Assembly: GCF_020622265.1 (NCBI RefSeq)
Contig: NZ_JACNMQ010000006.1
Span: 124,001 to 188,000, forward strand
Length of the DNA stretch: 64,000 bases
Direction: 5' to 3'
Source: Halomonas sp. M20
GTDB taxonomy: Bacteria > Pseudomonadota > Gammaproteobacteria > Pseudomonadales > Halomonadaceae
The translations under genes were made by a program, and so were the position numbers. A model generated the notes under the pieces. It had not been told where the DNA came from and did not search any database. It saw nothing but the letters and a program-made list of their open reading frames with translations. Shown here one piece after another: positions 1 to 64,000 of this stretch. Every line of letters starts with the position of its first letter. Position 1 is the first letter of the stretch.

Positions 1-2
1 CC

Positions 3-374
3 ATCCGCTATTATCAGCGACGCGGGATATTGCCGGAGCCGGAGCGGCCCTATGGCAGTATTCGCCGGTATGGCACAGCCGAGGTGGCGCGTCTGACCTT
101 CGTGAAAACCGCGAAGCGACTGGGCTTCAGCCTGGGTGAGATCGCCGAGCTATTGCGCTTGGAGGATGGCACTCATTGCCAGGAGGCCAGCACCCTGGCC
201 GAGCATAAACTGGCGGATGTGCAAGAGAAGATCGCCGGCCTGCGACGCATCGAGCGGACACTGGCCGAACTGGTACAGGCATGTCATGAGCGGGAGGGCA
301 GCATCACCTGCCCGCTGATCGCCTCATTACACGAGGGCTCGATCAGCGGGGAGCGGTGGCTCCCCAGAAATTGA
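3..374 (+). CDS. merR: Mercuric resistance regulator MerR (5' end outside window)
   Basis: Hg(II)-responsive MerR activator/repressor, cut by the left window edge. The frame is open from base 3 and starts inside the winged-helix DNA-binding domain ([10 protein letters not shown]). The rest is the dimerisation helix and metal loop. Three cysteines sit in the contexts THCQE, QACHE and ITCPL, spaced 35 and 9 residues apart, which is the spacing of the three Hg(II) ligands of Tn21/Tn501 MerR (Cys82, 117, 126). No mer operon genes are visible; they may lie to the left. The last 32 bp overlap tail-to-tail with a decayed methyltransferase gene on the other strand. Function is well supported by the cysteine pattern. 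Confidence 0.9.
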
Positions 375-489
375 AACCGGCAAACCGCGGGACCTTCGGC
401 AGATAGCCCGTCTCCATTCGCTGGATACGGGAGCCGGCGTGCTCGATGAGCTTGGGTATGTCGCGGTTGAGATGGCAGCCCCCCGCCAC
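301..489. repeat. Direct repeat copy A: merR/methyltransferase junction
   Basis: These 189 bases match 15348-15536 in the same orientation with no gaps and roughly 17 mismatches (about 90% identity). The repeat covers the 3' end of merR and the 3' end of the opposing methyltransferase gene. In copy A merR is whole and the methyltransferase is broken; in copy B the reverse is true. Together they bracket a 15-kb block, and recombination between them would restore one intact convergent gene pair. Confidence 0.9.
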
Positions 490-551
490 CACGCGACCAT
501 CTCCGCGGCAGACTCAAGCCCCCCTGACCAGCTCGACGCGTTGCGGATAAC
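343..551 (-). pseudogene. Decayed SAM-dependent methyltransferase
   Basis: This is a remnant of the gene that is intact at 15390-16010. Bases 343-489 match its C-terminal coding region. About 511-551 then matches a more internal segment (15820-15860), so some 285 bases between have been deleted. No long reading frame survives. Its 3' end overlaps the 3' end of merR, as in the ancestral arrangement. It is clearly non-functional. Confidence 0.8.
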
Positions 552-567
552 ACATCTTCCGACTGCC

Positions 568-1520
568 TCAGCATCTGATCAAGTGACCAGGTACCCATCG
601 TAGAAAGGCCACCATCCCGAACAGCTCCACCAGCGATTGCAGCACGATCACGACGATGGTCGCGCTCCAGGCTTCCGGCAGGGACAGTGCCAGTGGCAGC
701 ATGACGAAGGAGTTGCGGGTGCCAAAGCTGAAGGTGAGAGTGCGTCCCGTGGCAGGAGGCAGCCGGAACACCTGGCTGAGCAGCCTCCCGATGGTCGCGG
801 CGATCACCAGGTAGAGAACAAAGACCACCAGTACCCGCCAAAGCAGGGTGCCGCTGTCGATTACTAGGTTGGCCTGGGAGCCGGCGATCAGCAAGACCAC
901 CAGTGCCAGCAGAGGGATGGGGAGCCAGCCCAACTCATCGATGATTCCCTTGAGGGCGACGTGTCGCATGGCCAACCGTTCGGTCAGCCAGGCCAAGACC
1001 AGAGGCGTGACGATTAGTCCAAAGAAGGCCGGCAGCAGGTGGCTGCTAGCAGTCAGTTCGATGGCCAACTCTCCCATGAACCACCACACATACACCGGCA
1101 GCATCACCAACTGAGCCAGCAGCAACAAGGGGGCCGCCGCTATCGCCCGCGTGCTGTCCCCTCCACCCAGATGGGCAAACTGATAAACCAATCCGTGCAG
1201 GGCACCAGCAGTACCAGGAGTACGCCGAGCCGAATGGCGGGCTCCTCCGGCAACAACAGTAACAGGGCACCGACGGCCAGCGGTATCAGCAGGAAGTTGC
1301 CTGCCAGGAGGGCGGCCATGAAACGCCGGTCACGAAAGGCACGGGTCAGATGAAGCAGGGGCACTTGGGTGAAGGTGGTGTAGAGCAGCACGCCCAGCAG
1401 TGGCCAGAGCCATGTCTCCCAACGTTGAGTCGTTTCCGGCGAGCCCCACCCGATCGCCATGCCGATCAGAATGGCGATGAAATAGATCCAGACCTGATGC
1501 TGCTCCAGTGTGGCGCGCAT
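568..1520 (-). pseudogene. Arsenite/antimonite permease (ACR3/BASS family), frameshifted
   Basis: Two overlapping frames together give a roughly 317-residue polytopic membrane protein of the bile acid:Na+ symporter/ACR3 superfamily, the usual length for an arsenite efflux permease. The N-terminal half (1520 to about 1150) contains hydrophobic helices and the ACR3-like stretch LLVPCTDWFI. The C-terminal half (1191 to 568) continues with FAHLGGGDSTRAIAAAP and six or so helices. One missing base near 1170-1185 breaks the frame between DWFI and FAHL. No arsR or arsC lies next to it. Substrate is inferred from family resemblance only; a sequencing error could also explain the shift. Confidence 0.75.
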
Positions 1521-1579
1521 ATGTCAGTGATGTCCTCGTCGGGGGAGAAACTGCTGCCGAGGCATGAGAGCCTGTCACC

Positions 1580-2158
1580 CTAGGTATCGTCGGCAAGCCT
1601 TTCGAGGTCGGCAACCACGGCCTCCAGGGGGTCGCTGTCCCGGATCAGCAGGCGTACCTCTCCCAGGTCATTGAAGGCGAAGACAGCGCTGGAGTGGGAT
1701 ACATCGTAGTTGCCGTTGTCGTCTTTCTCGCCATAGCCGTAGGTCACGCGATAGCGGCGCGTCAGGGCATCCAGGGCCTCCTTGTCTCCCGTTAATCCCA
1801 CGAACTGGGGGCCGAAGGCGTCGGTATATTCCTTCAACGTCTCGGGATCATCGCGTGCCGGGTCGACCGAGACGAACAGCACCTGCATGTCTTCCTGGGT
1901 ATCATCGTCAAGTCGCTTGATAGCCGTGCCAAGGCGCGCAAGCGTGGTCGGACAGACATCCGGGCAATGGGTGAAGCCGAAGAACAGCAGCGTCGGCTCG
2001 CCACGGAATGACTCGACATCCACGGTATTGCCCTTCTCGTCGGTCAGGGTGAACTCGAGGGGAGGCATCAGCCCCGAGATATCCTTGGTCTGCCATTCCT
2101 GCTCGCCGCAGCCTGTCAGCCAAAGCGATACGAGTACTGGAACTACCCACTTGCCCAT
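1580..2158 (-). CDS. SCO1/SenC family copper chaperone lipoprotein
   Basis: Periplasmic, membrane-anchored thioredoxin-fold protein that delivers copper to the CuA site of cytochrome c oxidase or acts as a thiol reductase there. The signal peptide ends in a lipobox (LTGC, Cys17). The copper site is visible as CPDVC (Cys65, Cys69) plus a distal His at about 155 (DVSHSS). The 192-residue length is normal for the family. It lies 10 bases after the PCuAC gene and downstream of ctaG, so the three form a cytochrome-oxidase copper-loading operon. Being a lipoprotein, it depends on the Lgt/LspA pathway, two enzymes of which are encoded in this island. Confidence 0.9.
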   Translation of the reverse strand: MGKWVVPVLVSLWLTGCGEQEWQTKDISGLMPPLEFTLTDEKGNTVDVESFRGEPTLLFFGFTHCPDVCPTTLARLGTAIKRLDDDTQEDMQVLFVSVDPARDDPETLKEYTDAFGPQFVGLTGDKEALDALTRRYRVTYGYGEKDDNGNYDVSHSSAVFAFNDLGEVRLLIRDSDPLEAVVADLERLADDT

Positions 2159-2168
2159 GCCTTTCCTC

Positions 2169-2660
2169 CTACAGGCTCGCCGGTGATACGGTCTGGAAGG
2201 TCACGATTAGTCGTTGCGCGTCTTCGAACAAGAGGGTGACCTCGACCTCTTCACCGATAGCCAGCGGCCGCGCTCGCTGCATGAGCATCAGGTGGTACCC
2301 CTGCGGGGCAAATGCGATCTGCTCGCCCGCGGCCAGCTCAATCTGTTCGACCGGTTGCATGCTGGCGACGCCGTCCCGATCGACACTGCGATGCATCTCG
2401 ACGCTGCCGAAGGCGGGGCTTTGTGCACCCACCAGGATGACGTCGGCATCACCGGTGTTACGTAGCGTGAAATAGCCTGCGGCTGGGAGGTCGCCCGGTA
2501 GCAGGCGTATGCGAGCTTCTTCTGTCGTCAGTGTCTCGGCAGCAAGCGCTGGAGGCGCGGCCACCAGGAATAAAGCGATGCCGCACACCGTGCGAATCAA
2601 GGACGATAGTTTATTGAACGGGATGGTTAGCACGGGCAAGGTCCTCATTACGCGCGTCAC
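2169..2660 (-). CDS. PCuAC periplasmic copper chaperone (DUF461)
   Basis: Periplasmic Cu(I) chaperone that passes copper to SCO proteins or directly to the CuA centre. A hydrophobic signal segment (about 21-40) ends in ALA. The copper motif H-x10-M-x21-H-x-M is exact: His90, Met101, His123, Met125. The chosen start overlaps the end of ctaG by 50 bases; an internal Met at residue 5 is possible and would still overlap. It sits between ctaG and the SCO gene, so it is probably cotranscribed and translationally coupled. Confidence 0.92.
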   Translation of the reverse strand: MTRVMRTLPVLTIPFNKLSSLIRTVCGIALFLVAAPPALAAETLTTEEARIRLLPGDLPAAGYFTLRNTGDADVILVGAQSPAFGSVEMHRSVDRDGVASMQPVEQIELAAGEQIAFAPQGYHLMLMQRARPLAIGEEVEVTLLFEDAQRLIVTFQTVSPASL

Positions 2661-3489
2661 GGAAAAGAAAGCTGAGAATGATCAGAACTCCGATGGCACT
2701 CATCATCGTGGCCGGCACCCAGGTGATAAGGCCGCCAAGCCGCTGGTCATCCAGGGGGTCCAGCGGCCAGGCTCGGCCGCACACCTCATAGACATCGAAG
2801 ATCACCTCCCGACTGAAGGCGATATAGGCCCCCAGGAGAATCTGCGGCGGGATCACCGCCAGCAGAATGGCGATGCGCTTGCCATAGCCGAGACCACCCT
2901 GCTGCGGCGTGCGGCGATCGAGGATCAGCCACCAGAACAGCAGGCCATCCAGTGCCATGCTCCAGTTCATCACCTGGTAGAGGTCGGCGCTGAGCATCGC
3001 GTCAAAATGGATCTCGGGAATCAACCAGAAATAGATCAGCCCGACGAACAGCACCGGTGCGATCAGCGGGTGCTGCAGTAGCCGGTAGAGTGGGCTCAGC
3101 AGGTCGACCGCAAGCCCCTTGCCCGGGAAATGTCTGATTCGGGCCGGCAAACCATCCGCCAGTACCGGCAGCGGAGCGGCCAAGGCGATCAGGAAGGGGG
3201 CTGCATGGTGCAGCACCAGGTGCTGGGCACGATGGGTAAAGAACATGTACTGGGCGAGATAGTCGTAATGGGTCTGGGTGACGACGTAGGTCGCCGCAAC
3301 GCCCAACAGGTAGGCCACCGATCGTCTCACCCCCGTGGCGTCACCACGCAACCGGCGCTGCCGCAGCCCCCGCAGGTAGAGCAGGATGGCCATCAGGCAG
3401 GCCGCCGACCAGGTCAGCGAGAACTCCCATGGCAGCAGGTAGCCCAGAGCGTCTTCGAAGTCGATAGCCCTTCCCCCATCCCCCGACAT
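2611..3489 (-). CDS. ctaG: Cytochrome c oxidase assembly factor CtaG (caa3 type)
   Basis: A 292-residue integral membrane protein with about seven hydrophobic helices, matching the caa3_CtaG family involved in assembling the CuB site of haem-copper oxidases. His-rich patches typical of the family are visible (FFTHRAQHLVLHH at about 82-94; the segment around PEIHFD). It heads the ctaG-PCuAC-SCO group. No oxidase subunit genes are in the window, so the client oxidase is elsewhere. The start codon lacks an obvious Shine-Dalgarno sequence, so the true start is uncertain by a few codons. Confidence 0.88.
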   Translation of the reverse strand: MSGDGGRAIDFEDALGYLLPWEFSLTWSAACLMAILLYLRGLRQRRLRGDATGVRRSVAYLLGVAATYVVTQTHYDYLAQYMFFTHRAQHLVLHHAAPFLIALAAPLPVLADGLPARIRHFPGKGLAVDLLSPLYRLLQHPLIAPVLFVGLIYFWLIPEIHFDAMLSADLYQVMNWSMALDGLLFWWLILDRRTPQQGGLGYGKRIAILLAVIPPQILLGAYIAFSREVIFDVYEVCGRAWPLDPLDDQRLGGLITWVPATMMSAIGVLIILSFLFRDARNEDLARANHPVQ

Positions 3490-3578
3490 GACTCAAGTGA
3501 ACATAGAAGCCTGCTGCGCTCTGCCGCAAGCGGGTGCCGCCAACGCTATGGCGTTCCTCGGAAAGACTTTGGGCGCTC

Positions 3579-4658
3579 CTATGGCTGCCGGTCTTTCCCA
3601 AGGTGTGCCACCTCGGCATAGATTCCGTAGCGCCAATCCTCCTCTTGGCTCTCCGGCTCGCCCGCCGGCGCTGGAGACAGCGCCACGATGCGACCACTCG
3701 AGGCATCGAGCAGGCTTTCGAGCTGCCCATAGTCGAAGGTCATGCCTTCGCTGCCGAGTTGGTCGAGGCGTGTGAGGGTGTCGGCCAGTGTCGCCATATC
3801 GTGCTTTTCCTCTCCCAGGGGAGGAAACACCTGGACGAGGGGCCGGCCGCCATCCAAGCCGATCTTGATGGGCTGGTTGACGATCTGGACCTGGGTGCCG
3901 GCGGGTATGCGGTCGAAGATCGACTCGATGTCTTCGGGAAACATGCGAATGCAACCTCGGCTTGCCCGCATGCCGATGCCGTCCGGCTGATTGGTGCCGT
4001 GGATCAGGTAGCCATCGAACCCCAGGATAATGGCATGGTCCCCCAGCGGATTATCCGGGCCGGGAGGGACCACGCTCGGCGCCTCCTCGCCGCGCTCCCT
4101 GGCTTCTCGCTGTACCGACTCGGGTGGATACCAGGCGGGATTCTTGATGTTCATGGTGGTCTCGGTGACGCCGAGGGGCGTATCGAACCCCTCGCGACCG
4201 ATACCAATGGGGTAGGTCTCGACGCGCGGCGTCTCACCATCGCCCACCTCCGGGTAGTAGTAGAGGCGCAGCTCGGCGATGTTGATGACGATACCGGTGC
4301 GCTCGGCATCGGGCAGGATGAAGCGTCCGGGAATGGTCACCTCGCTACCCTCGCCGGGAATCCAGAGACTCACGTCTGGATTGGCGCGCACGATCTCCTG
4401 GTACCCCAGGTTGTTTTGCCTGGCGATGTCGATCAGGGTCTGTTCCTGGTCGGCCACCGATACGCGGTAGGTATCGCCGATCACGTTACCCGTCTCGGGC
4501 AGCGGATAATGGCCGAGGGGTCTCTCGTCTTGTTCCTGGGCCAGCACGAGGCCGGAAAATGCCAAACCGGCCAGCATCCCTAACAGTGTGCGCATTCGCC
4601 GCTGCCACAACGAGACGTTCCCCGCTGTGCCCGAATGCGCTTTCGACAAAGCCATCAT
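3579..4658 (-). CDS. L,D-transpeptidase (YkuD domain) with LysM-like region
   Basis: Periplasmic enzyme that forms 3-3 crosslinks in peptidoglycan or attaches lipoproteins to it (ErfK/YbiS/YcfS group). After a signal peptide (LLGMLAGLAFSGLVLAQ) come a LysM-like segment (YRVSVADQEQTLIDIARQNN) and a YkuD domain with the catalytic signature LIHGT followed by SRGCIRM, where Cys is the nucleophile. I start at the ATG at 4658 because AAGGAGAGGGG lies just before it; an upstream ATG at 4688 overlaps the lnt stop as ATGA and is also possible. It follows lnt, an unusual place for a cell-wall enzyme inside a metal island. Confidence 0.88.
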   Translation of the reverse strand: MMALSKAHSGTAGNVSLWQRRMRTLLGMLAGLAFSGLVLAQEQDERPLGHYPLPETGNVIGDTYRVSVADQEQTLIDIARQNNLGYQEIVRANPDVSLWIPGEGSEVTIPGRFILPDAERTGIVINIAELRLYYYPEVGDGETPRVETYPIGIGREGFDTPLGVTETTMNIKNPAWYPPESVQREARERGEEAPSVVPPGPDNPLGDHAIILGFDGYLIHGTNQPDGIGMRASRGCIRMFPEDIESIFDRIPAGTQVQIVNQPIKIGLDGGRPLVQVFPPLGEEKHDMATLADTLTRLDQLGSEGMTFDYGQLESLLDASSGRIVALSPAPAGEPESQEEDWRYGIYAEVAHLGKDRQP

Positions 4659-4684
4659 CCCCTCTCCTTTCGCCTGGTGGGTTG

Positions 4685-6187
4685 TCATCCAGACCGACGT
4701 TTGTTGAATGTCCAGCCAAGCAGCACCAGTAGCCCGGCCAGCAGCCAGATGGGCCAGCTGCCCGTGCGGGTGAAAGGGGTTTGGCCCTGCATGGGCACTG
4801 CCTCACCGCGCAGGCTGGTGACCTGGAACTGCGGTGCACGGGCGGTAATCCGCCCTTGGTGATCGATAATCGCCGTCACCCCGTTGCTGGTGGCACGAAT
4901 AAGATAGCGGCCGTTCTCCAGGGCGCGCAGGCGGGCCATCTGCAAATGCTGCAGAGGGCCGATGGAGCGACCGAACCAGGTGTCGTTGGAGACCGTCAGC
5001 AGCAGCTCGGCACCGCGCGCCTGCTCGGCGACCCGGTCGGCGTAGATGATTTCGTAGCAGATGGCGTTGCCGATGGTGGTACCTGCTGCGTGGATCGGCC
5101 CCTGATCCTCGGGTCCGGGGGTCAGGGTCGGCATGGGCAGGTCGAACAAGGCGATGGTGCCGGCGAGCAGGCGCTCCAGCGGCAGGTACTCGCCGAAGGG
5201 CACCAGGTGCGCCTTGCGATACTCGCCCTCGGCGGCACCCAGGCCGATCACGCTGTTGTAGTAGTCGCCGCCGTCGCGCTGCAGGATGCCGGTGAGCAGG
5301 GCGGTGTCGGGGGCTAGGTTGGACTGCACCCGTTCCAGTATTGGCCGGGCCTGCACCTCGAGCATCGGCAGAGCCACCTCGGGCCAGACGATCAGGTCGA
5401 TGCCGTCGGGCTGCTCCCCGGTCAACGCCGTGTAGATGTTGACTGCCTCGCGCTGGCCCTCGGGCGCCCACTTGATCGCCTGATCCAGGTTACTCTGCAG
5501 CAAGGCGACCCGCAGCGGCTCACCGGCCGGGGAGGTCCACTGGGTCGGCAGGGCCAGAGGGATGAGCCAGAGAGCAGCGATGGGCGCCGCAGCCCACCAG
5601 CGTCGGCGCAGCAGCTCCACGCCCAAGGTACCGGTCAGGGCGGTGGCCAGTGACAGCAGATAGACTCCGCCGACCGGGGCCCAGGCCGCCAGCGGCGAGT
5701 CGACCTGAGACGTGCCCAGCAGTAGCCAAGGAAACCCAGTAAACAGCCAGGTGCGCAGCCACTCGCTCACTACCCAGGCGCCGGCGAAGCTGAGGAAGGC
5801 CAGGCGTGGTCCCGTGACGCGGCGATAGAGCCCGAAGGGGACGGCGAAGAACAGCGCCAGGCTGGCCACGAACAGGCCAGTGAGGAAGAGCGCCAGAGGC
5901 GCCCCCGTATAGCCGTAGTCGTGGATCGCGACGAAGACCCAGGAGGCGCCGGAGCCGAACAGGCCCACGCCATAGCACCAGCCGCGCAGGGCGGCCTGAG
6001 CGGGTGTCAGGGCATGGATGCCGGAATAGACCAGTGCCACCGCCAGCGGGCCCAGCCACCACAGCGCGAAGGGCGCGGCGCTGAGCGTGGTCAGCCCCCC
6101 AGCAGTCAGAGCCAGCAAACAGCCGAGGGCCGGAGAGATCCGGCCGGCAAGCGTCATGTACCGGGCTGGCAGGTTCTCTGCATCCAT
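4685..6187 (-). CDS. lnt: Apolipoprotein N-acyltransferase
   Basis: Inner-membrane enzyme for the last step of lipoprotein maturation, transferring an acyl chain to the alpha-amino group of the diacylglyceryl-Cys. It has about 500 residues, with six or more N-terminal helices and then a periplasmic nitrilase-like domain. The catalytic Glu-Lys-Cys triad is visible in VWPEVALPM, YRKAHLVPFGEYLP and AICYEIIYAD. The ATG at 6187 is chosen because homologues begin at about this point and lspA ends 4 bases upstream; the frame is open further upstream but that lies in lspA. Finding lnt joined to lspA and a P1B ATPase suggests an island copy in addition to a housekeeping copy elsewhere. Confidence 0.93.
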   Translation of the reverse strand: MDAENLPARYMTLAGRISPALGCLLALTAGGLTTLSAAPFALWWLGPLAVALVYSGIHALTPAQAALRGWCYGVGLFGSGASWVFVAIHDYGYTGAPLALFLTGLFVASLALFFAVPFGLYRRVTGPRLAFLSFAGAWVVSEWLRTWLFTGFPWLLLGTSQVDSPLAAWAPVGGVYLLSLATALTGTLGVELLRRRWWAAAPIAALWLIPLALPTQWTSPAGEPLRVALLQSNLDQAIKWAPEGQREAVNIYTALTGEQPDGIDLIVWPEVALPMLEVQARPILERVQSNLAPDTALLTGILQRDGGDYYNSVIGLGAAEGEYRKAHLVPFGEYLPLERLLAGTIALFDLPMPTLTPGPEDQGPIHAAGTTIGNAICYEIIYADRVAEQARGAELLLTVSNDTWFGRSIGPLQHLQMARLRALENGRYLIRATSNGVTAIIDHQGRITARAPQFQVTSLRGEAVPMQGQTPFTRTGSWPIWLLAGLLVLLGWTFNKRRSG

Positions 6188-6191
6188 GCCG

Positions 6192-6695
6192 TTACTCAGA
6201 CACTCTGGAGGAGGGACGCTCACGCAAGGCCGCAATCGCAAAGGCGATGACACCCAGGAACAGGGCGATATCCGCCAGGTTGAAGGCGGGCCAGTGCCAC
6301 TCACGCCAGTAGAAGTCCAGGTAGTCTATGACATACCCTCGTGCCAGGCGGTCGATGCCATTGCCCAGCGCGCCACCCAGCATCAAGCTGTATCCCAGCG
6401 CCTCCAGGCGGGGTCTGGGCCTGCACAGCAGTATCGTCAGGACGATAGTCACCATCCCCGTCAGGCCCAGGAAGAGATAGCGCTGCCAGCCGCCTGCATC
6501 GGCGAGGAAGCTGAAGGCTGCCCCCGTGTTCCACCAGTGGCCCCAGTTGAAGAACGGGGCTAGCGGGATGGTCTGGCCATAAGGCATCAGCGCCTGCACC
6601 AGCCCCTTGATGGCTTGGTCGGCCAGGCCGACCATGACGGCCAGTGCCAACCAGTACCAGCGGCGCGGCACTATCGGTATCCGCCCTGTCCTCAT
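6192..6695 (-). CDS. lspA: Lipoprotein signal peptidase (signal peptidase II)
   Basis: Inner-membrane aspartyl protease that cleaves prolipoproteins before the lipidated Cys. It has 167 residues with four hydrophobic helices. The two catalytic Asp blocks are clear: GNGIDRLARGYVIDYL and FNLADIALF, with the conserved NTGAAFSF before them. The ATG overlaps the stop of the upstream P1B ATPase gene (ATGA), so the two are translationally coupled. LspA-type genes next to Pb/Cd/Zn ATPases are known from pbr-like operons (PbrC is related), which supports a role in the metal response rather than housekeeping. Confidence 0.95.
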   Translation of the reverse strand: MRTGRIPIVPRRWYWLALAVMVGLADQAIKGLVQALMPYGQTIPLAPFFNWGHWWNTGAAFSFLADAGGWQRYLFLGLTGMVTIVLTILLCRPRPRLEALGYSLMLGGALGNGIDRLARGYVIDYLDFYWREWHWPAFNLADIALFLGVIAFAIAALRERPSSRVSE

Positions 6696-8887
6696 GATGT
6701 GGCTTTCTGGTAGCGCGGGCTCGCCGGGCCACTCGTGGCATTGCCTGGCGAGAAGCGATAGCCCAGCAGCCGCATGGCGTTCAGGGTCACCAGCACGGTG
6801 GCGCCGGTATCCGCCATCACCGCGATCCACATGCCGGTGATGCCCAGCGCCGTGGTCACCAGGAAAATGGCCTTCAGGCCCAGCGCCAGGGCGACGTTGG
6901 TCTTGACGTTGTGCAGCGTGGCCCGGGACAGGTCGATCAGCTCGGCGATGCCGCCGACGCGGTTCTTGAGCAGCGCCGCATCCGCGGTTTCCAGTGCCAC
7001 ATCCGTGCCGCCGCCCATGGCGATGCCAACTTCGGCCGCGGCCAGCGCGGGGGCGTCGTTGATGCCGTCGCCCACCTTGCCGACCGGCCCGCGTCCGGTG
7101 GCCTGCCATTGCTGCACGCGCTGGGCCTTGTCCTCGGGCATCAGCTCTCCATGTGCCTCGATGCCCAGGCTGTCACCGATGGCAGCGGCGGTACGCGCAT
7201 TGTCGCCGCTGAGCATCACCGCCTGCACGCCCAGGCGCGACAGCGCTGTCAGCCCCTCCCGGGCATCGTCGCGAGGTTCATCGCGCACAGCGATCAGGCC
7301 TAGCGGACGCTCGCCTTCGACCAGCACGGCGAGACTCTTGCCGGCGTGTTCCAACTCGGCGATCCGAGCGGCCAGGTCGTGGTCGAGGGCGGCCTGTTCT
7401 GCCAGGTGGCGAGGCGTGATCAGGCTCAGCTCACGCCCCTCGACCCAACCGGCGACCCCTCGGCCCGCCATGGCGCGGCTCTCACTCGCCTGGGGCAATG
7501 AAAGCCCCTGTTGCTTCGCATGGGCGAGGATGGCCATGGCGATGGGGTGACTGGAATCACGCTCCATCGCGGCCGCCAGCCTCAGGATCTCCTGCGTGCT
7601 CTGGCCGGAGGCCCAGACCTCCACGTCGGTGACCTTGGGAGCACCGGCGGTGAGAGTGCCAGTCTTGTCCAGCGCCACCGTTCGGAGTTTGCCCAGTTGT
7701 TCAAGCACCGCGCCGCCCTTGATCAGCAAGCCCCGCCGGGCGCCCGCCGAGAGGCCGGCAGCGATGGCGGCGGGGGTCGAGATCACCAGGGCACAGGGAC
7801 AAGCGATCAACAGCAGGGCCAGGGCGCGATAGACCGATTCCGACCAGGCCATGGTCGAGACCAGCGGCGGCACCACCGCCATCAGCAGGGCGAGCCCCAC
7901 CACCGCCGGCATGTAGTAGCGAGCGAAGCGGTCGATGAAGCGTGCCACCGGTGCCTTGGCGGCCTGGGCCTCTTCCACCAGTCGGATGACCCGGGCGATG
8001 GTGTTGTCCTCGGCGCTGCGGGTTACCTCCACCTCCAGGGCGGCATCGAGGTTCACCGTGCCGGCGAAGACGTCATCGCCGGGGGCGCGCGATCGCGGCA
8101 CGGACTCGCCGTTGATCGGTGACTCATCCAGATCGGATTCGCCGGTCAGGATACGCCCATCGCAGGGCACGCGGTCGCCCGGCCGCACCAGGACTCGCTG
8201 CCCGGGCGTGAGCGAGGCGGCCGAGACCTCACGGGTGTCCCCATCTTCCATCAGCCTCGCCGTGGACGGCGTCAGGTCCGCCAGGGCCGAGATACTGCGT
8301 CGTGCCCTCGACGCGGCCACTCCCTCCAGCAACTCGCCCACGGCGAACAGGAAGACCACCACTGCCGCCTCGGCGGCGGCATTGATGGCCAGGGCCCCCA
8401 GGGCGGCGATGCTCATCAGCATCTCGATGGTGAAGGGGTTGCGTTGTTTCAGCGCGCCCCAGGCGGCCTGCACGATGGACACCAGCCCCACCAGGGTGGC
8501 CGCGACGAAGGGCCAGTTGCCCAGGGCCGGCCAGGCCAGGCGCAGGGCGAAAGCCAGTACCAGTAAACATCCGGTGACGAGCACCAGGCGCCCCTTGGCG
8601 GTCTGCCACCAGGAGGCCGATGCGGTGGCGGATTCACTCGCTGCCTCTTCATCGACCAGGCGGTAGCCAAGCTCGTTGAGGGCTCGCTCGATCGCCTCAT
8701 GAGGGGGCGTCGTGTTCTGTTGAGGATGTATTTTCACCGAGCCGGTGACCGAACTGGCCGACACCTCCGCGATGCCCGCCAGGCGGCCCAGCGCGGCCTC
8801 GACCTTGCGTTCGCAGCCACCACAGTCCATGCCCTCGACTCGTAAAGAGAGGGCCGGGGAAGTCTCCTGGTGCGTCGATTCGCCCAT
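6692..8887 (-). CDS. zntA: Zn(II)/Cd(II)/Pb(II)-exporting P1B-type ATPase
   Basis: ATP-driven efflux of soft divalent cations from the cytoplasm. The 731 residues include one N-terminal heavy-metal-associated domain (GMDCGGC, Cys22/Cys25), eight predicted helices, the intramembrane CPC motif (IACPCALVIS), the phosphorylation loop DKTGTLT, the HP motif in DSSHPIA and the hinge [11 protein letters not shown] with a single GMxCxxC domain, and a divergent MerR gene with CadR/PbrR-like cysteines, point to the Zn/Cd/Pb class rather than copper. It is read from the 19-bp-spacer promoter at 8920-8950 and is coupled to lspA and lnt downstream. Confidence 0.94.
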   Translation of the reverse strand: MGESTHQETSPALSLRVEGMDCGGCERKVEAALGRLAGIAEVSASSVTGSVKIHPQQNTTPPHEAIERALNELGYRLVDEEAASESATASASWWQTAKGRLVLVTGCLLVLAFALRLAWPALGNWPFVAATLVGLVSIVQAAWGALKQRNPFTIEMLMSIAALGALAINAAAEAAVVVFLFAVGELLEGVAASRARRSISALADLTPSTARLMEDGDTREVSAASLTPGQRVLVRPGDRVPCDGRILTGESDLDESPINGESVPRSRAPGDDVFAGTVNLDAALEVEVTRSAEDNTIARVIRLVEEAQAAKAPVARFIDRFARYYMPAVVGLALLMAVVPPLVSTMAWSESVYRALALLLIACPCALVISTPAAIAAGLSAGARRGLLIKGGAVLEQLGKLRTVALDKTGTLTAGAPKVTDVEVWASGQSTQEILRLAAAMERDSSHPIAMAILAHAKQQGLSLPQASESRAMAGRGVAGWVEGRELSLITPRHLAEQAALDHDLAARIAELEHAGKSLAVLVEGERPLGLIAVRDEPRDDAREGLTALSRLGVQAVMLSGDNARTAAAIGDSLGIEAHGELMPEDKAQRVQQWQATGRGPVGKVGDGINDAPALAAAEVGIAMGGGTDVALETADAALLKNRVGGIAELIDLSRATLHNVKTNVALALGLKAIFLVTTALGITGMWIAVMADTGATVLVTLNAMRLLGYRFSPGNATSGPASPRYQKATS

Positions 8888-8919
8888 GGCGTCACTCCTT
8901 GAGATGATTTATCGTCTGA

Positions 8920-8950
8920 AGCATAAACCTTGTAGCGACTAGAGGTTCAA
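8920..8950 (-). promoter_or_regulatory. MerR-type promoter/operator of the P1B ATPase operon
   Basis: Read on the minus strand: -35 TTGAAC (8950-8945), a 19-base spacer and -10 TATGCT (8925-8920). The spacer holds an imperfect dyad, ACCTCTAG...CTACAAGGT. A 19-base spacer is two bases longer than optimal and is the mark of MerR-family activation by DNA underwinding. It lies between the ATPase gene and the divergent MerR gene, whose start codon is 4 bases from the -35 box. Confidence 0.85.
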
Positions 8951-8953
8951 GCC

Positions 8954-9433
8954 ATGTCCGGTGATACTACGCCAGCGCTTATTGATTGCCCCGCGCTCGG
9001 CATCGGTGAGCTGGCCCGACGCGCCGGCTGCAAGCCCGAAACGGTGCGCTACTACGAACGCATCGGGTTGCTTCGTGACGCCCCGCGCACCGAGGGCGGT
9101 CAGCGCCGCTACGGTGAGGCAGCTGTCAGGCGGCTGACGTTCATTCGCCATGCCCGTGACTTCGGCTTCTCGGTGGAGGCGGTGCGTGAGCTGCTGGAGA
9201 TGGCGGACCATCCGCAGATGCCCTGCCACGAGGTCGATGCCATCGCCAAGCATCACCTGGAGGAGGTCGAGTCACGTCTTCAGCGGCTCTCCGCACTACG
9301 TGAAGAGCTCAGGAGGATGGTGGGCCAGTGTGCCGGTGGCAGGGTCGAGAGCTGCCGCATCATCGAGGTACTGAGCGATCATCAGCTGTGCATCGGCGAG
9401 TCAGCCCATGGCGGTGCCCAAGGCCTGGGGTAG
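8954..9433 (+). CDS. MerR-family divalent metal regulator (CadR/PbrR/ZntR-like)
   Basis: Metal-sensing activator of the divergent Zn/Cd/Pb ATPase operon. The N-terminal winged helix (IGELARRAGCKPETVRYYERIGLL) is followed by the dimer helix and a C-terminal metal loop. Cysteines lie at MPCHE, GQCAG and ESCRI, spaced 35 and 8 residues, close to the CadR/PbrR/ZntR arrangement. At 159 residues it is slightly longer than usual, with a loosely conserved tail. The divergent promoter with a 19-base spacer is its evident target. Which of Zn, Cd or Pb it prefers cannot be read from the sequence. Confidence 0.9.
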   Translation: MSGDTTPALIDCPALGIGELARRAGCKPETVRYYERIGLLRDAPRTEGGQRRYGEAAVRRLTFIRHARDFGFSVEAVRELLEMADHPQMPCHEVDAIAKHHLEEVESRLQRLSALREELRRMVGQCAGGRVESCRIIEVLSDHQLCIGESAHGGAQGLG

Positions 9434-9462
9434 CTTGTTCCATGCGTTTACCCTTCAACGCC

Positions 9463-10245
9463 TCAGCCCAGCGAAACATCCAGAAACAGCATGAGCACCA
9501 GCCCCACCGAGAGCCCCAGCGTTGCCTTGTTCTGGTGGCCACTACGGTGGGTCTCGGGGATGATTTCATGGCTGATGACGTAGAGCATGGCCCCGGCGGC
9601 GAACGCCAGGCCCCAGGGCAGCAGCGTCTGGGAAACGGTAACGATGCCCGCGCCCATCAGGCCGCCCAGTGGTTCGATCAGGCCCGTCAGGGCAGCGATA
9701 CTCCACGACCGCCAGCGGGAGTAGCCCTCACCGAGCAGCGACACCGCAACGGCCAGGCCTTCCGGCGCATTCTGCAGGCCGATGCCGATGGCGAGTGGCA
9801 GCCCGCCCTCGCGGCCCCCAGCACCGAACGCGACGCCGACCGCGAGGCCTTCCGGCAGGTTATGAATCGTGATGGCGATGATGAACAGCCAGACCCGACG
9901 CAAAGACGCCGCCTCGGGGCCCTCACGACCCTGCTGGAAGTGCTCATGAGGAAGCCATTCGTTCATCAGCGCCACCATCCCGATACCCAGCAGGATCGAC
10001 AAGCAGGCGATGGAGGCGGGAATGACGCTCCCCTCATAGCGCAGCTCGGAGGCGTCCAGGGATGGGATGATCAGGGAGAAGAACGACGCCGCGAGCATGA
10101 CCCCGGCGGCGAACCCCAGCGCCAGGTCCCGGATGGCCCTATCGGGCGTTCTGCTCACGAGCACCGGAAGCGCCCCGACAGCCGTCATCGCGCCGGCGGC
10201 CAGGCTACCCAGAAAACCCAGCGAGACCGGGGAAAGCGCTTCCAT
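9463..10245 (-). CDS. ZIP-family metal transporter
   Basis: A 260-residue membrane protein of the ZIP family (GufA/ZupT-like), normally moving Zn(II) or related cations towards the cytoplasm. Eight hydrophobic helices are apparent. The binuclear metal site is visible in helix 4 (TIHNLPEGLAVG) and helix 5 (LQNAPEGLAV). A short His/acidic loop (NEWLPHEHF) precedes helix 4. It lies tail-to-tail with the MerR gene. An uptake carrier beside an efflux ATPase may seem contradictory, but ZIP-like genes recur in such islands. Direction of transport is not shown by the sequence. Confidence 0.88.
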   Translation of the reverse strand: MEALSPVSLGFLGSLAAGAMTAVGALPVLVSRTPDRAIRDLALGFAAGVMLAASFFSLIIPSLDASELRYEGSVIPASIACLSILLGIGMVALMNEWLPHEHFQQGREGPEAASLRRVWLFIIAITIHNLPEGLAVGVAFGAGGREGGLPLAIGIGLQNAPEGLAVAVSLLGEGYSRWRSWSIAALTGLIEPLGGLMGAGIVTVSQTLLPWGLAFAAGAMLYVISHEIIPETHRSGHQNKATLGLSVGLVLMLFLDVSLG

Positions 10246-10370
10246 GAGTTCTGCCTGTGCAGGTGAGTGTCTAACGCAGGTGAATGACGAATGCCGTGCC
10301 GGTGGTGGCTCGACGTGCCCTGTGAGCGCGTGCCCTCATATGGCTTGCGATCTGGAAAATTGCCGGAGAC

Positions 10371-11633
10371 CTATGGGCGGTCCAGTGCCGCCAAGTCAGA
10401 AGCGACGGGATCACTGATCACCTCCTGCAGCTGTGCCCGCGCCTCGAACAGGGCCACGCGATAGTCCTCACGCCTCGGCGAGTCGCTTTCTTGCAGCAGG
10501 CGTTGCCCCTCCTTGAGAGGATCGACCGGTCGATCATCCACTCTCACTTCGTAATGCAGGTTGGGGCCGGTCGTGAGCCCGGATGCGCCTACCGCGCCCA
10601 ATGGGTCGCCCGTGATGACCGAGTCGCCAACCGCAAGCCCGGGAGTGAAGCGACTGAGGTGGGTGTAGCGACTGATGGTGCCCGACGCATGCTCGAGCTC
10701 GACGACGCGTCCATATCCTCCCCGACGTCCAAGAAAGGAGATGCGCCCTGACGCTGCCGCCACCACCGGCGTGCCACGCGGCGCGGCAAGATCGATGCCG
10801 TCATGACGGCGGACCCCGCCATACACCGGATGGCGCCGGTTGCCGAACGGGGACGTCAGGCGGGCACCCAGCACCGGGAAACGCAAGGTGTCCTGCAGCT
10901 TGCCATCCTTGAACAGCATCACTGGCCCGCCCTGACCCTGTGGCCAAACCACCTCCAGCCGCTGTGCCCGACGCACAAGTCCGGCATAGGTCAAGCGTGG
11001 ATCACCGACTCGTGCACCGTTCTCGCGGCGCATCTCTTGCCACAGCAGCTGCAGGCGTTCTCCGCCGCTAAGATCTCGGCGAACGTTCATGATGCCAGCC
11101 AGCAGGGCCTCGAGATCCGCGGCGAAGCGTGTCGGTAACGCCGCTGACGCGAGTGCCGCGTAGAGCGAGGACTCGATCACGATCTCGCGCCCTAGCACCC
11201 GGGTCTCGGTACGAGGCTGGACCACGCGCGCCCTAGGTCGCTCGTCCAGCGTGACAATGTATCGCACGCCGGAGGCCCGCTCGATGGCAACCGAGAGTGG
11301 CCGCCCGTCGTCCAGCCTGGTCAGGCTCACGCGATTGCCTGGCTGCAGCTGCCTCGGATCGAACTTATCGGTCAGGGTGGTGATGGCATGTTGTTGGGTC
11401 TCGGCATCGGCGCCCAGGCGGCGCAACAGGGAGGCGAGCGTGTCGCCGGATGCCACCCTGAGCGTCTTGGTGCTGCCGTCGGGCCGCCGAGCATTCGGCA
11501 GAGAGCGGTTCCTCTCCGGCTCGCCGGTCGACGCCTGGGACGCCGAGGCGAGCCAGGTATTCTCTTGCCAGCTCGCATCCGCCAGCAGGGGGCTCAATCC
11601 CAATAGCCCCACCAGCCACCAGCGTCGCGTCAT
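10371..11633 (-). CDS. M23-family peptidoglycan DD-metalloendopeptidase
   Basis: Periplasmic Zn-dependent hydrolase that cuts peptidoglycan crosslinks (MepM/NlpD relatives). It has 420 residues: a signal peptide, an OapA/LysM-like N-terminal region (LRVASGDTLASLLRRLG) and a C-terminal LytM domain starting at about residue 290. Metal ligands are visible in RRHDGIDLAAP and in NLHYEVRV. It overlaps the DsbA-like gene by 4 bases (ATGA) and is therefore coupled to it. With the L,D-transpeptidase and Lnt/LspA nearby it adds to an envelope-modification theme. Confidence 0.87.
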   Translation of the reverse strand: MTRRWWLVGLLGLSPLLADASWQENTWLASASQASTGEPERNRSLPNARRPDGSTKTLRVASGDTLASLLRRLGADAETQQHAITTLTDKFDPRQLQPGNRVSLTRLDDGRPLSVAIERASGVRYIVTLDERPRARVVQPRTETRVLGREIVIESSLYAALASAALPTRFAADLEALLAGIMNVRRDLSGGERLQLLWQEMRRENGARVGDPRLTYAGLVRRAQRLEVVWPQGQGGPVMLFKDGKLQDTLRFPVLGARLTSPFGNRRHPVYGGVRRHDGIDLAAPRGTPVVAAASGRISFLGRRGGYGRVVELEHASGTISRYTHLSRFTPGLAVGDSVITGDPLGAVGASGLTTGPNLHYEVRVDDRPVDPLKEGQRLLQESDSPRREDYRVALFEARAQLQEVISDPVASDLAALDRP

Positions 11634-12298
11634 GAGCCCCCTCCTGCTTCGGAAAGCTCCTCCACCTCTCGCTGAACAGCATCGACCAGCTCCTGCATGC
11701 CGAAGGGGTCCAGCTGTTCCTCATTGATGAAGAAGGTCGGGGTCTGGCGGATCTGGTTGGCCTTGACGTCTTCCTTGTCCTGCTCGAATACCGCCTGGAC
11801 CTCAGGGGAATCGAGTTGCTCCTGCGCCTGGGCGCTGTCCAGCCCGGCCTGGCTGGCGATCTCCAGGATGGCGGCCTCATCGAAGCTGCCGTGGGCCGCC
11901 CACTGGTTCTGGCGAGCCAGCAGTGCCTCCAGCACCGGCTCGAAGCCCCCCTGCAGCCTGGCGGCTTCCAGCACGCGAATGGCCGTTTCTGACACCTCGC
12001 CATGGAAGGGGGTATAGCGCACCACCAGGCGGACCTGGTCGGGGTAGGTGTTCAGGATTTTCTTGGTGAGCGGATAGAAGGCGCGACAGGCCTCACAGGC
12101 CGGATCGAAGAACTCGACGATGGTGACCGGCGCGTCATCGGGCCCCAGGATCGGCGAATGAGAGCGGACGAGGCTGTTATCGGCCTCACGACTCGCCGAC
12201 TCCGATGCGGCTCCAACCAACGAGGGATTCGAAACGGCAACGATAATGGCCACCAGGACCAGCGCGCCCACCAAGATAACAGCCGCACGTCGTATCAT
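11630..12298 (-). CDS. DsbA-family thiol:disulfide protein
   Basis: Periplasmic or membrane-anchored thioredoxin-fold protein of 222 residues. An uncleaved-looking N-terminal helix (AAVILVGALVLVAIIVAV) is followed by a DsbA/DsbG-like domain with the active site CEAC (in DPACEACRAF) and the cis-Pro loop in RQTPTFFI. It is the first gene of a two-gene unit with the M23 peptidase. It could be a disulfide oxidase or isomerase for metal-stressed envelope proteins; the exact activity cannot be read from the motif. Confidence 0.88.
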   Translation of the reverse strand: MIRRAAVILVGALVLVAIIVAVSNPSLVGAASESASREADNSLVRSHSPILGPDDAPVTIVEFFDPACEACRAFYPLTKKILNTYPDQVRLVVRYTPFHGEVSETAIRVLEAARLQGGFEPVLEALLARQNQWAAHGSFDEAAILEIASQAGLDSAQAQEQLDSPEVQAVFEQDKEDVKANQIRQTPTFFINEEQLDPFGMQELVDAVQREVEELSEAGGGS

Positions 12299-12527
12299 CT
12301 TATTTCCTCACGAGATGATCGGGTTAACCCACGAAACTCGGCGCGCAGCGAGTGGCCAGGGCCACGCGCCGATACGGCGCCGACGATGAAAGCGTCAAGC
12401 TTACAAGCTCTAGCTGGTACAGGTTCAATACCTGCTTCCCGCGCATCTCCGCAAGGCGTCCGGCGGGTGAGCCATAGCCTGTGGTGGCCAATGCGGCTGC
12501 GATGTAACGCCTGCAGCGGATACCGAT

Positions 12528-12618
12528 ATGCCAATTTTCTCCGAAGCGTCAGGGGAATGGTTCAGCGTTTATGCCGTGCCGAAAATGGATTTGACCGTCA
12601 GAAGAGCGGACGATCCGC
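12528..12618 (+). other. Frameshifted 5' end of the CDF-like gene, with broken metal motif
   Basis: An ATG at 12528 opens a frame reading MPIFSEASGEWFSVYAVPKMD that then leaves the frame of the downstream gene. In relatives the text continues with a cysteine and PSEER; here the codon for that Cys is replaced by four bases (about 12589-12593), after which PSEERTIRLALN is readable in the frame used from 12619. The ancestral protein therefore began here with a degenerate heavy-metal-associated domain whose key Cys has been lost by a one-base insertion. Confidence 0.65.
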
Positions 12619-13365
12619 TTGGCGCTGAACAGTTTTGATGAGCTTCGAACGCTGTCCTTTGACTTATCGAACCGCCGGTTGGAAGTCGTGCATGATGGCG
12701 CGGTTGAGCCCATTATCGTGAAACTGGCGGCCTTAGGGCTGGAGGCCTCGCTTCAGGAGACTCAAGCCGCCGACCCGGAGAGGATCGAAGTCCTTGAGAG
12801 CTCGGCTGACTCTGCTTCTCAGGAGCCTGGCTCCCTGCGGCTGTTGCTCGGCATCAATGCTCCCATGTTCGTGGTGGAGTTGACTGCTGGTCTGATCGCC
12901 CAGTCTACCGGCCTGATCGCGGATTCCCTGGACATGTTTGCCGATGCAACCGTCTATGGCCTTGCTCTCTATGCCGTAGGGTACAGTGCGAAAATGCAGG
13001 TGCGTGCCGCGCATCTGGCTGGCGTGCTCCAACTGATTCTGGCTCTCGGCGTCCTCGTAGAAGTGGGGAGGCGCTTTGTATTTGGTAGTGAGCCCGAATC
13101 GCTGATGATGATGGCCATTGTGTTCGTCGCGTTGATTGCTAATACTGGCTGTCTGCTATTGATCTCCAAGCACCGCGGGGGCGGCGCGCATATGCAGGCA
13201 AGCTGGATATTCTCGGCCAACGATGTGGTCATCAACATGGGCGTCATCGCCGCCGGTGCCTTGGTCGCCTGGACGGGGTCTAGCTATCCGGATCTGCTTA
13301 TCGGTACCATCGTGGGCCTAATCGTCTTCAACGGCGCTCGGCGTATTCTGGCAATCAAGGCGTGA
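12619..13365 (+). CDS. Cation diffusion facilitator-like transporter, N-terminally broken
   Basis: Remaining open frame (TTG start, or remnant) of a CDF-like metal transporter with an N-terminal HMA-like segment (about residues 1-50) and four to six helices. Typical CDF helix-2 text is IADSLDMFADATVYG, with acidic ligands in place of the usual His/Asp set, and helix 5 carries FSANDVVINMG. The full-length gene began at 12528 and is frameshifted at the HMA motif. The membrane part could still be made, but no good ribosome site precedes 12619. Probably Zn/Co/Cd efflux by family; I treat it as damaged. Confidence 0.7.
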   Translation: MALNSFDELRTLSFDLSNRRLEVVHDGAVEPIIVKLAALGLEASLQETQAADPERIEVLESSADSASQEPGSLRLLLGINAPMFVVELTAGLIAQSTGLIADSLDMFADATVYGLALYAVGYSAKMQVRAAHLAGVLQLILALGVLVEVGRRFVFGSEPESLMMMAIVFVALIANTGCLLLISKHRGGGAHMQASWIFSANDVVINMGVIAAGALVAWTGSSYPDLLIGTIVGLIVFNGARRILAIKA

Positions 13366-13370
13366 GGCCT

Positions 13371-13395
13371 CACGGTAGCAGCTATTGCTGCCGTG
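13371..13395 (+). terminator. Hairpin after the CDF-like gene
   Basis: CACGGTAGCA and TGCTGCCGTG can pair (9 Watson-Crick pairs plus one G-T) around a 5-base loop, directly after the stop codon. There is no T-run, so it may be a processing or weak termination structure rather than a classical intrinsic terminator. Confidence 0.4.
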
Positions 13396-13507
13396 AACAC
13401 TGGTCGAGGTGGCTTCATGATCGCGCCAGACCTGTACGACAGCGATGGTGCGAGATCTCGGAGCCAGCAAGGGAGCGTGTCTAGGCATCAACCAAGGAAG
13501 GATATTA

Positions 13508-14266
13508 ATGGATAGTATCTGGCTGGTACTCGGCCTGGCGCTGCTTCCCGCACTAGGCAACTTCAGTGGTGGGCTCGCTGCGGAAGTTTCCTTGACTACC
13601 GGGCGCCGTCTCAATTATGCCCTTCATGGTGCCGCCGGCCTCGTCATTGCGGTGGTGGCAGTTGAAATCATGCCGCGCGTGCTCGAGGGACTCTCAGCTT
13701 GGCTAATCGCCCTCGCTTTCGCGTTGGGCGGCATCGCTTACGTAGGTCTCGAGAAACTTGTCGAGATTATCCAGAAGCGGCAAGACCGGCAGGGAGAGAA
13801 CGGTCAGTCGAGCGTCTGGATGATCTATATCGCCGTGTCCATCGACCTGTTCAGCGATGGTCTCCTGGTCGGGGCGGGGTCTGCGGTCGCGCCGTCGGTT
13901 GCGATCATCCTGGCGGCGGGCCAGGTTCTAGCGGATTTCCCTGAGGGCTTTGCGGCGATCGCCAACATGAAAGACAAAGGGGTTCGCCGCAGCAAGCGCT
14001 TGCTGCTCTCTGCCTCCTTTGCAATTCCCGTGCTCTCGGCAGCCATCTTTGCTTACTTCGTGCTCAGAAACCAACCGGAGGCGTTCAAGCTAGCGGCCTT
14101 GACGTTCACGTCAGGTCTTCTTACGGTCGCTGCTATCGAAGACATGGTATCCGAGGCGCATGAGAGCGGTGAAGACACCCACGTCTCGCCTCTGGCTTTC
14201 ATAGGCGGCTTCGTCCTGTTCGTTCTGGTCTCGGCGGGCTTGGAAGGAGTGGTATCGCAAAGCTAA
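13508..14266 (+). CDS. ZIP-like membrane metal transporter
   Basis: A 252-residue polytopic membrane protein resembling ZIP transporters. It has helices with charged or polar motifs in place of the canonical HNxPEG: SIDLFSDGLLVG and LADFPEGFAAI. A His-containing loop (SEAHESGEDTHVSP) lies before the last helix. The ATG at 13508 is preceded by AAGGAAGGA, which decides the start over an in-frame codon at 13445. It lies in the same direction as the CDF-like gene 140 bases upstream. Substrate and direction are unknown; the first His of the ZIP site is Asp here. Confidence 0.75.
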   Translation: MDSIWLVLGLALLPALGNFSGGLAAEVSLTTGRRLNYALHGAAGLVIAVVAVEIMPRVLEGLSAWLIALAFALGGIAYVGLEKLVEIIQKRQDRQGENGQSSVWMIYIAVSIDLFSDGLLVGAGSAVAPSVAIILAAGQVLADFPEGFAAIANMKDKGVRRSKRLLLSASFAIPVLSAAIFAYFVLRNQPEAFKLAALTFTSGLLTVAAIEDMVSEAHESGEDTHVSPLAFIGGFVLFVLVSAGLEGVVSQS

Positions 14267-14388
14267 CGGCCACGCTGGTCCCCTTCAGCACAGCCACTGA
14301 CGTGCTGGCTCGAAGCAATGCACCGCCCTTCTCAGGGCGTACCTAATCACGTCTGTCAATGGCCATCAGAACTGACCCACCTATGACC

Positions 14389-14560
14389 GTCAGCTGAGCG
14401 TCTTCTGCTTCAGCCGGTAGCTCTCGCCTCCCAACGTATAACGTATAGAGGTGCGAGTGACGGATGATCCGGTCGATGATCGGTACCGCCACGTTGTCAT
14501 CGTGGAAGAAATCGCCACAGACCAAAGAATCTTCGTTCTTGGGCAGGGCCACCATGACCT
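14389..14560 (-). pseudogene. IS21-type istB fragment
   Basis: Two adjacent frames spell the C-terminal end of an IS21 helper ATPase: DNVAVPIIDRIIRHSHLYTL in one frame and GGESYRLKQK in the next, matching the IstB pattern of a conserved D-x-L/I-DRLxHxSH segment followed by GxSYRL. One frameshift and loss of the Walker motifs make it a relic. No istA or element ends were recognised. Confidence 0.6.
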
Positions 14561-14701
14561 ACAGCATGGACCTTCCCGAGCCCGACAAGAACTTCGGTGT
14601 CGATCTATCAACCTTCTGGAGGGATGAAGGGTTCGGAGGGGCATAAGCACCCCTTCAACCATATAATCCGGATACCCTGAATTCGATGTCGAACTTTTCG
14701 G

Positions 14702-15237
14702 TTGCCATCTTTATCACTGCCATTTGTTGCCGCTGAAGTGTCATATTCACGAGGGCCTGTACGGCCTTCATCGTCGATTCCGAGCAGCACCCCCAAATAT
14801 GAAGAGACGGCACGCTCGCCTCTGCGCGGCAGTGGGGCGAATGCCCGCTGGCAGGAGTTCGGGATGGTGTTGAATGGCTTCGACACCAATTTCGATGAGG
14901 AGAGCGAGCTCTATGCGGTCAACACGGTGGCGCATGCCTATGTGAACCGGCCCATCCGCCTCGAACGGGCGCGAACCGCGCGGATCTACCTGATCAACGT
15001 CACCAAGTTCGATCCAGTGAATTTGCCGCACCTGCATGCCAACTTCTACGACTACTACGATCATGGCACAACTCTGCTCCCACTCTCAGAACTGTGGATA
15101 TGGTCATACAGTGCCAGGCGCAGCGGGGTATCCTGGAGTTCTCCTTCGCCAACCATGAGCCCGGGCTTTACATGTTTCACGCCCACCAAAGCGAATTCGT
15201 GGAACTCGGCTGGATGAGCCTGCTCGAGGTGGTCTGA
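14702..15237 (+). pseudogene. Multicopper oxidase C-terminal fragment, frameshifted
   Basis: From about 14800 the frame encodes the C-terminal cupredoxin part of a multicopper oxidase or copper nitrite-reductase-like protein: GFDTNFDEESELYAVNT, then HLHANFYDYYDHGTT (copper-ligand His). After a frameshift at about 15075 the other frame carries MVIQCQAQRG (Cys ligand) and LYMFHAHQSEF (paired His), ending at 15237. The N-terminal half is missing and the bases before 14800 look unrelated. It is the second multicopper oxidase of the window and is not functional. Confidence 0.65.
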
Positions 15238-15255
15238 TGCACCGGGAGTGAAGCG

Positions 15256-15342
15256 GCCTCGCTGGTTTCCGGCATTTCAGTGCTGGGTGGCACCGTCGGT
15301 GTGGGGATTATGTACGCCACGGCCCTGCTCGTGCAGGTGTGA
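15256..15342 (+). pseudogene. Possible membrane-protein tail remnant
   Basis: A short frame reads a hydrophobic, glycine-rich stretch (LVSGISVLGGTVGVGIMYAT) and stops at 15342, just before repeat copy B. An ATG overlapping the oxidase stop runs straight into a stop in another frame, so this looks like the tail of a decayed membrane-protein gene that followed the oxidase. The family was not recognised. Confidence 0.3.
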
Positions 15343-15347
15343 CCTCG

Positions 15348-15536
15348 GCATCACTTGCCCGCTGATCGCATCCTTACACGAAGGCTTGGTCAACGGGGAG
15401 CGGCGGTTCCCCAGAAATTGGAACCGGCAAATCGCGGGACCTTCGGCAGATAGCCCGTTTCCATCCGCTGGATACGGAAGCCGGCGTGCTCGATGAGCTC
15501 GGGGATGGCGCGGTTGAGATGGCAGCCCCCCGCCAC
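15348..15536. repeat. Direct repeat copy B: merR/methyltransferase junction
   Basis: Gap-free match to 301-489. It contains the last coding bases of a merR gene ([12 protein letters not shown] is readable; the merR stop codon TGA is TGG here) and the 3' end of the intact methyltransferase. Only about 75 bases of merR-coding sequence remain. Its left edge marks a recombination or deletion joint against unrelated sequence. Confidence 0.9.
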
Positions 15537-16010
15537 TCTGCGCCACAGAGGGTTGACGCGGTCCTGCCACTGGCGCACGCCCTCGTCGGGGGCCGTGCCG
15601 TGTTCGCAGAACAGCAGTTGGCCACTCGGCTTGAGCACGCGCCGCATCTGCTCGAGCGCTCGGTGCCAGTCGGGGATCGTGCACAGGGTGTAGGTCAGCA
15701 CCACGGTATCGGCACTGTCGTCCTCGAGAGGGATCTCCTCCCCCGGCAAGTTCAGCCAGCGAACCTCGAACGGCGCCCCGGCGGCGTGATGGCGGGCCTT
15801 GCGGCGCATGCCCGCGGAGGGCTCGAGTCCCCACACCAGCTCGACACGCTGCGGATCGTAGTGAGGCAGGTTGAGGCCGGAGCCCATGCCAACCTCCAGG
15901 ACCCGGCCTCGCGCTTGCGGCACCACGGCCGCCCGTTGACGCTCGACCACCTCGCTACCGCACGCCAGGTGGAGAAGATGCGGCAGGACGTGCTGCTCGT
16001 AAAAGGTCAT
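15390..16010 (-). CDS. Class I SAM-dependent methyltransferase
   Basis: A 206-residue Rossmann-fold methyltransferase. Motif I is VLEVGMGSGLNLPHY (about residues 37-51), with an acidic motif II (LVWGLEPSAGM) and a motif IV region (DTVVLTYTLCTIPD); a Cys/His-containing segment FCEHG follows. The substrate is unknown. It lies 50 bases downstream of the multicopper oxidase on the same strand, so it is probably cotranscribed under the CueR-type promoter. Similar methyltransferases often accompany mer/copper islands. A degraded second copy is present at 343-551. Confidence 0.85.
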   Translation of the reverse strand: MTFYEQHVLPHLLHLACGSEVVERQRAAVVPQARGRVLEVGMGSGLNLPHYDPQRVELVWGLEPSAGMRRKARHHAAGAPFEVRWLNLPGEEIPLEDDSADTVVLTYTLCTIPDWHRALEQMRRVLKPSGQLLFCEHGTAPDEGVRQWQDRVNPLWRRVAGGCHLNRAIPELIEHAGFRIQRMETGYLPKVPRFAGSNFWGTAAPR

Positions 16011-16060
16011 CGGCTATCGCCATCCCTTGTGGTTGCTGTGGTCGACATACCGTCGGTTCG

Positions 16061-17644
16061 TTATGCCACTACCTTGTAGTAGCGCATCATGCCGGCATCC
16101 TCATGTTCCATGTTGTGGCAATGATACATGTACAGCCCCTCGAAGCTTTTGAAGGTCAAGGCGATGCGCACCCGTTCCTCCGGGAACACCAGCACCGTAT
16201 CGTGCAACCCCGCGTCGATGATGCCATCGTGCAGATCTGTCCTGTCACCCGCCGATATCCGCTCCTGAACCTGGAACTGCAGGCCATGGACGTGCATGGG
16301 ATGCGGCATCATGGTGTTGTTAACGAACTCCCAGATTTCCGTCTCCCCCAGCCGGACGATCTCGTCGTCCGCCACCGTCGCGCCCTCCATCCGCCGACCA
16401 TTAATCGTGAACCCTTGCATCATGCGCATGCCCAGCTCGAAGCGACGAACCGGCGTATCGGCCTGCACCGGGGAAGTCGGCAAATCCTCGGCCAGCCGCT
16501 CCGGCAAGGCTCTCGAATCGTTCACCCGTGCGACGATATCGAAGGTGACCAGCGTGAGCCGCTCGCTCCCCATCATGTCACCCATCATCCCTCGGCCCAT
16601 CATGCCACCGCCCCCCATCATCTCCCTTCCGCCCATCATCTCGAGTTGGTATGCCTCGCTCACGAGTTGCACGGAGTCACCAGGTTCGGTATCGCCGAAA
16701 TCGACCCACAGGTCGACCCGCTGGGCCGGCGCCAGGGTGACCGAGCGGCGCCGCTCGGGCTCGGCGAGCAAGCCACCGTCGGTGCCAATGACGGTCACCG
16801 CCCGGCCACCGCTCCAGGCCAGCTTGTAGATGCGCGAGTTGGAACCGTTGAGCAGACGCAATCGATAAGACTGTGTGGACACCTCGCGTCGCGCGTCCGG
16901 ATGGCCGTTCACCAGCACCTGCTCGCCACGAAAACCCCGCATGCGGGTCATCATCGCCCCCATGTCACTGCCGATGTACTGAAGCGCGTTGTCATCGGTA
17001 AAGGTACGATCCTGCAGGATGAGCACCAGCTCCCGCTCCCCGTCGGGCAGTCCGAGAGCACGCTCGGTGTCGTCGCTAATGATCAGCGGACCGGCAAGGC
17101 CGGCGTAGCTCTGAGGGCCGACTCGGCCGCCATCGGGGCCATGGGGATGGGGGTGATACCAGTACAGGCCGGCGCGATCAACGACATCGAAGGCGACCGT
17201 CGTGCTCGTCCCCGGTTCGATCGGCAGGCGCGGCTGGCCGTCCACGTTCGGCGGCACGTGCAGGCCATGCCAGTGCACGGTGGTGTCTTCGAGGAGCCCG
17301 TTGTCGATGCGTACACGCACACGCTGGCCACGGTGCAGACGGATAAGCGGGCCCGCATAGCTCTCGCCCACCGGCGTCAGGGTCTCGTTGGGCCCGGCGA
17401 CTCGCTCGGCCGTGTAGCGCCAGACGTCGCTCGGCACGCCGGGCAGGATCGGCACCTTGGCGGGGTGGGCTCGCAAACGCAAATCAACGTCGAAGGGGCC
17501 CTCCATGGTCGTCGACGCGGACGCCGCCAGCGAACGGGAACGTCCCCCTCCAAACCACACCCCGGCGGCCGCCAGAGTCGATAGCGCCGCCACCCCACCG
17601 ATTCGGCGTAATACGCTACGTCGTTGCAGGTCGACATTGTCCAT
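16061..17644 (-). CDS. Periplasmic multicopper oxidase (CueO/CopA-like), Tat-exported
   Basis: Oxidises Cu(I) to less toxic Cu(II) in the periplasm. The 527 residues begin with a twin-arginine signal (LQRRSVLRRIGG) and carry the four copper-ligand motifs in order: TVHWHGLHV, WYHPHPHG, HPMHVHGLQF and MYHCHNMEHEDAGMM. Before the third cupredoxin domain lies a Met-rich loop made of repeated EMMGG/GMMG units (about 370-400), the hallmark of CueO-type cuprous oxidases. The ATG at 17644 is chosen because GAGGAGGGAAAA precedes it and the Tat motif follows directly. A broken cueR lies upstream. Confidence 0.93.
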   Translation of the reverse strand: MDNVDLQRRSVLRRIGGVAALSTLAAAGVWFGGGRSRSLAASASTTMEGPFDVDLRLRAHPAKVPILPGVPSDVWRYTAERVAGPNETLTPVGESYAGPLIRLHRGQRVRVRIDNGLLEDTTVHWHGLHVPPNVDGQPRLPIEPGTSTTVAFDVVDRAGLYWYHPHPHGPDGGRVGPQSYAGLAGPLIISDDTERALGLPDGERELVLILQDRTFTDDNALQYIGSDMGAMMTRMRGFRGEQVLVNGHPDARREVSTQSYRLRLLNGSNSRIYKLAWSGGRAVTVIGTDGGLLAEPERRRSVTLAPAQRVDLWVDFGDTEPGDSVQLVSEAYQLEMMGGREMMGGGGMMGRGMMGDMMGSERLTLVTFDIVARVNDSRALPERLAEDLPTSPVQADTPVRRFELGMRMMQGFTINGRRMEGATVADDEIVRLGETEIWEFVNNTMMPHPMHVHGLQFQVQERISAGDRTDLHDGIIDAGLHDTVLVFPEERVRIALTFKSFEGLYMYHCHNMEHEDAGMMRYYKVVA

Positions 17645-17744
17645 GATTTTTCCCTCCTCTTCACGATGGTCGGTGGGCCACAAACGGGGGCTTTTTCCAT
17701 GACGAACCCTTTGTTGCGCAAGAACGCTCACTATCCTACCAAGG

Positions 17745-17945
17745 CGTGAACAATTGGCGCGTCCGTTTCATCAAGAATTCGAGGTCCCGGGCTCGGCGTA
17801 TGAATCGCAGAAAATGGATGTCCTGCGATATTGACGATAGTCGTTCTCCCTACGCCATAGCGCAGGAAACAGACCAATTTTCTCGTAGTAGCGGATCAGC
17901 TTGGCTGGGACACCGGTCCAACCTGCTCACATCACCGATGTTCAT
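17745..17945 (-). pseudogene. Degraded CueR-like MerR regulator
   Basis: Beginning at the ATG at 17945, successive frames spell a MerR N-terminus: MNIGDVSRL, then (shifted) GVPAKLIRYYEKIGLFPA, RRENDYRQY, then (shifted again) HFLRFIRRARDLEFLMKR. At least two frameshifts are present and the C-terminal copper loop is missing. It stands between the promoter at 17989-18019 and the multicopper oxidase, the position expected for cueR. It is non-functional, so the operator must be served by another regulator. Confidence 0.75.
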
Positions 17946-17988
17946 GGATAACGTTCTCATCGACTTCTGTTCAATACATGACATGAAA

Positions 17989-18019
17989 ACGATAAACCTT
18001 ATAGCAATGGGAAGGTCAA
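17989..18019 (-). promoter_or_regulatory. CueR-type promoter of the multicopper oxidase unit
   Basis: Minus strand: -35 TTGACC (18019-18014), a 19-base spacer and -10 TATCGT (17994-17989). The spacer is TTCCCATTGCTATAAGGTT, so the site reads ACCTTCCC...ATAAGGT, close to the CueR/HmrR consensus ACCTTCC-N-GGAAGG. It drives the cueR remnant, the multicopper oxidase and the methyltransferase. The operator is intact although the adjacent regulator gene is not. Confidence 0.8.
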
Positions 18020-18047
18020 GAGCGGGCAATGCAGGCGTCTGTGTTGG

Positions 18048-18770
18048 CTATCCCAGTGTCGCCAGGGAGGGGAACAGGTCGACCATGATGCTGGAAAGCC
18101 GTGTCATGGTGCCCGAGACGATGGCAATACCCATGAGGATGACGATCGTCCCGGCGACCGGTCGAGCATAGGCGCTCCACCGTCCCAGGCGTTGCCGATG
18201 CAGGGCAAATCGATTGATCAGCAGGGTGCTGGCAAGAAACGGTAGCGCCAAGCCCAGGGAATATGTACTCAAGTAGATCATGCCGGCCTGGGCACTGGCA
18301 GTACTGGAGGTGGCCATCAGGATGGCACCCAGGATAGGGCCAATACAGGGTGTCCAGCCGATAGCGAAGGAGACCCCGAACACCGTTGCCGACAGTGGGG
18401 AGCCGCCCTGAACGCTTGGAGTGAACTGAAGGGTACGCTGGAACAGCGAAAACCGGAACACACCGGTCATGAACAGGCCCAGCACGATCACCACCGACCC
18501 GGCGACCCAGTTGAATTCCTGACGATACCCCCGCATCAGTTGACCGATACCACTGGCGCCAAGCCCCAGCAAGATAAACACAATGCTGAAGCCGAAGACG
18601 AAGAAGACGCTGAGGATCATGGCCTCCAGACGTCTATCGGCCTTGCCGGCGCTCCCGCCCGTGACCACCGACAGGTAGGCCGGTAACAGCGGCAGCGTGC
18701 AGGGCGAGAAGAAGGAGACCAACCCGCCGGCGAAAGCACCGAATAAACCGATAGAAGAGAGAGATTCCAA
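18048..18770 (-). CDS. CcdA-family electron-transfer membrane protein
   Basis: Moves reducing equivalents from cytoplasmic thioredoxin across the membrane to periplasmic thiol proteins. It has 240 residues and six helices, with the two redox Cys in SFFSPCTLPLLPAY and GWTPCIGPILGA. It lies upstream of the CueR-type promoter in the same direction as the oxidase. It is the first of two CcdA homologues in the window (the other is at 30612) and may feed the island's thioredoxin-like proteins. Confidence 0.9.
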   Translation of the reverse strand: MESLSSIGLFGAFAGGLVSFFSPCTLPLLPAYLSVVTGGSAGKADRRLEAMILSVFFVFGFSIVFILLGLGASGIGQLMRGYRQEFNWVAGSVVIVLGLFMTGVFRFSLFQRTLQFTPSVQGGSPLSATVFGVSFAIGWTPCIGPILGAILMATSSTASAQAGMIYLSTYSLGLALPFLASTLLINRFALHRQRLGRWSAYARPVAGTIVILMGIAIVSGTMTRLSSIMVDLFPSLATLG

Positions 18771-18957
18771 GGCATTACGCTTCCTGGGGCGGTATCAACA
18801 TGCGAGACGTGAACCGGTCTGTGACCGACTGCCTGCTACGGTATTCAGTTCGGCAAATGATTCTAGATTCTAAAGGGTGTGTCCGCCTCCAGGTCAACCA
18901 TGAATAAATGACTATCCATATAATCTAACGGGATACCACTTCTCCCTTCGAAAGCCC

Positions 18958-18988
18958 TTGACCTTAAAGTTGACTTTAAAGTTATCGT
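18958..18988 (+). promoter_or_regulatory. MerR-type promoter of the peroxiredoxin-copA operon
   Basis: Plus strand: -35 TTGACC (18958-18963), a 19-base spacer and -10 TATCGT (18983-18988). The spacer holds a near-perfect dyad, CTTAAAGT-TG-ACTTTAAAG. Transcription would start about 35 bases before the peroxiredoxin ATG and continue into the MerR gene and copA. The likely regulator is the MerR protein at 19749, making the operon autoregulated. Confidence 0.82.
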
Positions 18989-19031
18989 GCATAGTGCATC
19001 ATCCCATATACCCCGATACAAGGAGAGAATG

Positions 19032-19664
19032 ATGGCACTACAGCTTGGAGAGATAGCCCCCGACTTCACGGTCGAATCCACGGAAGGCACGCTCAGCTTC
19101 CATCAATGGCTTGGCGATAGCTGGGCCGTACTATTCTCGCATCCTGCCGACTATACGCCTGTCTGCACCACGGAACTGGGTGCGTTCGCCAAGCGCAAGG
19201 GCGAGTTCGAGCAGCGTGGCGTTAAACTGGTTGGGGTGTCGGTCGATCCGCTCGACTCCCATAGCGGTTGGGCCGGGGATATCGAGAAGACCCAGGGCGC
19301 GGCGCTGAACTACCCGCTGCTGGCGGATGAGGATCGGGTGGTTGCGGACCTCTACGGGATGATCCATCCGAAAGCCGATCCCAAGGTCACGGTGCGTACC
19401 GTTTTCATCATCGATGCCGACAAGAAGGTGCGTCTCACTCTGACCTATCCGCCCAGCACGGGTCGAAACGTCGATGAGATCCTGCGCGTCATCGACTCGC
19501 TTCAGCTGACCGACAAGCACAAGGTGGCGACCCCCGTGGACTGGCAGAACGGCGAGGATGTCATCATCGTCCCGTCGCTGTCGAATGACGAAGCCAAGGA
19601 GCGCTTTCCCGAGGGCTGGGACGAGAAAACACCTTACCTGCGTGTCGTCCGCCAACCACGCTAA
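19032..19664 (+). CDS. 1-Cys peroxiredoxin (Prx6 group)
   Basis: Thiol peroxidase of the AhpC/TSA superfamily, about 210 residues. The peroxidatic Cys is in PVCTTE (Cys45) and is the only cysteine in the protein, so it is a 1-Cys enzyme needing an external reductant. The C-terminal extension (PVDWQNGEDVIIVPSLS) is typical of the Prx6 group. ATG at 19032 is preferred over 19029 for spacing from AGGAGAG. It is the first gene of the operon behind the MerR-type promoter, which ties peroxide defence to copper efflux. Confidence 0.93.
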   Translation: MALQLGEIAPDFTVESTEGTLSFHQWLGDSWAVLFSHPADYTPVCTTELGAFAKRKGEFEQRGVKLVGVSVDPLDSHSGWAGDIEKTQGAALNYPLLADEDRVVADLYGMIHPKADPKVTVRTVFIIDADKKVRLTLTYPPSTGRNVDEILRVIDSLQLTDKHKVATPVDWQNGEDVIIVPSLSNDEAKERFPEGWDEKTPYLRVVRQPR

Positions 19665-19685
19665 TGGCACCACTGTCCGCGAATC

Positions 19686-19712
19686 TGGCAGCCCGGTTGA
19701 ACCGGGCTGCCA
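19686..19712 (+). terminator. Perfect 12-bp hairpin between peroxiredoxin and MerR genes
   Basis: TGGCAGCCCGGT and ACCGGGCTGCCA form a perfect inverted repeat with a 3-base loop. It is followed by AATGACC rather than a T-run, so it is more likely an mRNA stability or attenuation element that lowers expression of the downstream MerR/copA genes than a full terminator. Confidence 0.55.
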
Positions 19713-19748
19713 ATGACCGACGATTGACAACCTCGTTGAGGTGAACTT

Positions 19749-20156
19749 ATGCAGACATTCAGTATCGGCGAGCTTGCCGAACGTAGCGGGGTCGCCAGCC
19801 AGGCGATCCGCTATTACGAGAAAGAGAAGCTCATGCCTGCCCCTCAGCGAACGGACGCCAACTATCGGCGCTATCCCTTGGATGCCGTGGCCAGGCTCGA
19901 ATTCATCGTGCATGCCAAGCAGTGGGGCTTCAGCCTCGACGAGATCCGCGAATTGCTGATCCTCCAGGATGCCAACGGTGATCGCGCCCAGGCCAAGCGT
20001 ATCGCCGCAGAGAAGCTGCACAAGATTCGTGAGCAAATTCGGCATCTTTCGCGGGTCGAGGCCGTGCTGTCGAAAACTCTCGACGAGTGCACGGGCGAAG
20101 GACCGATGCAGGAAGGGTGCCCGATTGTCGATGCTATCGCCGAACAAGACGAGTGA
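19749..20156 (+). CDS. MerR-family regulator (CueR/HmrR-like)
   Basis: A 135-residue metal-responsive activator. The winged helix is clear (IGELAERSGVASQAIRYYEKEKLM). The C-terminal loop carries two Cys nine residues apart (DECTGEGPMQEGCPI), the CueR-like pair for Cu(I). The residue equivalent to the first Cys of divalent sensors is absent (segment QDANGDRAQAK), as in monovalent-ion sensors. It sits inside the operon between peroxiredoxin and copA, so it is probably autoregulated from 18958-18988, and it may also serve the orphan CueR-type operator at 17989-18019. The loop is two residues longer than in E. coli CueR. Confidence 0.85.
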   Translation: MQTFSIGELAERSGVASQAIRYYEKEKLMPAPQRTDANYRRYPLDAVARLEFIVHAKQWGFSLDEIRELLILQDANGDRAQAKRIAAEKLHKIREQIRHLSRVEAVLSKTLDECTGEGPMQEGCPIVDAIAEQDE

Positions 20157-20243
20157 ACAAACACATGAGCACCGACAGTGTGACGCCAGACAACCCCTAC
20201 GCGCATCCCGGGTCGGCGAGAACCTAACGAGGAGGACGCAGCG

Positions 20244-22733
20244 ATGACGGAAAACGTCACTATCGAGATTCGGGGCATGTCCTGTGCATCCTGCGTGGGG
20301 CGCGTGGAACGCGCACTCGATAAGCAACCGGGTGTCATCGACTCTCAGGTGAATCTCGCCACCGAGAAGGCGACGGTTGCCCTCGAGGAGAGCGCCACCC
20401 TCAGCCAGGTGGTCGAGGCCATCGAAGAGACGGGCTATCAACCCGTCGTCGAAGACGCTGAGATTCCGGTCATCGGCATGACCTGTGGCTCCTGCGTATC
20501 GCGAGTGGAGCGCTCGCTCAAGAAATTGCCGGGCATTCTCCAGGCCAGTGTCAACCTGACCACCCAGAAGACGTTCGTGCGGTTTCTGCCTGGCGCGGTG
20601 TCGTTACCGCGACTCCATCATGCCATCAAGGATGCGGGCTATGAGCCGCAGGAACCCGATGCCAGCGCACAAACGCAGAACGAGGACCGAGAAGGACTCC
20701 AGTTGCGCAATAAGGTCCTACTCGCTGCGGCGTTCACGATTCCCGTGGTGTTGATCGCCATGGGCAAGATGATTCCCGCTCTGGAAGCCTTCTTCACCAG
20801 CATCATGCCGCACCGAGGCTGGATGGGTGTCGAGTGGTTATTGACTACGCCCGTGCTGTTCTATGCCGGGGCACGCTTCTATCGCTCCGGCTATGCCGAG
20901 CTTCGGCACGCGAACCCGGGCATGAACAGTCTGGTCATGATCGGCTCGAGCGCGGCCTATTTTTATTCGGTCGCGGCACTGCTGGTGCCTGGATTCTTTC
21001 CCGCGGGGACAGCCGAAAGCTATTTCGAGGCGGCGGCGGTCATCGTCACGCTCATCCTGCTAGGGCGGTATTTCGAGCACGTCGCCAAGGGCCGTACTTC
21101 CGAGGCGATCAAGAAGCTCCTGCAGCTGCAGGCGAAAACCGCCCGAGTCATTCGCGACGGTGAAGCGGTCGAGGTGTCGATCGAGGCCGTCGTGCCCGGC
21201 GATCGCATACTGGCCCGCCCGGGGGAGCGCATCCCGGTGGATGGCGTCGTTGAAGAAGGCCATTCCTTCGTCGACGAGTCAATGATCAGCGGTGAACCGG
21301 TGCCGGTTGCCAAGCAGCAGGATGCCGAAGTCGTCGGTGGCACGGTCAATAAGAATGGCTCGCTTACCTTCCGTGCTACGCGGGTCGGTGCCGATACGCT
21401 GCTATCGCAAATCGTCAGGATGGTGGAATCGGCCCAGGCCGAGAAGCCCCCGATCCAGCAGCTAGCCGACAAGATCGCCGGGGTGTTCGTGCCCGTGGTC
21501 ATCGTTATCGCACTGATCACCTTCAGCGTATGGCTCGGCTTCGGACCGGCCCCGGCGCTGTCCTTCGCCTTTGTCACGACGGTTAGCGTACTGCTGATTG
21601 CCTGCCCTTGTGCGATGGGGCTGGCCACGCCGACCGCGATCATGGTGGGGACCGGCAAGGGTGCCGAGATGGGGGTGCTGTTTCGCAAGGGCGCAGCCCT
21701 CGAGACGCTCGCCAAGATTGATACGGTCGTGCTGGACAAGACCGGCACGCTGACCCGAGGCCGCCCCGAACTGACCGATTTCATCGTGACCGATGGCCAC
21801 GAGAACGAGGTGCTCCAATGGGTAGCGGCGGTGGAAGCGCAGAGCGAACACCCCATCGCCGAAGCCATTGTGCGCAACGCTAAGGAGCGTGGGCTCGAGC
21901 TCCCGAGCGTTAGCCATTTCAGCGCCGAGCCGGGCTATGGCATCGAGGCCGACGTCGCCGGCCACCGGCTTCACGTGGGGGCCGATCGCTACATGCACCG
22001 GCTGGGGCTCGAACTCGGTCAGGCGGAAGCCCGCGCCAAGGCGTTCGCCGAGGACGCCAAGAGTCCGCTCTATGCGGCGGTGGACGGTCGGCTGGCAGCG
22101 ATCATCGCAGTGGCGGACCCGCTCAAGGAGGGCTCGGCCGAGGCTATAGCATCACTCAAGGCGCTGGGGCTGGAGATAGCGATGCTCACCGGCGACAATC
22201 GCGCCACCGCCGATGCCATCGCCAAGCAAGTCGGCATACGGCGCGTGCTTGCCGAAGTGCTGCCGGACCAGAAAGCGGCCGAGATCAAGCGGCTCCAAGC
22301 CGAGGGCCAAGATGTTGCATTCGTGGGTGATGGGATCAACGATGCACCGGCGCTGGCCCAGGCCGATGTCGGTATCGCCATCGGCACCGGAACGGATATC
22401 GCGATCGAGGCCGGTGATGTGGTGCTGATGCGCGGCGATCTGAGAGGCATCGTCAATGCCACGGCACTCTCCAGGCGCACCCGTAAGACCATTCTCGGCA
22501 ACTTCATCTGGGCTTATGGCTATAACTTGGCATTGATTCCGGTGGCGGCGGGCGTGTTATTCCCGTTTACCGGCTTCTTGCTCAATCCCATGCTAGCGGC
22601 GGGCGCCATGAGCCTTTCCAGCGTATTCGTTCTGACCAACTCATTGCGGCTTCGCCGCTTTAAGCCGGATATCGACGACGCGATGCCAAGCACTGACGGG
22701 GCTACCCGGCCAGAACGGGCCCATCCCGCCTGA
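20244..22733 (+). CDS. copA: Cu(I)-exporting P1B-1-type ATPase CopA
   Basis: Pumps Cu(I) from cytoplasm to periplasm. It has 829 residues: two N-terminal HMA domains (GMSCASC at about 11-17 and GMTCGSC at about 77-83), an actuator with ISGEP, the intramembrane CPC ([15 protein letters not shown]), DKTGTLT, the HP motif (SEHPIAE), [10 protein letters not shown], and the copper-specific helix 7/8 residues in GYN and MSLSS. It is preceded by GAGGAGGACG. It follows the MerR gene in the same operon and is followed by a small membrane peptide. Confidence 0.96.
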
Positions 22734-22766
22734 GCCACTCACCCGGTTATCGAAGGGGAATTCGAC

Positions 22767-22901
22767 ATGATGGGAAGCGAAAGCTGCATGTGGGGCATGG
22801 CGGGGATGGGCCTGATCGGCATCCTGCTGATCATCGCGTTGGTGCTCGGCGTGGCAGCACTCGTCAAATACCTGTTTTTCAACAAAAAGCGCGAGAAGTA
22901 G
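22767..22901 (+). CDS. Small single-helix membrane protein (44 aa)
   Basis: A short gene with GAAGGGG upstream of ATG. It encodes MMGSESCMWGMAGMG, then one hydrophobic helix of about 24 residues and a basic tail (FFNKKREK). The N-terminal part has a Cys and several Met, possible copper ligands. It lies 33 bases after copA and 70 before the TVP38 gene, well placed in the operon. It may be an accessory subunit of CopA; the family was not recognised. Confidence 0.65.
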   Translation: MMGSESCMWGMAGMGLIGILLIIALVLGVAALVKYLFFNKKREK

Positions 22902-22971
22902 AGAAGAACGTTAACGAGTGGAGTTGCCCATTGGCTTGGCTAGAGACTTCGATGCACGACGTGAGAAAGAT

Positions 22972-23649
22972 ATGGCAAGTAGGCTCGGCATAAAGCCAAG
23001 GCTCGTATGGGGAGTCGCCGTCCTGGTTGGCTTGGTGGCCCTTTATTGGGTGCTGATGGAGACCGGTGTCTTATCGACGCTTACCAATAAGCAGGCGTTG
23101 CGTGAGTGGGTTGGCCAGTTGGGATTCTGGGGGCCGCTGGCCATTATCGCCATGATGATTGCGGCCATTGTCATGAGCCCGATACCCAGTGGGCCGATTG
23201 CGATGGTAGCCGGTGCGTCCTACGGTCCTGTTTGGGGAACGGCGTATGTGGTCCTCGGTGCGGAGGCCGGCGCGCTACTCGCCTTTTGCATTGCACGGCT
23301 GCTTGGCTACGAGGCGATCCATCGTTGGTCGCGTATCCGCCCAATGCTGAACTGGCTGGGAAGGGATCGCTCCCAGATGGGATTAATGCTCGTTGTCTTC
23401 GCATCGCGATTGGTGCCATTTATTTCGTTCGATGCCGTCAGTTACGCGGCGGGCCTTACACCGCTGGCCTTCTGGCGTTTCCTGATCGCCACGCTGGCCG
23501 GCGTGATTCCCACGGCGTACCTGGTCGTCATGTTCGGCGAGGCCCTGATCACTGCCGACTCCCGCGGCCTCATGGTCGTACTGATACTGATCAGTGGTAT
23601 CACGCTTCTGCCGATCCTGGCGAAACTCGTCTGGGCTCGGAATACATGA
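22972..23649 (+). CDS. TVP38/TMEM64 (DedA-like) membrane protein
   Basis: A 225-residue polytopic membrane protein of the VTT/SNARE-associated family. It has the characteristic central segment SPIPSGPIAMVAGASYGPVWGT and a second amphipathic motif FASRLVPFISFDAVSYAAGLT. Some relatives move lipids across the inner membrane or take part in mercury/selenium islands (MerA-linked DedA proteins). The start at 22972 (MASRLG) was chosen because homologues begin there; the frame is open to 22918. Its role in copper resistance is not shown by sequence. Confidence 0.85.
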   Translation: MASRLGIKPRLVWGVAVLVGLVALYWVLMETGVLSTLTNKQALREWVGQLGFWGPLAIIAMMIAAIVMSPIPSGPIAMVAGASYGPVWGTAYVVLGAEAGALLAFCIARLLGYEAIHRWSRIRPMLNWLGRDRSQMGLMLVVFASRLVPFISFDAVSYAAGLTPLAFWRFLIATLAGVIPTAYLVVMFGEALITADSRGLMVVLILISGITLLPILAKLVWARNT

Positions 23650-23682
23650 ACCCTAACAGCTGACAGCCTGTGAGGCGCACAC

Positions 23683-24207
23683 GTGAAACGGCGACTATTA
23701 CTGCTGTTACCCCTGTTGGTTTTCCTGGGCATGGGGTTCTTTCTCTACCGCGGCTTGGGAATGGATCCCAGCGCACGCGATTCGGCACTGCTGGCTCAGA
23801 AGTTTCCGGCCTTTAGCCTCTCAACGCTGAAAGATCCCTCACGCCACGTCGATGAGTCCCTACTGGAAGGTGAAATAACCCTGGTTAATGTCTGGGCCGA
23901 GTGGTGCCCGACCTGCAAGGAGGAAATGCCTCAGTTGCTGACACTGGCCGAACGTGGCGTGCGCTTGGTTGGCATCAACTACAAGGACACCCGTGCCAAG
24001 GGGCAGGAGTTTCTTGACGAGTTCGGCGACCCTTTCGAAGTCAATATCTTCGATCCGGATGGCGACCTGGGTTTCGAACTCGGCGTCTACGGCGTGCCGG
24101 AGACCTTCCTCGTCTATACCAAGAGCATTATCCGCTATAAGCACACGGGCTATATCACTCCCGGGGATGTCGAGCAGGTCATGAAGGAGGTGGAAAAATG
24201 GCAGTAA
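23683..24207 (+). CDS. Membrane-anchored thioredoxin-like protein (TlpA/CcmG type)
   Basis: A 174-residue periplasmic thiol reductase with an N-terminal anchor helix (LLLLLPLLVFLGMGFFLY), a thioredoxin fold, the active site WAEWCPTCKEEM, and the cis-Pro loop GVYGVPETF, which is typical of CcmG/DsbE. GTG start after a weak ribosome site. No other cytochrome c maturation (ccm) genes accompany it; the partners in context are the CcdA and DsbD-like fragments, so it may keep a copper protein or apocytochrome reduced. Confidence 0.87.
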   Translation: MKRRLLLLLPLLVFLGMGFFLYRGLGMDPSARDSALLAQKFPAFSLSTLKDPSRHVDESLLEGEITLVNVWAEWCPTCKEEMPQLLTLAERGVRLVGINYKDTRAKGQEFLDEFGDPFEVNIFDPDGDLGFELGVYGVPETFLVYTKSIIRYKHTGYITPGDVEQVMKEVEKWQ

Positions 24208-24278
24208 TGAGTCGTCGAGCGTGCTGGAAATTGCTTTTGTTGATAGCGCGACCGGTAACGGTCATATAAGGAAAACAC

Positions 24279-25091
24279 ATGCTGCAATACCCTCAGATCG
24301 ATCCTGTGGCCATCTCCCTGGGGCCGGTACAGATTCACTGGTATGGCCTGATGTATGTGGTCGGCCTGGCCGCCGCTTGGTGGCTGGGGCGCCGTCGTGC
24401 CCACCGCCTGGGCCTGAGTCATGACGATATCGGCGACCTGATCTTCTACGGCGCCCTGGGGATCATCCTCGGGGGTCGCCTGGGCTATGCGCTGTTCTAT
24501 GGGTTCGAGCAACTGCTGGCCAACCCCCTGTGGCTCTTCAGAATCTGGGACGGCGGCATGAGCTTCCATGGCGGCCTGGCCGGCGTGCTAATCGCCGCCC
24601 TGTTGTTTGCCCGCAAGAAGCGCCTCGCCTTCTTTCAGCTGACCGATTTCATCGCCCCCCTGGTGCCTATCGGCCTGGGGGCCGGGCGACTCGGCAACTT
24701 CATCAATCACGAACTGCCGGGGCGCGTCAGCGAGGTGCCTTGGGCCATGGTGTTTCCGCCCATGATGGGGCTGGGCCCGGAACCACGCCATCCCTCGGCA
24801 CTCTACGAATTTGCCCTGGAGGGGGTCGTACTGTTCGGGGTGCTGTGGTGGCTGTCGAGCCAGCCACGCCGGCGGGGCACGATCTCCGGGCTGTTCCTGC
24901 TGCTCTATGGCGCCTTCCGCTTCGCCGTGGAGTTCGTGCGACTGCCCGATCCTCAACTGGGGTTCATCGCCTTCGGCTGGCTGACCATGGGACAACTGTT
25001 GACCCTGCCGATGCTCATCGCGGGCCTGGCGCTGGTCATCTGGGCGAGGCGTCAGCCGGTGGATGACGCCAAGGCGGCGGTGGCCTCATGA
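24279..25091 (+). CDS. lgt: Phosphatidylglycerol:prolipoprotein diacylglyceryl transferase
   Basis: First step of lipoprotein maturation at the inner membrane. It has 270 residues and seven helices, with the Lgt signature [14 protein letters not shown], the catalytic-region segment around GGMSFHGG, and the R/E residues in FRFAVEFVR. It is translationally coupled (ATGA) to the dsbD-like fragment. With lnt and lspA in the left half, this completes an island set of lipoprotein enzymes. A separate chromosomal lgt is expected; this one is inferred to be an accessory copy. Confidence 0.95.
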
Positions 25092-25629
25092 ACACGGCCC
25101 TCGCTTCTCTGCTGGTTGCGCTGCTCGTCGCCACACCGGTAGCGGCCCGTGAGGGGATTCCCTTGGGCGGTGACAAGAGCAATCCCTTCAGTGATTTGGT
25201 TCAGGGGCAATTCCTGCCGGCTAAAGAAGCCTTCCAGGCCAGCGCCTGGCGAGACGATGAGCGGCTCTACGTCGGCTTCCTCAATGCCGAGGACTATTAC
25301 CTTCATCGCCACCAATTCGCCCTGGACAGCCGCTCCCGGGCGTCAGTGTCGGTGAGCTGGCATTGCCACCCGGGGAACGCATGGTGCATGCCTCGCTGGG
25401 GGAGATCCGCGTGTTCCATGACCGGGTGGTATTCAGTGCGCCCATCGAGGCGAGCGGAGCCACTCGCGAGCCGCTGACCATCACGGTGACCTTTCAGGGC
25501 TGTTCCGACCGGGGACTGTGTTACCCGCCCGAACAGGTCGAGCTCGAAGCGCTTCACGGGTCGCCTCCCGCGGCCTTTGCCACCCCCTCCCCTCGTGATA
25601 CGGCGGATAATCCCAACGGAGCACCTTGA
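25088..25629 (+). pseudogene. DsbD N-terminal-domain protein, frameshifted
   Basis: The first frame gives a signal peptide and the start of a DsbD alpha-type domain (NPFSDLVQGQFLPAKEAFQ). A frameshift at about 25345-25355 moves the rest to another frame (GELALPPGERMVHASLGEIR), ending with the active-site pattern CSDRGLCYPP. An intact ancestor would be a periplasmic reductase domain of about 180 residues that takes electrons from a CcdA/DsbD-like membrane partner. It is followed immediately by the start codon of the split membrane-domain gene, now interrupted. Confidence 0.75.
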
Positions 25630-25656
25630 ATGGATCCCACCGACCTGAGCCTGCCG
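25617..25656 (+). repeat. Duplicated 5' end of the TauE/DsbD-like gene (copy 1)
   Basis: These 40 bases match 26772-26811 with two mismatches. They cover the stop of the dsbD fragment and the start codon plus first codons (MDPTDLSLP) of the following membrane-protein gene. Here the frame stops after 15 codons at 25677. The two copies bracket the metallo-beta-lactamase-fold gene, a sign of an insertion that duplicated the junction. Confidence 0.8.
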
Positions 25657-25804
25657 TCTTGGGGAAACACTGCATAATCCCCGTCGCAGCTTCGGGAGAT
25701 ACGGCGCGGGGTGGAAAGTGGCATTGATAACATCTGCAAGAGCCCCTTTTCATATTTCTTTTTAAGCTACCTTGGAACGGAATCAAAGGAAGAGGAGAGA
25801 AAGC

Positions 25805-26716
25805 ATGCGTACCTTTCGACACTCACCAGGCAGGCCAGACGTGGCCGGCTTCTACGATCCAAGAACCTCCAGTGTGCAGTACGTGGTAAGCGACCCATCA
25901 ACCCGGCGCTGCGCGATCATCGATCCGGTGCTGGACTTTGATGAAAAATCCGGAGCCACAGCGACACATCATGCCGATGAATTACTTGATTACGTGGCAG
26001 CCCAGAGACTCGAGGTAGAATGGATCCTCGATACCCATCCTCATGCCGACCACTTCTCGGCAGCGCAATACCTAAAAGAGAAAACTGGGGCGCCTATGGC
26101 GATCGGAAGTTATGTCACGAAGGTCCAGGCTTTGTGGAAGGATATCTACAATTGGCCCGACTTTCCGGCCGATGGCCATCAGTGGGATCACCTCTTCAAC
26201 GAAGGCGACACATTCAAGATCGGTGAGGTCGAAAGTCATGTGATGCACTCTCCGGGGCATACATTGGCCTCGATCACCTATGTTATCGGCGATGCCGCTT
26301 TTATTCACGATACGCTGTTCCAGCCCGATGGCGGAACGGCGCGTGCCGATTTCCCCGGGGGTAACGCTCACAAGCTCTGGAACTCCATCCAGGCCATACT
26401 GGCATTGCCGGATGATACCCGGCTCTTTACGGGGCATGACTACATGCCCGGCGATCGTGAACCGGGGTGGGAAAGCACGGTACGCAGCCAGCGAGAAAGC
26501 AATATCCATCTTTGTCACGGATTGACTGCTGAGGGTTACGTGGCCATGCGTAACGAGCGGGATGCCGGGCTGCCCATGCCGAAGCTGATCCTGCCTTCAC
26601 TACAGGTCAATATCCGCGGTGGCGCTCTTCCTGAACCGGAAGAGAACGGCCAGCGCTATCTCAAAATTCCTCTTGATGCCCTGCCCGAAGCTACCTGGGG
26701 CAAAGCACGCAACTGA
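25805..26716 (+). CDS. MBL-fold sulfur (persulfide) dioxygenase-like protein
   Basis: A 303-residue metallo-beta-lactamase-fold enzyme of the ETHE1/Blh group, which oxidises glutathione persulfide to sulfite with one Fe(II). Metal ligands are THPHADHFSAA (about 74-84), HSPGHT and FTGHDY. The domain after the core matches bacterial Blh-type proteins. ATG at 25805 follows AGGAGAGAAAGC and is preferred to an upstream in-frame codon. It is flanked by 40-bp direct repeats and is the only complete gene between them. Sulfide detoxification could help in a metal-sulfide setting; glyoxalase II is the alternative family but the motifs fit less well. Confidence 0.87.
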   Translation: MRTFRHSPGRPDVAGFYDPRTSSVQYVVSDPSTRRCAIIDPVLDFDEKSGATATHHADELLDYVAAQRLEVEWILDTHPHADHFSAAQYLKEKTGAPMAIGSYVTKVQALWKDIYNWPDFPADGHQWDHLFNEGDTFKIGEVESHVMHSPGHTLASITYVIGDAAFIHDTLFQPDGGTARADFPGGNAHKLWNSIQAILALPDDTRLFTGHDYMPGDREPGWESTVRSQRESNIHLCHGLTAEGYVAMRNERDAGLPMPKLILPSLQVNIRGGALPEPEENGQRYLKIPLDALPEATWGKARN

Positions 26717-26771
26717 TACTTTAGCCAATTTTGCGCGGCGGCCTTCCGCCTGATGCGGCATAAAGACAAAC

Positions 26772-26811
26772 CGGAGTACCTTGAATGGATCCCACCGGCC
26801 TGAGCCTGCCG
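26772..26811 (+). repeat. Duplicated 5' end of the TauE/DsbD-like gene (copy 2)
   Basis: Second copy of 25617-25656, including ATGGATCCCACC and the codons for MDPTGLSLP. Upstream sequence to about 26740 also resembles the first copy more weakly, so the duplicated stretch was longer and has diverged. Confidence 0.8.
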
Positions 26812-27421
26812 CCGCTGACGGCGGCCTGGGCGCCTGGCGGGCCTGTTGCTCGGCTACAACTTGGGCCGCATCACCAGCTATATGACTGCCGGTGCCCTGG
26901 TGGCGCTGCTCGGTTCCGTGCTCAACCATGCCCTGGACGGCATCGCCCTGGCACTACGTATCCTGGCGGCGGTCATGCTGATTCTGATGGCCCTGTACAT
27001 CGCCAACTGGTGGAGAGGCTTGCTGCATGTCGAGGCCCTGGGGCGCTCGCTCTGGCGCCGTATCGAGCCGCTCGGTCGACGCTTGTTGCCCGTGGTGAAG
27101 GTGCCACAGGCCTTCGCGCTGGGGTCGATCTGGGGCTGGATGCCCTGTGGGCTGATCTATTCGATGCTGGCCTGGAGTCTGGCCGTGGCCGAGCCGCTGC
27201 GTGCCGCGGCGATGATGGGGGCCTTCGGGCTCGGCACCCTGCCCGTCGTCCTGGCGACCGGTGTGGCCGCGCGTCGCGTCTCGCTCTGGATTCGTCATCC
27301 GGCGACCCGCACGATGGCGGCGTTGCTGATCATGGCGTTTGCCGTCTGGCAGCTCTGGCATCTGTCATCCATGACCGGTATGGACGATATGGCCGGCGGC
27401 ATGACGCCGTCGCCTCACTGA
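26785..27421 (+). pseudogene. TauE/SafE (DsbD_2-like) membrane protein, internally deleted
   Basis: The start at 26785 (MDPTGLSLP) is out of frame with the body, which is readable from about 26828 (RLAGLLLGYNLGRITSYMTAGAL) to 27421. The body has four to five helices and the family motif WGWMPCGLIYSML. The usual N-terminal helices and the GxHCxGMCGG site are missing, removed by a deletion of roughly 120-150 bases. Relatives transfer electrons or metal across the membrane and are found with cbb3 oxidase or copper genes. It could restart at the TTG at 26846, but a functional product is doubtful. Confidence 0.7.
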
Positions 27422-27852
27422 TGACCACGCTGAGTCGTCCCATCCTGTTGCCGCGTCAGCTCTGCCATCAGTTGGTTGAGGCTGGGCGCTTTGGTAGTGT
27501 CACGAAACTCGGCGTGCGAACGTCGCCTGGCTCGTTCCAGCCAACTTGCCAGGGTCTGCAGCTCTCGAACGCGCGAGTGGATAAGAGGTAAGCTCTCGGC
27601 CAGCCGGTCAACCCTGTCGACAGGCAAAGTGTTATCTCGTTCCGCGCGTACCAGTACCTCTTTGATTTCCTTGAGGCTGAGACCCAGACAACGCAGGCAG
27701 TCGATAAGACGAAGCCGCCCCAGCGCCTCTTCGTCATAGAGCTGATAGTCGTTGCGTGGATCCCGCCGCGACGGTAACAAGCCTTCTCGCGTGTAGTGGC
27801 GCACCGTTTCGGCGGTGACGCCACCAGCGCGGGCCAGTTCGCTGACGCGCAT
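27415..27852 (-). CDS. MerR-family regulator lacking the metal-binding cysteines
   Basis: A 145-residue MerR protein with a normal winged helix (MRVSELARAGGVTAETVRHYTREGLLP) and dimer helix, but no Cys pair at the C-terminus; its only Cys (IDCLRCLG) lie in the helix bundle before the dimer helix. It is divergent from the copper/redox operon and adjacent to a 19-base-spacer promoter, so it probably controls that operon. The signal is unclear: the missing loop argues against a CueR/ZntR-type metal site. Its 3' end overlaps the truncated TauE-like gene by 7 bases. Confidence 0.85.
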   Translation of the reverse strand: MRVSELARAGGVTAETVRHYTREGLLPSRRDPRNDYQLYDEEALGRLRLIDCLRCLGLSLKEIKEVLVRAERDNTLPVDRVDRLAESLPLIHSRVRELQTLASWLERARRRSHAEFRDTTKAPSLNQLMAELTRQQDGTTQRGHQ

Positions 27853-27976
27853 TGATCTACCCTCTACTACGTGTCTGAGAGCAGTCTACAACCGCGGGGC
27901 TGCCCAAGGGTCAAGGCCGCTGCCAGGCCTTCGCCGACGAGCAACCCATGCCGGCGCGGAGGCCTAAAAATAGGGC

Positions 27977-28007
27977 TTGACCTTGAAGTGGGCTTTAAGG
28001 ATACCTT
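27977..28007 (+). promoter_or_regulatory. MerR-type promoter of the periplasmic copper/redox operon
   Basis: Plus strand: -35 TTGACC (27977-27982), 19-base spacer TTGAAGTGGGCTTTAAGGA, -10 TACCTT (28002-28007). The dyad ACCTTGAAG...CTTTAAGG resembles that at 18958-18988, so the two operons may share a regulator. It lies between the divergent MerR gene and the Met-rich protein gene. Confidence 0.8.
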
Positions 28008-28105
28008 TCCAGCAAGTAGCCACGCTGCGAATGTTGAAACCAAGGTCAAACCTTCCCACCCTCGCGGATGGATAGGTGATTCCCAGGAAGATAGAGGAGA
28101 GTGTC

Positions 28106-28360
28106 ATGCGGAAACGTCATACTGCGATCCTGACTGCCGCCATCATCGTTACCGGTAGCCTCGGGGCGGGCTCGCTCCTTGCACAGGAAGAGAGTCAGCA
28201 GGAGCCAATGGAAGGTCAGGGCATGCAGGGCAACATGATGCAGGAAGGTGGCATGCACGGCATGATGGGGATGATGAGTGAAATGAATGCCATGATGGAA
28301 AAATGCAATGCCATGATGGACAAGATGCAGCAGGGTCATGAGAGTGACAGTAACGCCTGA
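28106..28360 (+). CDS. Small Met-rich periplasmic protein
   Basis: An 84-residue secreted protein. A signal peptide (ILTAAIIVTGSLGAGSLLAQ) is followed by a mature part of about 60 residues with many Met in MM or MxM pairs (GMQGNMMQEGGMHGMMGMM), one His motif and a single Cys. Such composition binds Cu(I). ATG at 28106 is preferred over 28076 because GAGGAGAG precedes it. It is the first gene behind the MerR-type promoter, so it is probably a copper buffer of the operon. No named family recognised. Confidence 0.8.
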   Translation: MRKRHTAILTAAIIVTGSLGAGSLLAQEESQQEPMEGQGMQGNMMQEGGMHGMMGMMSEMNAMMEKCNAMMDKMQQGHESDSNA

Positions 28361-28375
28361 CAGTATATGGGCCCG

Positions 28376-28396
28376 GCTGCTCCACATAGGAGCAGC
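28376..28396 (+). terminator. Hairpin after the Met-rich gene
   Basis: GCTGCTCC-ACATA-GGAGCAGC forms an 8-bp perfect stem. It lies 16 bases after the stop codon and is not followed by a T-run. It may allow high expression of the first gene relative to the rest, as partial termination or a 3' stability element. Confidence 0.5.
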
Positions 28397-28434
28397 TGAG
28401 TTACGGTTTTGATGATGCGAGCGGAGGACGGCCT

Positions 28435-29130
28435 TTGAGTAAAAGCATCTATGCTCCGTTAGCCATTCTTTTGCTGGTGACAAATTCTCCATCCTTCGCT
28501 CATTCCCTCGAAGAGGCCGAGGAGACGTTGCAGGAGCGGGAGCGCTACGCCCAGTTTGTCGACCAGCCAGCGCCGGCATTTTCCTTGACCGATGCTGACG
28601 GTAATACCGTGTCGTCCTCTGACCTGAAAGAAAGCGTCGTGGTGCTCAATTTCATCTACACCCGCTGCCAGGAAGCCTGCCCTGTGCATATGAACCTGAT
28701 TGCCGAGGTGCAGGAACGAGTCAGCGACGCCGGCCTGAGTGAGGCGGTCGAGTTCATTACCATCGCCACCGACAGCGAAGATATCGTCGGCACCCGGGAA
28801 AACATGCGAGCCTATGGCAAGAACTTCGACCTGGACTCCGCCAACTGGCGCTTTCTATATCGTGACGAAGGCGATCCGGCCGACACCACACGCCAGATCG
28901 CAGAAGCCTATGGCCTCCGGTTCGACGACGTGGCGGAGGGCGTCCAGGCCCATGGCGTCGTGACCCATGTTATCGATCCGTCGGGGCGTATGCGGGCTCG
29001 CTTTCATGGCCTCGAATTCGATCCGGAGCACCTGGTTTCGTATGTACGGGTACTGGCAGAAGGACCAGAGACATTATCCACTGGCACCTGGGACCGTATC
29101 CGTCATTACGTTACCGATATCGTTAACTAA
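28435..29130 (+). CDS. SCO1/SenC-family protein (second copy)
   Basis: A 231-residue periplasmic thioredoxin-fold protein. The signal peptide ends in FAHS, without a lipobox Cys, unlike the SCO at 1580. The copper/thiol motif is CQEACP (in YTRCQEACPVHM) with the distal His in GVVTHVIDP. TTG start with GGAGG upstream. It probably moves copper or electrons among the periplasmic partners of the operon. The sequence between the two Cys (QEA) differs from the usual PDV, so redox chemistry may dominate over CuA loading. Confidence 0.87.
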   Translation: MSKSIYAPLAILLLVTNSPSFAHSLEEAEETLQERERYAQFVDQPAPAFSLTDADGNTVSSSDLKESVVVLNFIYTRCQEACPVHMNLIAEVQERVSDAGLSEAVEFITIATDSEDIVGTRENMRAYGKNFDLDSANWRFLYRDEGDPADTTRQIAEAYGLRFDDVAEGVQAHGVVTHVIDPSGRMRARFHGLEFDPEHLVSYVRVLAEGPETLSTGTWDRIRHYVTDIVN

Positions 29131-29194
29131 ATTCCGCGAGACAATGCTCAACGGCATCATCGCTCATTTCACGACCTCCTCGGAGACTCCGCAT

Positions 29195-29635
29195 ATGAAG
29201 TATGGGAAAACACTGGCCATCGCTTCTCTTTTGACCTTTCCCCTCTCGGGACTGGCAGCCGAGACATCGGCCACTCTCTACAAGAACCCCAACTGTGGCT
29301 GCTGTGCCGAATATGCCAAGTATCTCGAACAGAACGGGTTCGAGGTGGAAACGATCGATACCCATGATCTTGCACAGCTGAAAACCGAGCACAATGTGCC
29401 CGAGAAACTGCATGGCTGCCACACCACGCTGATTGGCGACTATGTCTTCGAAGGCCACGTTCCCGTGGCAAGCGTTAGCCAGGTGCTCGAAGAGACGCCC
29501 TTTATCAAAGGCTTGAGCGTGCCCGGCATGCCCCTCGGCTCGCCGGGAATGTCGGGCGAGAAACAAGGCCCGCTCGAGGTCTACACCTTGGCCTTTCAGC
29601 CGACCGAAACTCCGGACATCTACGCCACCCACTGA
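29195..29635 (+). CDS. DUF411 metal-binding periplasmic protein
   Basis: A 146-residue protein of the DUF411 family, common in copper and mercury islands. It has a signal peptide (LLTFPLSGLAAE), then the CxCC motif (NPNCGCCAEY), HGCHTT and a C-terminal region GDYVFEGHVP. Relatives are proposed Cu(I) chaperones or resistance proteins. ATG at 29195 was chosen because the signal peptide begins directly after; an upstream ATG at 29144 would add a non-hydrophobic stretch. It lies 64 bases after the SCO gene in the same operon. Confidence 0.88.
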   Translation: MKYGKTLAIASLLTFPLSGLAAETSATLYKNPNCGCCAEYAKYLEQNGFEVETIDTHDLAQLKTEHNVPEKLHGCHTTLIGDYVFEGHVPVASVSQVLEETPFIKGLSVPGMPLGSPGMSGEKQGPLEVYTLAFQPTETPDIYATH

Positions 29636-29647
29636 AGGTAAGCGCTG

Positions 29648-30214
29648 GTGATTGGGAAACGGATCGCAACCAGGTGGCTAGTGGTGGCACTGCTGATGGC
29701 CATGGCCAAGATAGCCGCCGCCACGCCTCCTGAACGCCTGGGGCCACAGGGCTTTCTTCTCTGGGAAAGCCCGCGCGACGTAACTAACATCCGCTTCGAG
29801 GATGACACAGGTTCCCCACTGACCCTGGCTGACTTCGAAGGTAAGCAGGTTTTGCTCAACATCTGGGCGACCTGGTGTGGCCCTTGCCGTGAGGAGATGC
29901 CCACCCTGGATGCCCTCCAGGCCGAATTGGGGGGACTGGATTTCGAGGTCGTTGCGCTCTCGATCGATCGCAAAGGTCTCGAGGTCGTCAATGAGTTCTA
30001 TCAGGAGGTGGGGATCGAGCATCTTTCCCCCTATGTCGATCGAACCGGCATGGCCAGCGCGGATCTTGGTGCCGTGGGGATTCCCACGACGCTGCTGCTC
30101 GACCGCCTGGGTAGGGAGCTTGGACGCCTGGTCGGGGAAGCCGAATGGGATACCCCTGAGATGATCGAGTTTCTGACCGAAACGATAGACGCCACCAAAG
30201 AGGAAGCGCCATGA
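29648..30214 (+). CDS. TlpA-family periplasmic thioredoxin-like protein
   Basis: A 188-residue thiol-disulfide protein with a signal peptide ending in AAAT, thioredoxin fold, active site ATWCGPCREEMP and cis-Pro loop GIPTTLL. GTG start. It overlaps the next gene by 4 bases (ATGA). It probably reduces the Cys of SCO or DUF411, receiving electrons from the CcdA encoded two genes downstream. Differs from the WCPTC protein at 23683. Confidence 0.88.
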   Translation: MIGKRIATRWLVVALLMAMAKIAAATPPERLGPQGFLLWESPRDVTNIRFEDDTGSPLTLADFEGKQVLLNIWATWCGPCREEMPTLDALQAELGGLDFEVVALSIDRKGLEVVNEFYQEVGIEHLSPYVDRTGMASADLGAVGIPTTLLLDRLGRELGRLVGEAEWDTPEMIEFLTETIDATKEEAP

Positions 30215-30594
30215 GTTGCTGTGACGACAAGACCCCACAGGGGCAGCAGAAAGCCGGACTGACAGGCCTGCTGACGGGTCCCCGCCGCTGGATGCTGTTG
30301 GGTGCCGTGGTCGTGGCTGGTGGCCTGGCCATGGGCTGGGATCAACTGGTCCTGCTGGGGATCGCCCCTATCCTGGTGAGCCTCTTGCCTTGCCTCGTCA
30401 TGTGCGGCTTGGGGCTGTGCATGATGAAATGCAAGGACAAGAAAGGTAAGGCTACCGACCAGGGCGAAGCCACTGACGTGCAAGCCGGAGTGGAACCCGC
30501 TACTGAGGTATCCACGGAGACGGCATCCGCCCATCGCCAAGCAGCGGTTCACGAGGTGTCGTCCGAGCAGTCCAACTCCAAGTTCCAAGCCTAG
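30211..30594 (+). CDS. Cys-rich small membrane protein of unknown function
   Basis: A 127-residue protein starting MSCCDDK, with two hydrophobic helices (about 28-65), the second ending in a Cys/Met cluster (PCLVMCGLGLCMMKCKDKK), then an acidic, probably disordered tail of 55 residues. Seven Cys and two adjacent Met in a small membrane protein suggest Cu(I) or thiol chemistry. It is coupled to the TlpA gene and followed by ccdA. The family was not recognised. Confidence 0.75.
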   Translation: MSCCDDKTPQGQQKAGLTGLLTGPRRWMLLGAVVVAGGLAMGWDQLVLLGIAPILVSLLPCLVMCGLGLCMMKCKDKKGKATDQGEATDVQAGVEPATEVSTETASAHRQAAVHEVSSEQSNSKFQA

Positions 30595-30611
30595 CCACGG
30601 GATAAGGAGGG

Positions 30612-31355
30612 ATGCTGGAGATTGCCAATATCGGCCTGGCGACGGCCTTTCTGGCGGGCTTGATTTCGTTCATTTCACCCTGCGTCTTGCCGCTCGTGCC
30701 TGGCTATCTCTCATTCGTGGCCGGGCGATCGCTTGGGCAGATACGGGAAGCGGACCGGCGCGAGCGGCTCCGGGTGTTGACCCAGTCGCTATGGTTCGTG
30801 CTGGGCTTCTCCACGGTATTTTTGATGCTGGGGGCCAGTGCCACGGCCATCGGTCGCCTACTGCTGGTCTATCGCCAGGAGGCGAACCTGGTCGGCGGTC
30901 TCATCGTCATCCTGTTCGGTGCCTTCATGACCGGGCTCATCCCGCTGCACTGGTTACAGCGAGAATGGCGGTTTATCGACAAGCTCACGGAAAATGGCGG
31001 CGGGCGCGGTGCGGCTTATTTACTCGGCGTGGCGTTCGCCTTCGGCTGGACGCCCTGTATTGGTCCGATCTTGGGTGCCATCCTTACCGTTAGCGCTTCG
31101 ACGGCCAATATTTCAAGCGGACTGGCGTTACTGGGAATTTACTCGCTAGGCCTTGGCGTGCCATTTCTGCTGACTGCCGTTTCGCTCGACCGTTTCTTGC
31201 ACCACCAGCAATTCCTGCGCCGCTGGGGCCGGGTCATGCATATGGCTGCCGGCCTGCTCATGATCCTGATGGGCATCTTGATGATCACCGGGCAACTGAC
31301 CGAGCTGTCCTATTGGTTATTACGCACCTTCCCTGCGCTAGGCAGCATTGGCTAG
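30612..31355 (+). CDS. CcdA-family electron-transfer membrane protein (second copy)
   Basis: A 247-residue, six-helix protein with the redox Cys in ISPCVLPLVPGYLSF and GWTPCIGPILGAIL. It transfers electrons from cytoplasmic thioredoxin to periplasmic TlpA or SCO. AAGGAGG lies 6 bases before the start. It is clearly homologous to the protein at 18048 but differs in loop lengths. Its place after the TlpA gene makes a complete thiol-reducing path within one operon. Confidence 0.92.
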   Translation: MLEIANIGLATAFLAGLISFISPCVLPLVPGYLSFVAGRSLGQIREADRRERLRVLTQSLWFVLGFSTVFLMLGASATAIGRLLLVYRQEANLVGGLIVILFGAFMTGLIPLHWLQREWRFIDKLTENGGGRGAAYLLGVAFAFGWTPCIGPILGAILTVSASTANISSGLALLGIYSLGLGVPFLLTAVSLDRFLHHQQFLRRWGRVMHMAAGLLMILMGILMITGQLTELSYWLLRTFPALGSIG

Positions 31356-31378
31356 CCGTTATTCGAGGAATCACTGAT

Positions 31379-32245
31379 ATGAATAATCCCGCAAGTCGCT
31401 TCTGGCGTACCCTGTTATTGACGAGCTGGGTCGTGGCCAGCCTGGGCATCGCCGGTGTGGCCGGGGCTGCCGAAGAGGCATTGCCGTCGCTGAGTTATGA
31501 CCGTACGGGCGAACGACTGATCAAGGCGCAGGCCAACCAGCTCTTCAAGAGCACGGACCGCGGCGAGACCTGGCAAGAACTCCCCTTGCCGGAAGCCGTG
31601 AAAGAAGGCCAGTGGGTCACGGCATCGGTACCGGCAACCGCCGAACAGACGCTCTATATCGCCGGCCCGTCAATCGGGGTGCAGCGCAGCACCGATCATG
31701 GGAAGACTTGGCAGGAGCTCGACGAGGACTTGCCCAGTGAGAACGTTATCGCCTTGGCCACCCACCGTCAGCAGGCCGAGACCCTCTATGCGGTGATCGC
31801 CGACGATGGCCTCTATCAAAGCGAGGATGCCGGCACGACCTGGAAGAAGATGGATAGCGGTCCTGCCCAGCCCGTTCGCCGGCTCGTCCACTCCGATATG
31901 GAAGGCAGCATGCAGACCGGCTGGCTCTATGCGGTGTCCGACGATGCGGTACGCCTGTCGATGGACTGCTTCTGCGGCTGGCGACCGACCGGCGAGCTCG
32001 ATGCCGGCAGGGTCTACGATGTGGCCTACGACCTCGACGCTCCAGAGCGCGTCTATGTCGCCACGGAGCAAGGCCTGTGGCGCAGCGACAATGGTGGCCA
32101 GGAATGGCAGTCAGTGACAGGTGACAGCCCGGCGCTCGTCGCGCTCGCTCATTCTCCTGCAGGAACGCTCTATGGCCTGAATCGCGAGGGGGAGCTCCTG
32201 CGTAGCGATGATCGGGGCCAAACCTGGACACCCCCCGATGCTTAG
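31379..32245 (+). CDS. Secreted beta-propeller (BNR/YCF48-like repeat) protein
   Basis: A 288-residue exported protein: signal peptide (VVASLGIAGVAGAAEE), then four or five BNR/Asp-box-like repeats of the type STDRGETWQ, STDHGKTWQ, SEDAGTTWK, SDNGGQEWQ and SDDRGQTWT. These form a beta-propeller as in sialidase-like and F510_1955-type proteins. A Cys pair occurs at LSMDCFCGWRP. No sialidase catalytic residues were recognised. Its partner is probably another periplasmic protein of the operon; it overlaps the cytochrome gene by 8 bases. Confidence 0.8.
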   Translation: MNNPASRFWRTLLLTSWVVASLGIAGVAGAAEEALPSLSYDRTGERLIKAQANQLFKSTDRGETWQELPLPEAVKEGQWVTASVPATAEQTLYIAGPSIGVQRSTDHGKTWQELDEDLPSENVIALATHRQQAETLYAVIADDGLYQSEDAGTTWKKMDSGPAQPVRRLVHSDMEGSMQTGWLYAVSDDAVRLSMDCFCGWRPTGELDAGRVYDVAYDLDAPERVYVATEQGLWRSDNGGQEWQSVTGDSPALVALAHSPAGTLYGLNREGELLRSDDRGQTWTPPDA

Positions 32246-32696
32246 GCGCTGGTTCCTCGCCACAACCTGGCTGCTGCTCAGTGCTGCGGGGCAGGCCATG
32301 GCGGAGGGAAGCCCCTCTTCAAGCGATACCTCTCGGCTGGAAGAGGGAGAAAGCATCTACCAGCAGTATTGTGCCAGTTGCCACGGCCGCCAGGGAGAGG
32401 GCATGCCGAACTGGGAGCGCCAGAATGCCCAGGGCGAACTGCCGGCTCCTCCTCATGGGCCGGAGGGCCATACCTGGAAGCACTCCGATGCTATGCTCTA
32501 CCGGATCGTCGCCGAGGGATGGCGTGACCCCTGGAACAAGACCGAACGACTGACGATGCCGGCCTTCGAGGATGCCCTAGCCCCAGCCGAGATCCGCTCC
32601 GTAGTGAATTACCTCAAGACGTTATGGACACCGGAGCAACGACGCCATCAGGCGGAAGAAAGCGAGGGAGCTCCGTTTCCGACGCAAAGTGAGTAG
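32238..32696 (+). CDS. Secreted class I c-type cytochrome
   Basis: A 152-residue mono-haem cytochrome c. After a signal peptide (TTWLLLSAAGQAMA) the haem motif is CASCH and the distal Met is in LTMPAF; the domain ends in a typical C-terminal helix (IRSVVNYLKTLW). ATG at 32238 overlaps the stop of the beta-propeller gene, so the two are coupled. It is the last gene of the operon and could accept electrons in periplasmic copper oxidation. It ends 28 bases before the transposon genes on the other strand. Confidence 0.9.
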   Translation: MLRRWFLATTWLLLSAAGQAMAEGSPSSSDTSRLEEGESIYQQYCASCHGRQGEGMPNWERQNAQGELPAPPHGPEGHTWKHSDAMLYRIVAEGWRDPWNKTERLTMPAFEDALAPAEIRSVVNYLKTLWTPEQRRHQAEESEGAPFPTQSE

Positions 32697-32723
32697 CTGT
32701 GGGGCTAGGAATTGAAAAGGTGA

Positions 32724-33191
32724 TTATTGGCCAAATTTTTCCCGGAGAATCCGGTCGCGAAGGACTCCATTCGACTTTTCCGAGCACACCAACTCTCGCT
32801 CAACAGCGATAATGCGAGCGGCCAGCTCAGCTTTGGTTTGGCGCATCAAATAATGCATACGTCGCCGCTCCACGTCGGTGGGCTTTTCCACCTCGCGAGC
32901 AAGCGGCCGACCAACGACACGCCGCTGACGAACGGGTTGGGCGGCTTCTTCGTATAATTGACGGCATTCAAGATTTCGCAGAATGGTGGACTCGGAGATA
33001 CCCATTCCCGTGTCGGAGAGATCGCGCGATATTCTCGCAATTCGTCCCAGCGTCACGGGACTGCCGATCTCCTGCAACCGACTGATCGCTCGACGCACGA
33101 TCGTGACGCTTCGATTGCGTCGCTGCTGATGACTGCGTTTCAAACCGGCCATCGCAGCCTCTGGACGCGCCTTACTGGATCGTCGTGTCAT
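32724..33191 (-). CDS. TnpC-like helper protein (DUF6262-like)
   Basis: A 155-residue basic, helical protein with a putative HTH (SPVTLGRIARISRDLSDTGMGISESTIL) and a C-terminal coiled coil. It fits the small third gene of Tn554-type modules, which affects orientation and frequency of transposition. The start overlaps the end of the 1002-aa recombinase gene. It is rich in Arg and has no recombinase catalytic residues. Family assignment rests mainly on gene order and size. Confidence 0.7.
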   Translation of the reverse strand: MTRRSSKARPEAAMAGLKRSHQQRRNRSVTIVRRAISRLQEIGSPVTLGRIARISRDLSDTGMGISESTILRNLECRQLYEEAAQPVRQRRVVGRPLAREVEKPTDVERRRMHYLMRQTKAELAARIIAVERELVCSEKSNGVLRDRILREKFGQ

Positions 33192-36100
33192 TTCTCCTTC
33201 CTCCCGATGGTCAGTATGACGGGATCGGCAGCCGCCTGATCAGCTCGCTCCAGCAGTTCCATCTCGGCCAACACATCGTCACAGCTCGCCATGGATTCCT
33301 TTGCCTTGCGCCCTTCGGCGGGCAGGTTCTGTGCTTCTGCCATCTCCGCCATCTGCGCACAGGCCTGCCGGTAGACGATGACTTGGTCACGCTTGTGCCA
33401 GTCGGGCGCATTCCCGGCACAGCCGATGCAGGCGAACTTGATGGGACACTGACTGGCCACGGTGCACCGTCCACCGATAACCGGGATCAGTGCGCCCACC
33501 TGCTCCTGTGCGGCTTCGATTTGCCGCCGGATCTGCCCCGGGGATCGCACATGGGTACGGGACAGATCCACACGACTTTCAAAGATCTTTTGTTGCAACT
33601 CCATTAGCCTGGCCGGCGTCGGCTGGGAATAGTACTCGGTCACTCGCACATCTCGCTGCTTCATGAGGAGTGCGATCACATCCACGGGCGTGTTCAATGC
33701 CCGCATCTCGGTGGCAAACCCGTGACGCAGCAGGTGAGAAGTGACCCGCACGGCCTCACCGGCAGCAGTTTGCAACGAGATACCGTGCAACATGATAGAC
33801 ATCGTCGCATTGACATCCTTATGACTGAAATGCCTTCCGGCATGTTGCCATAGGTAGGACGCCGCTCGAAGCTTATGCCGCAAGCTTCTGGTAGGCGGGA
33901 TGGTCTCCAGATCCTGCCCCCGATCACGCTGGAACTTCCACCAGGCGTGTAGCGCCTTCATGCAGCGCTCGTCAATATAGTATGGTTCTTCTGCACGGCG
34001 TCCCTTGGGGATCGCGCGAAAGGCGATCGCTTCACGATCCTTGGCGAGCAGCACCCGTGATAAGTGCTCTGGACTCAATCTGATCTGCAGGAACTCGTTC
34101 ATGCGAGCCCCGGTCTTGGTCATGATCTGAATGGCCGCATACCCGACAAGAGCGGCTAGCTTGAGCGCATCGAGTGGAATAAAGAGCATTCCCAGGTCTC
34201 GCGAGACACGCTCCAACCAATGGGATGTAGACAGCCCCCAAGTTGAGTGAGGGGGAAGTTGGAACGCCCCCTTTGAGTAGCCGTTATGCGTCAGAAAGTC
34301 AGAATCAGTAACTTGAGACTTCAGTACATTGGCCTGCAGCAGTTCGATGAACCAGTAGGGCTCTATCAAAGTGGCATCATCGCAAGCATGGCCACCCTCA
34401 TAGCTTAGGAAGTAACGTGCCTGGTCACATATCGTCGCACGTATACGCTGACGCTGATCCTGATGGTAATAGAAGTCTTCTGCCACGGGCTCATGCACAG
34501 AACGCAATGTTGCTGCATCCCAAAGCCTGAAATGCTGCTGTGTCGATCGAGTACGGCCTGATGTCGATACCGTTTCATCGGTGATCGAGAATGACATCGG
34601 TAAGGCCTCCCCCTCCCGTTCATGATGGGCCATGGCATCCTGAAAGGCTGTATGCAGGCGCTCGACCTGAATGCATCGACGCTCGGCCACATCACGAAGC
34701 AGATAGAATCGATCGTGTACAACGGCGGTCGCTGCCTTGCGACGCATCCGTTGGTCGGTTCTCACATCTCGGTGGAGGGTGGAGCGGTGCCAGAAGTGAT
34801 CATCCTTCAGGCCAATGAGTTTCCAAGGCACTACGGCCCGGCGCTGCTTAGGTGTCAACCGGAGTAGATAGTCCTCTTGCTTGCGCAGTAGGCGAAAGTA
34901 AGTCTGCAGGAACCGGCCACGTTTGGGTGTGCCCTCTTCCGGCAATATCTCGCCATCATGATATCGTCGATAGAACACCTCGGGGTCCAGTGCGTCGATA
35001 TCCGGTAGCTTCAACCGTGTCAGGTAGCGCGACATATTGGCGAAGAAGGTGATGTCGTTGCGCCGATTGCCATCGGCAAAGGTCATGACGAAGAAGGCCA
35101 CATCTCGTAGTTTCGGCTGCGAAATGGAGTGAATCATCCGTCGTTGAGAATCATTGAAGGGCCGTCCCATGGTCGGTGATTCTAGAAAGGTCAACGGCAG
35201 GTGATGGAGTGCCGGCGATACACTGTCGAGCACCATTTCCAGAGTGATTTCCTTCCATACTCGCAGCGGACTAGCTCGATGCCCCGTTTCTTCTTCCCAG
35301 CGCCGAATTTCTTGTTTTATGCGGGAGACGTTGTGTCCAGAAAGCCTCAAGACCTCGCTGTACGCCACCGTATATCCCTCTCGGTGTAGGTGCTCAATGG
35401 TCAGACGTGTGAGCCGCGTGAGCACTTCACGTGAGCGCCGCGTATTGGGAAGCGAATAGCGAAAGGTATTGAAGTCCCGACGCCAGCTTTCATAGGCCTC
35501 ACGACTGTCGACCGGGGCGCTCAGGAGCTCATCGGCCAATGCCGCCACGTAATGGCGCGAATACCCCGACACGGTGGCTACGCTGAATCCTAAGCACCTG
35601 CTGATGTCGATGAGTTTGAAAGGCGTTCCGATCTGGCGGCGACGGTCCAGTTCCGCCTTGATCGATTCGTTTCGCCGATTCAGCGTATGGTTTTCGCCCA
35701 CGAGGACGGTAGCCCCAGAAGTATCGAGGGATTTCCAAGCAACCGTGCGCGCTACCTGATGGCCGGTCTCCTGTTCCCAGATAACCAGCTCCTCATTGAG
35801 GATCCGTTTCCTCCCCCCAGTAATGGTTTCAACTGCGTTCACCGTCATCAACGCGTTCTCGCGATGCAGCTGTTCGATGACCAGCCGCACAAAGCGCCGG
35901 AACAGCGCCGGCCCGCTCTCCGTGCGTGTGATAAAGGGGCGAAAGGTGCGGTAGTCACGTACCCAGCGTTCATAAGCCTCTCGGTCCTCAACCACCGTCT
36001 CCAACAACTCCGCTGCCAGCTCACTAACATAACGCTGGGTAACGCCACTGATCGTCTTGCGATCGTAGCCGGTAACCGTCATCACCTCTCGGTTCACGAA

Positions 36101-36196
36101 GGCCACACCCAGCTCGCGCCGACGATCAAGCTCGGTACGTATCGTAAGCCGTCGACGCTCCGGATCAGCACGGTGTTGTCGGGCCGACGGCATCAT
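33188..36196 (-). CDS. Large tyrosine recombinase (TnpB-like, 1002 aa)
   Basis: Second recombinase of the trio. The C-terminal catalytic domain (about 690-910) shows Arg in GARMNEFLQI, HxxR in HLLRHGFATEM and the Tyr nucleophile in VTEYYSQPTP. A Cys-rich tail (QCPIKFACIGCAGN) follows, as in Tn554 TnpB. The N-terminal third carries two tandem copies of a region of about 150 residues, each with an HTH-like segment (TGYDRKTISGVTQRYV and LGFSVATVSGYSRHYV) and an end like IWEQETGHQ/RWEEETGHR. At 1002 residues it is far longer than Tn554 TnpB (about 630). Confidence 0.8.
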   Translation of the reverse strand: MMPSARQHRADPERRRLTIRTELDRRRELGVAFVNREVMTVTGYDRKTISGVTQRYVSELAAELLETVVEDREAYERWVRDYRTFRPFITRTESGPALFRRFVRLVIEQLHRENALMTVNAVETITGGRKRILNEELVIWEQETGHQVARTVAWKSLDTSGATVLVGENHTLNRRNESIKAELDRRRQIGTPFKLIDISRCLGFSVATVSGYSRHYVAALADELLSAPVDSREAYESWRRDFNTFRYSLPNTRRSREVLTRLTRLTIEHLHREGYTVAYSEVLRLSGHNVSRIKQEIRRWEEETGHRASPLRVWKEITLEMVLDSVSPALHHLPLTFLESPTMGRPFNDSQRRMIHSISQPKLRDVAFFVMTFADGNRRNDITFFANMSRYLTRLKLPDIDALDPEVFYRRYHDGEILPEEGTPKRGRFLQTYFRLLRKQEDYLLRLTPKQRRAVVPWKLIGLKDDHFWHRSTLHRDVRTDQRMRRKAATAVVHDRFYLLRDVAERRCIQVERLHTAFQDAMAHHEREGEALPMSFSITDETVSTSGRTRSTQQHFRLWDAATLRSVHEPVAEDFYYHQDQRQRIRATICDQARYFLSYEGGHACDDATLIEPYWFIELLQANVLKSQVTDSDFLTHNGYSKGAFQLPPHSTWGLSTSHWLERVSRDLGMLFIPLDALKLAALVGYAAIQIMTKTGARMNEFLQIRLSPEHLSRVLLAKDREAIAFRAIPKGRRAEEPYYIDERCMKALHAWWKFQRDRGQDLETIPPTRSLRHKLRAASYLWQHAGRHFSHKDVNATMSIMLHGISLQTAAGEAVRVTSHLLRHGFATEMRALNTPVDVIALLMKQRDVRVTEYYSQPTPARLMELQQKIFESRVDLSRTHVRSPGQIRRQIEAAQEQVGALIPVIGGRCTVASQCPIKFACIGCAGNAPDWHKRDQVIVYRQACAQMAEMAEAQNLPAEGRKAKESMASCDDVLAEMELLERADQAAADPVILTIGRKEK

Positions 36197-37548
36197 GGTT
36201 TCAGCATCTCATCTAACATTCGCTGGCTCTCGGTAAGTGACTCGGGGTGAGGAGTCGGTTGGGAGCGGCGAGCGCGATCATGCCGGTGCTCACGTTCGAT
36301 GCGAGCATGAATGCGATGAGCCAGATCCGGCAGGTCATGCCGGCGGATAGCCTGGTCATAGATCGGCAGCATATCGCTTTTCCAGGCCATGAGCTCACGC
36401 AGGGCACCCCGCAGGCTCTGCAGTTCCTCGGCTGAGCGGGCACGCTGGTGGATGTCGTTGAGCGCCTGTGTCACGAACCAGTGACGGACCTGATGACAAC
36501 GCAGCTGCAGTCCTGCGGCGTCGAGCGCCGGCGTCCAATAGTTGCGGCGGAAGTGGTCCGGGCTCAGAGATGTGCCGTGGCGAGTCAGAAACAGCGGAAG
36601 GTGATGCAGAGTTTCCACAGGCAGTTCAGCGAGTTCCGTAAGCCCGCACCCTCGGGGATCTAGCCGAGCACGCTGCTCGTCCACATATCGTCGCAAGACC
36701 TTGACCGTGCGGTCGGTAATGAAAAGCCGTTTCACTCGGCGTCCATGACTTCCCTTGCTGATCGACAGCATCTCGCGCATAAAACCGCTCTGTACCCAGT
36801 CCGCCACGCTGAGTTGACACGCCTCATGGACACGACAGCCGGTATCAAAGAGGATACGTACCAGGCCAGTTTCGCGTAGTGTCCACCCCCACTGCTCACC
36901 AGCTGACATGACCCTGTTCATCAGGGCCGGTTCATCCAGGATCTCGGGCAACCATTGATTTCCTTTCAGCCGGAAGTAACTGGCGGAAAGACGCATCTCT
37001 CGAACGCCGTCCACGCCACTGTCGGCCGGCATGGGCATTCGACCGTGGGCATCGACAAACGCTTGGAGTTGCCGGCGGCGCTCCTCCTCAATGTAACGGC
37101 GGGCACCGTCGGCATCCATAGGATTGCCATGGCGATAGCGACCGTGCTCATGCAGTACCGTGTAGAACGATCTCAACGCCGCCAGAAGCCGTTCCAGGCG
37201 CCGGCCAGTCTGCCAAGTCGGTTCGATTCGACGGGTTTCGAATCCACCGCGATCTCGACCCAACGCCACGATGCACTTCATTTCCGAAGCGAGGAAGAAA
37301 GCCAACAGTGCGCGCACCTGAGCAGGTGGCCCCAGCAACTGCCAACCCTGTCGAATCACGACGGGATGATCTGTCGCCCATGAAGCAAAGGAGACAACTT
37401 CCCTCGTGTAGGCTCTTGCAGTCAGCGATGCATGGTGACGCACGGATAGGCAGGCATAGAGGGTCAGCTCTGGGTGCGGTAACCCATCGCGATCCACCAC
37501 ATGAAAGGGAAAGGCCCCTTCGGCACGCAGGACCCGATAAACCGGCAT
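36193..37548 (-). CDS. Tyrosine recombinase (TnpA-like, 451 aa)
   Basis: First recombinase of the trio. The catalytic domain is in the second half: Arg in FDTGCRVHEACQL, Lys in ISKGSHGRR, H-x-x-R in CHQVRHWF and the Tyr in MLPIYDQAI. The N-terminal half is a SAM-like core-binding domain. It overlaps the TnpB-like gene by 4 bases. Together they would act as a pair in strand exchange. The frame is intact, so the module may be active. An ordinary phage integrase would not have this partner arrangement. Confidence 0.82.
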   Translation of the reverse strand: MPVYRVLRAEGAFPFHVVDRDGLPHPELTLYACLSVRHHASLTARAYTREVVSFASWATDHPVVIRQGWQLLGPPAQVRALLAFFLASEMKCIVALGRDRGGFETRRIEPTWQTGRRLERLLAALRSFYTVLHEHGRYRHGNPMDADGARRYIEEERRRQLQAFVDAHGRMPMPADSGVDGVREMRLSASYFRLKGNQWLPEILDEPALMNRVMSAGEQWGWTLRETGLVRILFDTGCRVHEACQLSVADWVQSGFMREMLSISKGSHGRRVKRLFITDRTVKVLRRYVDEQRARLDPRGCGLTELAELPVETLHHLPLFLTRHGTSLSPDHFRRNYWTPALDAAGLQLRCHQVRHWFVTQALNDIHQRARSAEELQSLRGALRELMAWKSDMLPIYDQAIRRHDLPDLAHRIHARIEREHRHDRARRSQPTPHPESLTESQRMLDEMLKP

Positions 37549-37649
37549 GAGAGGTTACCTCCCAGGGCAAGACACACTGATGCTACCTGCACGTGTCCGA
37601 TGACTGTGCTACAGCATCATCAGTGAACAAGAGTATGCTCTGTAGTATA

Positions 37650-38500
37650 GGGCCAAACTTGCCAATCGAATTGCCAAAAAGCAGGCAGCCTATGAAGGCG
37701 TCTGCGTACTAGCGCCCGATTCCGCGATAACGCGTCACATACTGGAACGTACCCCCACGACTGATTTATGGGGCGTGGCCAGTCGTACCGGTATGAAGCT
37801 CGACAACCTGGGCATCCGCTCTGCCTGGGACTTGCGCAACGCTGATCCAAAGCGGCTTCGACGCCAGTTTTCTGTTGTCATGGAGCGCACCGTATGGGAG
37901 CTGCGTGGTGTCGATTGCATTGAGATCGACGAGATGAGCAAGCCGAAAGACAACATCATGACCAGTCGCTCGTTTGGACGGCTCACCGGCGACCGAGCAG
38001 ATCTGCGTGAGGCCGTGCGCGTGCATGCCAGCCGTGGTGCCGAGAAGCTGCGTCGTCAGGGGTCGGTTGCGCGGGCGCTGATGGTCTTTCTCAAGACGAA
38101 TTGTCACCGCCTCGAGCTGCATCAGTACAATCCCAGCCTGGTCGTGCCGCTACCGCGTGCGAGTGACGACAGTCGGATCATCGTCGGCACCGCTCAGCGC
38201 GCGCTTGATTGTCTCTATCGTCCCGGGTACGCGTTCATGAAGTGCGGCGTCATGATGCTCGATTTGGCGGACAAAAAGACCCTACAGCACGACTTGTTCG
38301 ATGCGAAGCAGGGTAATGCTGACCGCGAGCGCAGTGAAAAGCTGATGAGTGTGGTGGATCGTATCAATCGCGAGCATGGTCGCAATGCGATAAGCATCGG
38401 CAAGCCCCGAAAGAATGCTGCCTGGGCGTTGAGGTGCCAGCACCGTACGCCACGATACACAACCAGCTGGGAAGAATTGCCGGTTGTGCGGATGCGGTGA
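37650..38500 (+). pseudogene. umuC: umuC (DNA polymerase V subunit), 5'-truncated
   Basis: The frame reads AKLANRIAKKQAAYEGVCVL from about 37651 and continues through HhH and little-finger domains (GVASRTGMKLDNLGIRSAWDL; MERTVWELRGVDCIEIDE; TSRSFGRL) to a normal UmuC end (TTSWEELPVVRMR). The first third, with the polymerase palm residues, is missing, replaced by the end of the transposon. No umuD is present. It could be translated from an internal GTG at 37775 but would lack catalytic activity. Confidence 0.88.
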
Positions 38501-38503
38501 GGC

Positions 38504-38563
38504 GAATCCCTTCGAATCTCGTAGACGCTTTTAGCTCTTGTACTGATGTCACCAAGGAGGTTC
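38504..38563 (+). pseudogene. IS3-like left-end remnant
   Basis: These 60 bases align without gaps, at about 70% identity, to 48363-48422, the leader and ribosome site of an IS3 orfA fragment. The shared part includes CGTAG, TCTT-TACTGA and AGGAGGT. No orfA reading frame is preserved here. It follows the umuC stop directly. Confidence 0.45.
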
Positions 38564-38866
38564 CATTTGTTGCAATGACAACGGAATCCCGAACGTGTCT
38601 GCTGGGCAAAACCACTGCTGATATGACGACAGCTGTTCTTCGAGGATGCTAGTCGAAGGGCAAATGTCGCCTTCAATAGCTTGATAAACGATCAGTGGCT
38701 TGCACAACTGATAGCATCTTGGGAAAAGAGGGTGCGTGATGCCGGGGCGCTGAGCGGGTCTGCGTGGGGTGGTGAGTCAGGTCAAGCGGTACGTGTATCA
38801 CCGTGGTTTGCCGAGCCAGGCGTTACTGCTCATGCTGTAGTAAACCTTCGTCAGGAGAAGTCGTAC

Positions 38867-39523
38867 ATGTGCGGACGTTTTGCGCTTTACAGCGCCTATC
38901 CCAAGTTCGCAACCAAGGCGGGTGCGCCGACCATCAGTGAAGAGCTGACACCGCGCTACAACGTACCGCCTGGCACGTGGATCACAGCGATACGCCGGCT
39001 CTCGGAAGATGAGCCGCCGCACGTGGAGGAACTGTGGTGGGGCTACAAACCCAGATGGGCAAAAGGCAAGGCGAGCCAGCCGATCAACGCTCGGGCCGAA
39101 ACGGTAGCCACCTCTGGCTATTTCAAGGCAGCGTTTCAAAAGCACCGCTGCCTAATTCCTGCCGATGGCTGGTATGAATGGGACAAGACCACTACACCCA
39201 AACAACCTCACTTTATCTGCCGTGAGGATCGCGAGCCGCTCTTCTTCGCAGGGATCTACACCGAGCGAGAGGATGGCTCACTGGGCTGTGCAATCATCAC
39301 CGAGCCGGCCCGAGGCTCAGCCCACAAGGTGCACGATCGTATGCCACTGATCTTGGACGACGAGAGCTTAGAACCATGGCTTGACCCCGACCTGTCTGAC
39401 CAGGAGACGCTACGCAACGTGGTGCATCATATCGATGCTGGGCTGATTACGCACTGGCCGGTCAGCACAAAGGTGAACAGGCCGAACGGGCCGGGGGATG
39501 AATCGCTGATCAATCCAGCGTAA
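38867..39523 (+). CDS. SRAP/HMCES-family abasic-site processing protein (YedK-like)
   Basis: A 218-residue protein that forms a covalent thiazolidine link with abasic sites in single-stranded DNA through Cys2. The start MCGRF is fixed by this catalytic Cys and by CAGGAGAAG upstream; the longer open frame to 38681 is not used. Other family motifs are NARAE, PADGWYEW (Glu in the active site) and HDRMPLIL (catalytic His). It lies downstream of the umuC remnant, an SOS-type pairing often seen on plasmids. Intact. Confidence 0.93.
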   Translation: MCGRFALYSAYPKFATKAGAPTISEELTPRYNVPPGTWITAIRRLSEDEPPHVEELWWGYKPRWAKGKASQPINARAETVATSGYFKAAFQKHRCLIPADGWYEWDKTTTPKQPHFICREDREPLFFAGIYTEREDGSLGCAIITEPARGSAHKVHDRMPLILDDESLEPWLDPDLSDQETLRNVVHHIDAGLITHWPVSTKVNRPNGPGDESLINPA

Positions 39524-39828
39524 CGGCAAAGCAATAAGGTAGTTATGAGGCGGCGTATAGTGACAAAGCTGGATTTTAGCTGAGGCTCAAGGAAAGAGGT
39601 GGGATTGCCGATAGATAGCGGAAAGAAAGGCTGCTCACGACCCAGAGCGGCCATTGCGGAAAATGCAGCGGACACGTGATTTTTGTTATAAAGCTGAATT
39701 TTTTATGATTCCTAAGAATCAAAGGCTTGCGATAACGTAGTCAAGATACCTTTGCTGGATTAACGTTCCGGAACCTTAATCCAATCATAAGGCCAGTAGT
39801 CTAATAATTATTATGCGCTAGGGTTACT
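39524..39828. other. Intergenic, AT-richer than flanks, no feature found
   Basis: About 305 bases without a supported gene. Composition turns AT-rich from about 39690 on, marking the start of the low-GC defence-like segment. No promoter with convincing -35/-10 spacing, no terminator and no IS end was recognised. Confidence 0.5.
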
Positions 39829-40347
39829 ATGAAGCATAGAGATATACAGCCAGCACATGAAAAGTCAGTTCTGGATAGCTTTGGGGGCTACCTCCTTGCA
39901 CAAGGAATAAATCTCACGGTTATCGACCGACCTGATCCACCTGATGCCATTGTAAATTTGGATGGAAAGCGAAGTTGGATCGAAATTACGGATGCTTTTC
40001 AAAGTGCGGATTGGGCTAAAAGCATTACGTCGTATGCTGCTGAAGATAAGACGCATGTTTCGTACAAGAGAGGTCTAATAACTGAGCCTGACCAACAAGC
40101 CTGTTCACAGGTCAAAGAAGTGATTTTGAAGAAGTATCGCAAAGGAACCATGAAGCAGTTGATGCAATCTTATGGCCAAGGGATATTGCTGGTAGGTTCT
40201 TATACGCCGTTAACAATGCCTGAAGAAATCATTGATCAGGCAGGCGTATCTATAAATACAGAGCTCTCGCAAGAGTCATCAATTTTTAGTTCTATTTATC
40301 TATACAGGAATTCAGAGAGTGGACATGTGTTTTCACAGCTCCTTTGA
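39829..40347 (+). CDS. Hypothetical protein, possible PD-(D/E)XK-like fold
   Basis: A 172-residue protein, AT-rich and unlike neighbouring core genes in codon use. The segment RPDPPDAIVNLDGKRSWIEITD (about 34-55) has the look of a restriction-endonuclease-like core: Asp in a hydrophobic strand, then Glu-x-Thr after a basic turn, though Lys is replaced by Thr. The middle is Lys/Gln-rich and the end hydrophobic. No transmembrane segment. It lies upstream of the STAND gene in the same direction, 377 bases away. Function is not known; the fold is a weak guess. Confidence 0.6.
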   Translation: MKHRDIQPAHEKSVLDSFGGYLLAQGINLTVIDRPDPPDAIVNLDGKRSWIEITDAFQSADWAKSITSYAAEDKTHVSYKRGLITEPDQQACSQVKEVILKKYRKGTMKQLMQSYGQGILLVGSYTPLTMPEEIIDQAGVSINTELSQESSIFSSIYLYRNSESGHVFSQLL

Positions 40348-40724
40348 AATCAAAAAGCTCGTGGCAAGGCCAAGTAGCATCGTCCTATCGGGGCTAGAGC
40401 TCACTACGCTCGGGTGCTGTCGGCGGTGTTAATGAGGGAATTACGAGATTTCGCTCTTGGCCAGCTGAGGAATGTTAGTCAACACTGATGAATGAAATTT
40501 CGACGGCTGACGATACACACCAGCAGGTCGTGCCAGAAACAGCGAGCAGTGCTTATTTTCGATCATTCGCTATATCAGCGAGCAAAACGGGCCGCCGATT
40601 AAAAACATTTTATCTTCCGAATAAAGCCTAGTGAAAACCGTTTATAAAAAGCGCTTCCGTGGGTAACGTTATACATGTCGGCTGAATTTCTGAAAAGAAT
40701 GGGATGTTGTACTGAGGTGAGATC
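40348..40724. other. Upstream region of the STAND gene
   Basis: 377 bases between the hypothetical gene and the STAND NTPase gene. AT-rich near 40600-40680. Right before the GTG start at 40725 is GAGGTGAG, a strong ribosome site. No intact short gene was found. The part 40400-40500 may hold a decayed gene, but nothing recognisable. Confidence 0.5.
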
Positions 40725-43700
40725 GTGGCAATTTTTGACATAGAGAAAGACGAATTACTCCCGCTGTCAGATACCCAGCTGGAAGAGTTGATTGCTCGCC
40801 TCGCCGAGGCCGAAGTAGCAGCGCATGGCCATAGCCCTGCATGGGTGAACTGGTCAGGTTCAATCAATGCTCCTGACGAAGGAATTGATATCCACGTTCA
40901 GGTTCCAGTCGATACATTAAGCACCGGATTTATTGAAAAGCCTGATACGGTTATTCAGGCTAAGAAACACCCGATGCCAAAAGGCGCGATCACGCAGGAA
41001 ATGGTCATAGACGGCGAACTGTCGGCGACTATCTCAGAGCAGGCTTCGAAGGGGGGTGGCTACATTATCGTTAGCTTGGCTGATGATTGTTCGCCTCCGA
41101 ACAAGGAGAAGCGTCTTCAGGCAATGCGAGAAGCTGTGAAGGATGATCCCAACAGCAGAAATATTCACCTAGACTTCTATGACCGCTCGAAGCTGACTCA
41201 ATGGCTACGTCAGCATCCGTCGATTATGCTGTGGACAAAAGGAAAGCTTGGTCAGGGATACTCAGGTTGGCAGCCATACGGGGCTTGGAGCAATCCACCT
41301 CAAGATGTCGAGGATACATTGATTTCGGCCCCAGGCGTGACGGTCATGCTGCCATCAGGGAAGGGCCAGAAGCTCAGTATTGAAGATGCCATTGAACCAA
41401 TGCGTGGCCTCATAAGGTCTACGCTCAAGGCCATTCGTATAACGGGTTTATCCGGCGTCGGGAAGACCAGAATTGTGCAGGCACTCTTTGATGAAACGGT
41501 CGGCAAAAATGCTCTCGATCGGACTCTAGCTGTGTACGTCGATACTGGTGCTGAGCCGGATCCTTCGGCAGCAGCGATGCTGGACAGACTTATCGCTGAG
41601 GGCCGACGTGCCGTCATGATCCTCGATAATTGTCCGTCAGAACTTCACTCTTCATTGGCCAGAAAAGTATCAGCTGCAGGCAGTGAGGTAAGCCTCATAA
41701 CCGTTGAGTATGACATCAGGGATGACAAACCTCAGACAACTGAGGTAATCCACATTGAAGCAGTTGGGCCGGAGGTGGCCGAGCAGCTTCTGATCCGTCG
41801 GTTCCCCGGGATTGGCCAGCACAACGCTCGCCGGATAGCAGAGTTCGCTGATGGGAACGCAAGGGTTTCCCTAGCAATCGCCGAGAGAGTGGAGGTAGGT
41901 GAGAGTTTGGCTCAGCTTTCTGATGCGCAGTTGTTTAACCGCTTGTTTGAGCAGCGTAATTATCCGGACGAAGATCTGCGGGAACAGGCTGAAATACTGT
42001 CTCTGGTTTATTCGTTCTCGGTCTCAAACCCTGAGGACAGTTATAGCGAGTTAGAAGTTCTAGGATCGATCTTGGGGCATTCCCATAGCCAATTGTTTCG
42101 ATCAGTCAAGAAACTATTGGACCGTCATATTGTGCAGAAGAGGGCACATTGGAGAGCCATCCTGCCCCATGCCATTGCGAACAAGCTGGCTGCCTCGGCA
42201 CTTGATGGTGTCCCGGTTGATCAACTCAGGGCGACCTTTGAAGCCTCCGGTCGTCAACGCTTACTATTGTCGTTCGCACACAGACTGGGGCTATTGCACG
42301 ATAACCCCGTGGCGAAAGAGATCGTTGAAGCTTGGCTCCAGCCAGATGGGCTGCTGGGGCGGATATTAGCGCTGGAGGGAATGCCAGTACGAATGCTGGG
42401 CTATATCGGCCCGGTCGCGCCTGAAGCACTGCTTGACAGGATTGAAGCAGAGCTTGCCGCGCCTGATTTTGGTGGTATGGGGCCGCTTCACAATCCACAG
42501 CGGACAACCATTCTCAATCTTTTGCAGTTGTTGTCATACGAATCGGGCGCCTTCGACCGCTGCATCCGGCTACTAATCCGCGTGTCAGACTACGAAGATG
42601 AGAACAACAAATACGACGCGGTTCGAGATAAGATTACGAAGTTTTTCCAGGCATACTTGTCGGGCACACATGCCTCTCTAAATCAGCGCATCGGGATTAT
42701 GAATGAATGCCTTTCTTCAGATGTGGCTGGGCGTAGGTCGCTGGGTTTTAGGATGCTCTCGACTGCCTTGGGTGGGCCGCCGTGGACAGGATTTGGGATG
42801 AATGAGTTTGGTGCTCGCCCAAGAGACTTCGGTTTCCAACCCAACCACGATGAACTTGTGGAGTGGCGCTGCGCCTTTATCAACGTTGCGGTGCGATTGG
42901 GGACCTCTGGCGATCCTGGTCTTGAAGGGCCTGCACGGTTGACCCTTGCGAACGGATTTCGAGGGATGTGGCATCACAAAGCAATGAGAGAGAAACTCGT
43001 CGATGCGGCTCGCAAGCTACATGATTATCACCCTTGGGGCGAAGGTTGGAAAGCAGTCCGGTCAACGATTTATTTCAACCATACCAAGCGCAAAGACAAG
43101 GATGATTTCGAGCCGCTGCCAGATAACCTTGCCGCATTGGAAAGGGAGTTGGAGCCCGAGGGCTTGGTTCCGGAAATATTGACATACGTGCTAAGCAAGG
43201 AGCAGGACTATTGGGCGCTAGACGTCGATTTTGATCATAAGGACAGCAACAAGTATCACGAAGTTGAAAAGCGACTTGAAACCAAGGCGCTTCGATTAGG
43301 TGAGGGCTTCGCAGCATCAGACCATGAGCTCGACGAGTTGGGTCCCAACCTTTTCTCCAACGACTGGATGCCATATTGTACTGCATTTGGAAGAGGGTTG
43401 GCGAAGGGGGCACATGACTTGCGAGTTGGTTGGCGGCAACTCTTCGATCAACTTGAACATAAGCCTGAATCCAACAAGAACTTCGCAGTCTTTGCCGGTT
43501 TTATCGAAGAGGTAGACTCTGTTGATCGGGCACTAGCACAAGGGTTACTCGACCAGTGCGCACAGCACCCTGAACTTCGACATGTACTGGTCGGCTTGCA
43601 CCCAAGGCGGGAGTTCACAGAAACCGACTTAGATCGCTGCATGTCGCTTCTGGATGATTCTGACACACGTCCGTGGATGTATGGTCCAATTTTATGGCGT

Positions 43701-44576
43701 GACGGGTATGCTAATCTGTCCAGTGACCGTGTTCTCTATCTTGCTCAGCAGCTGCTGAGTATACCGAACGGCGATGATGTGGTTTTGGATGCTCTAAGCA
43801 TGAAGCTACATGGCAAAGATTACGCTGTAGATATACTTGGTTCCGACCTTCGACTGGTCGGTCTAAGAGCAGCGATCCAGAGACTCCAAAAAGATGACAG
43901 GGATACTGGCGGATCCATAGATTATAACATGGAGCGCGTCATCAGTGTCGCGTTGCGCTTTGACGACAACGATGCCGAAAAGCTGAAGTGGCTGGAAACT
44001 ATCTTTACTGTTATTGATGAGCGGTATGGCTTCATTCATGCGTTCGAAAGTGCTATCGAGACGACTATCGCTTTGATGCCAGAGGCGTTTCTCAATCGCG
44101 TTTTTAAAGGCACTGAAAAAGAACAACATCGACGGCTGTTCTTTATTCACCATGGTAGCTTGCGTCGCTCTCCTCTCGCCAAAATCGATATGGACGTTTT
44201 GATTGGGTGGTGTCGTTCCAGAAACGATACTAGCGTGTGGGCACCTGTCGCGGCGGGTATCAGTCTTTGGTCAAAGGATGGGGATCAGGGGGCAGTTAAG
44301 ATATCGGAGTCAGCGATCAGGTTACTGGAAGCTTCTCCTGAGCCAGAAGCCGTTCTGGAGGCATTCGCCGAGCGCGTCACACCTTCATCATGCTCTGGTA
44401 GTCGATCTAACGTGATGCAACCTAGAGCGGATGCCATTAGTGTGTTCGTTGAGCATGAGAGCGAGGAGATCGCTGTGGCTGCTAAATCGGTGTCTGAAAA
44501 ACTGGTTGAGTGGATCGATCATGAGAGAGTGCGTGAACAGCGGGAGGACGAGGAGCGCGAACAGCGGTTTGAATGA
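40725..44576 (+). CDS. STAND NTPase with N-terminal nuclease-like domain (candidate anti-phage protein)
   Basis: A 1283-residue protein with three regions. (1) Residues 15-170: a PD-(D/E)XK/Mrr-like core, with Asp55 in DEGIDIHV and Gln78-x-Lys80 in VIQAKK, the D...QxK pattern of Mrr-type nucleases. (2) About 230-500: a STAND/NACHT-like NTPase with P-loop GLSGVGKT (241-248), Walker B VMILDN (297-302) and a winged-helix part. (3) About 500-1240: a long helical region, probably repeats for target sensing, ending in a charged coiled coil. This order (nuclease, NTPase, sensor) is that of Avs-type antiviral STANDs. Intact; GTG start with GAGGTGAG. Lower GC than the core genes. An IS630 copy begins 12 bases after its stop. 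Confidence 0.8.
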   Translation: MAIFDIEKDELLPLSDTQLEELIARLAEAEVAAHGHSPAWVNWSGSINAPDEGIDIHVQVPVDTLSTGFIEKPDTVIQAKKHPMPKGAITQEMVIDGELSATISEQASKGGGYIIVSLADDCSPPNKEKRLQAMREAVKDDPNSRNIHLDFYDRSKLTQWLRQHPSIMLWTKGKLGQGYSGWQPYGAWSNPPQDVEDTLISAPGVTVMLPSGKGQKLSIEDAIEPMRGLIRSTLKAIRITGLSGVGKTRIVQALFDETVGKNALDRTLAVYVDTGAEPDPSAAAMLDRLIAEGRRAVMILDNCPSELHSSLARKVSAAGSEVSLITVEYDIRDDKPQTTEVIHIEAVGPEVAEQLLIRRFPGIGQHNARRIAEFADGNARVSLAIAERVEVGESLAQLSDAQLFNRLFEQRNYPDEDLREQAEILSLVYSFSVSNPEDSYSELEVLGSILGHSHSQLFRSVKKLLDRHIVQKRAHWRAILPHAIANKLAASALDGVPVDQLRATFEASGRQRLLLSFAHRLGLLHDNPVAKEIVEAWLQPDGLLGRILALEGMPVRMLGYIGPVAPEALLDRIEAELAAPDFGGMGPLHNPQRTTILNLLQLLSYESGAFDRCIRLLIRVSDYEDENNKYDAVRDKITKFFQAYLSGTHASLNQRIGIMNECLSSDVAGRRSLGFRMLSTALGGPPWTGFGMNEFGARPRDFGFQPNHDELVEWRCAFINVAVRLGTSGDPGLEGPARLTLANGFRGMWHHKAMREKLVDAARKLHDYHPWGEGWKAVRSTIYFNHTKRKDKDDFEPLPDNLAALERELEPEGLVPEILTYVLSKEQDYWALDVDFDHKDSNKYHEVEKRLETKALRLGEGFAASDHELDELGPNLFSNDWMPYCTAFGRGLAKGAHDLRVGWRQLFDQLEHKPESNKNFAVFAGFIEEVDSVDRALAQGLLDQCAQHPELRHVLVGLHPRREFTETDLDRCMSLLDDSDTRPWMYGPILWRDGYANLSSDRVLYLAQQLLSIPNGDDVVLDALSMKLHGKDYAVDILGSDLRLVGLRAAIQRLQKDDRDTGGSIDYNMERVISVALRFDDNDAEKLKWLETIFTVIDERYGFIHAFESAIETTIALMPEAFLNRVFKGTEKEQHRRLFFIHHGSLRRSPLAKIDMDVLIGWCRSRNDTSVWAPVAAGISLWSKDGDQGAVKISESAIRLLEASPEPEAVLEAFAERVTPSSCSGSRSNVMQPRADAISVFVEHESEEIAVAAKSVSEKLVEWIDHERVREQREDEEREQRFE

Positions 44577-44587
44577 AAGTAACGCTA

Positions 44588-45676
44588 CTGACGATACAGG
44601 AACTTCGTAATGAAGCATCTGTCGACCGAGAACATGCTCTGACAGGTCATCGTCATGCTACAAGACTTTGCTCAAGCCTATCGTCGTTCGCTTGCCGTCA
44701 AATGGGTCAAGGACGGCATGAGTCAGCAGGAAGTCGCCCAGCGCCTGGAGGTCACTCAAGGAGCTATCAGTCAATGGATCGCCCGGGACCGAGAAGGCGG
44801 TGAAGACGCGCTCAAGGCACAGCCGCGATCCGGTCGGCCGCCACGTCTTCCTCCCGACAAGATGGCCAAGGTGTTGGTAGCGCTCGAAGCCTTGGGACCA
44901 GAAGGTTTCGGCTATGACGATCAGCGCTGGACAACGCAGCGCATTGCCGATGCCATCGCGCGGCTGACCGACGTTCACTACAGCACCTCGTCGATCAGCG
45001 ACCTGTTCAGGCAATGGGGCTGGTCCTGGCAAGTGCCCAAGCGCCAGGATAGTCGGCGTGACGAGGCCACCATCGACCACTGGCGAGAACAGCTCTGGCC
45101 AGAATTAAAAAAAAGAAGCCGAGGCGCAGAATGAAACGCTGATCTTCGTCGATGAGTCGAGCTTCCATCTCTGCACGCATCATCTGAAGACCTTTGCGCC
45201 TATAGGGCAAACGCCGGTCGTCAAAGGCAAGCGAGGGCAGTCGCCGCGCCACCTGGTCATCGGTGCCGTCTCGAGCGAAGGACGTAGCTATTTTCACTGG
45301 ACCTCGGACACGGTCACCGGCGCAAGCATCGTCGCTTTTCTGAAGACGCTACTGCGTTATTGGCCAGGCAAGCTTCGTATCATCTGGGACAACGCCCCGG
45401 TCCATCGCTGTCAGGCTGTGCGCGATCTGCTGCGCCATCCGGAGGTACAAGGCCGGTTGCGCCTGGAAGCGCTTCCTCCGTATGCGCCCGAGTTGAATCC
45501 GGCCGAGGCGGTATGGAGTTGGTTGAAGCGACGCTGTGCCAATCGGGCGTTTTCGACGGCTCTGGCTTTGGGTGAGTGGCTACGTTATGCCACCCAATGG
45601 CTGAAGCGTCGCCGTGAGCAGGTCAAGCAACTCTTGCGTGCCTCGCCTATTCATTAGCTTTTTTATGGAAGGTCAG
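44588..45676 (+). mobile_element. IS630-family insertion sequence
   Basis: An element of about 1089 bp. The ends CTGAC...GTCAG are the start of imperfect inverted repeats (CTGACGATAC against CTGACCTTCC) and are flanked on both sides by TA (44586-44587 and 45677-45678), the IS630 target duplication. It contains one transposase gene in two frames. The insertion lies just after the STAND stop codon and does not disrupt it. Confidence 0.8.
44655..45657 (+). CDS. IS630 transposase, two frames joined at an A8 tract
   Basis: The first frame (44655-45134) has the N-terminal HTH domain (GMSQQEVAQRLEVTQGAIS) and linker. The second (about 45115-45657) has the DDE domain: Asp in IFVDESSFHL, Asp in IIWDNAPVH and Glu in PELNPAEAVWSWLK. 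The join is at eight A's (45107-45114): loss of one A gives LKKEAEAQNETLIFVDES in one frame. Transcriptional slippage on A8 could produce the full enzyme of about 333 residues, as proposed for several IS630 elements; a plain frameshift mutation is the alternative. Confidence 0.8.
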
Positions 45677-45685
45677 TAGCTCTGC

Positions 45686-45877
45686 TTATGCGGCTTTGGC
45701 AATGAGCTCCCGTGCCCGTGGCGCATTAGGCCGTGCAACGGGCCGGTGGCTTCGGGCGTTGCTTGCGGCAGGGCCCGGAAAGTAGAGTCGGTCACGACAC
45801 AGCCGCTTGTACTGATCAAGATCCTGGCCGTGATCGATCAATAGGATACACCGCCCTTCTAATTTCCTGGCATACAT
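45686..45877 (-). pseudogene. Transposase C-terminal remnant (family uncertain)
   Basis: A 63-residue frame reads MYARKLEGRCILLIDHGQ and RLCRDRLYFPGP, resembling the end of an IS transposase, with a stop at 45686. There is no catalytic part and the upstream frame is broken. Adjacent bases to about 46290 on the same strand (for example VEAHSLPVPESSFYRHW) may belong to another decayed element. Confidence 0.35.
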
Positions 45878-46046
45878 CGGAAGCCTTCATTGCTCCCGGG
45901 CCAGGGCCTGGCGGTTAAGCCGTGGGCCGGACAGGTCTTTCCTCCAAGCGTCATGAAAGCCATAGCTAGGTTCGAGATAAGGGGTAAATTTCTGACCCCA
46001 TGCCGAAAAGCCAAGAAATTCAAGCTTCTTGCCAAGGAGCGCGGTC

Positions 46047-46157
46047 ATGGATAAATATTTGGAAATGCTTGTCGTTGCATCGCCCGTTATTGTCGTGTCT
46101 GCCATGCTGCTGGTGGCTGCTCTCTGGCTGCGCCGCAAACGTAAGCATAAACCGTAG
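46047..46157 (+). CDS. Small single-helix membrane protein (36 aa)
   Basis: A short frame with CCAAGGAGCG upstream of ATG. It encodes MDKYLEMLVV, then one helix of about 20 hydrophobic residues and a very basic tail (LRRKRKHKP). It has the look of a membrane peptide such as a small toxin or stress protein. It lies in IS-rich DNA with no partner gene seen. Not recognised; could be chance. Confidence 0.4.
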   Translation: MDKYLEMLVVASPVIVVSAMLLVAALWLRRKRKHKP

Positions 46158-46303
46158 TGCTTTCTTGAGTCTGGGATCTAAGTGGTCGATTCCCCTCGGC
46201 TCAAACGGTTCGCTTTGCCGCCAGTGACGGTAAAAAGAGCTCTCGGGAACCGGTAAACTATGCGCTTCGACGAAGCGAGGATGGCCTGACAACCAAAACC
46301 CAT

Positions 46304-47245
46304 CTAGGTGTGCGGTCCCGAAGAGTAATGGTTCGGGTCGTAATGAAATCTCTCGGGTTCTTTATGCCACTGCTCAAGGATAAATCCTATCGGTGTCTTG
46401 CCCTTGAGCGCCCTGAGTGGCCGGGCACTGTTATAGGCCCATAGGTAATCATCCAGGTGGGACTGGAGCTGATCCAGCGAGGTGTAATGGAACGTCCGAG
46501 TCGTTGCCTTCTTGATGGCGCGGTTCATTCGTTCCACTTGCCCGTTGGTCCAGGGATGGAAGGGCTTCGTCAGGCGATGCTCGATGCCGTGGCGGTAACA
46601 GACAACATCGAAGATATGCGGCTTGTAGGTCTCTGTTCCGGCCTTCTTCGCGAACTGTACCCCGTTGTCCGTCAACACCGTATGGGCGCGGTAAGGCAGG
46701 GCCTGCAGCGTGTCTTCGAGGAAATCAGCGGCGACTTGCCTCGTCATCTTCCGGTATAGCTGGGCATGAACGAACTTGGAGGTGCGATCCACGGCGACGA
46801 ACAGGTAGGCCTTGCCCTCTCCGGTACGGATTTCACTGATATCGATGTGCAGGTAGCCCATCGGGTAACGCTTGAAACGCTTCTTCTCACGATTCTGGTT
46901 GCCAGCCTTGGGTAGCTGACTGATGCCGTGCCGCTGATAAAGGCGGGATTGGGTAAGCGAAGGGATCTCTCGCTGAAGCGCATGAAGTCAGTCATCGAGA
47001 GGCAGCAGGGTCTTTTACCGGAAGGTAACAGCTGCGGCTTCCTCCAGAGGCGTCAGCGACGTGGAACGAGCCGCCTTGGGCCCCATGCGAGTATCCTCGA
47101 CGCTATCCCGACTGCGCCACTTGCGCACAGTTTTTGGATTGATGCCGTAGCGACGGCTCAACGTCGCGACCGAATCCGTCGATCGCTGTATTTCTGCTCG
47201 GATGGCGTGCGTGGTCATGGCGCGTTGATGAAGAATCTGAGCCAT
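46304..47245 (-). pseudogene. IS481 transposase with two in-frame stops
   Basis: A single frame of 314 codons: N-terminal HTH (VATLSRRYGINPKTVRKWRSR), a linker, and an integrase-like DDE core (DISEIRTGEGKAYLFVAVDRTS; VLTDNGVQF; NGQVERMNRAIKKA). Two stops interrupt it at about 47015 (TAA after TFR) and about 46990 (TGA after LDD), with no frame change between. The final stop codon lies outside the terminal repeat in the flanking TAG, as in elements that borrow their stop from a CTAG target. Inactive unless supplied in trans. Confidence 0.85.
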
Positions 47246-47302
47246 GGGTCATCCTCCGATAGTGGCTCGTAAGATAGACCATTACTCTTCGGGACCGCAC
47301 AC
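46308..47302 (-). mobile_element. IS481-family insertion sequence with perfect 24-bp ends
   Basis: About 995 bp, bounded by GTGTGCGGTCCCGAAGAG... at 46308-46331 and its perfect reverse complement at 47279-47302. It contains one transposase gene read leftwards. Left flank ends in CTAG and right flank begins GTAG, compatible with a short CTAG-type target duplication that has mutated. The ends are intact but the transposase is not. Confidence 0.85.
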
Positions 47303-47364
47303 GTAGTGGAGTCCTACCGCTGCCTTGGGGCAACGGCGCTGCCAATAACGCAGTACTGGCATTG

Positions 47365-47952
47365 TCATAGTGAAGGCAACTTGCTGAGGGCCTTCTCTAC
47401 CGCTCGGTGGTGCCCCAACAGACGAAAGCTGCGGTCCTTGACTTCGCGGTATTCTCTTTTCACGTGATCCAGAAGGTGTGGCATTTCATCAACGAGTTGC
47501 TTGTAGCGCTCTGTCTCTCCCGTCGACGTCAGAAAATCTAGACGGATTCTTTCCAAGATTTCGTTCAAGCGCTGATATGCATCCACCTCAGCCGTGGATG
47601 GCATAGAGGACTGAGCATGTTCCGGCGGCGCTTGCGCCGCTTGCTGTCCGGGCTTCAGGCTAGTCTTGAACCCGTTGTCAATGAGCTTCAGTTGCAAATG
47701 CTCCGGCATGGGAAGTCGATGATAGACCTGTCCCCGCTTGCGGCTCTCATTAGCTTTCACTAACCAACCCGACTTCAGCATACGGCGAATCTGCTCATAC
47801 ACATACCGGCGAACATCACTGAGCGGATAGGAGACGCCCTCAAGTCGTAAGGCATAAGCGTCCCGCATTTCACGAGTAGTGAACTGAGCAAATCTTTCTT
47901 CCTGTAATAGCTCATATATCCACTTATCGAGAGTGAACGAGGTAGGTTTCAT
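47365..47952 (-). CDS. Winged-helix-like protein of unknown function
   Basis: A 195-residue protein. The N-terminal 85 residues look like a winged helix (FTLDKWIYELLQEERFAQ; YPLSDVRRYVYEQIRRMLKSGWLV), the middle is Pro/Gln-rich and the end a coiled coil (about 140-195). The start at 47952 is chosen because the domain begins there; the frame is open to 48036. It is divergent from the Xre-type regulator at 48054, 101 bases apart. Not recognised; possibly a DNA-binding partner of a lost mobile or defence system. Confidence 0.55.
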   Translation of the reverse strand: MKPTSFTLDKWIYELLQEERFAQFTTREMRDAYALRLEGVSYPLSDVRRYVYEQIRRMLKSGWLVKANESRKRGQVYHRLPMPEHLQLKLIDNGFKTSLKPGQQAAQAPPEHAQSSMPSTAEVDAYQRLNEILERIRLDFLTSTGETERYKQLVDEMPHLLDHVKREYREVKDRSFRLLGHHRAVEKALSKLPSL

Positions 47953-48053
47953 AGGAAGTCCGAGGAGAAAAGAGAAATTCCGCGGATTATAATCCGTGGT
48001 TCGCGTATGCGTAAACACACGATAGTGCTGTCTCAAGTGGAATCGAGGCAGCT

Positions 48054-48284
48054 ATGGAACAGTTGGCGAAAGCGCTAGGGAAACGGATTCGGGCCCTGAG
48101 AAAGGCCTATGGGCTGTCTCAGGATGCTCTGGCTCTGGCCAGCCATATCGACCGCAGCTATATGGGCCGCATTGAGCGCGGTGAGGTCAATATCACGGTC
48201 GACAAGCTGTACCGCATCGCCCGCGTGCTAGGGTGCGACCCTGCTTCTCTCCTGCCTCCGGCAACGAAGATCCAAGTCAACTAG
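48054..48284 (+). CDS. Xre/Cro-type HTH regulator
   Basis: A 76-residue protein consisting of a single HTH_3 domain (LGKRIRALRKAYGLSQDALALASHIDRSYMGRIERGEVNITVDKLYRIARVL). Such small proteins act as controllers of restriction-modification systems, prophages or toxin-antitoxin pairs. Length and sequence resemble C-proteins. It is divergent from the wHTH gene, whose promoter it may control. No restriction or methylase gene is nearby. Confidence 0.85.
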   Translation: MEQLAKALGKRIRALRKAYGLSQDALALASHIDRSYMGRIERGEVNITVDKLYRIARVLGCDPASLLPPATKIQVN

Positions 48285-48423
48285 CGGGACGAGCTACTTA
48301 CCATCAAGAACTCCTGTCTGTAGCTTCTGAACAGCACCGGGATTCCCGAGAGGCTCCAAACTGAATCGTCCCGAGTTTCGTAGTCACCTCCAGATCTTAT
48401 ACTGAAGGCACCCAGGAGGTCCT

Positions 48424-48594
48424 ATGAGCCGTCAACGGAACACCGAAAAATTTAAGGTCGAAGCTATCAAGCAAATGACAGAACGTGGCCGCCCCGTCGC
48501 TGATGTTCTCGATGCTGAGGCTGTGCGACATCGCTCGCTGCGAGGCGCCGGCGCTATCTGGCTCGCGGCCCGTGGATCTGCTCGGCACTTCTAG
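48424..48594 (+). pseudogene. IS3-family orfA fragment
   Basis: The frame reads MSRQRNTEKFKVEAIKQ and TERGRPVADVLD, the start of an IS3 OrfA HTH protein, then runs into unrelated sequence and stops after 57 codons. AGGAGGTCCT precedes the ATG. The bases 48363-48422 upstream resemble 38504-38563, another left-end copy. No orfB remains. Confidence 0.65.
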
Positions 48595-48686
48595 AGGGTG
48601 GCAGTCGATACGCGAGGTATTGGAAAAAATCGAATGCGGCGAATTCTCATGACGTTCAATAGCACATAACTTAGGAGTATCTGATA

Positions 48687-49037
48687 GTTGTCTTCTCCGA
48701 TCATGACATCCAGATCCTAGTTGATGATCTCAATGATCATGCCTCTTAGTTGCAAGAGAGCGGCTTACGGCTAGAAGCTGTGGATCCTAATGCTTCTCGT
48801 GCCATGCTCGCTATTGCGCATGAACTCTGGGCAATGCAAAAGACGTTGGGTGATGGTCGACTCACGCTGCGTCAAGCACCACGCGAAGAAGGTGAGCCGA
48901 ACGTCAAAGTGCCCCATACATCAACAGGAACGCCTTATGTTCGGATTCGAGACATCCCGGAATTGTTTCAGGATGACTTCATGCGCTATCTACGTGGCGC
49001 AGCCATGCCTGTAGTTGTGGTGAGACGGAGCCAGTAG
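48687..49037 (+). pseudogene. Hypothetical gene remnant
   Basis: One frame reads DIQILVDDLNDHAS, an in-frame TAG at 48747, then LQESGLRLEAVDPNASRAMLAIAHELWAMQKTL to a stop at 49035-49037. A following stretch (FTIADLTAAAEVLRDFHAATYYLNTQQE, ending at 49159) may belong to the same or a neighbouring gene. Family not recognised. The stop and small size suggest decay. Confidence 0.35.
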
Positions 49038-49156
49038 CTTTCGAAGTTGATTGGCTGGACTGATTTCACGATCGCCGACCTGACCGCAGCCGCGGAAGTG
49101 CTCCGTGATTTTCATGCAGCCACCTACTATCTCAACACACAGCAAGAAGACCTTAC

Positions 49157-49350
49157 TTGATCATCGGCTATGCCCGCGTCAGCACACAGTACCAGAACCC
49201 CGAGCTGCAGTGTGATGTGATGCCCTCGATGAGGCTGGCTGTGAGCAGGTCTTCGAGGAGCGTGTCACCGGCACCAAGCTAGAGCGCCCCGAGCTGCAGG
49301 CCTGCCTGCGCGCCCTGCGTGACGGCGACACCCTAGTGGTGAGGGCTACG
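49157..49350 (+). pseudogene. Serine resolvase/invertase N-terminal fragment
   Basis: TTG start, then IIGYARVSTQYQNPELQCD with the catalytic Ser of the resolvase family, a frameshift near 49217, then CEQVFEERVTGTKLERPELQACLRALRDGDTLVV in the next frame. It ends abruptly against IS66-like sequence at about 49350-49370. Matches Tn3-type resolvases or Pin-type invertases; only the N-terminal catalytic half is left. Confidence 0.75.
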
Positions 49351-49369
49351 TCGGCGACGAAGCGCCGCG

Positions 49370-49541
49370 GCCATTGACGCGACGGTAGCGGCACACCTTG
49401 CACTGCGAGACGCTGCTCCCAGGCCAGCAGTGACGCCACCAGTCGCTGCTCTGCGGCATACTCGCTCAGCGCCAATTGCCGGGACGAGGCATGTAACATA
49501 TGGCTCAGCCAGTAGGCCTGCGTCGAGGTCAGTTCGTTCAT
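49370..49541 (-). pseudogene. IS66-like TnpA fragment
   Basis: The frame from 49541 reads MNELTSTQAYWLSHMLHASSRQLALSEYAAEQ..., the start of an IS66 accessory protein TnpA-like HTH. After about 57 residues it runs into the resolvase fragment. It is the last mobile-element trace before the core chromosome. Confidence 0.5.
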
Positions 49542-49553
49542 GGCGTCCTCCAA

Positions 49554-49963
49554 TGATCAGAGGTCACCAGTGTGGCCGACGCTAGTCAGTTCGAGAAGGT
49601 AGGGTTGCTGGAGCACTTATGCAAATTAGGAAACATCGGTTGCGGAAAGCATCTGAAAGATGAACATGGATACTATTTTATCTTAATCATCGACAGATAC
49701 AGACGTAGATTAAAAGGTATAGACATAGGGGGGTGATAAAAAATGACCTTGTTTACACCTCTAGCCATGGTTAATCACCTTTCCTTCTACAATCAATTAA
49801 TTGGAAACCCAAGACGACCATCGCTTCCGTTCGAGATCAGGATGATCGAGTCGATGGCCGTCAGGCAACCTAGAACGTGATGGGACGATAGTTTTGATGA
49901 TTGCCGAATGATACACAAATGCCACGAGCGCCGCGCGTTACGAGACGAAGAGATGATTTAACG
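49554..49963. other. Island/core junction, no gene found
   Basis: 410 bases, AT-rich from 49660 to 49800, with no supported gene. In related gammaproteobacteria an ssb gene commonly stands beyond the MFS gene here; it is absent. No tRNA or attachment-site repeat was recognised. Confidence 0.5.
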
Positions 49964-51349
49964 TCAGGCGCCCTTGTGATCCTGGGGGGTGCCGAGCACT
50001 TGAGCCAATGCTTGAGTATCGAGGCACTGACGGTCCACCTTGAGATAAGCAACACGCTCCTCGGGCACGACTAATACATCCTCGACGCCAGCCACGCCTG
50101 CAAAGCGGGCCATAAGAGTATCCAGGGCGTCATCATGATGCGTCGAGTCCAGTGCCACCACTTCGCTGGACAGATGACGAGGCGCCGGCATCCTCCAGAC
50201 GGTTGCCAGCCATATCAAAGCGAACCCGCTCGCCCCTAGAAACACCGCATCATAGCCAAAGCGCTGGGACAGCGCACCGCCTAGCACTCCCCCCAGGAAG
50301 GCCCCCAGAAACTGGCTAGTGGAATACACGCCCATGGCGGTTCCCTTGGCTCCCGCCGGTGCCAATTTGCTGATCATTGAAGGCAACGTCGCCTCAAGCA
50401 GATTGAAAGCGACAAAAAAGGCCCATAGCAAGGCGATCAATGTCCAGCGTTGATGACTCACCTCCCCGAGCAGCAGCAACACCAGCGCCATGCTGGCCAC
50501 GGCACCGATGAAGACGGCACGCATGCGCCGGCGCTTTTCGGCAATGATCACCAAGGGCACCATGCCGATAAAGGCCAAGCCCATTACGGCTAGATAGACC
50601 CAGCCTTGCTGTGCAGCTTCGATGCCAACGTCGACCAGTCGAAATGGCACCGCCACGAACGCCGCCATCAAGATCAGATGCAAGGCAAAGATCGAGAAAT
50701 CGAGACGCAATAGATCGCTGCGCGTTAGCGTATTTCGCAGCTGACTACGATCCAGCCCCACGTCACGATGACGCGCCCGCCGCGGTGCCGCGGGTACCAG
50801 TCGCCACAACACCAGCAGACTCAGCAGGGCCAACCCGGCGGTAAACCAGAATACGCCCGTAAGTCCGAAAGAGGCCGCTATCAACGGACCAAGCACCATG
50901 GCCACCGCAAAAGCCACACCGATCGACAGACCGATAGTCGCCATCGCGGCGGTGCGAATTTCTTCTCGGGTCTGGTCGGCAAGCAAGGCCATGATGGCAC
51001 CGGCCACTGCGCCGCTGCCTTGCAGACAACGTCCCGCAATGACGCCGCCAATGGTTGTTGCCTCTGCAGCGACAATACTGCCCAAGGCAAACAGTACCAG
51101 CCCCCCCGCGATCACCCCCTTGCGCCCGATACGATCGGACAGCAACCCGAAGGGAATCTGCAGTGCAGCCTGGGTTAGACCATAGATTCCCAATGCCAGC
51201 CCGACCAGTAGCGGCGTGGCGCCTGCCAGATCGTCGGCATACAGCGCCAACACCGGAAGCACCATGAACAGTCCAAGCATGCGCGTGGCATATAGACTGG
51301 CCAAACCGACGATGGCTCGACGCTCGGTAGAAAGCAAACGAATGGTCAT
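49964..51349 (-). CDS. yajR: YajR-type MFS transporter
   Basis: A 461-residue major facilitator protein: 12 helices with motif A in LLSDRIGRKGVIAGG and a C-terminal soluble domain of about 65 residues (DALDTLMARFAGVAGVEDVLV...), the ferredoxin-like YAM domain special to YajR. The substrate is unknown. It is divergent from uvrA with 191 bases between. It is the leftmost core gene in the window. Confidence 0.88.
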   Translation of the reverse strand: MTIRLLSTERRAIVGLASLYATRMLGLFMVLPVLALYADDLAGATPLLVGLALGIYGLTQAALQIPFGLLSDRIGRKGVIAGGLVLFALGSIVAAEATTIGGVIAGRCLQGSGAVAGAIMALLADQTREEIRTAAMATIGLSIGVAFAVAMVLGPLIAASFGLTGVFWFTAGLALLSLLVLWRLVPAAPRRARHRDVGLDRSQLRNTLTRSDLLRLDFSIFALHLILMAAFVAVPFRLVDVGIEAAQQGWVYLAVMGLAFIGMVPLVIIAEKRRRMRAVFIGAVASMALVLLLLGEVSHQRWTLIALLWAFFVAFNLLEATLPSMISKLAPAGAKGTAMGVYSTSQFLGAFLGGVLGGALSQRFGYDAVFLGASGFALIWLATVWRMPAPRHLSSEVVALDSTHHDDALDTLMARFAGVAGVEDVLVVPEERVAYLKVDRQCLDTQALAQVLGTPQDHKGA

Positions 51350-51486
51350 GAGTAAGTCGCATACTGAATGAAAAGCGGTTCGCTGGACCGTGCAGCACGA
51401 TGAACGTTAAGCACGGCGAAAAAGGCCCAGCAGCAGATCCCGTATTCTACCGATACCACCGCTATTAGGAAAAGCACGACATCGTT

Positions 51487-51514
51487 TTGCCGCTTCATAC
51501 GGGAAGCGTATAAT
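51487..51514 (+). promoter_or_regulatory. Likely uvrA promoter
   Basis: TTGCCG (51487-51492), 16 bases, TATAAT (51509-51514), 27 bases before the uvrA ATG. No CTGT-N8-ACAG LexA box is present between uvrA and yajR, so SOS control from this site is not supported. Confidence 0.6.
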
Positions 51515-51540
51515 CGAGCTTTTGCGCTGCCGAGGTGGTA

Positions 51541-54423
51541 ATGGACAAGATTCAGGTCAGGGGTGCACGCACTCACAACCTCAAGAACATCGATGTCGAA
51601 CTGCCGCGGGACAAGTTGATCGTGGTTACCGGGCTATCCGGCTCCGGCAAGTCGTCGCTTGCTTTCGACACGCTCTACGCCGAGGGGCAACGCCGCTACG
51701 TCGAGTCGCTTTCCACCTATGCCCGCCAGTTCCTGTCGATGATGGAAAAGCCCGACATGGATCATATCGAAGGGCTCTCACCTGCAATTTCCATCGAACA
51801 GAAATCCACGTCTCATAACCCGCGCTCCACTGTCGGCACGATTACCGAAATCTACGATTATCTACGCCTGCTGTTCGCTCGCGCCGGTACACCACGCTGC
51901 CCACAGCATGGTACCGACCTGGAAGCCCAGACCATCTCTCAGATGGTCGACCAGGTACTGGCCCTCCCCGAAGGCAGCAAGCTGATGCTCATGGCTCCTG
52001 TCGTCAAGGGTCGCAAGGGTGAGCATCTGCAACTGATCAGCGAGCTTCGCGCTCAAGGGTTCGTGCGCGCCATGATCGATGGTCAGGTATTGGAACTCGA
52101 CGACATTGCCCCTCTGGAAAAGAACAAGAAACACGATATCAGCGTCGTAGTGGATCGTATCAAGGTCCGCGAAGACCTGCAGCAGCGTCTGGCCGAATCC
52201 TTCGAAACTGCCCTTAATCTGGCCGACGGCATCGCTGTCGTGCACTTCATGGACGATGAGCAGGAAGACATCACTTTTTCGGCGCGCTTCGCCTGCCCGG
52301 TCTGCGGTTACTCCATCGCCGAGCTAGAGCCGAGGATGTTTTCCTTCAACAACCCGGCAGGCGCCTGCCCCACCTGCGACGGTCTTGGCGCGCAGCAGTT
52401 CTTCGATGCGGAAAAGCTGATCAGCCATCCCGAACTCTCCCTGGCTGAAGGGGCGATCAAGGGCTGGGATCGACGCAGCGTTTACTACTTCAATCAGCTG
52501 CAGGCACTAGCCGCGCATTACCGGTTCAAACTGGAAACGCCCTGGAGCGACCTTGCACGTCATGAGCGCGATATCGTGCTCAACGGCAGCGGCGATGACG
52601 TCATCGCCTTCAGCTATGTCAACGACCGAGGGCGCAAGGTTACTCGCGAACACGCCTTCGAGGGTGTGCTGCCCAATATGCAGCGGCGCTATCGCGAGAC
52701 TGAATCGAACATGGTGCGGGATGATCTCGCCAAGTATCTGGCCGTGCAGCCCTGCCCGACGTGTCAGGGCAGTCGACTACGAAAAGAGTCGCGCCATGTC
52801 TTCGTCGACGATTACACCCTGCCCCAGATGGTACGCCTGCCGATCGGGGAGGCCTGGGACTATTTCAAGTCATTGACGCTGCCTGGGCGTAAAGGCGAGA
52901 TTGCTCTCAAGATCGTCAATGAGATCCATGCGCGCCTGGAGTTTCTGGTCAATGTCGGGCTCGATTATCTCAATCTGGAACGCAGCGCGGATACGCTTTC
53001 CGGTGGCGAAGCCCAGCGCATACGTCTGGCAAGTCAGATTGGCGCCGGGCTTGTCGGCGTCATGTATATCCTTGATGAGCCCTCCATCGGCCTTCATCAA
53101 CGCGATAACGATCGCTTGCTCAAGACGCTTGTCCATCTGCGCGACCTGGGCAACACGGTCATCGTGGTCGAGCATGACGAAGACGCCATCCGCGCCGCGG
53201 ATCATGTGCTGGATATCGGCCCCGGCGCTGGCGTGCATGGCGGCCGTGTCGTGGCCCAGGGCACACCGGACGATATCGAAAACAGCAAAGAGTCTCTTAC
53301 CGGCCAGTATCTAGCAGGGTCACGGCGTATCGAGATTCCCCCTCATCGCATTCCTTGCAACCCTGAGAAGATGCTGCGTTTGAGCGGTGCCACCGGGAAC
53401 AATCTGCAAGACGTTACCCTGGAGCTTCCCCTCGGCTTGTTCATTTGCGTGACAGGTGTCTCTGGGTCCGGGAAGTCGACCTTGATCAACTCGACCCTGA
53501 TGCCGATTGCCGCCTGCGAGCTAAACCGTGCCACGACTCTTACACCGGCACCCTATAAAAAGATCGAGGGCCTCGATCAGCTCGACAAGATCATCGATAT
53601 TGACCAGAGCCCCATCGGTCGCACGCCACGCTCCAACCCGGCTACCTACACCGGCATCTTTACGCCAATTCGTGAACTCTTTGCCGGCACTCAAGAAGCA
53701 CGTTCGAGAGGTTACAAGCCGGGGCGTTTTTCCTTCAACGTAAAAGGTGGACGCTGTGAGGCTTGCCAGGGCGAGGGCATGATCAAGGTCGAGATGCACT
53801 TCTTGCCGGATATCTACGTTCCCTGCGATGTGTGCAAGGGCAAGCGCTACAATCGGGAAACGCTTGAGGTCAACTACAAGGACAGGAATATCCACGAAGT
53901 GCTGGAGATGACCGTAGAGGAGGCTCTGGAGTTCTTCAGCCCTGTTCCGGTAATTGCGCGGCGTCTACAGACCTTGATCGATGTCGGACTTTCCTATGTA
54001 CGTCTTGGCCAGAGTGCCACGACGCTGTCCGGCGGCGAAGCGCAGCGAGTCAAGCTGGCCAGGGAACTTGCCAAGCGCGATACCGGCCAGACCCTGTATA
54101 TTCTCGATGAGCCAACGACGGGGCTCCATTTCGAGGATATTCGCCAGTTGTTGACCGTGCTTCATCGCCTGCGCGATCACGGCAATACCATTATCGTCAT
54201 CGAACACAATCTGGATGTCATCAAGACAGCCGACTGGGTGACAGATCTGGGCCCAGAAGGAGGCTCCGGAGGTGGGCGCATTATCGCCGAGGGCACGCCA
54301 GAGCAGGTCGCCAACATGGAGGAATCCCATACCGGCCGTTTCCTCAAGCCGCTGCTGAAGCGCAAGTCAGACGGCAAGGGCAGCAAGTCACGGGCAAAGG
54401 ACATTGCCGTCAGCAACGCTTGA
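51541..54423 (+). CDS. uvrA: Excinuclease ABC subunit A
   Basis: DNA-damage recognition ATPase of nucleotide excision repair. It has 960 residues with two ABC modules: Walker A GLSGSGKS (31-38) and GVSGSGKST (about 640), two ABC signatures LSGGEAQR, and two zinc sites (CPVCGYS with [16 protein letters not shown] with CDVCKGKR). ATG at 51541 is preferred over an in-frame GTG 6 bases upstream because GAGG lies at 51531. It ends in convergence with rplQ at a shared terminator. Confidence 0.97.
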
Positions 54424-54513
54424 CACGTTCTCTTAGCATGAATGGGCCGGTCAAGCATCCGGCCCTGCATTCGCCAGTTTCACCGGGGCATAGCGGCAAT
54501 GCCCCATAACAAG

Positions 54514-54539
54514 AAAACCGGCCCTGGTGGGCCGGTTTT
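54514..54539. terminator. Bidirectional terminator between uvrA and rplQ
   Basis: AAAACCGGCCC-TGGT-GGGCCGGTTTT: an 11-bp perfect stem with a 4-base loop and T-run on both strands. It serves uvrA from the left and the alpha operon (rplQ) from the right. A second GC-rich stem (GGGCCGG/CCGGCCC) lies at 54443-54464. Confidence 0.9.
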
Positions 54540-54575
54540 TATACTGCTTCGCTGAACATCAAGTGTTCGAAAAGC

Positions 54576-54962
54576 TCACTCTTCGCCGGCTGCCTCGTCG
54601 GCCACAGGGCGATCGACCAGTTCGACAAACGCCATGGGCGCATTGTCACCGGTACGAAAGCCACACTTGAGAATGCGAACATAGCCACCGGGACGATTGG
54701 CATAACGTGGGCCCAGCTCGTTGAAGAGCTTACCCACCGCTTCCTTGGAAAGCGTACGGCTGAATGCCAAGCGCCTGTTGGCGACACTGTCTTGCTTGGA
54801 CAAGGTGATCAGCGGCTCAATATGACGCCGCAGTTCCTTGGCCTTGGGCAGAGTCGTCTTGATGACCTCATGCTCGACCAGCGAGACACACATGTTCTTG
54901 AACATGGCCTGGCGGTGCGAGCTGGTACGATTCAGATGACGACCACTCTTACGATGACGCAT
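54576..54962 (-). CDS. rplQ: 50S ribosomal protein L17
   Basis: Large-subunit protein near the peptide exit tunnel. It has 128 residues, with the typical start [20 protein letters not shown] and end [15 protein letters not shown]. It is the last gene of the alpha operon, 39 bases after rpoA, and is followed by the bidirectional terminator. Confidence 0.97.
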
Positions 54963-55001
54963 GGTTGCAATTCCTTACCAAACGGGGACTCGAGTCGGCG
55001 C

Positions 55002-56000
55002 TCACGCGGAAGCCTTGTCGTCCTTCAAGCTAGAAGGGGGCCAGTTCTCCAGCCGCATGCCAAGTGACAAGCCACGAGCTGCCAACACGTCCTTGATTTC
55101 ATTCAGGGACTTCTTGCCGAGGTTGGGTGTCTTCAACAGCTCCACCTCGGTACGCTGAATCAGATCGCCGATGTAATAGATGTTCTCGGCCTTGAGACAG
55201 TTGGCACTGCGAACCGTCAGCTCGAGGTCATCCACGGGGCGTAGCAGAATGGGGTCGACATGATCCTCTTCCACTTCGCTTTCCTGTTCTTTATCGACTT
55301 CCAGATCGACGAATGCCCCCAGTTGCTCTTGAAGGATCGTAGCACTGCGCCGAATCGCTTCTTCGGGCTCCAGGGTACCATCGGTCTCGAGATCGATAAT
55401 CAATTTGTCGAGATCGGTACGTTGCTCGACACGTGCAGCTTCGACCGAATAAGACACGCGACGCACCGGGCTGAAAGTGGCATCCAGCTGTAGACGCCCG
55501 ATGGTGCGAGCCTCGTCATCAGCTTCAGCACGCACATCCGCAGGCTCGTATCCACGACCCCGTGCAATCCTGAGCTGCATCTTGAGCTCAGCGCCCTCAT
55601 TGATATGTGCGATCACATGATCGGGATTGACGATATCCACATCGTGATCGGTCGCGATATCACCGGCCGTTACGATGCCAGGCCCTTGCTTGTTCAAGGA
55701 CAATGTAGCCTCATCGCGACTATGCATCTTGATCGACACGTCCTTGAGGTTCAGGAGAATTTCGATGACATCTTCCTGAACACCTTCGATGGCGCTGTAT
55801 TCGTGATCGACACCCGCAATTTCGACTTCCACCACGGCACAACCGGGCATGGAAGACAGCAAAATGCGACGCAGGGCGTTACCCAGAGTGTGGCCAAAAC
55901 CACGCTCGAAAGGCTCGAGCACGATTTTAGCGTGGTGTGCATTGATCTCTTCGACCTTGATATCCCGCGGACGAAGAAATTCTGTTACTGAACGCTGCAT
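55002..56000 (-). CDS. rpoA: RNA polymerase alpha subunit
   Basis: A 332-residue subunit that dimerises to begin RNA polymerase assembly. The N-terminal domain ([19 protein letters not shown]) and the C-terminal DNA/activator-binding domain ([19 protein letters not shown]) are complete, joined by an acidic linker. ATG at 56000 ([11 protein letters not shown]) was chosen because homologues start there; an upstream open stretch to 56081 has no support. Lies between rpsD and rplQ. Confidence 0.98.
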
Positions 56001-56091
56001 ATGAACACCTTTCAGGCTGCCAAACGGATACTCGGTACTCGGTTGCCGAACCTGATGGTTCAGGCTCGGCTTCAAACACAAACAAATGAGT

Positions 56092-56712
56092 TTACTTCGA
56101 GTACAGCTCGACGATCAGATTTTCGTTGATGTCGGCAGACAAGTCGCCGCGTTCCGGGACAGCCTTGAAAGTGCCTTCCATCTTCTTGGAGTCGACATCG
56201 ATCCAGGTCACATCACCGCGCTGGCCAGCCAGCTGCAGGGCGTGTTGAATCCGTGCCTGATTCTTTGACTTTTCACGAACCGCGACGACATCGCCAGGCT
56301 TGACCTGATAAGAGGCAATATTGACGCGCTTGCCGTTCACCGTGATCGCCTTGTGGCTGACCAACTGACGTGCTTCTGAGCGAGTTGATCCAAAGCCCAT
56401 GCGATAGACGACATTGTCTAGCCGGGATTCAAGCAACTGAAGCAGCAACTCGCCGGTCGCCCCTTTCATGCGGGCGGCTTCTTTATAGTAGTTGCGGAAC
56501 TGTTTCTCGAGTACGCCATAAATGCGTCGTACTTTCTGCTTCTCGCGAAGCTGCAAGCCGTAGTCGGAAAGACGTTGACGGCGCTGGCCATGCACACCCG
56601 GAATCTGTTCGGATTTGCATTTTTTCTCGAAAGGAGTGACACCGCTCTTCAAGAAGAGATCGGTACCCTCGCGACGAGACAATTTGCACTTCGGTCCAAT
56701 ATAACGTGCCAT
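56092..56712 (-). CDS. rpsD: 30S ribosomal protein S4
   Basis: Primary 16S rRNA-binding protein and, in relatives, translational repressor of the alpha operon. 206 residues, [20 protein letters not shown] start, S4 RNA-binding domain in the middle ([21 protein letters not shown]). It has a Lys/Gly-rich early segment and no zinc-type Cys cluster. Placed between rpsK and rpoA with short gaps. Confidence 0.98.
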
Positions 56713-56724
56713 GAGTCTCTCTCC

Positions 56725-57111
56725 TTAAACGCGGCGTTTCTTCGGCGGACGGCAGCCATTGTGGGGAACGGGCGTCGCGTCGGTGATGCTTTGCACGCGG
56801 AAACCGGCGGCATTCAATGCACGCACGGCAGACTCACGGCCAGGACCTGGGCCCTTGACCAGTACGTCAACGTTTTTCACACCATACTCGGCTGCAGCAG
56901 TTGCTGCACGTTCGCTTGCCACTTGAGCAGCGAACGGGGTGCTCTTGCGAGAACCACGAAAACCCGAACCACCGGAAGTCGCCCATGAAAGAGCATTCCC
57001 TTGGCGGTCTGTGATCGTCACGATCGTGTTGTTAAAAGAGGCATGGATATGCGCAATCGCATCCACAACCTGCTTTTTAACCTTCTTGCGGTTACTGCGC
57101 GGGTTAGCCAT
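56725..57111 (-). CDS. rpsK: 30S ribosomal protein S11
   Basis: 128 residues with the conserved segments [20 protein letters not shown] and the C-terminal [18 protein letters not shown]. It is part of the mRNA-binding platform of the small subunit. 12 bases separate it from rpsD. Confidence 0.98.
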
Positions 57112-57150
57112 GTTGATGTTTCTTCCTGTCTAAACGCCAGAACATGCGTG

Positions 57151-57507
57151 TTATTTGCGAATCGGCTTACGCGGACCTTTACGGGTACGCGCGTTGGTCT
57201 TGGTGCGCTGTCCACGCAACGGAAGACCACGGCGATGACGCAGACCTCGATAACAACCCAGGTCCATGAGACGCTTGATATTCAGCGTGACATCACGGCG
57301 AAGGTCGCCTTCAACGGTATATTTGCCAACTTCAGTCCGTAGAGTATCCAGCTGTTCAGCAGATAGCTCTTGGATCTTGAGGTTCGGCGTTATGCCGGCT
57401 GCTGCACAAACTGCTTGTGCACGCGTACGGCCAATCCCGAAGATATAGGTCAGCGAGATCGCCGCATGCTTGTTGTCCGGGATATTGACGCCTGCAATAC
57501 GGGCCAT
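57151..57507 (-). CDS. rpsM: 30S ribosomal protein S13
   Basis: 118 residues; contacts the P-site tRNA and 50S subunit bridges. [20 protein letters not shown] start, H2TH region ([16 protein letters not shown]) and basic tail ([18 protein letters not shown]). The ATG at 57507 is fixed by homology. The 125 bases between it and rpmJ are where the alpha-operon leader with the S4-binding fold would lie. Confidence 0.97.
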
Positions 57508-57632
57508 CAGCTTACTCCGAAATTTGAGCGGCTTGCTCGGTTTATCATCTACAAAAGGCGCAATAGCATACCCTTTCGCCCGCATAAGAGCAACAGGGTA
57601 TGCCTACACCCGCATTCATTCAGCGCAGGATT

Positions 57633-57746
57633 TCAACCCTGACGCTGCTTGTGCCGCGGTTCGATGCAGATGACGCGAACTGCGCCATTACGCCGAATGA
57701 TCTTGCAATTACGACACATCTTCTTGACGGAAGCTCGAACCTTCAT
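57633..57746 (-). CDS. rpmJ: 50S ribosomal protein L36
   Basis: A 37-residue zinc-ribbon protein: [19 protein letters not shown], with Cys11, Cys14, Cys27 and His32 as ligands, so it is the zinc-containing (C+) form. Its frame ends at a TGA at 57633-57635. It follows secY with a 30-base gap. Confidence 0.95.
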
Positions 57747-57776
57747 CGTTCTCTCCATTACACGGTGGCATGCGCC

Positions 57777-59108
57777 TTAGCGCATCAGACCGCCGCTGCC
57801 ATAGCCTTTCAGGTTAGACTTCTTCATCACCGACTCATACTGATTCGACATCAGATGCGATTGCACTTGCGCCATGAAATCCATGATCACTACCACCACG
57901 ATCAGCAAGGAGGTGCCGCCGAAGAAAAAGGGCACGTTCCAGGCAATAATCAAGAACTGAGGCATCAAGGAAACTGCGGTGATATACAGGGCACCGAACA
58001 AGGTCAAACGCGTCATGACCTTATCGATATAGCGAGCAGTCTGCTCGCCGGGGCGGATACCCGGAAGGAAAGCACCCGACTTCTTGAGGTTGTCGGCCAC
58101 GTCCTTAGGATTGAAAACCAGCGCTGTATAAAAGAAGCAGAAGAATACCACCGCAGCAGCGAAAAGCAAGATGTATAACGGCTGCCCTGGCCCCAAGGAC
58201 TGAGACGCCGCCTGTAGCCATTCAAAGCCTTCGGCGGAGCCCACCCACTGGCCGATCGAGGCCGGAAACAGCAGGATACTCGAGGCAAAGATTGCCGGGA
58301 TGACACCCGCCATATTGACCTTGAGCGGCAAATAACTGCTTTGGCCAGCATACATCTTGTTGCCGACTTGGCGCCGAGGATAATTCACCGTGATACGGCG
58401 TTGGCCGCGCTCGATGAACACCACGAACGCCACGGTGGCAATCGCTAATGCGGTTAGCGCCAAGAGAGGCAACACATTCCAGGCACCATCATTGCGTGCC
58501 AGTTCGAAAGATTGCCCAATGGCACCGGGGAGCCCTGCGACAATACCGGCGAAGATAAGCAACGAGATACCATTGCCGATCCCTTTTTCGGTAATCTGCT
58601 CACCCAACCACATGAGAAATACCGCACCGGCGACAAAGGATACGATCGCGGTGAAGTAAAAACTGAAGTCGCTGGTATAAGTAACGCCCTGCCCGACCAG
58701 ACCGACTGCCATCCCGGTGGCCTGAATTAACGCCAGTACGACTGTGCCATAGCGCGTGTACTGACTGATTTTCCGGCGACCGGCCTCGCCTTCCTTCTTC
58801 AGCTGCTCTAGCTGAGGCGACGTTGCTGTCAGAAGCTGCATGATGATCGAGGCGGAGATGTAGGGCATGATGCCCAACGCAAGGATGCTCATGCGCTCCA
58901 GCGCACCACCCGAGAACATGTTGAACAGGCTCAGGATAGTGCCCTGGTTTTCTCTGAACAGCGCAGCAAGCTGATCAGGATTGATGCCGGGAACAGGGAT
59001 ATGGGCACCGATCCGGTACACCACGATGGCAATGAACACGAAACGTAGCCGCGCCCAGAGTTCGCTCAAACCACTTCCCGTTGCCGGCATGTTTCCCGAT
59101 TTAGCCAT
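57777..59108 (-). CDS. secY: Protein translocase subunit SecY
   Basis: Central channel of the Sec translocon, 443 residues and ten membrane helices. Typical segments are the N-terminal [25 protein letters not shown], the plug region and the cytoplasmic loops ([31 protein letters not shown]-like). It overlaps none of its neighbours; rplO ends directly before its start (59108/59109). Confidence 0.98.
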
Positions 59109-59543
59109 TTAGTCCTCGACCTTGCCACCGGCGGCTTCGATAGCGCTTCGGGCACCCTTGGTGACCCTGAGACCGCGTACGGTAACCGCCTTGTTCAGTT
59201 CGCCAGACAGAATGACCTTTGCATACCGTGTGGCATCCTTGAGCACGTTGGCTTTTTTCAGCGCAGCCAGATCGGCAACCTCACCGTCTACCTTGCCGAG
59301 TTCCGCCAGACGCACTTCTTCAGATACCAAGGACTTGGCAGAGGTGAAGCCATACTTTGGCAGACGCCGCTGCAAAGGCATCTGACCGCCTTCAAAACCG
59401 GGCTTCACGCTACCGCCAGACCGGGATTTGAGGCCTTTATGACCACGACCACCTGTCTTGCCCAAGCCGGAACCGATACCGCGTCCCACACGCTTGGCAG
59501 CAGATTTCGAGCCCGGTGCCGGGCTCAGACTATTGAGTTTCAT
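59109..59543 (-). CDS. rplO: 50S ribosomal protein L15
   Basis: 144 residues with the Gly/Arg-rich start [20 protein letters not shown] and [19 protein letters not shown]. Large-subunit assembly protein, followed immediately by secY, a standard spc-operon order. Confidence 0.97.
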
Positions 59544-59546
59544 GGA

Positions 59547-59729
59547 TTACTCTCCCTCAACACGCACAAGGTAATTCACCTTGTTGACCATGCCGCGTAC
59601 GGCAGGGGTGTCTTCCAACTCGACCGTATGACCGATACGACGCAGCCCAAGCCCCTTCATTGTGGACTTGTGCTTTTCCAACACGCCGATGGTACTACGC
59701 ATCTGAGTAACTTTGATCGAAGCTGCCAT
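59547..59729 (-). CDS. rpmD: 50S ribosomal protein L30
   Basis: 60 residues: [20 protein letters not shown] through [25 protein letters not shown] at 59729 is set by homology; the longer open frame to 59813 is an artefact over rpsE. Bacterial short form of L30. Confidence 0.96.
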
Positions 59730-59736
59730 GATTGCC

Positions 59737-60237
59737 TTACCCCGCGATCTCTTCGACGGACAAGCCACGCTTGGCGGCGATGTCATCCGGAGCCTGCATG
59801 GCGGAAAGACCATTGATGGTCGCTCGCACCACGTTTACCGGGTTGGTGGAACCGTAACACTTGGCCAAGACGTCATGAACGCCAGCCAGTTCGAGTACGG
59901 AGCGCATGGCACCGCCAGCAATGATCCCGGTACCTTCGGAAGCAGGCTGCATGTACACCTTGGAGGCACCGTGACGGGCCTTTACCGGGTACTGTAGCGT
60001 GCTGCCACTCAGACTAACCTTGACCATATTGCGACGTGCCTGATCCATGGCCTTCTGAATCGCGACTGGCACTTCACGCGCCTTGCCACGACCGAAACCC
60101 ACACGACCATTGCCATCGCCAACGACAGTCAGAGCGGTGAAACCGAAGATCCGGCCACCCTTGACCACCTTGGCAACGCGATTGACCTGCACGAGTTTCT
60201 CTTGCAAATCACCGCTTTGCTGTTCGTTCTTCGCCAT
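59737..60237 (-). CDS. rpsE: 30S ribosomal protein S5
   Basis: 166 residues. Contains the double-stranded RNA-binding-like domain ([21 protein letters not shown]), the fidelity loop region ([19 protein letters not shown]) and the C-terminal domain. Contributes to decoding accuracy and mRNA helicase action. Seven bases separate it from rpmD. Confidence 0.98.
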
Positions 60238-60248
60238 CGTAAAACCCT

Positions 60249-60599
60249 TTAGAATTCCAGGCCGCCTTCACGTGCGGCGTCCGCCAGGGCCTTGACTCGA
60301 CCGTGGTACTTGAACCCGGCGCGGTCGAAGGCAACTTGTTTGATGCCCGCTTCCTTGGCGCGTTCGGCAATCAGTGCACCCACTTTGGCTGCAGCATCCG
60401 CATTGCCAGTACCGCCCTCACGCAGTGTCTTGTCCAGCGTAGAAGCACTAGCCAGGACTTTATCACCTTGAGGCGAAATCACCTGCGCGTAGATATGACG
60501 CGGGGTACGGTTGACACACAGGCGGTACACGCCCTGCTCGCGGATTTTGGCGCGAGCGCGGCGGGCACGACGGAGACGAGATTCTTTCTTCGCGTTCAT
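60249..60599 (-). CDS. rplR: 50S ribosomal protein L18
   Basis: 116 residues; binds 5S rRNA with L5. Arg-rich N-terminus ([19 protein letters not shown]) and the end [19 protein letters not shown]. Standard position between rplF and rpsE. Confidence 0.97.
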
Positions 60600-60608
60600 A
60601 ACCCTGCC

Positions 60609-61139
60609 TTACTTCTTCTTGGCTTCTTTACGACGGACCTGTTCGTCGCTATACCGAACACCTTTACCCTTGTAGGGCTCGGGTGGACGGAAAGCGCGAA
60701 TCTCCGCGGCGACCTGACCGAGTTGCTGCTTATCGGAACTTTTCAGCACGATAACGGTGTTCTTCGGTGTTTCCACCGATACATTTTCAGGCAGCGTGTA
60801 CTCGACCGGGTGAGAGAAACCCAATGTCAAGTTTAGCGTCTTGCCATTTGCCTGGGCACGATAGCCGACGCCGTTGATTTCAAGGGACTTGGTAAAACCC
60901 TCGGACACACCAGTCACCATATTCTGAACCAGTGCGCGAGTAGTGCCGGCCATTGCCCAACTCTTGGCTTTCTCGCTTGGATTGAAGGTCAGCTGGCCAT
61001 CTTCCTGACCGATCACCACATCGGGATGAACGGTCATACCAAGCGTGCCCTGGCCACCTTTGACGGTGAACTGGTCGCCGTCGAGCTTGGTCTCGACGCC
61101 ACTGGGCAATTTAACTGGATACTTGGCTATGCGGGACAT
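60609..61139 (-). CDS. rplF: 50S ribosomal protein L6
   Basis: 176 residues with two L6 repeats; ends with the conserved [20 protein letters not shown] region. Start [16 protein letters not shown]. Located near the factor-binding site of the ribosome. Confidence 0.98.
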
Positions 61140-61148
61140 TCGTCACTC

Positions 61149-61541
61149 CTAGAATACGGTGCAGATGACTTCGCCGCCAACGCCAGCATGACGTGCCGCC
61201 CGATCGGTCATCACGCCCTGGGAGGTGGTTACGATCGCAACACCTAAGCCATCCGCGACTTTCGGCAGCTCGCCCTTGCCTTTATAAATGCGCAGGGACG
61301 GCTTGGAAACTCGTTGAATGTGCTCGATGACCGGCTTACCTTCAAAATACTTGAGGGTGACGGACAACTCCGGCTTGACGCCTTCAGCGACTGCAAAGTC
61401 GTTGATATAGCCTTCTTGCTTCAGTACGCGGGCCACTTCCACCTTGAGCTTGGAAGACGGCATGGTGACCGCTTCCTTTGTGGCCATCTGCGCGTTACGG
61501 ATACGCGTAAACATATCCGCCAACGTATCTTGCATACTCAT
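61149..61541 (-). CDS. rpsH: 30S ribosomal protein S8
   Basis: 130 residues; [18 protein letters not shown] start and the end [22 protein letters not shown]. In E. coli it represses the spc operon by binding its own mRNA near rplE. No clear copy of that target structure was assessed here. Confidence 0.97.
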
Positions 61542-61571
61542 TACGTTACGCTCCTGATTCTCGACGTGGCG

Positions 61572-61877
61572 TTACCAGCTGGACTTCTTGAGCCCAGGGA
61601 CATCGCCACGCATCGCGGCTTCGCGCAGCTTGTTGCGGCCCAGCCCGAACTTGTTGTAGAAGCCGTGAGGACGACCCGTGATACGACACCGATTGGTGCG
61701 TCGAACCGGGCTTGAATCCCGCGGCAACGACTGCAGCTTTAGCTGAGCATCGAAACGCTCTTCGTCAGAAGCGTTGACGTCATGAATGATAGTTTTGAGC
61801 TCTGCACGCCTGGCGGCATATTTGTCGACCAGCTTCGCGCGCTTGAGCTCACGCTCGATCATGCTTTTCTTTGCCAT
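61572..61877 (-). CDS. rpsN: 30S ribosomal protein S14
   Basis: 101 residues, the long zinc-free (C-) form: a single Cys in [11 protein letters not shown] instead of CxxC pairs. Ends with [18 protein letters not shown]. 10 bases after rplE. Confidence 0.97.
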
Positions 61878-61887
61878 GATGCTACCC

Positions 61888-62427
61888 TTATTTCTTGAAC
61901 GGGAAGTTCAGCGCGCTCAGCAGAGCACGACCTTCTTCATCGCTGGTGGCAGTCGTGGTGATCGTCACATCCAGCCCGCGAATCCGATCGATTTTATCAT
62001 ACTCGAGCTCGGGGAAGATGATCTGCTCACGCACGCCCATTGAGTAGTTGCCACGCCCATCGAAGGATTTCGGATTAAGACCACGGAAGTCCCGTACCCG
62101 AGGGATCGCGATGTTCACCAACCGATCCAGAAAATCCCACATGCGCTCGCTACGCAAGGTGACCTTGATGCCGATCGGCCAACCTTCGCGGACCTTGAAG
62201 CCAGCGATGGACTTGCGTGCCTTGGTGACCACCGGCTTCTGGCCGGAGAGCTTTTCCATGTCGGCAACAGCGTTGTCAATCAGCTTTTTATCGCTGGTCG
62301 CCTCGCCAATACCCATGTTGAGGGTCACCTTGGTGATCCGTGGCACCTGCATTACATTGGCATAGCTGAATTGCTCTCTGAGCCCTGCCATTACTTCGTT
62401 TTGATAACGTTCTTTCAAGTTCGCCAT
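61888..62427 (-). CDS. rplE: 50S ribosomal protein L5
   Basis: 179 residues; 5S rRNA binding. Contains [20 protein letters not shown] and the block [17 protein letters not shown]. Ends SALNFPFKK. Standard place after rplX. Confidence 0.98.
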
Positions 62428-62445
62428 TTTGCTACCCGACTCGCG

Positions 62446-62763
62446 TTAGGCGTCGATCTGCTTCTGCGTCGACTTGTAGATACGTACCTTGGTACCGTCT
62501 TCCGATAACTGGAAGCCGACGCGATCCGCTTTGCCGGTCTCCGAATTGAAGATAGCCACGTTGGACGCGTGAATCGGAGCCTCGCGCTCGACGATACCCC
62601 CCTGGTTGCCCGCCATGGGGTTGGGCTTGGTGTGACGCTTGATCATATTCACACCGGACACGACATAGCGGCTGTTCTGAAGAACCCGCTTGATCGTGCC
62701 ACGCTTGCCCTTGTCCTTGCCGGCAATGACGATCACTTCATCGTCACGTTTGATCTTTTGCAT
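62446..62763 (-). CDS. rplX: 50S ribosomal protein L24
   Basis: 105 residues with the KOW motif ([20 protein letters not shown]) at the N-terminus and [14 protein letters not shown] at the end. Early assembly initiator of the large subunit. Confidence 0.97.
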
Positions 62764-62777
62764 ATCCGCCTCGCTCC

Positions 62778-63149
62778 TTACAGCACTTCAGGCGCCAAGG
62801 AAATGATCTTCATGAACTTTTCGTTACGTAGCTCACGAGTTACCGGTCCGAAGATACGGGTTCCGATTGGCTGTTCGTTGGTGTTGTTCAACAGAACTGC
62901 CGCATTTCCGTCGAAGCGAATTAGCGATCCGTCTGGTCGACGGACGCCACTCCGGGTACGGACAACCACTGCCTTCATGACCTGGCCTTTCTTGACCTTG
63001 CCACGTGGAATGGCTTCCTTAACCGTCACCTTGATGATGTCACCAACCCGGGCGTAACGGCGGTGGGACCCGCCTAGCACCTTGATGCATTGCACCCGGC
63101 GCGCGCCACTGTTGTCGGCGACATCCAGCATTGTCTGTGTCTGAATCAT
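62778..63149 (-). CDS. rplN: 50S ribosomal protein L14
   Basis: 123 residues; [20 protein letters not shown] start and the end [17 protein letters not shown]. First gene of the spc group; 54 bases separate it from rpsQ, where the spc promoter would lie. Confidence 0.97.
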
Positions 63150-63203
63150 CGGTTTTCTCCAAACCTAATCTGGCCACACTGATTACAAGATATCTCGTCG
63201 AAC

Positions 63204-63464
63204 TCAGCCACGGGCCTGTTCGACCACCTCGACCAGTGTCCAGGACTTTTTCTTCGACAGCGGGCGGCACTCCTCGATGGAAACCGTATCGCCCTGCTTC
63301 GCCTGGTTCGCCTCGTCATGGGCGTGCAGCTTGGTGGAGCGCTTCACGTATTTGCCATAGATCGGATGACGCTCGCGGCGCTCGATCATTACGACGATGG
63401 ACTTGTCCATCTTGTCGCTCACTACCCTGCCGGTGAGCGTACGGGCTTTCTTTTCTTCGGCCAT
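63204..63464 (-). CDS. rpsQ: 30S ribosomal protein S17
   Basis: 86 residues with the OB-fold text [21 protein letters not shown] and [16 protein letters not shown]. Last gene of the S10 group, directly after rpmC (1-base gap). Confidence 0.97.
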
Positions 63465-63465
63465 C

Positions 63466-63660
63466 TCAGTTACCTGCCTTCTCGTGGAGCACCGTCTTCA
63501 CGCGGGCGATATCCCGGCGCACCTGCTTGAGCAGATGGGTCTGGCTCAATTGGCCGGTAGCCTTCTGCATGCGCAGGTTGAACTGCTCGCGGAGGAGCTC
63601 GAAAAGCTGCTCCTGCAGTGCATCAGCCGACTTCTCGCGAATTTCCTGAGCTTTCATCAC
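63466..63660 (-). CDS. rpmC: 50S ribosomal protein L29
   Basis: 64 residues, helical: [20 protein letters not shown] and the signature [19 protein letters not shown]. It overlaps the end of rplP by 4 bases. Lies at the tunnel exit. Confidence 0.96.
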
Positions 63661-64000
63661 ATCACCGTCCGTTTCACAAAGGTGGTGGAGACGGGCATCT
63701 TGCGTGCTGCAAGAGTGAACGCTTCACGCGCCAGCTCTTCAGAAACGCCCTCGATTTCATAAAGTACTCTGCCTGGCTGAATCTGCGCGACCCAGTACTC
63801 GACGGAGCCTTTACCCTTACCCATCCGGACTTCGAGCGGCTTCTCGGTGATCGGCTTATCCGGAAACACGCGGATCCAAATCTTGCCGCCGCGCTTGACG
63901 TGACGTGTGATGGCACGACGCCCCGCTTCGATCTGACGCGCGGTGATACGGCCGCGACCAACCGCCTTGAGACCATACTCACCGAAGCTCACCTTGCTCC
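63657..64000 (-). CDS. rplP: 50S ribosomal protein L16 (N-terminus outside window)
   Basis: 114 or so C-terminal residues of L16 are visible: [20 protein letters not shown], the [17 protein letters not shown] segment and the end [12 protein letters not shown]. The gene continues beyond the right edge, where upstream S10 genes are expected. Gene order L16-L29-S17 is standard. Confidence 0.97.

Follow-up and report, generated by a model that had tools for sequence, protein, structure and literature searches.

A review table credits the PD-lambda-4 anti-phage system to Vassallo et al. 2022, and the same review files it under P-loop NTPase, not PD-(D/E)XK nuclease (PMC10952713). The credited study reports 21 systems from E. 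coli strains, selected by phage challenge, and does not name PD-lambda-4 in the accessible part of its main text (PMC9519451). PD-Lambda-4 is also among the systems detected in a Citrobacter koseri genome paper (PMC13268207). STAND NTPases, according to a further source, are defined by an effector, a central NTPase and a C-terminal sensor (PMC12931631). A collection of open-licence papers, searched by name and by description, yielded none that deals with how PD-lambda-4 works. In E. coli, protein A is encoded on an ssrA-linked integrative element, and gene B (303 aa, family PDLC03992) lies 45 bp 3′ of A. Annotation tools may require both A and B for PD-lambda-4.

The gene studied here lies in 64,000 nucleotides of Halomonas sp. 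M20 DNA (the window), on an island carrying metal-resistance genes (Table 1). A preliminary description had read it as a candidate new anti-phage system: an intact ORF for 1283 aa with its own strong ribosome site, lower GC content and mobile elements around it. The ORF is indeed intact, with the place, strand and length given there. It opens with GTG, 4 nt after the sequence GAGGTGA, and the start is common to 14 of 14 aligned sequences, comprising 13 homologues and the window protein, each beginning MAIFDI. In 2-kb windows, GC is 48–53% over the gene, compared with 54–68% in the left flank and 53–58% in the right. On its upstream side are tyrosine-recombinase genes, and on its downstream side transposase genes.

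Table 1. Features of the PD-Lambda-4_A locus, in window coordinates
Feature	Position	Strand	Evidence
Part of a genomic island (≥49.8 kb) common to this and two other species; its left end is beyond the window	1..49811	.	Identity in G013
Ribosome-binding site GAGGTGA	40714..40720	+	4 nt 5′ of GTG; read from sequence
PD-Lambda-4_A family protein, 1283 aa	40725..44576	+	ORF, family model, start alignment
Predicted Mrr-type PD-(D/E)XK nuclease domain, residues ~1–170 (approximate limits)	40725..41234	+	hhalign profile
D55 to K80: D55 and Q78-x-K80, putative catalytic residues	40887..40964	+	37/37 homologues
Walker A P-loop GLSGVGKT, residues 241–248	41445..41468	+	Pattern in 37/37
Walker B-like stretch (so named here), ending D301-N302	41613..41630	+	D301 in 23/23
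All-helical C-half, residues 480–1283, presumed sensor	42162..44573	+	AlphaFold2 model; HEAT-like matches

The family of the window protein is anti-phage, as that description proposed, but the system is not new. PADLOC model PD-Lambda-4_A (PDLC03991) covers residues 1–1283 of 1283 with 2226.8 bits, a match that excludes chance for the ORF and, being full-length to a family already named, rules out a new system. The E. coli PD-Lambda-4_A protein is a full-length homologue of the same length and 68% identity. In Pfam the window protein has weak P-loop matches alone (AAA_16, E 0.0019, under the cut-off), and no STAND family reaches the cut-off. Searches of NCBIfam, of PDB sequences and of 50,697 phage records returned no match. 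Membership of Avs1–4 was rejected, by PADLOC models for all types (none matches at E up to 1) and by profile comparison for Avs4 alone. Compared with the nearest diverged homologue (L004), the gene has dN 0.13 and dS 0.85 (dN/dS ~0.15), and by these rates it is under purifying selection.

The N-terminus is predicted to adopt the fold of an Mrr-type nuclease, a relationship that is well supported but remote. Asp51, Gly53, Asp55, Gln78 and Lys80 are identical in all 37 homologues of an alignment in which identity to the window protein falls to ~20% and no sequence was selected by motif. In the alignments, Asp55, Gln78-x-Lys80 and the P-loop lie where the preliminary description had placed them. 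Aligned by hhalign to Mrr_cat proteins (from 12 of 16 matched loci), the nuclease-domain profile scored 35.3 (131 columns; single-comparison E 9.3e-5; probability 59%), against at most 18.6 for 200 column-shuffled profiles. Both D55 and QxK are in register in this alignment. An earlier profile, its sequences chosen by motif pattern with 6 of 30 left out, scored 32.0, against at most 17.4 for 100 shuffles and 12.1 for a reversed control. Mrr_cat is absent from the Pfam matches of the window protein at E up to 1, and residues 1–170 mostly have pLDDT <60 in a low-confidence model of the N-half. The DxxxD ... QxK pattern is common to Mrr restriction endonucleases and the window nuclease domain over the 131 columns; unlike them, the window nuclease is joined in one protein to an NTPase and an extensive helical region.

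The P-loop NTPase is probably of the STAND type. The longest alignment of its profile, 151 columns, was to one nSTAND3 protein (score 44.2); those to a KAP NTPase, Avs4 and UvrA spanned 126 (35.6), 54 (38.4) and 23 columns (39.8), the last limited to the P-loop, and all four were scored without shuffled controls. Because these scores alone lie close together, the STAND assignment rests on coverage, architecture and homologues. Asp301, at the end of the Walker B-like stretch, is identical in 23 of 23 homologues, counted in an alignment of sequences cut at the P-loop. The model of the N-half is poor (pLDDT 55). Its first Foldseek matches are NB-ARC proteins (NRC1, NRC4 and NRC3), then APAF-1 and CED-4; RuvB and clamp loaders are also among the matches and Avs4 (8dgf) stands at rank 22, every TM score being ≤0.21 by query length. 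Given the order of its domains and the swapping of the N-terminal effector among its homologues, the window protein has the effector–NTPase–sensor plan of STAND proteins, with the helical C-half as presumed sensor. The nuclease, NTPase and sensor-like plan of the preliminary description is thereby upheld.

In its AlphaFold2 model (pLDDT 82, pTM 0.70) the C-half is almost entirely helical and forms a solenoid. HEAT-like solenoids (karyopherins, SF3B1) are among the Foldseek matches listed, at TM ≤0.30, and no Avs structure is found in the best 50 of 1104 structural matches. The C-half profile has no similarity to the sensor of Avs4, the sole Avs protein compared (18.9 over 19 columns); together with the PADLOC result, this bears out the earlier suspicion that the sensor falls outside the Avs types. 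Mean column identity is 72% in the C-half and 79% in the N-half, and the lower conservation of the former agrees with the expectation for a sensor.

STAND immune receptors typically keep a constant receptor core and exchange the effectors on it, and the homologues of the window protein do so too. On one enterobacterial plasmid an alpha/beta hydrolase takes the place of the nuclease (L052; DUF676, E 8.7e-6), and on another a gene annotated as an alpha/beta fold hydrolase occupies the same place, by reading (L051). A Moraxella plasmid protein (L053) is matched by the Avs4 model over residues 3–248 (225.4 bits) and by PD-Lambda-4_A over residues 163–810 (423.2 bits); a tblastn search with its N-terminal module found plasmid genes annotated as Avs4 at 40–47% identity. 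A helix-turn-helix precedes the nuclease in L035 (Pfam) and, by reading, in L032–L034, L037 and L120. This swapping of effectors on an NTPase–sensor core is the best evidence that the window protein would work like Avs. Avs4, represented here by proteins from two E. coli plasmids, shares with it the plan of N-terminal nuclease, NTPase and long C-terminal region. It differs in its sensor, in an NTPase of weak similarity and in its nuclease: by profile comparison, the window nuclease domain is not detectably the Avs4 module (hhalign 14.5 over 22 columns). A search for the Avs4 family in 274 genomes gave weak matches in 11, at ≤21.7 bits.

Gene B was sought in the window by tblastn with two B proteins, and in the genome to which the window belongs (G000) with family PDLC03992; it was found in neither. 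Because B was looked for and not found, the locus, by a strict test, is not a complete PD-lambda-4 system, in contrast to that of E. coli. A is commonly found without B. Among 369 gammaproteobacterial genomes (own genome included), A was found in 13, and B in none of 369 genomes drawn in the same way. Of 69 A loci, 52 extend to the end of the gene and ≥1 kb further, and merging at 97% identity leaves 41 distinct groups, several with a partial or broken A (including L016, L017, L020, L044, L121, L122, L123, L125 and L129). Two of these groups have B, namely L118 (B at 65% identity) and, related to it, the ssrA-linked lineage of E. coli, both with enterobacterial-type A genes; a strongly diverged B could escape detection in these counts. 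In 14 control genomes B was detected in one, an E. coli in which A went undetected. Across 5426 E. coli genomes, A matches occur in 182 (165 with ≥80% of its length), close copies of the L024 A in 151 and B in 156, and the single diverged E. coli A examined (L106) is without B. This distribution makes B look like an accessory of the enterobacterial branch.

Several loci show further arrangements of B. In the E. coli lineage of L106 (10075–11613), a reverse-transcriptase gene takes the place of B after the diverged A. In the E. coli-type loci L025 (11898–12810) and L040 (9898–10807) B is in two frames, and in nine of the 10 rows listed E. coli B spans two annotated genes, not one. The sole Pseudomonas plasmid examined, from Pseudomonas aeruginosa, has no A but encodes a B homologue of 40% identity (L048, 8001–8912), adjoining SAVED, nucleotidyltransferase, ThiF and Mov34 genes read as CBASS.

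The distribution of B bears directly on whether the window locus is a degraded PD-lambda-4, in which B was lost, for example with the downstream transposon insertions, and A alone is inactive. The closeness of A and B in E. coli fits such a loss, as does a transposase gene that begins 79 bp after the window A. Yet both A groups with B are of enterobacterial type, the 369-genome surveys found 13 genomes with A and none with B, and the window A is unbroken, has the same sequence in three species and is constrained relative to L004. Degradation is on this evidence unlikely, and a B-less but functional A is favoured.

Two other species of the genus (G012 and G013) carry an A gene with exactly the DNA sequence found in the window. 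In G013, positions 1–49811 of the window are matched at 99.7–100% identity and the sequence from 49963 onward at 82%; the leftmost 34.8 kb is ≥99.99% identical in G012. The uvrA gene, immediately beyond the window, shows 91% and 84% identity. Near-identity of this segment across species, set beside the diverged flanks, argues that the island of at least 49.8 kb bearing A moved recently between species. A search of 97 related genomes (own included) gave an A match in four, one a 70-residue fragment. The cargo of the island includes heavy-metal ATPases and a multicopper oxidase, and no defence cluster is visible on it. Three consecutive genes on the minus strand (32724–37548) encode proteins of 451, 1002 and 155 aa. 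Phage-integrase domains occur in the first two, and the set, which looks like a mobile recombinase trio, may serve the movement of the island itself. An SRAP (SOS response-associated peptidase) gene (38681–39523) follows a umuC C-terminal remnant (37775–38500), and a 172-aa ORF upstream of A (39829–40347) has no useful match in Pfam, PADLOC or NCBIfam. The gene directly after A (44655–45656) encodes an IS630-type transposase, apparently in two overlapping frames around an A-run at ~45106–45113.

A second alternative is that A acts with another, unrecognised partner, host-specific or encoded elsewhere in the genome. Such a partner could be seen in the KAP NTPase gene (733 aa) that ends 114 bp 5′ of A in four Roseobacter-type loci (L005, 2273–5884; L006, L009 and L012), in three of which a 454-aa protein of unassigned family is encoded ahead of it. 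Neighbours in the clustered loci, however, recur in small sets at most, and the window shares none with unrelated A loci except the SRAP gene, found near A in four (the window; L051, 7375–8052; L008, 6305–7012; L109, 1–658). No neighbour being widely recurrent, a conserved neighbour as hidden partner was rejected, and the broader form of this explanation is somewhat less plausible than degradation. That the protein is a STAND regulator with no part in defence, as its position amid metal-resistance and recombination genes might suggest, is very improbable given its 68% identity to the E. coli protein, the invariance of the nuclease residues across the 37 homologues and the lack of any match to a regulator family in Pfam, PADLOC or NCBIfam.

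The window A is thus likely to be a solo PD-lambda-4_A receptor of the STAND type, triggered by phage and armed with an Mrr-type nuclease effector. In this scheme the C-terminal helical region would recognise a phage product, an ATP-dependent rearrangement of the STAND-type NTPase would assemble protomers, and the N-terminal nuclease domains would then cut DNA, halting phage growth directly or through cell killing and so presumably conferring protection. Counting against a solo receptor are that the PD-lambda-4 known to protect is an E. coli clone, where PADLOC has A and B, and that the island carries metal-resistance genes and no visible defence cluster. The poor N-half model, the remote Mrr match and the separation of the NTPase classes by aligned length alone weigh in the same direction.

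Absence of B, swapping of effectors and an island shared with two other species go beyond the known description of PD-lambda-4. Taken jointly, the results permit a wider reading, with about even chances of being right, in which PD-lambda-4_A proteins would be widespread single-gene STAND receptors parallel to Avs, with a helical sensor of their own and swappable effectors (Mrr-type nuclease, Avs4-type nuclease or alpha/beta hydrolase). The same reading, at the same even odds, would make the two-gene PD-lambda-4 a derived enterobacterial form with B optional, and the window gene a functional solo receptor. If A works alone, PD-lambda-4 would be best viewed as an Avs-like family of STAND receptors, and its many B-less homologues on plasmids and islands would be candidate defences with phage triggers of their own to identify. 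The L053 hybrid, an Avs4-type nuclease on a PD-lambda-4_A core, suggests that NLR-like receptors of bacteria trade effectors across families.
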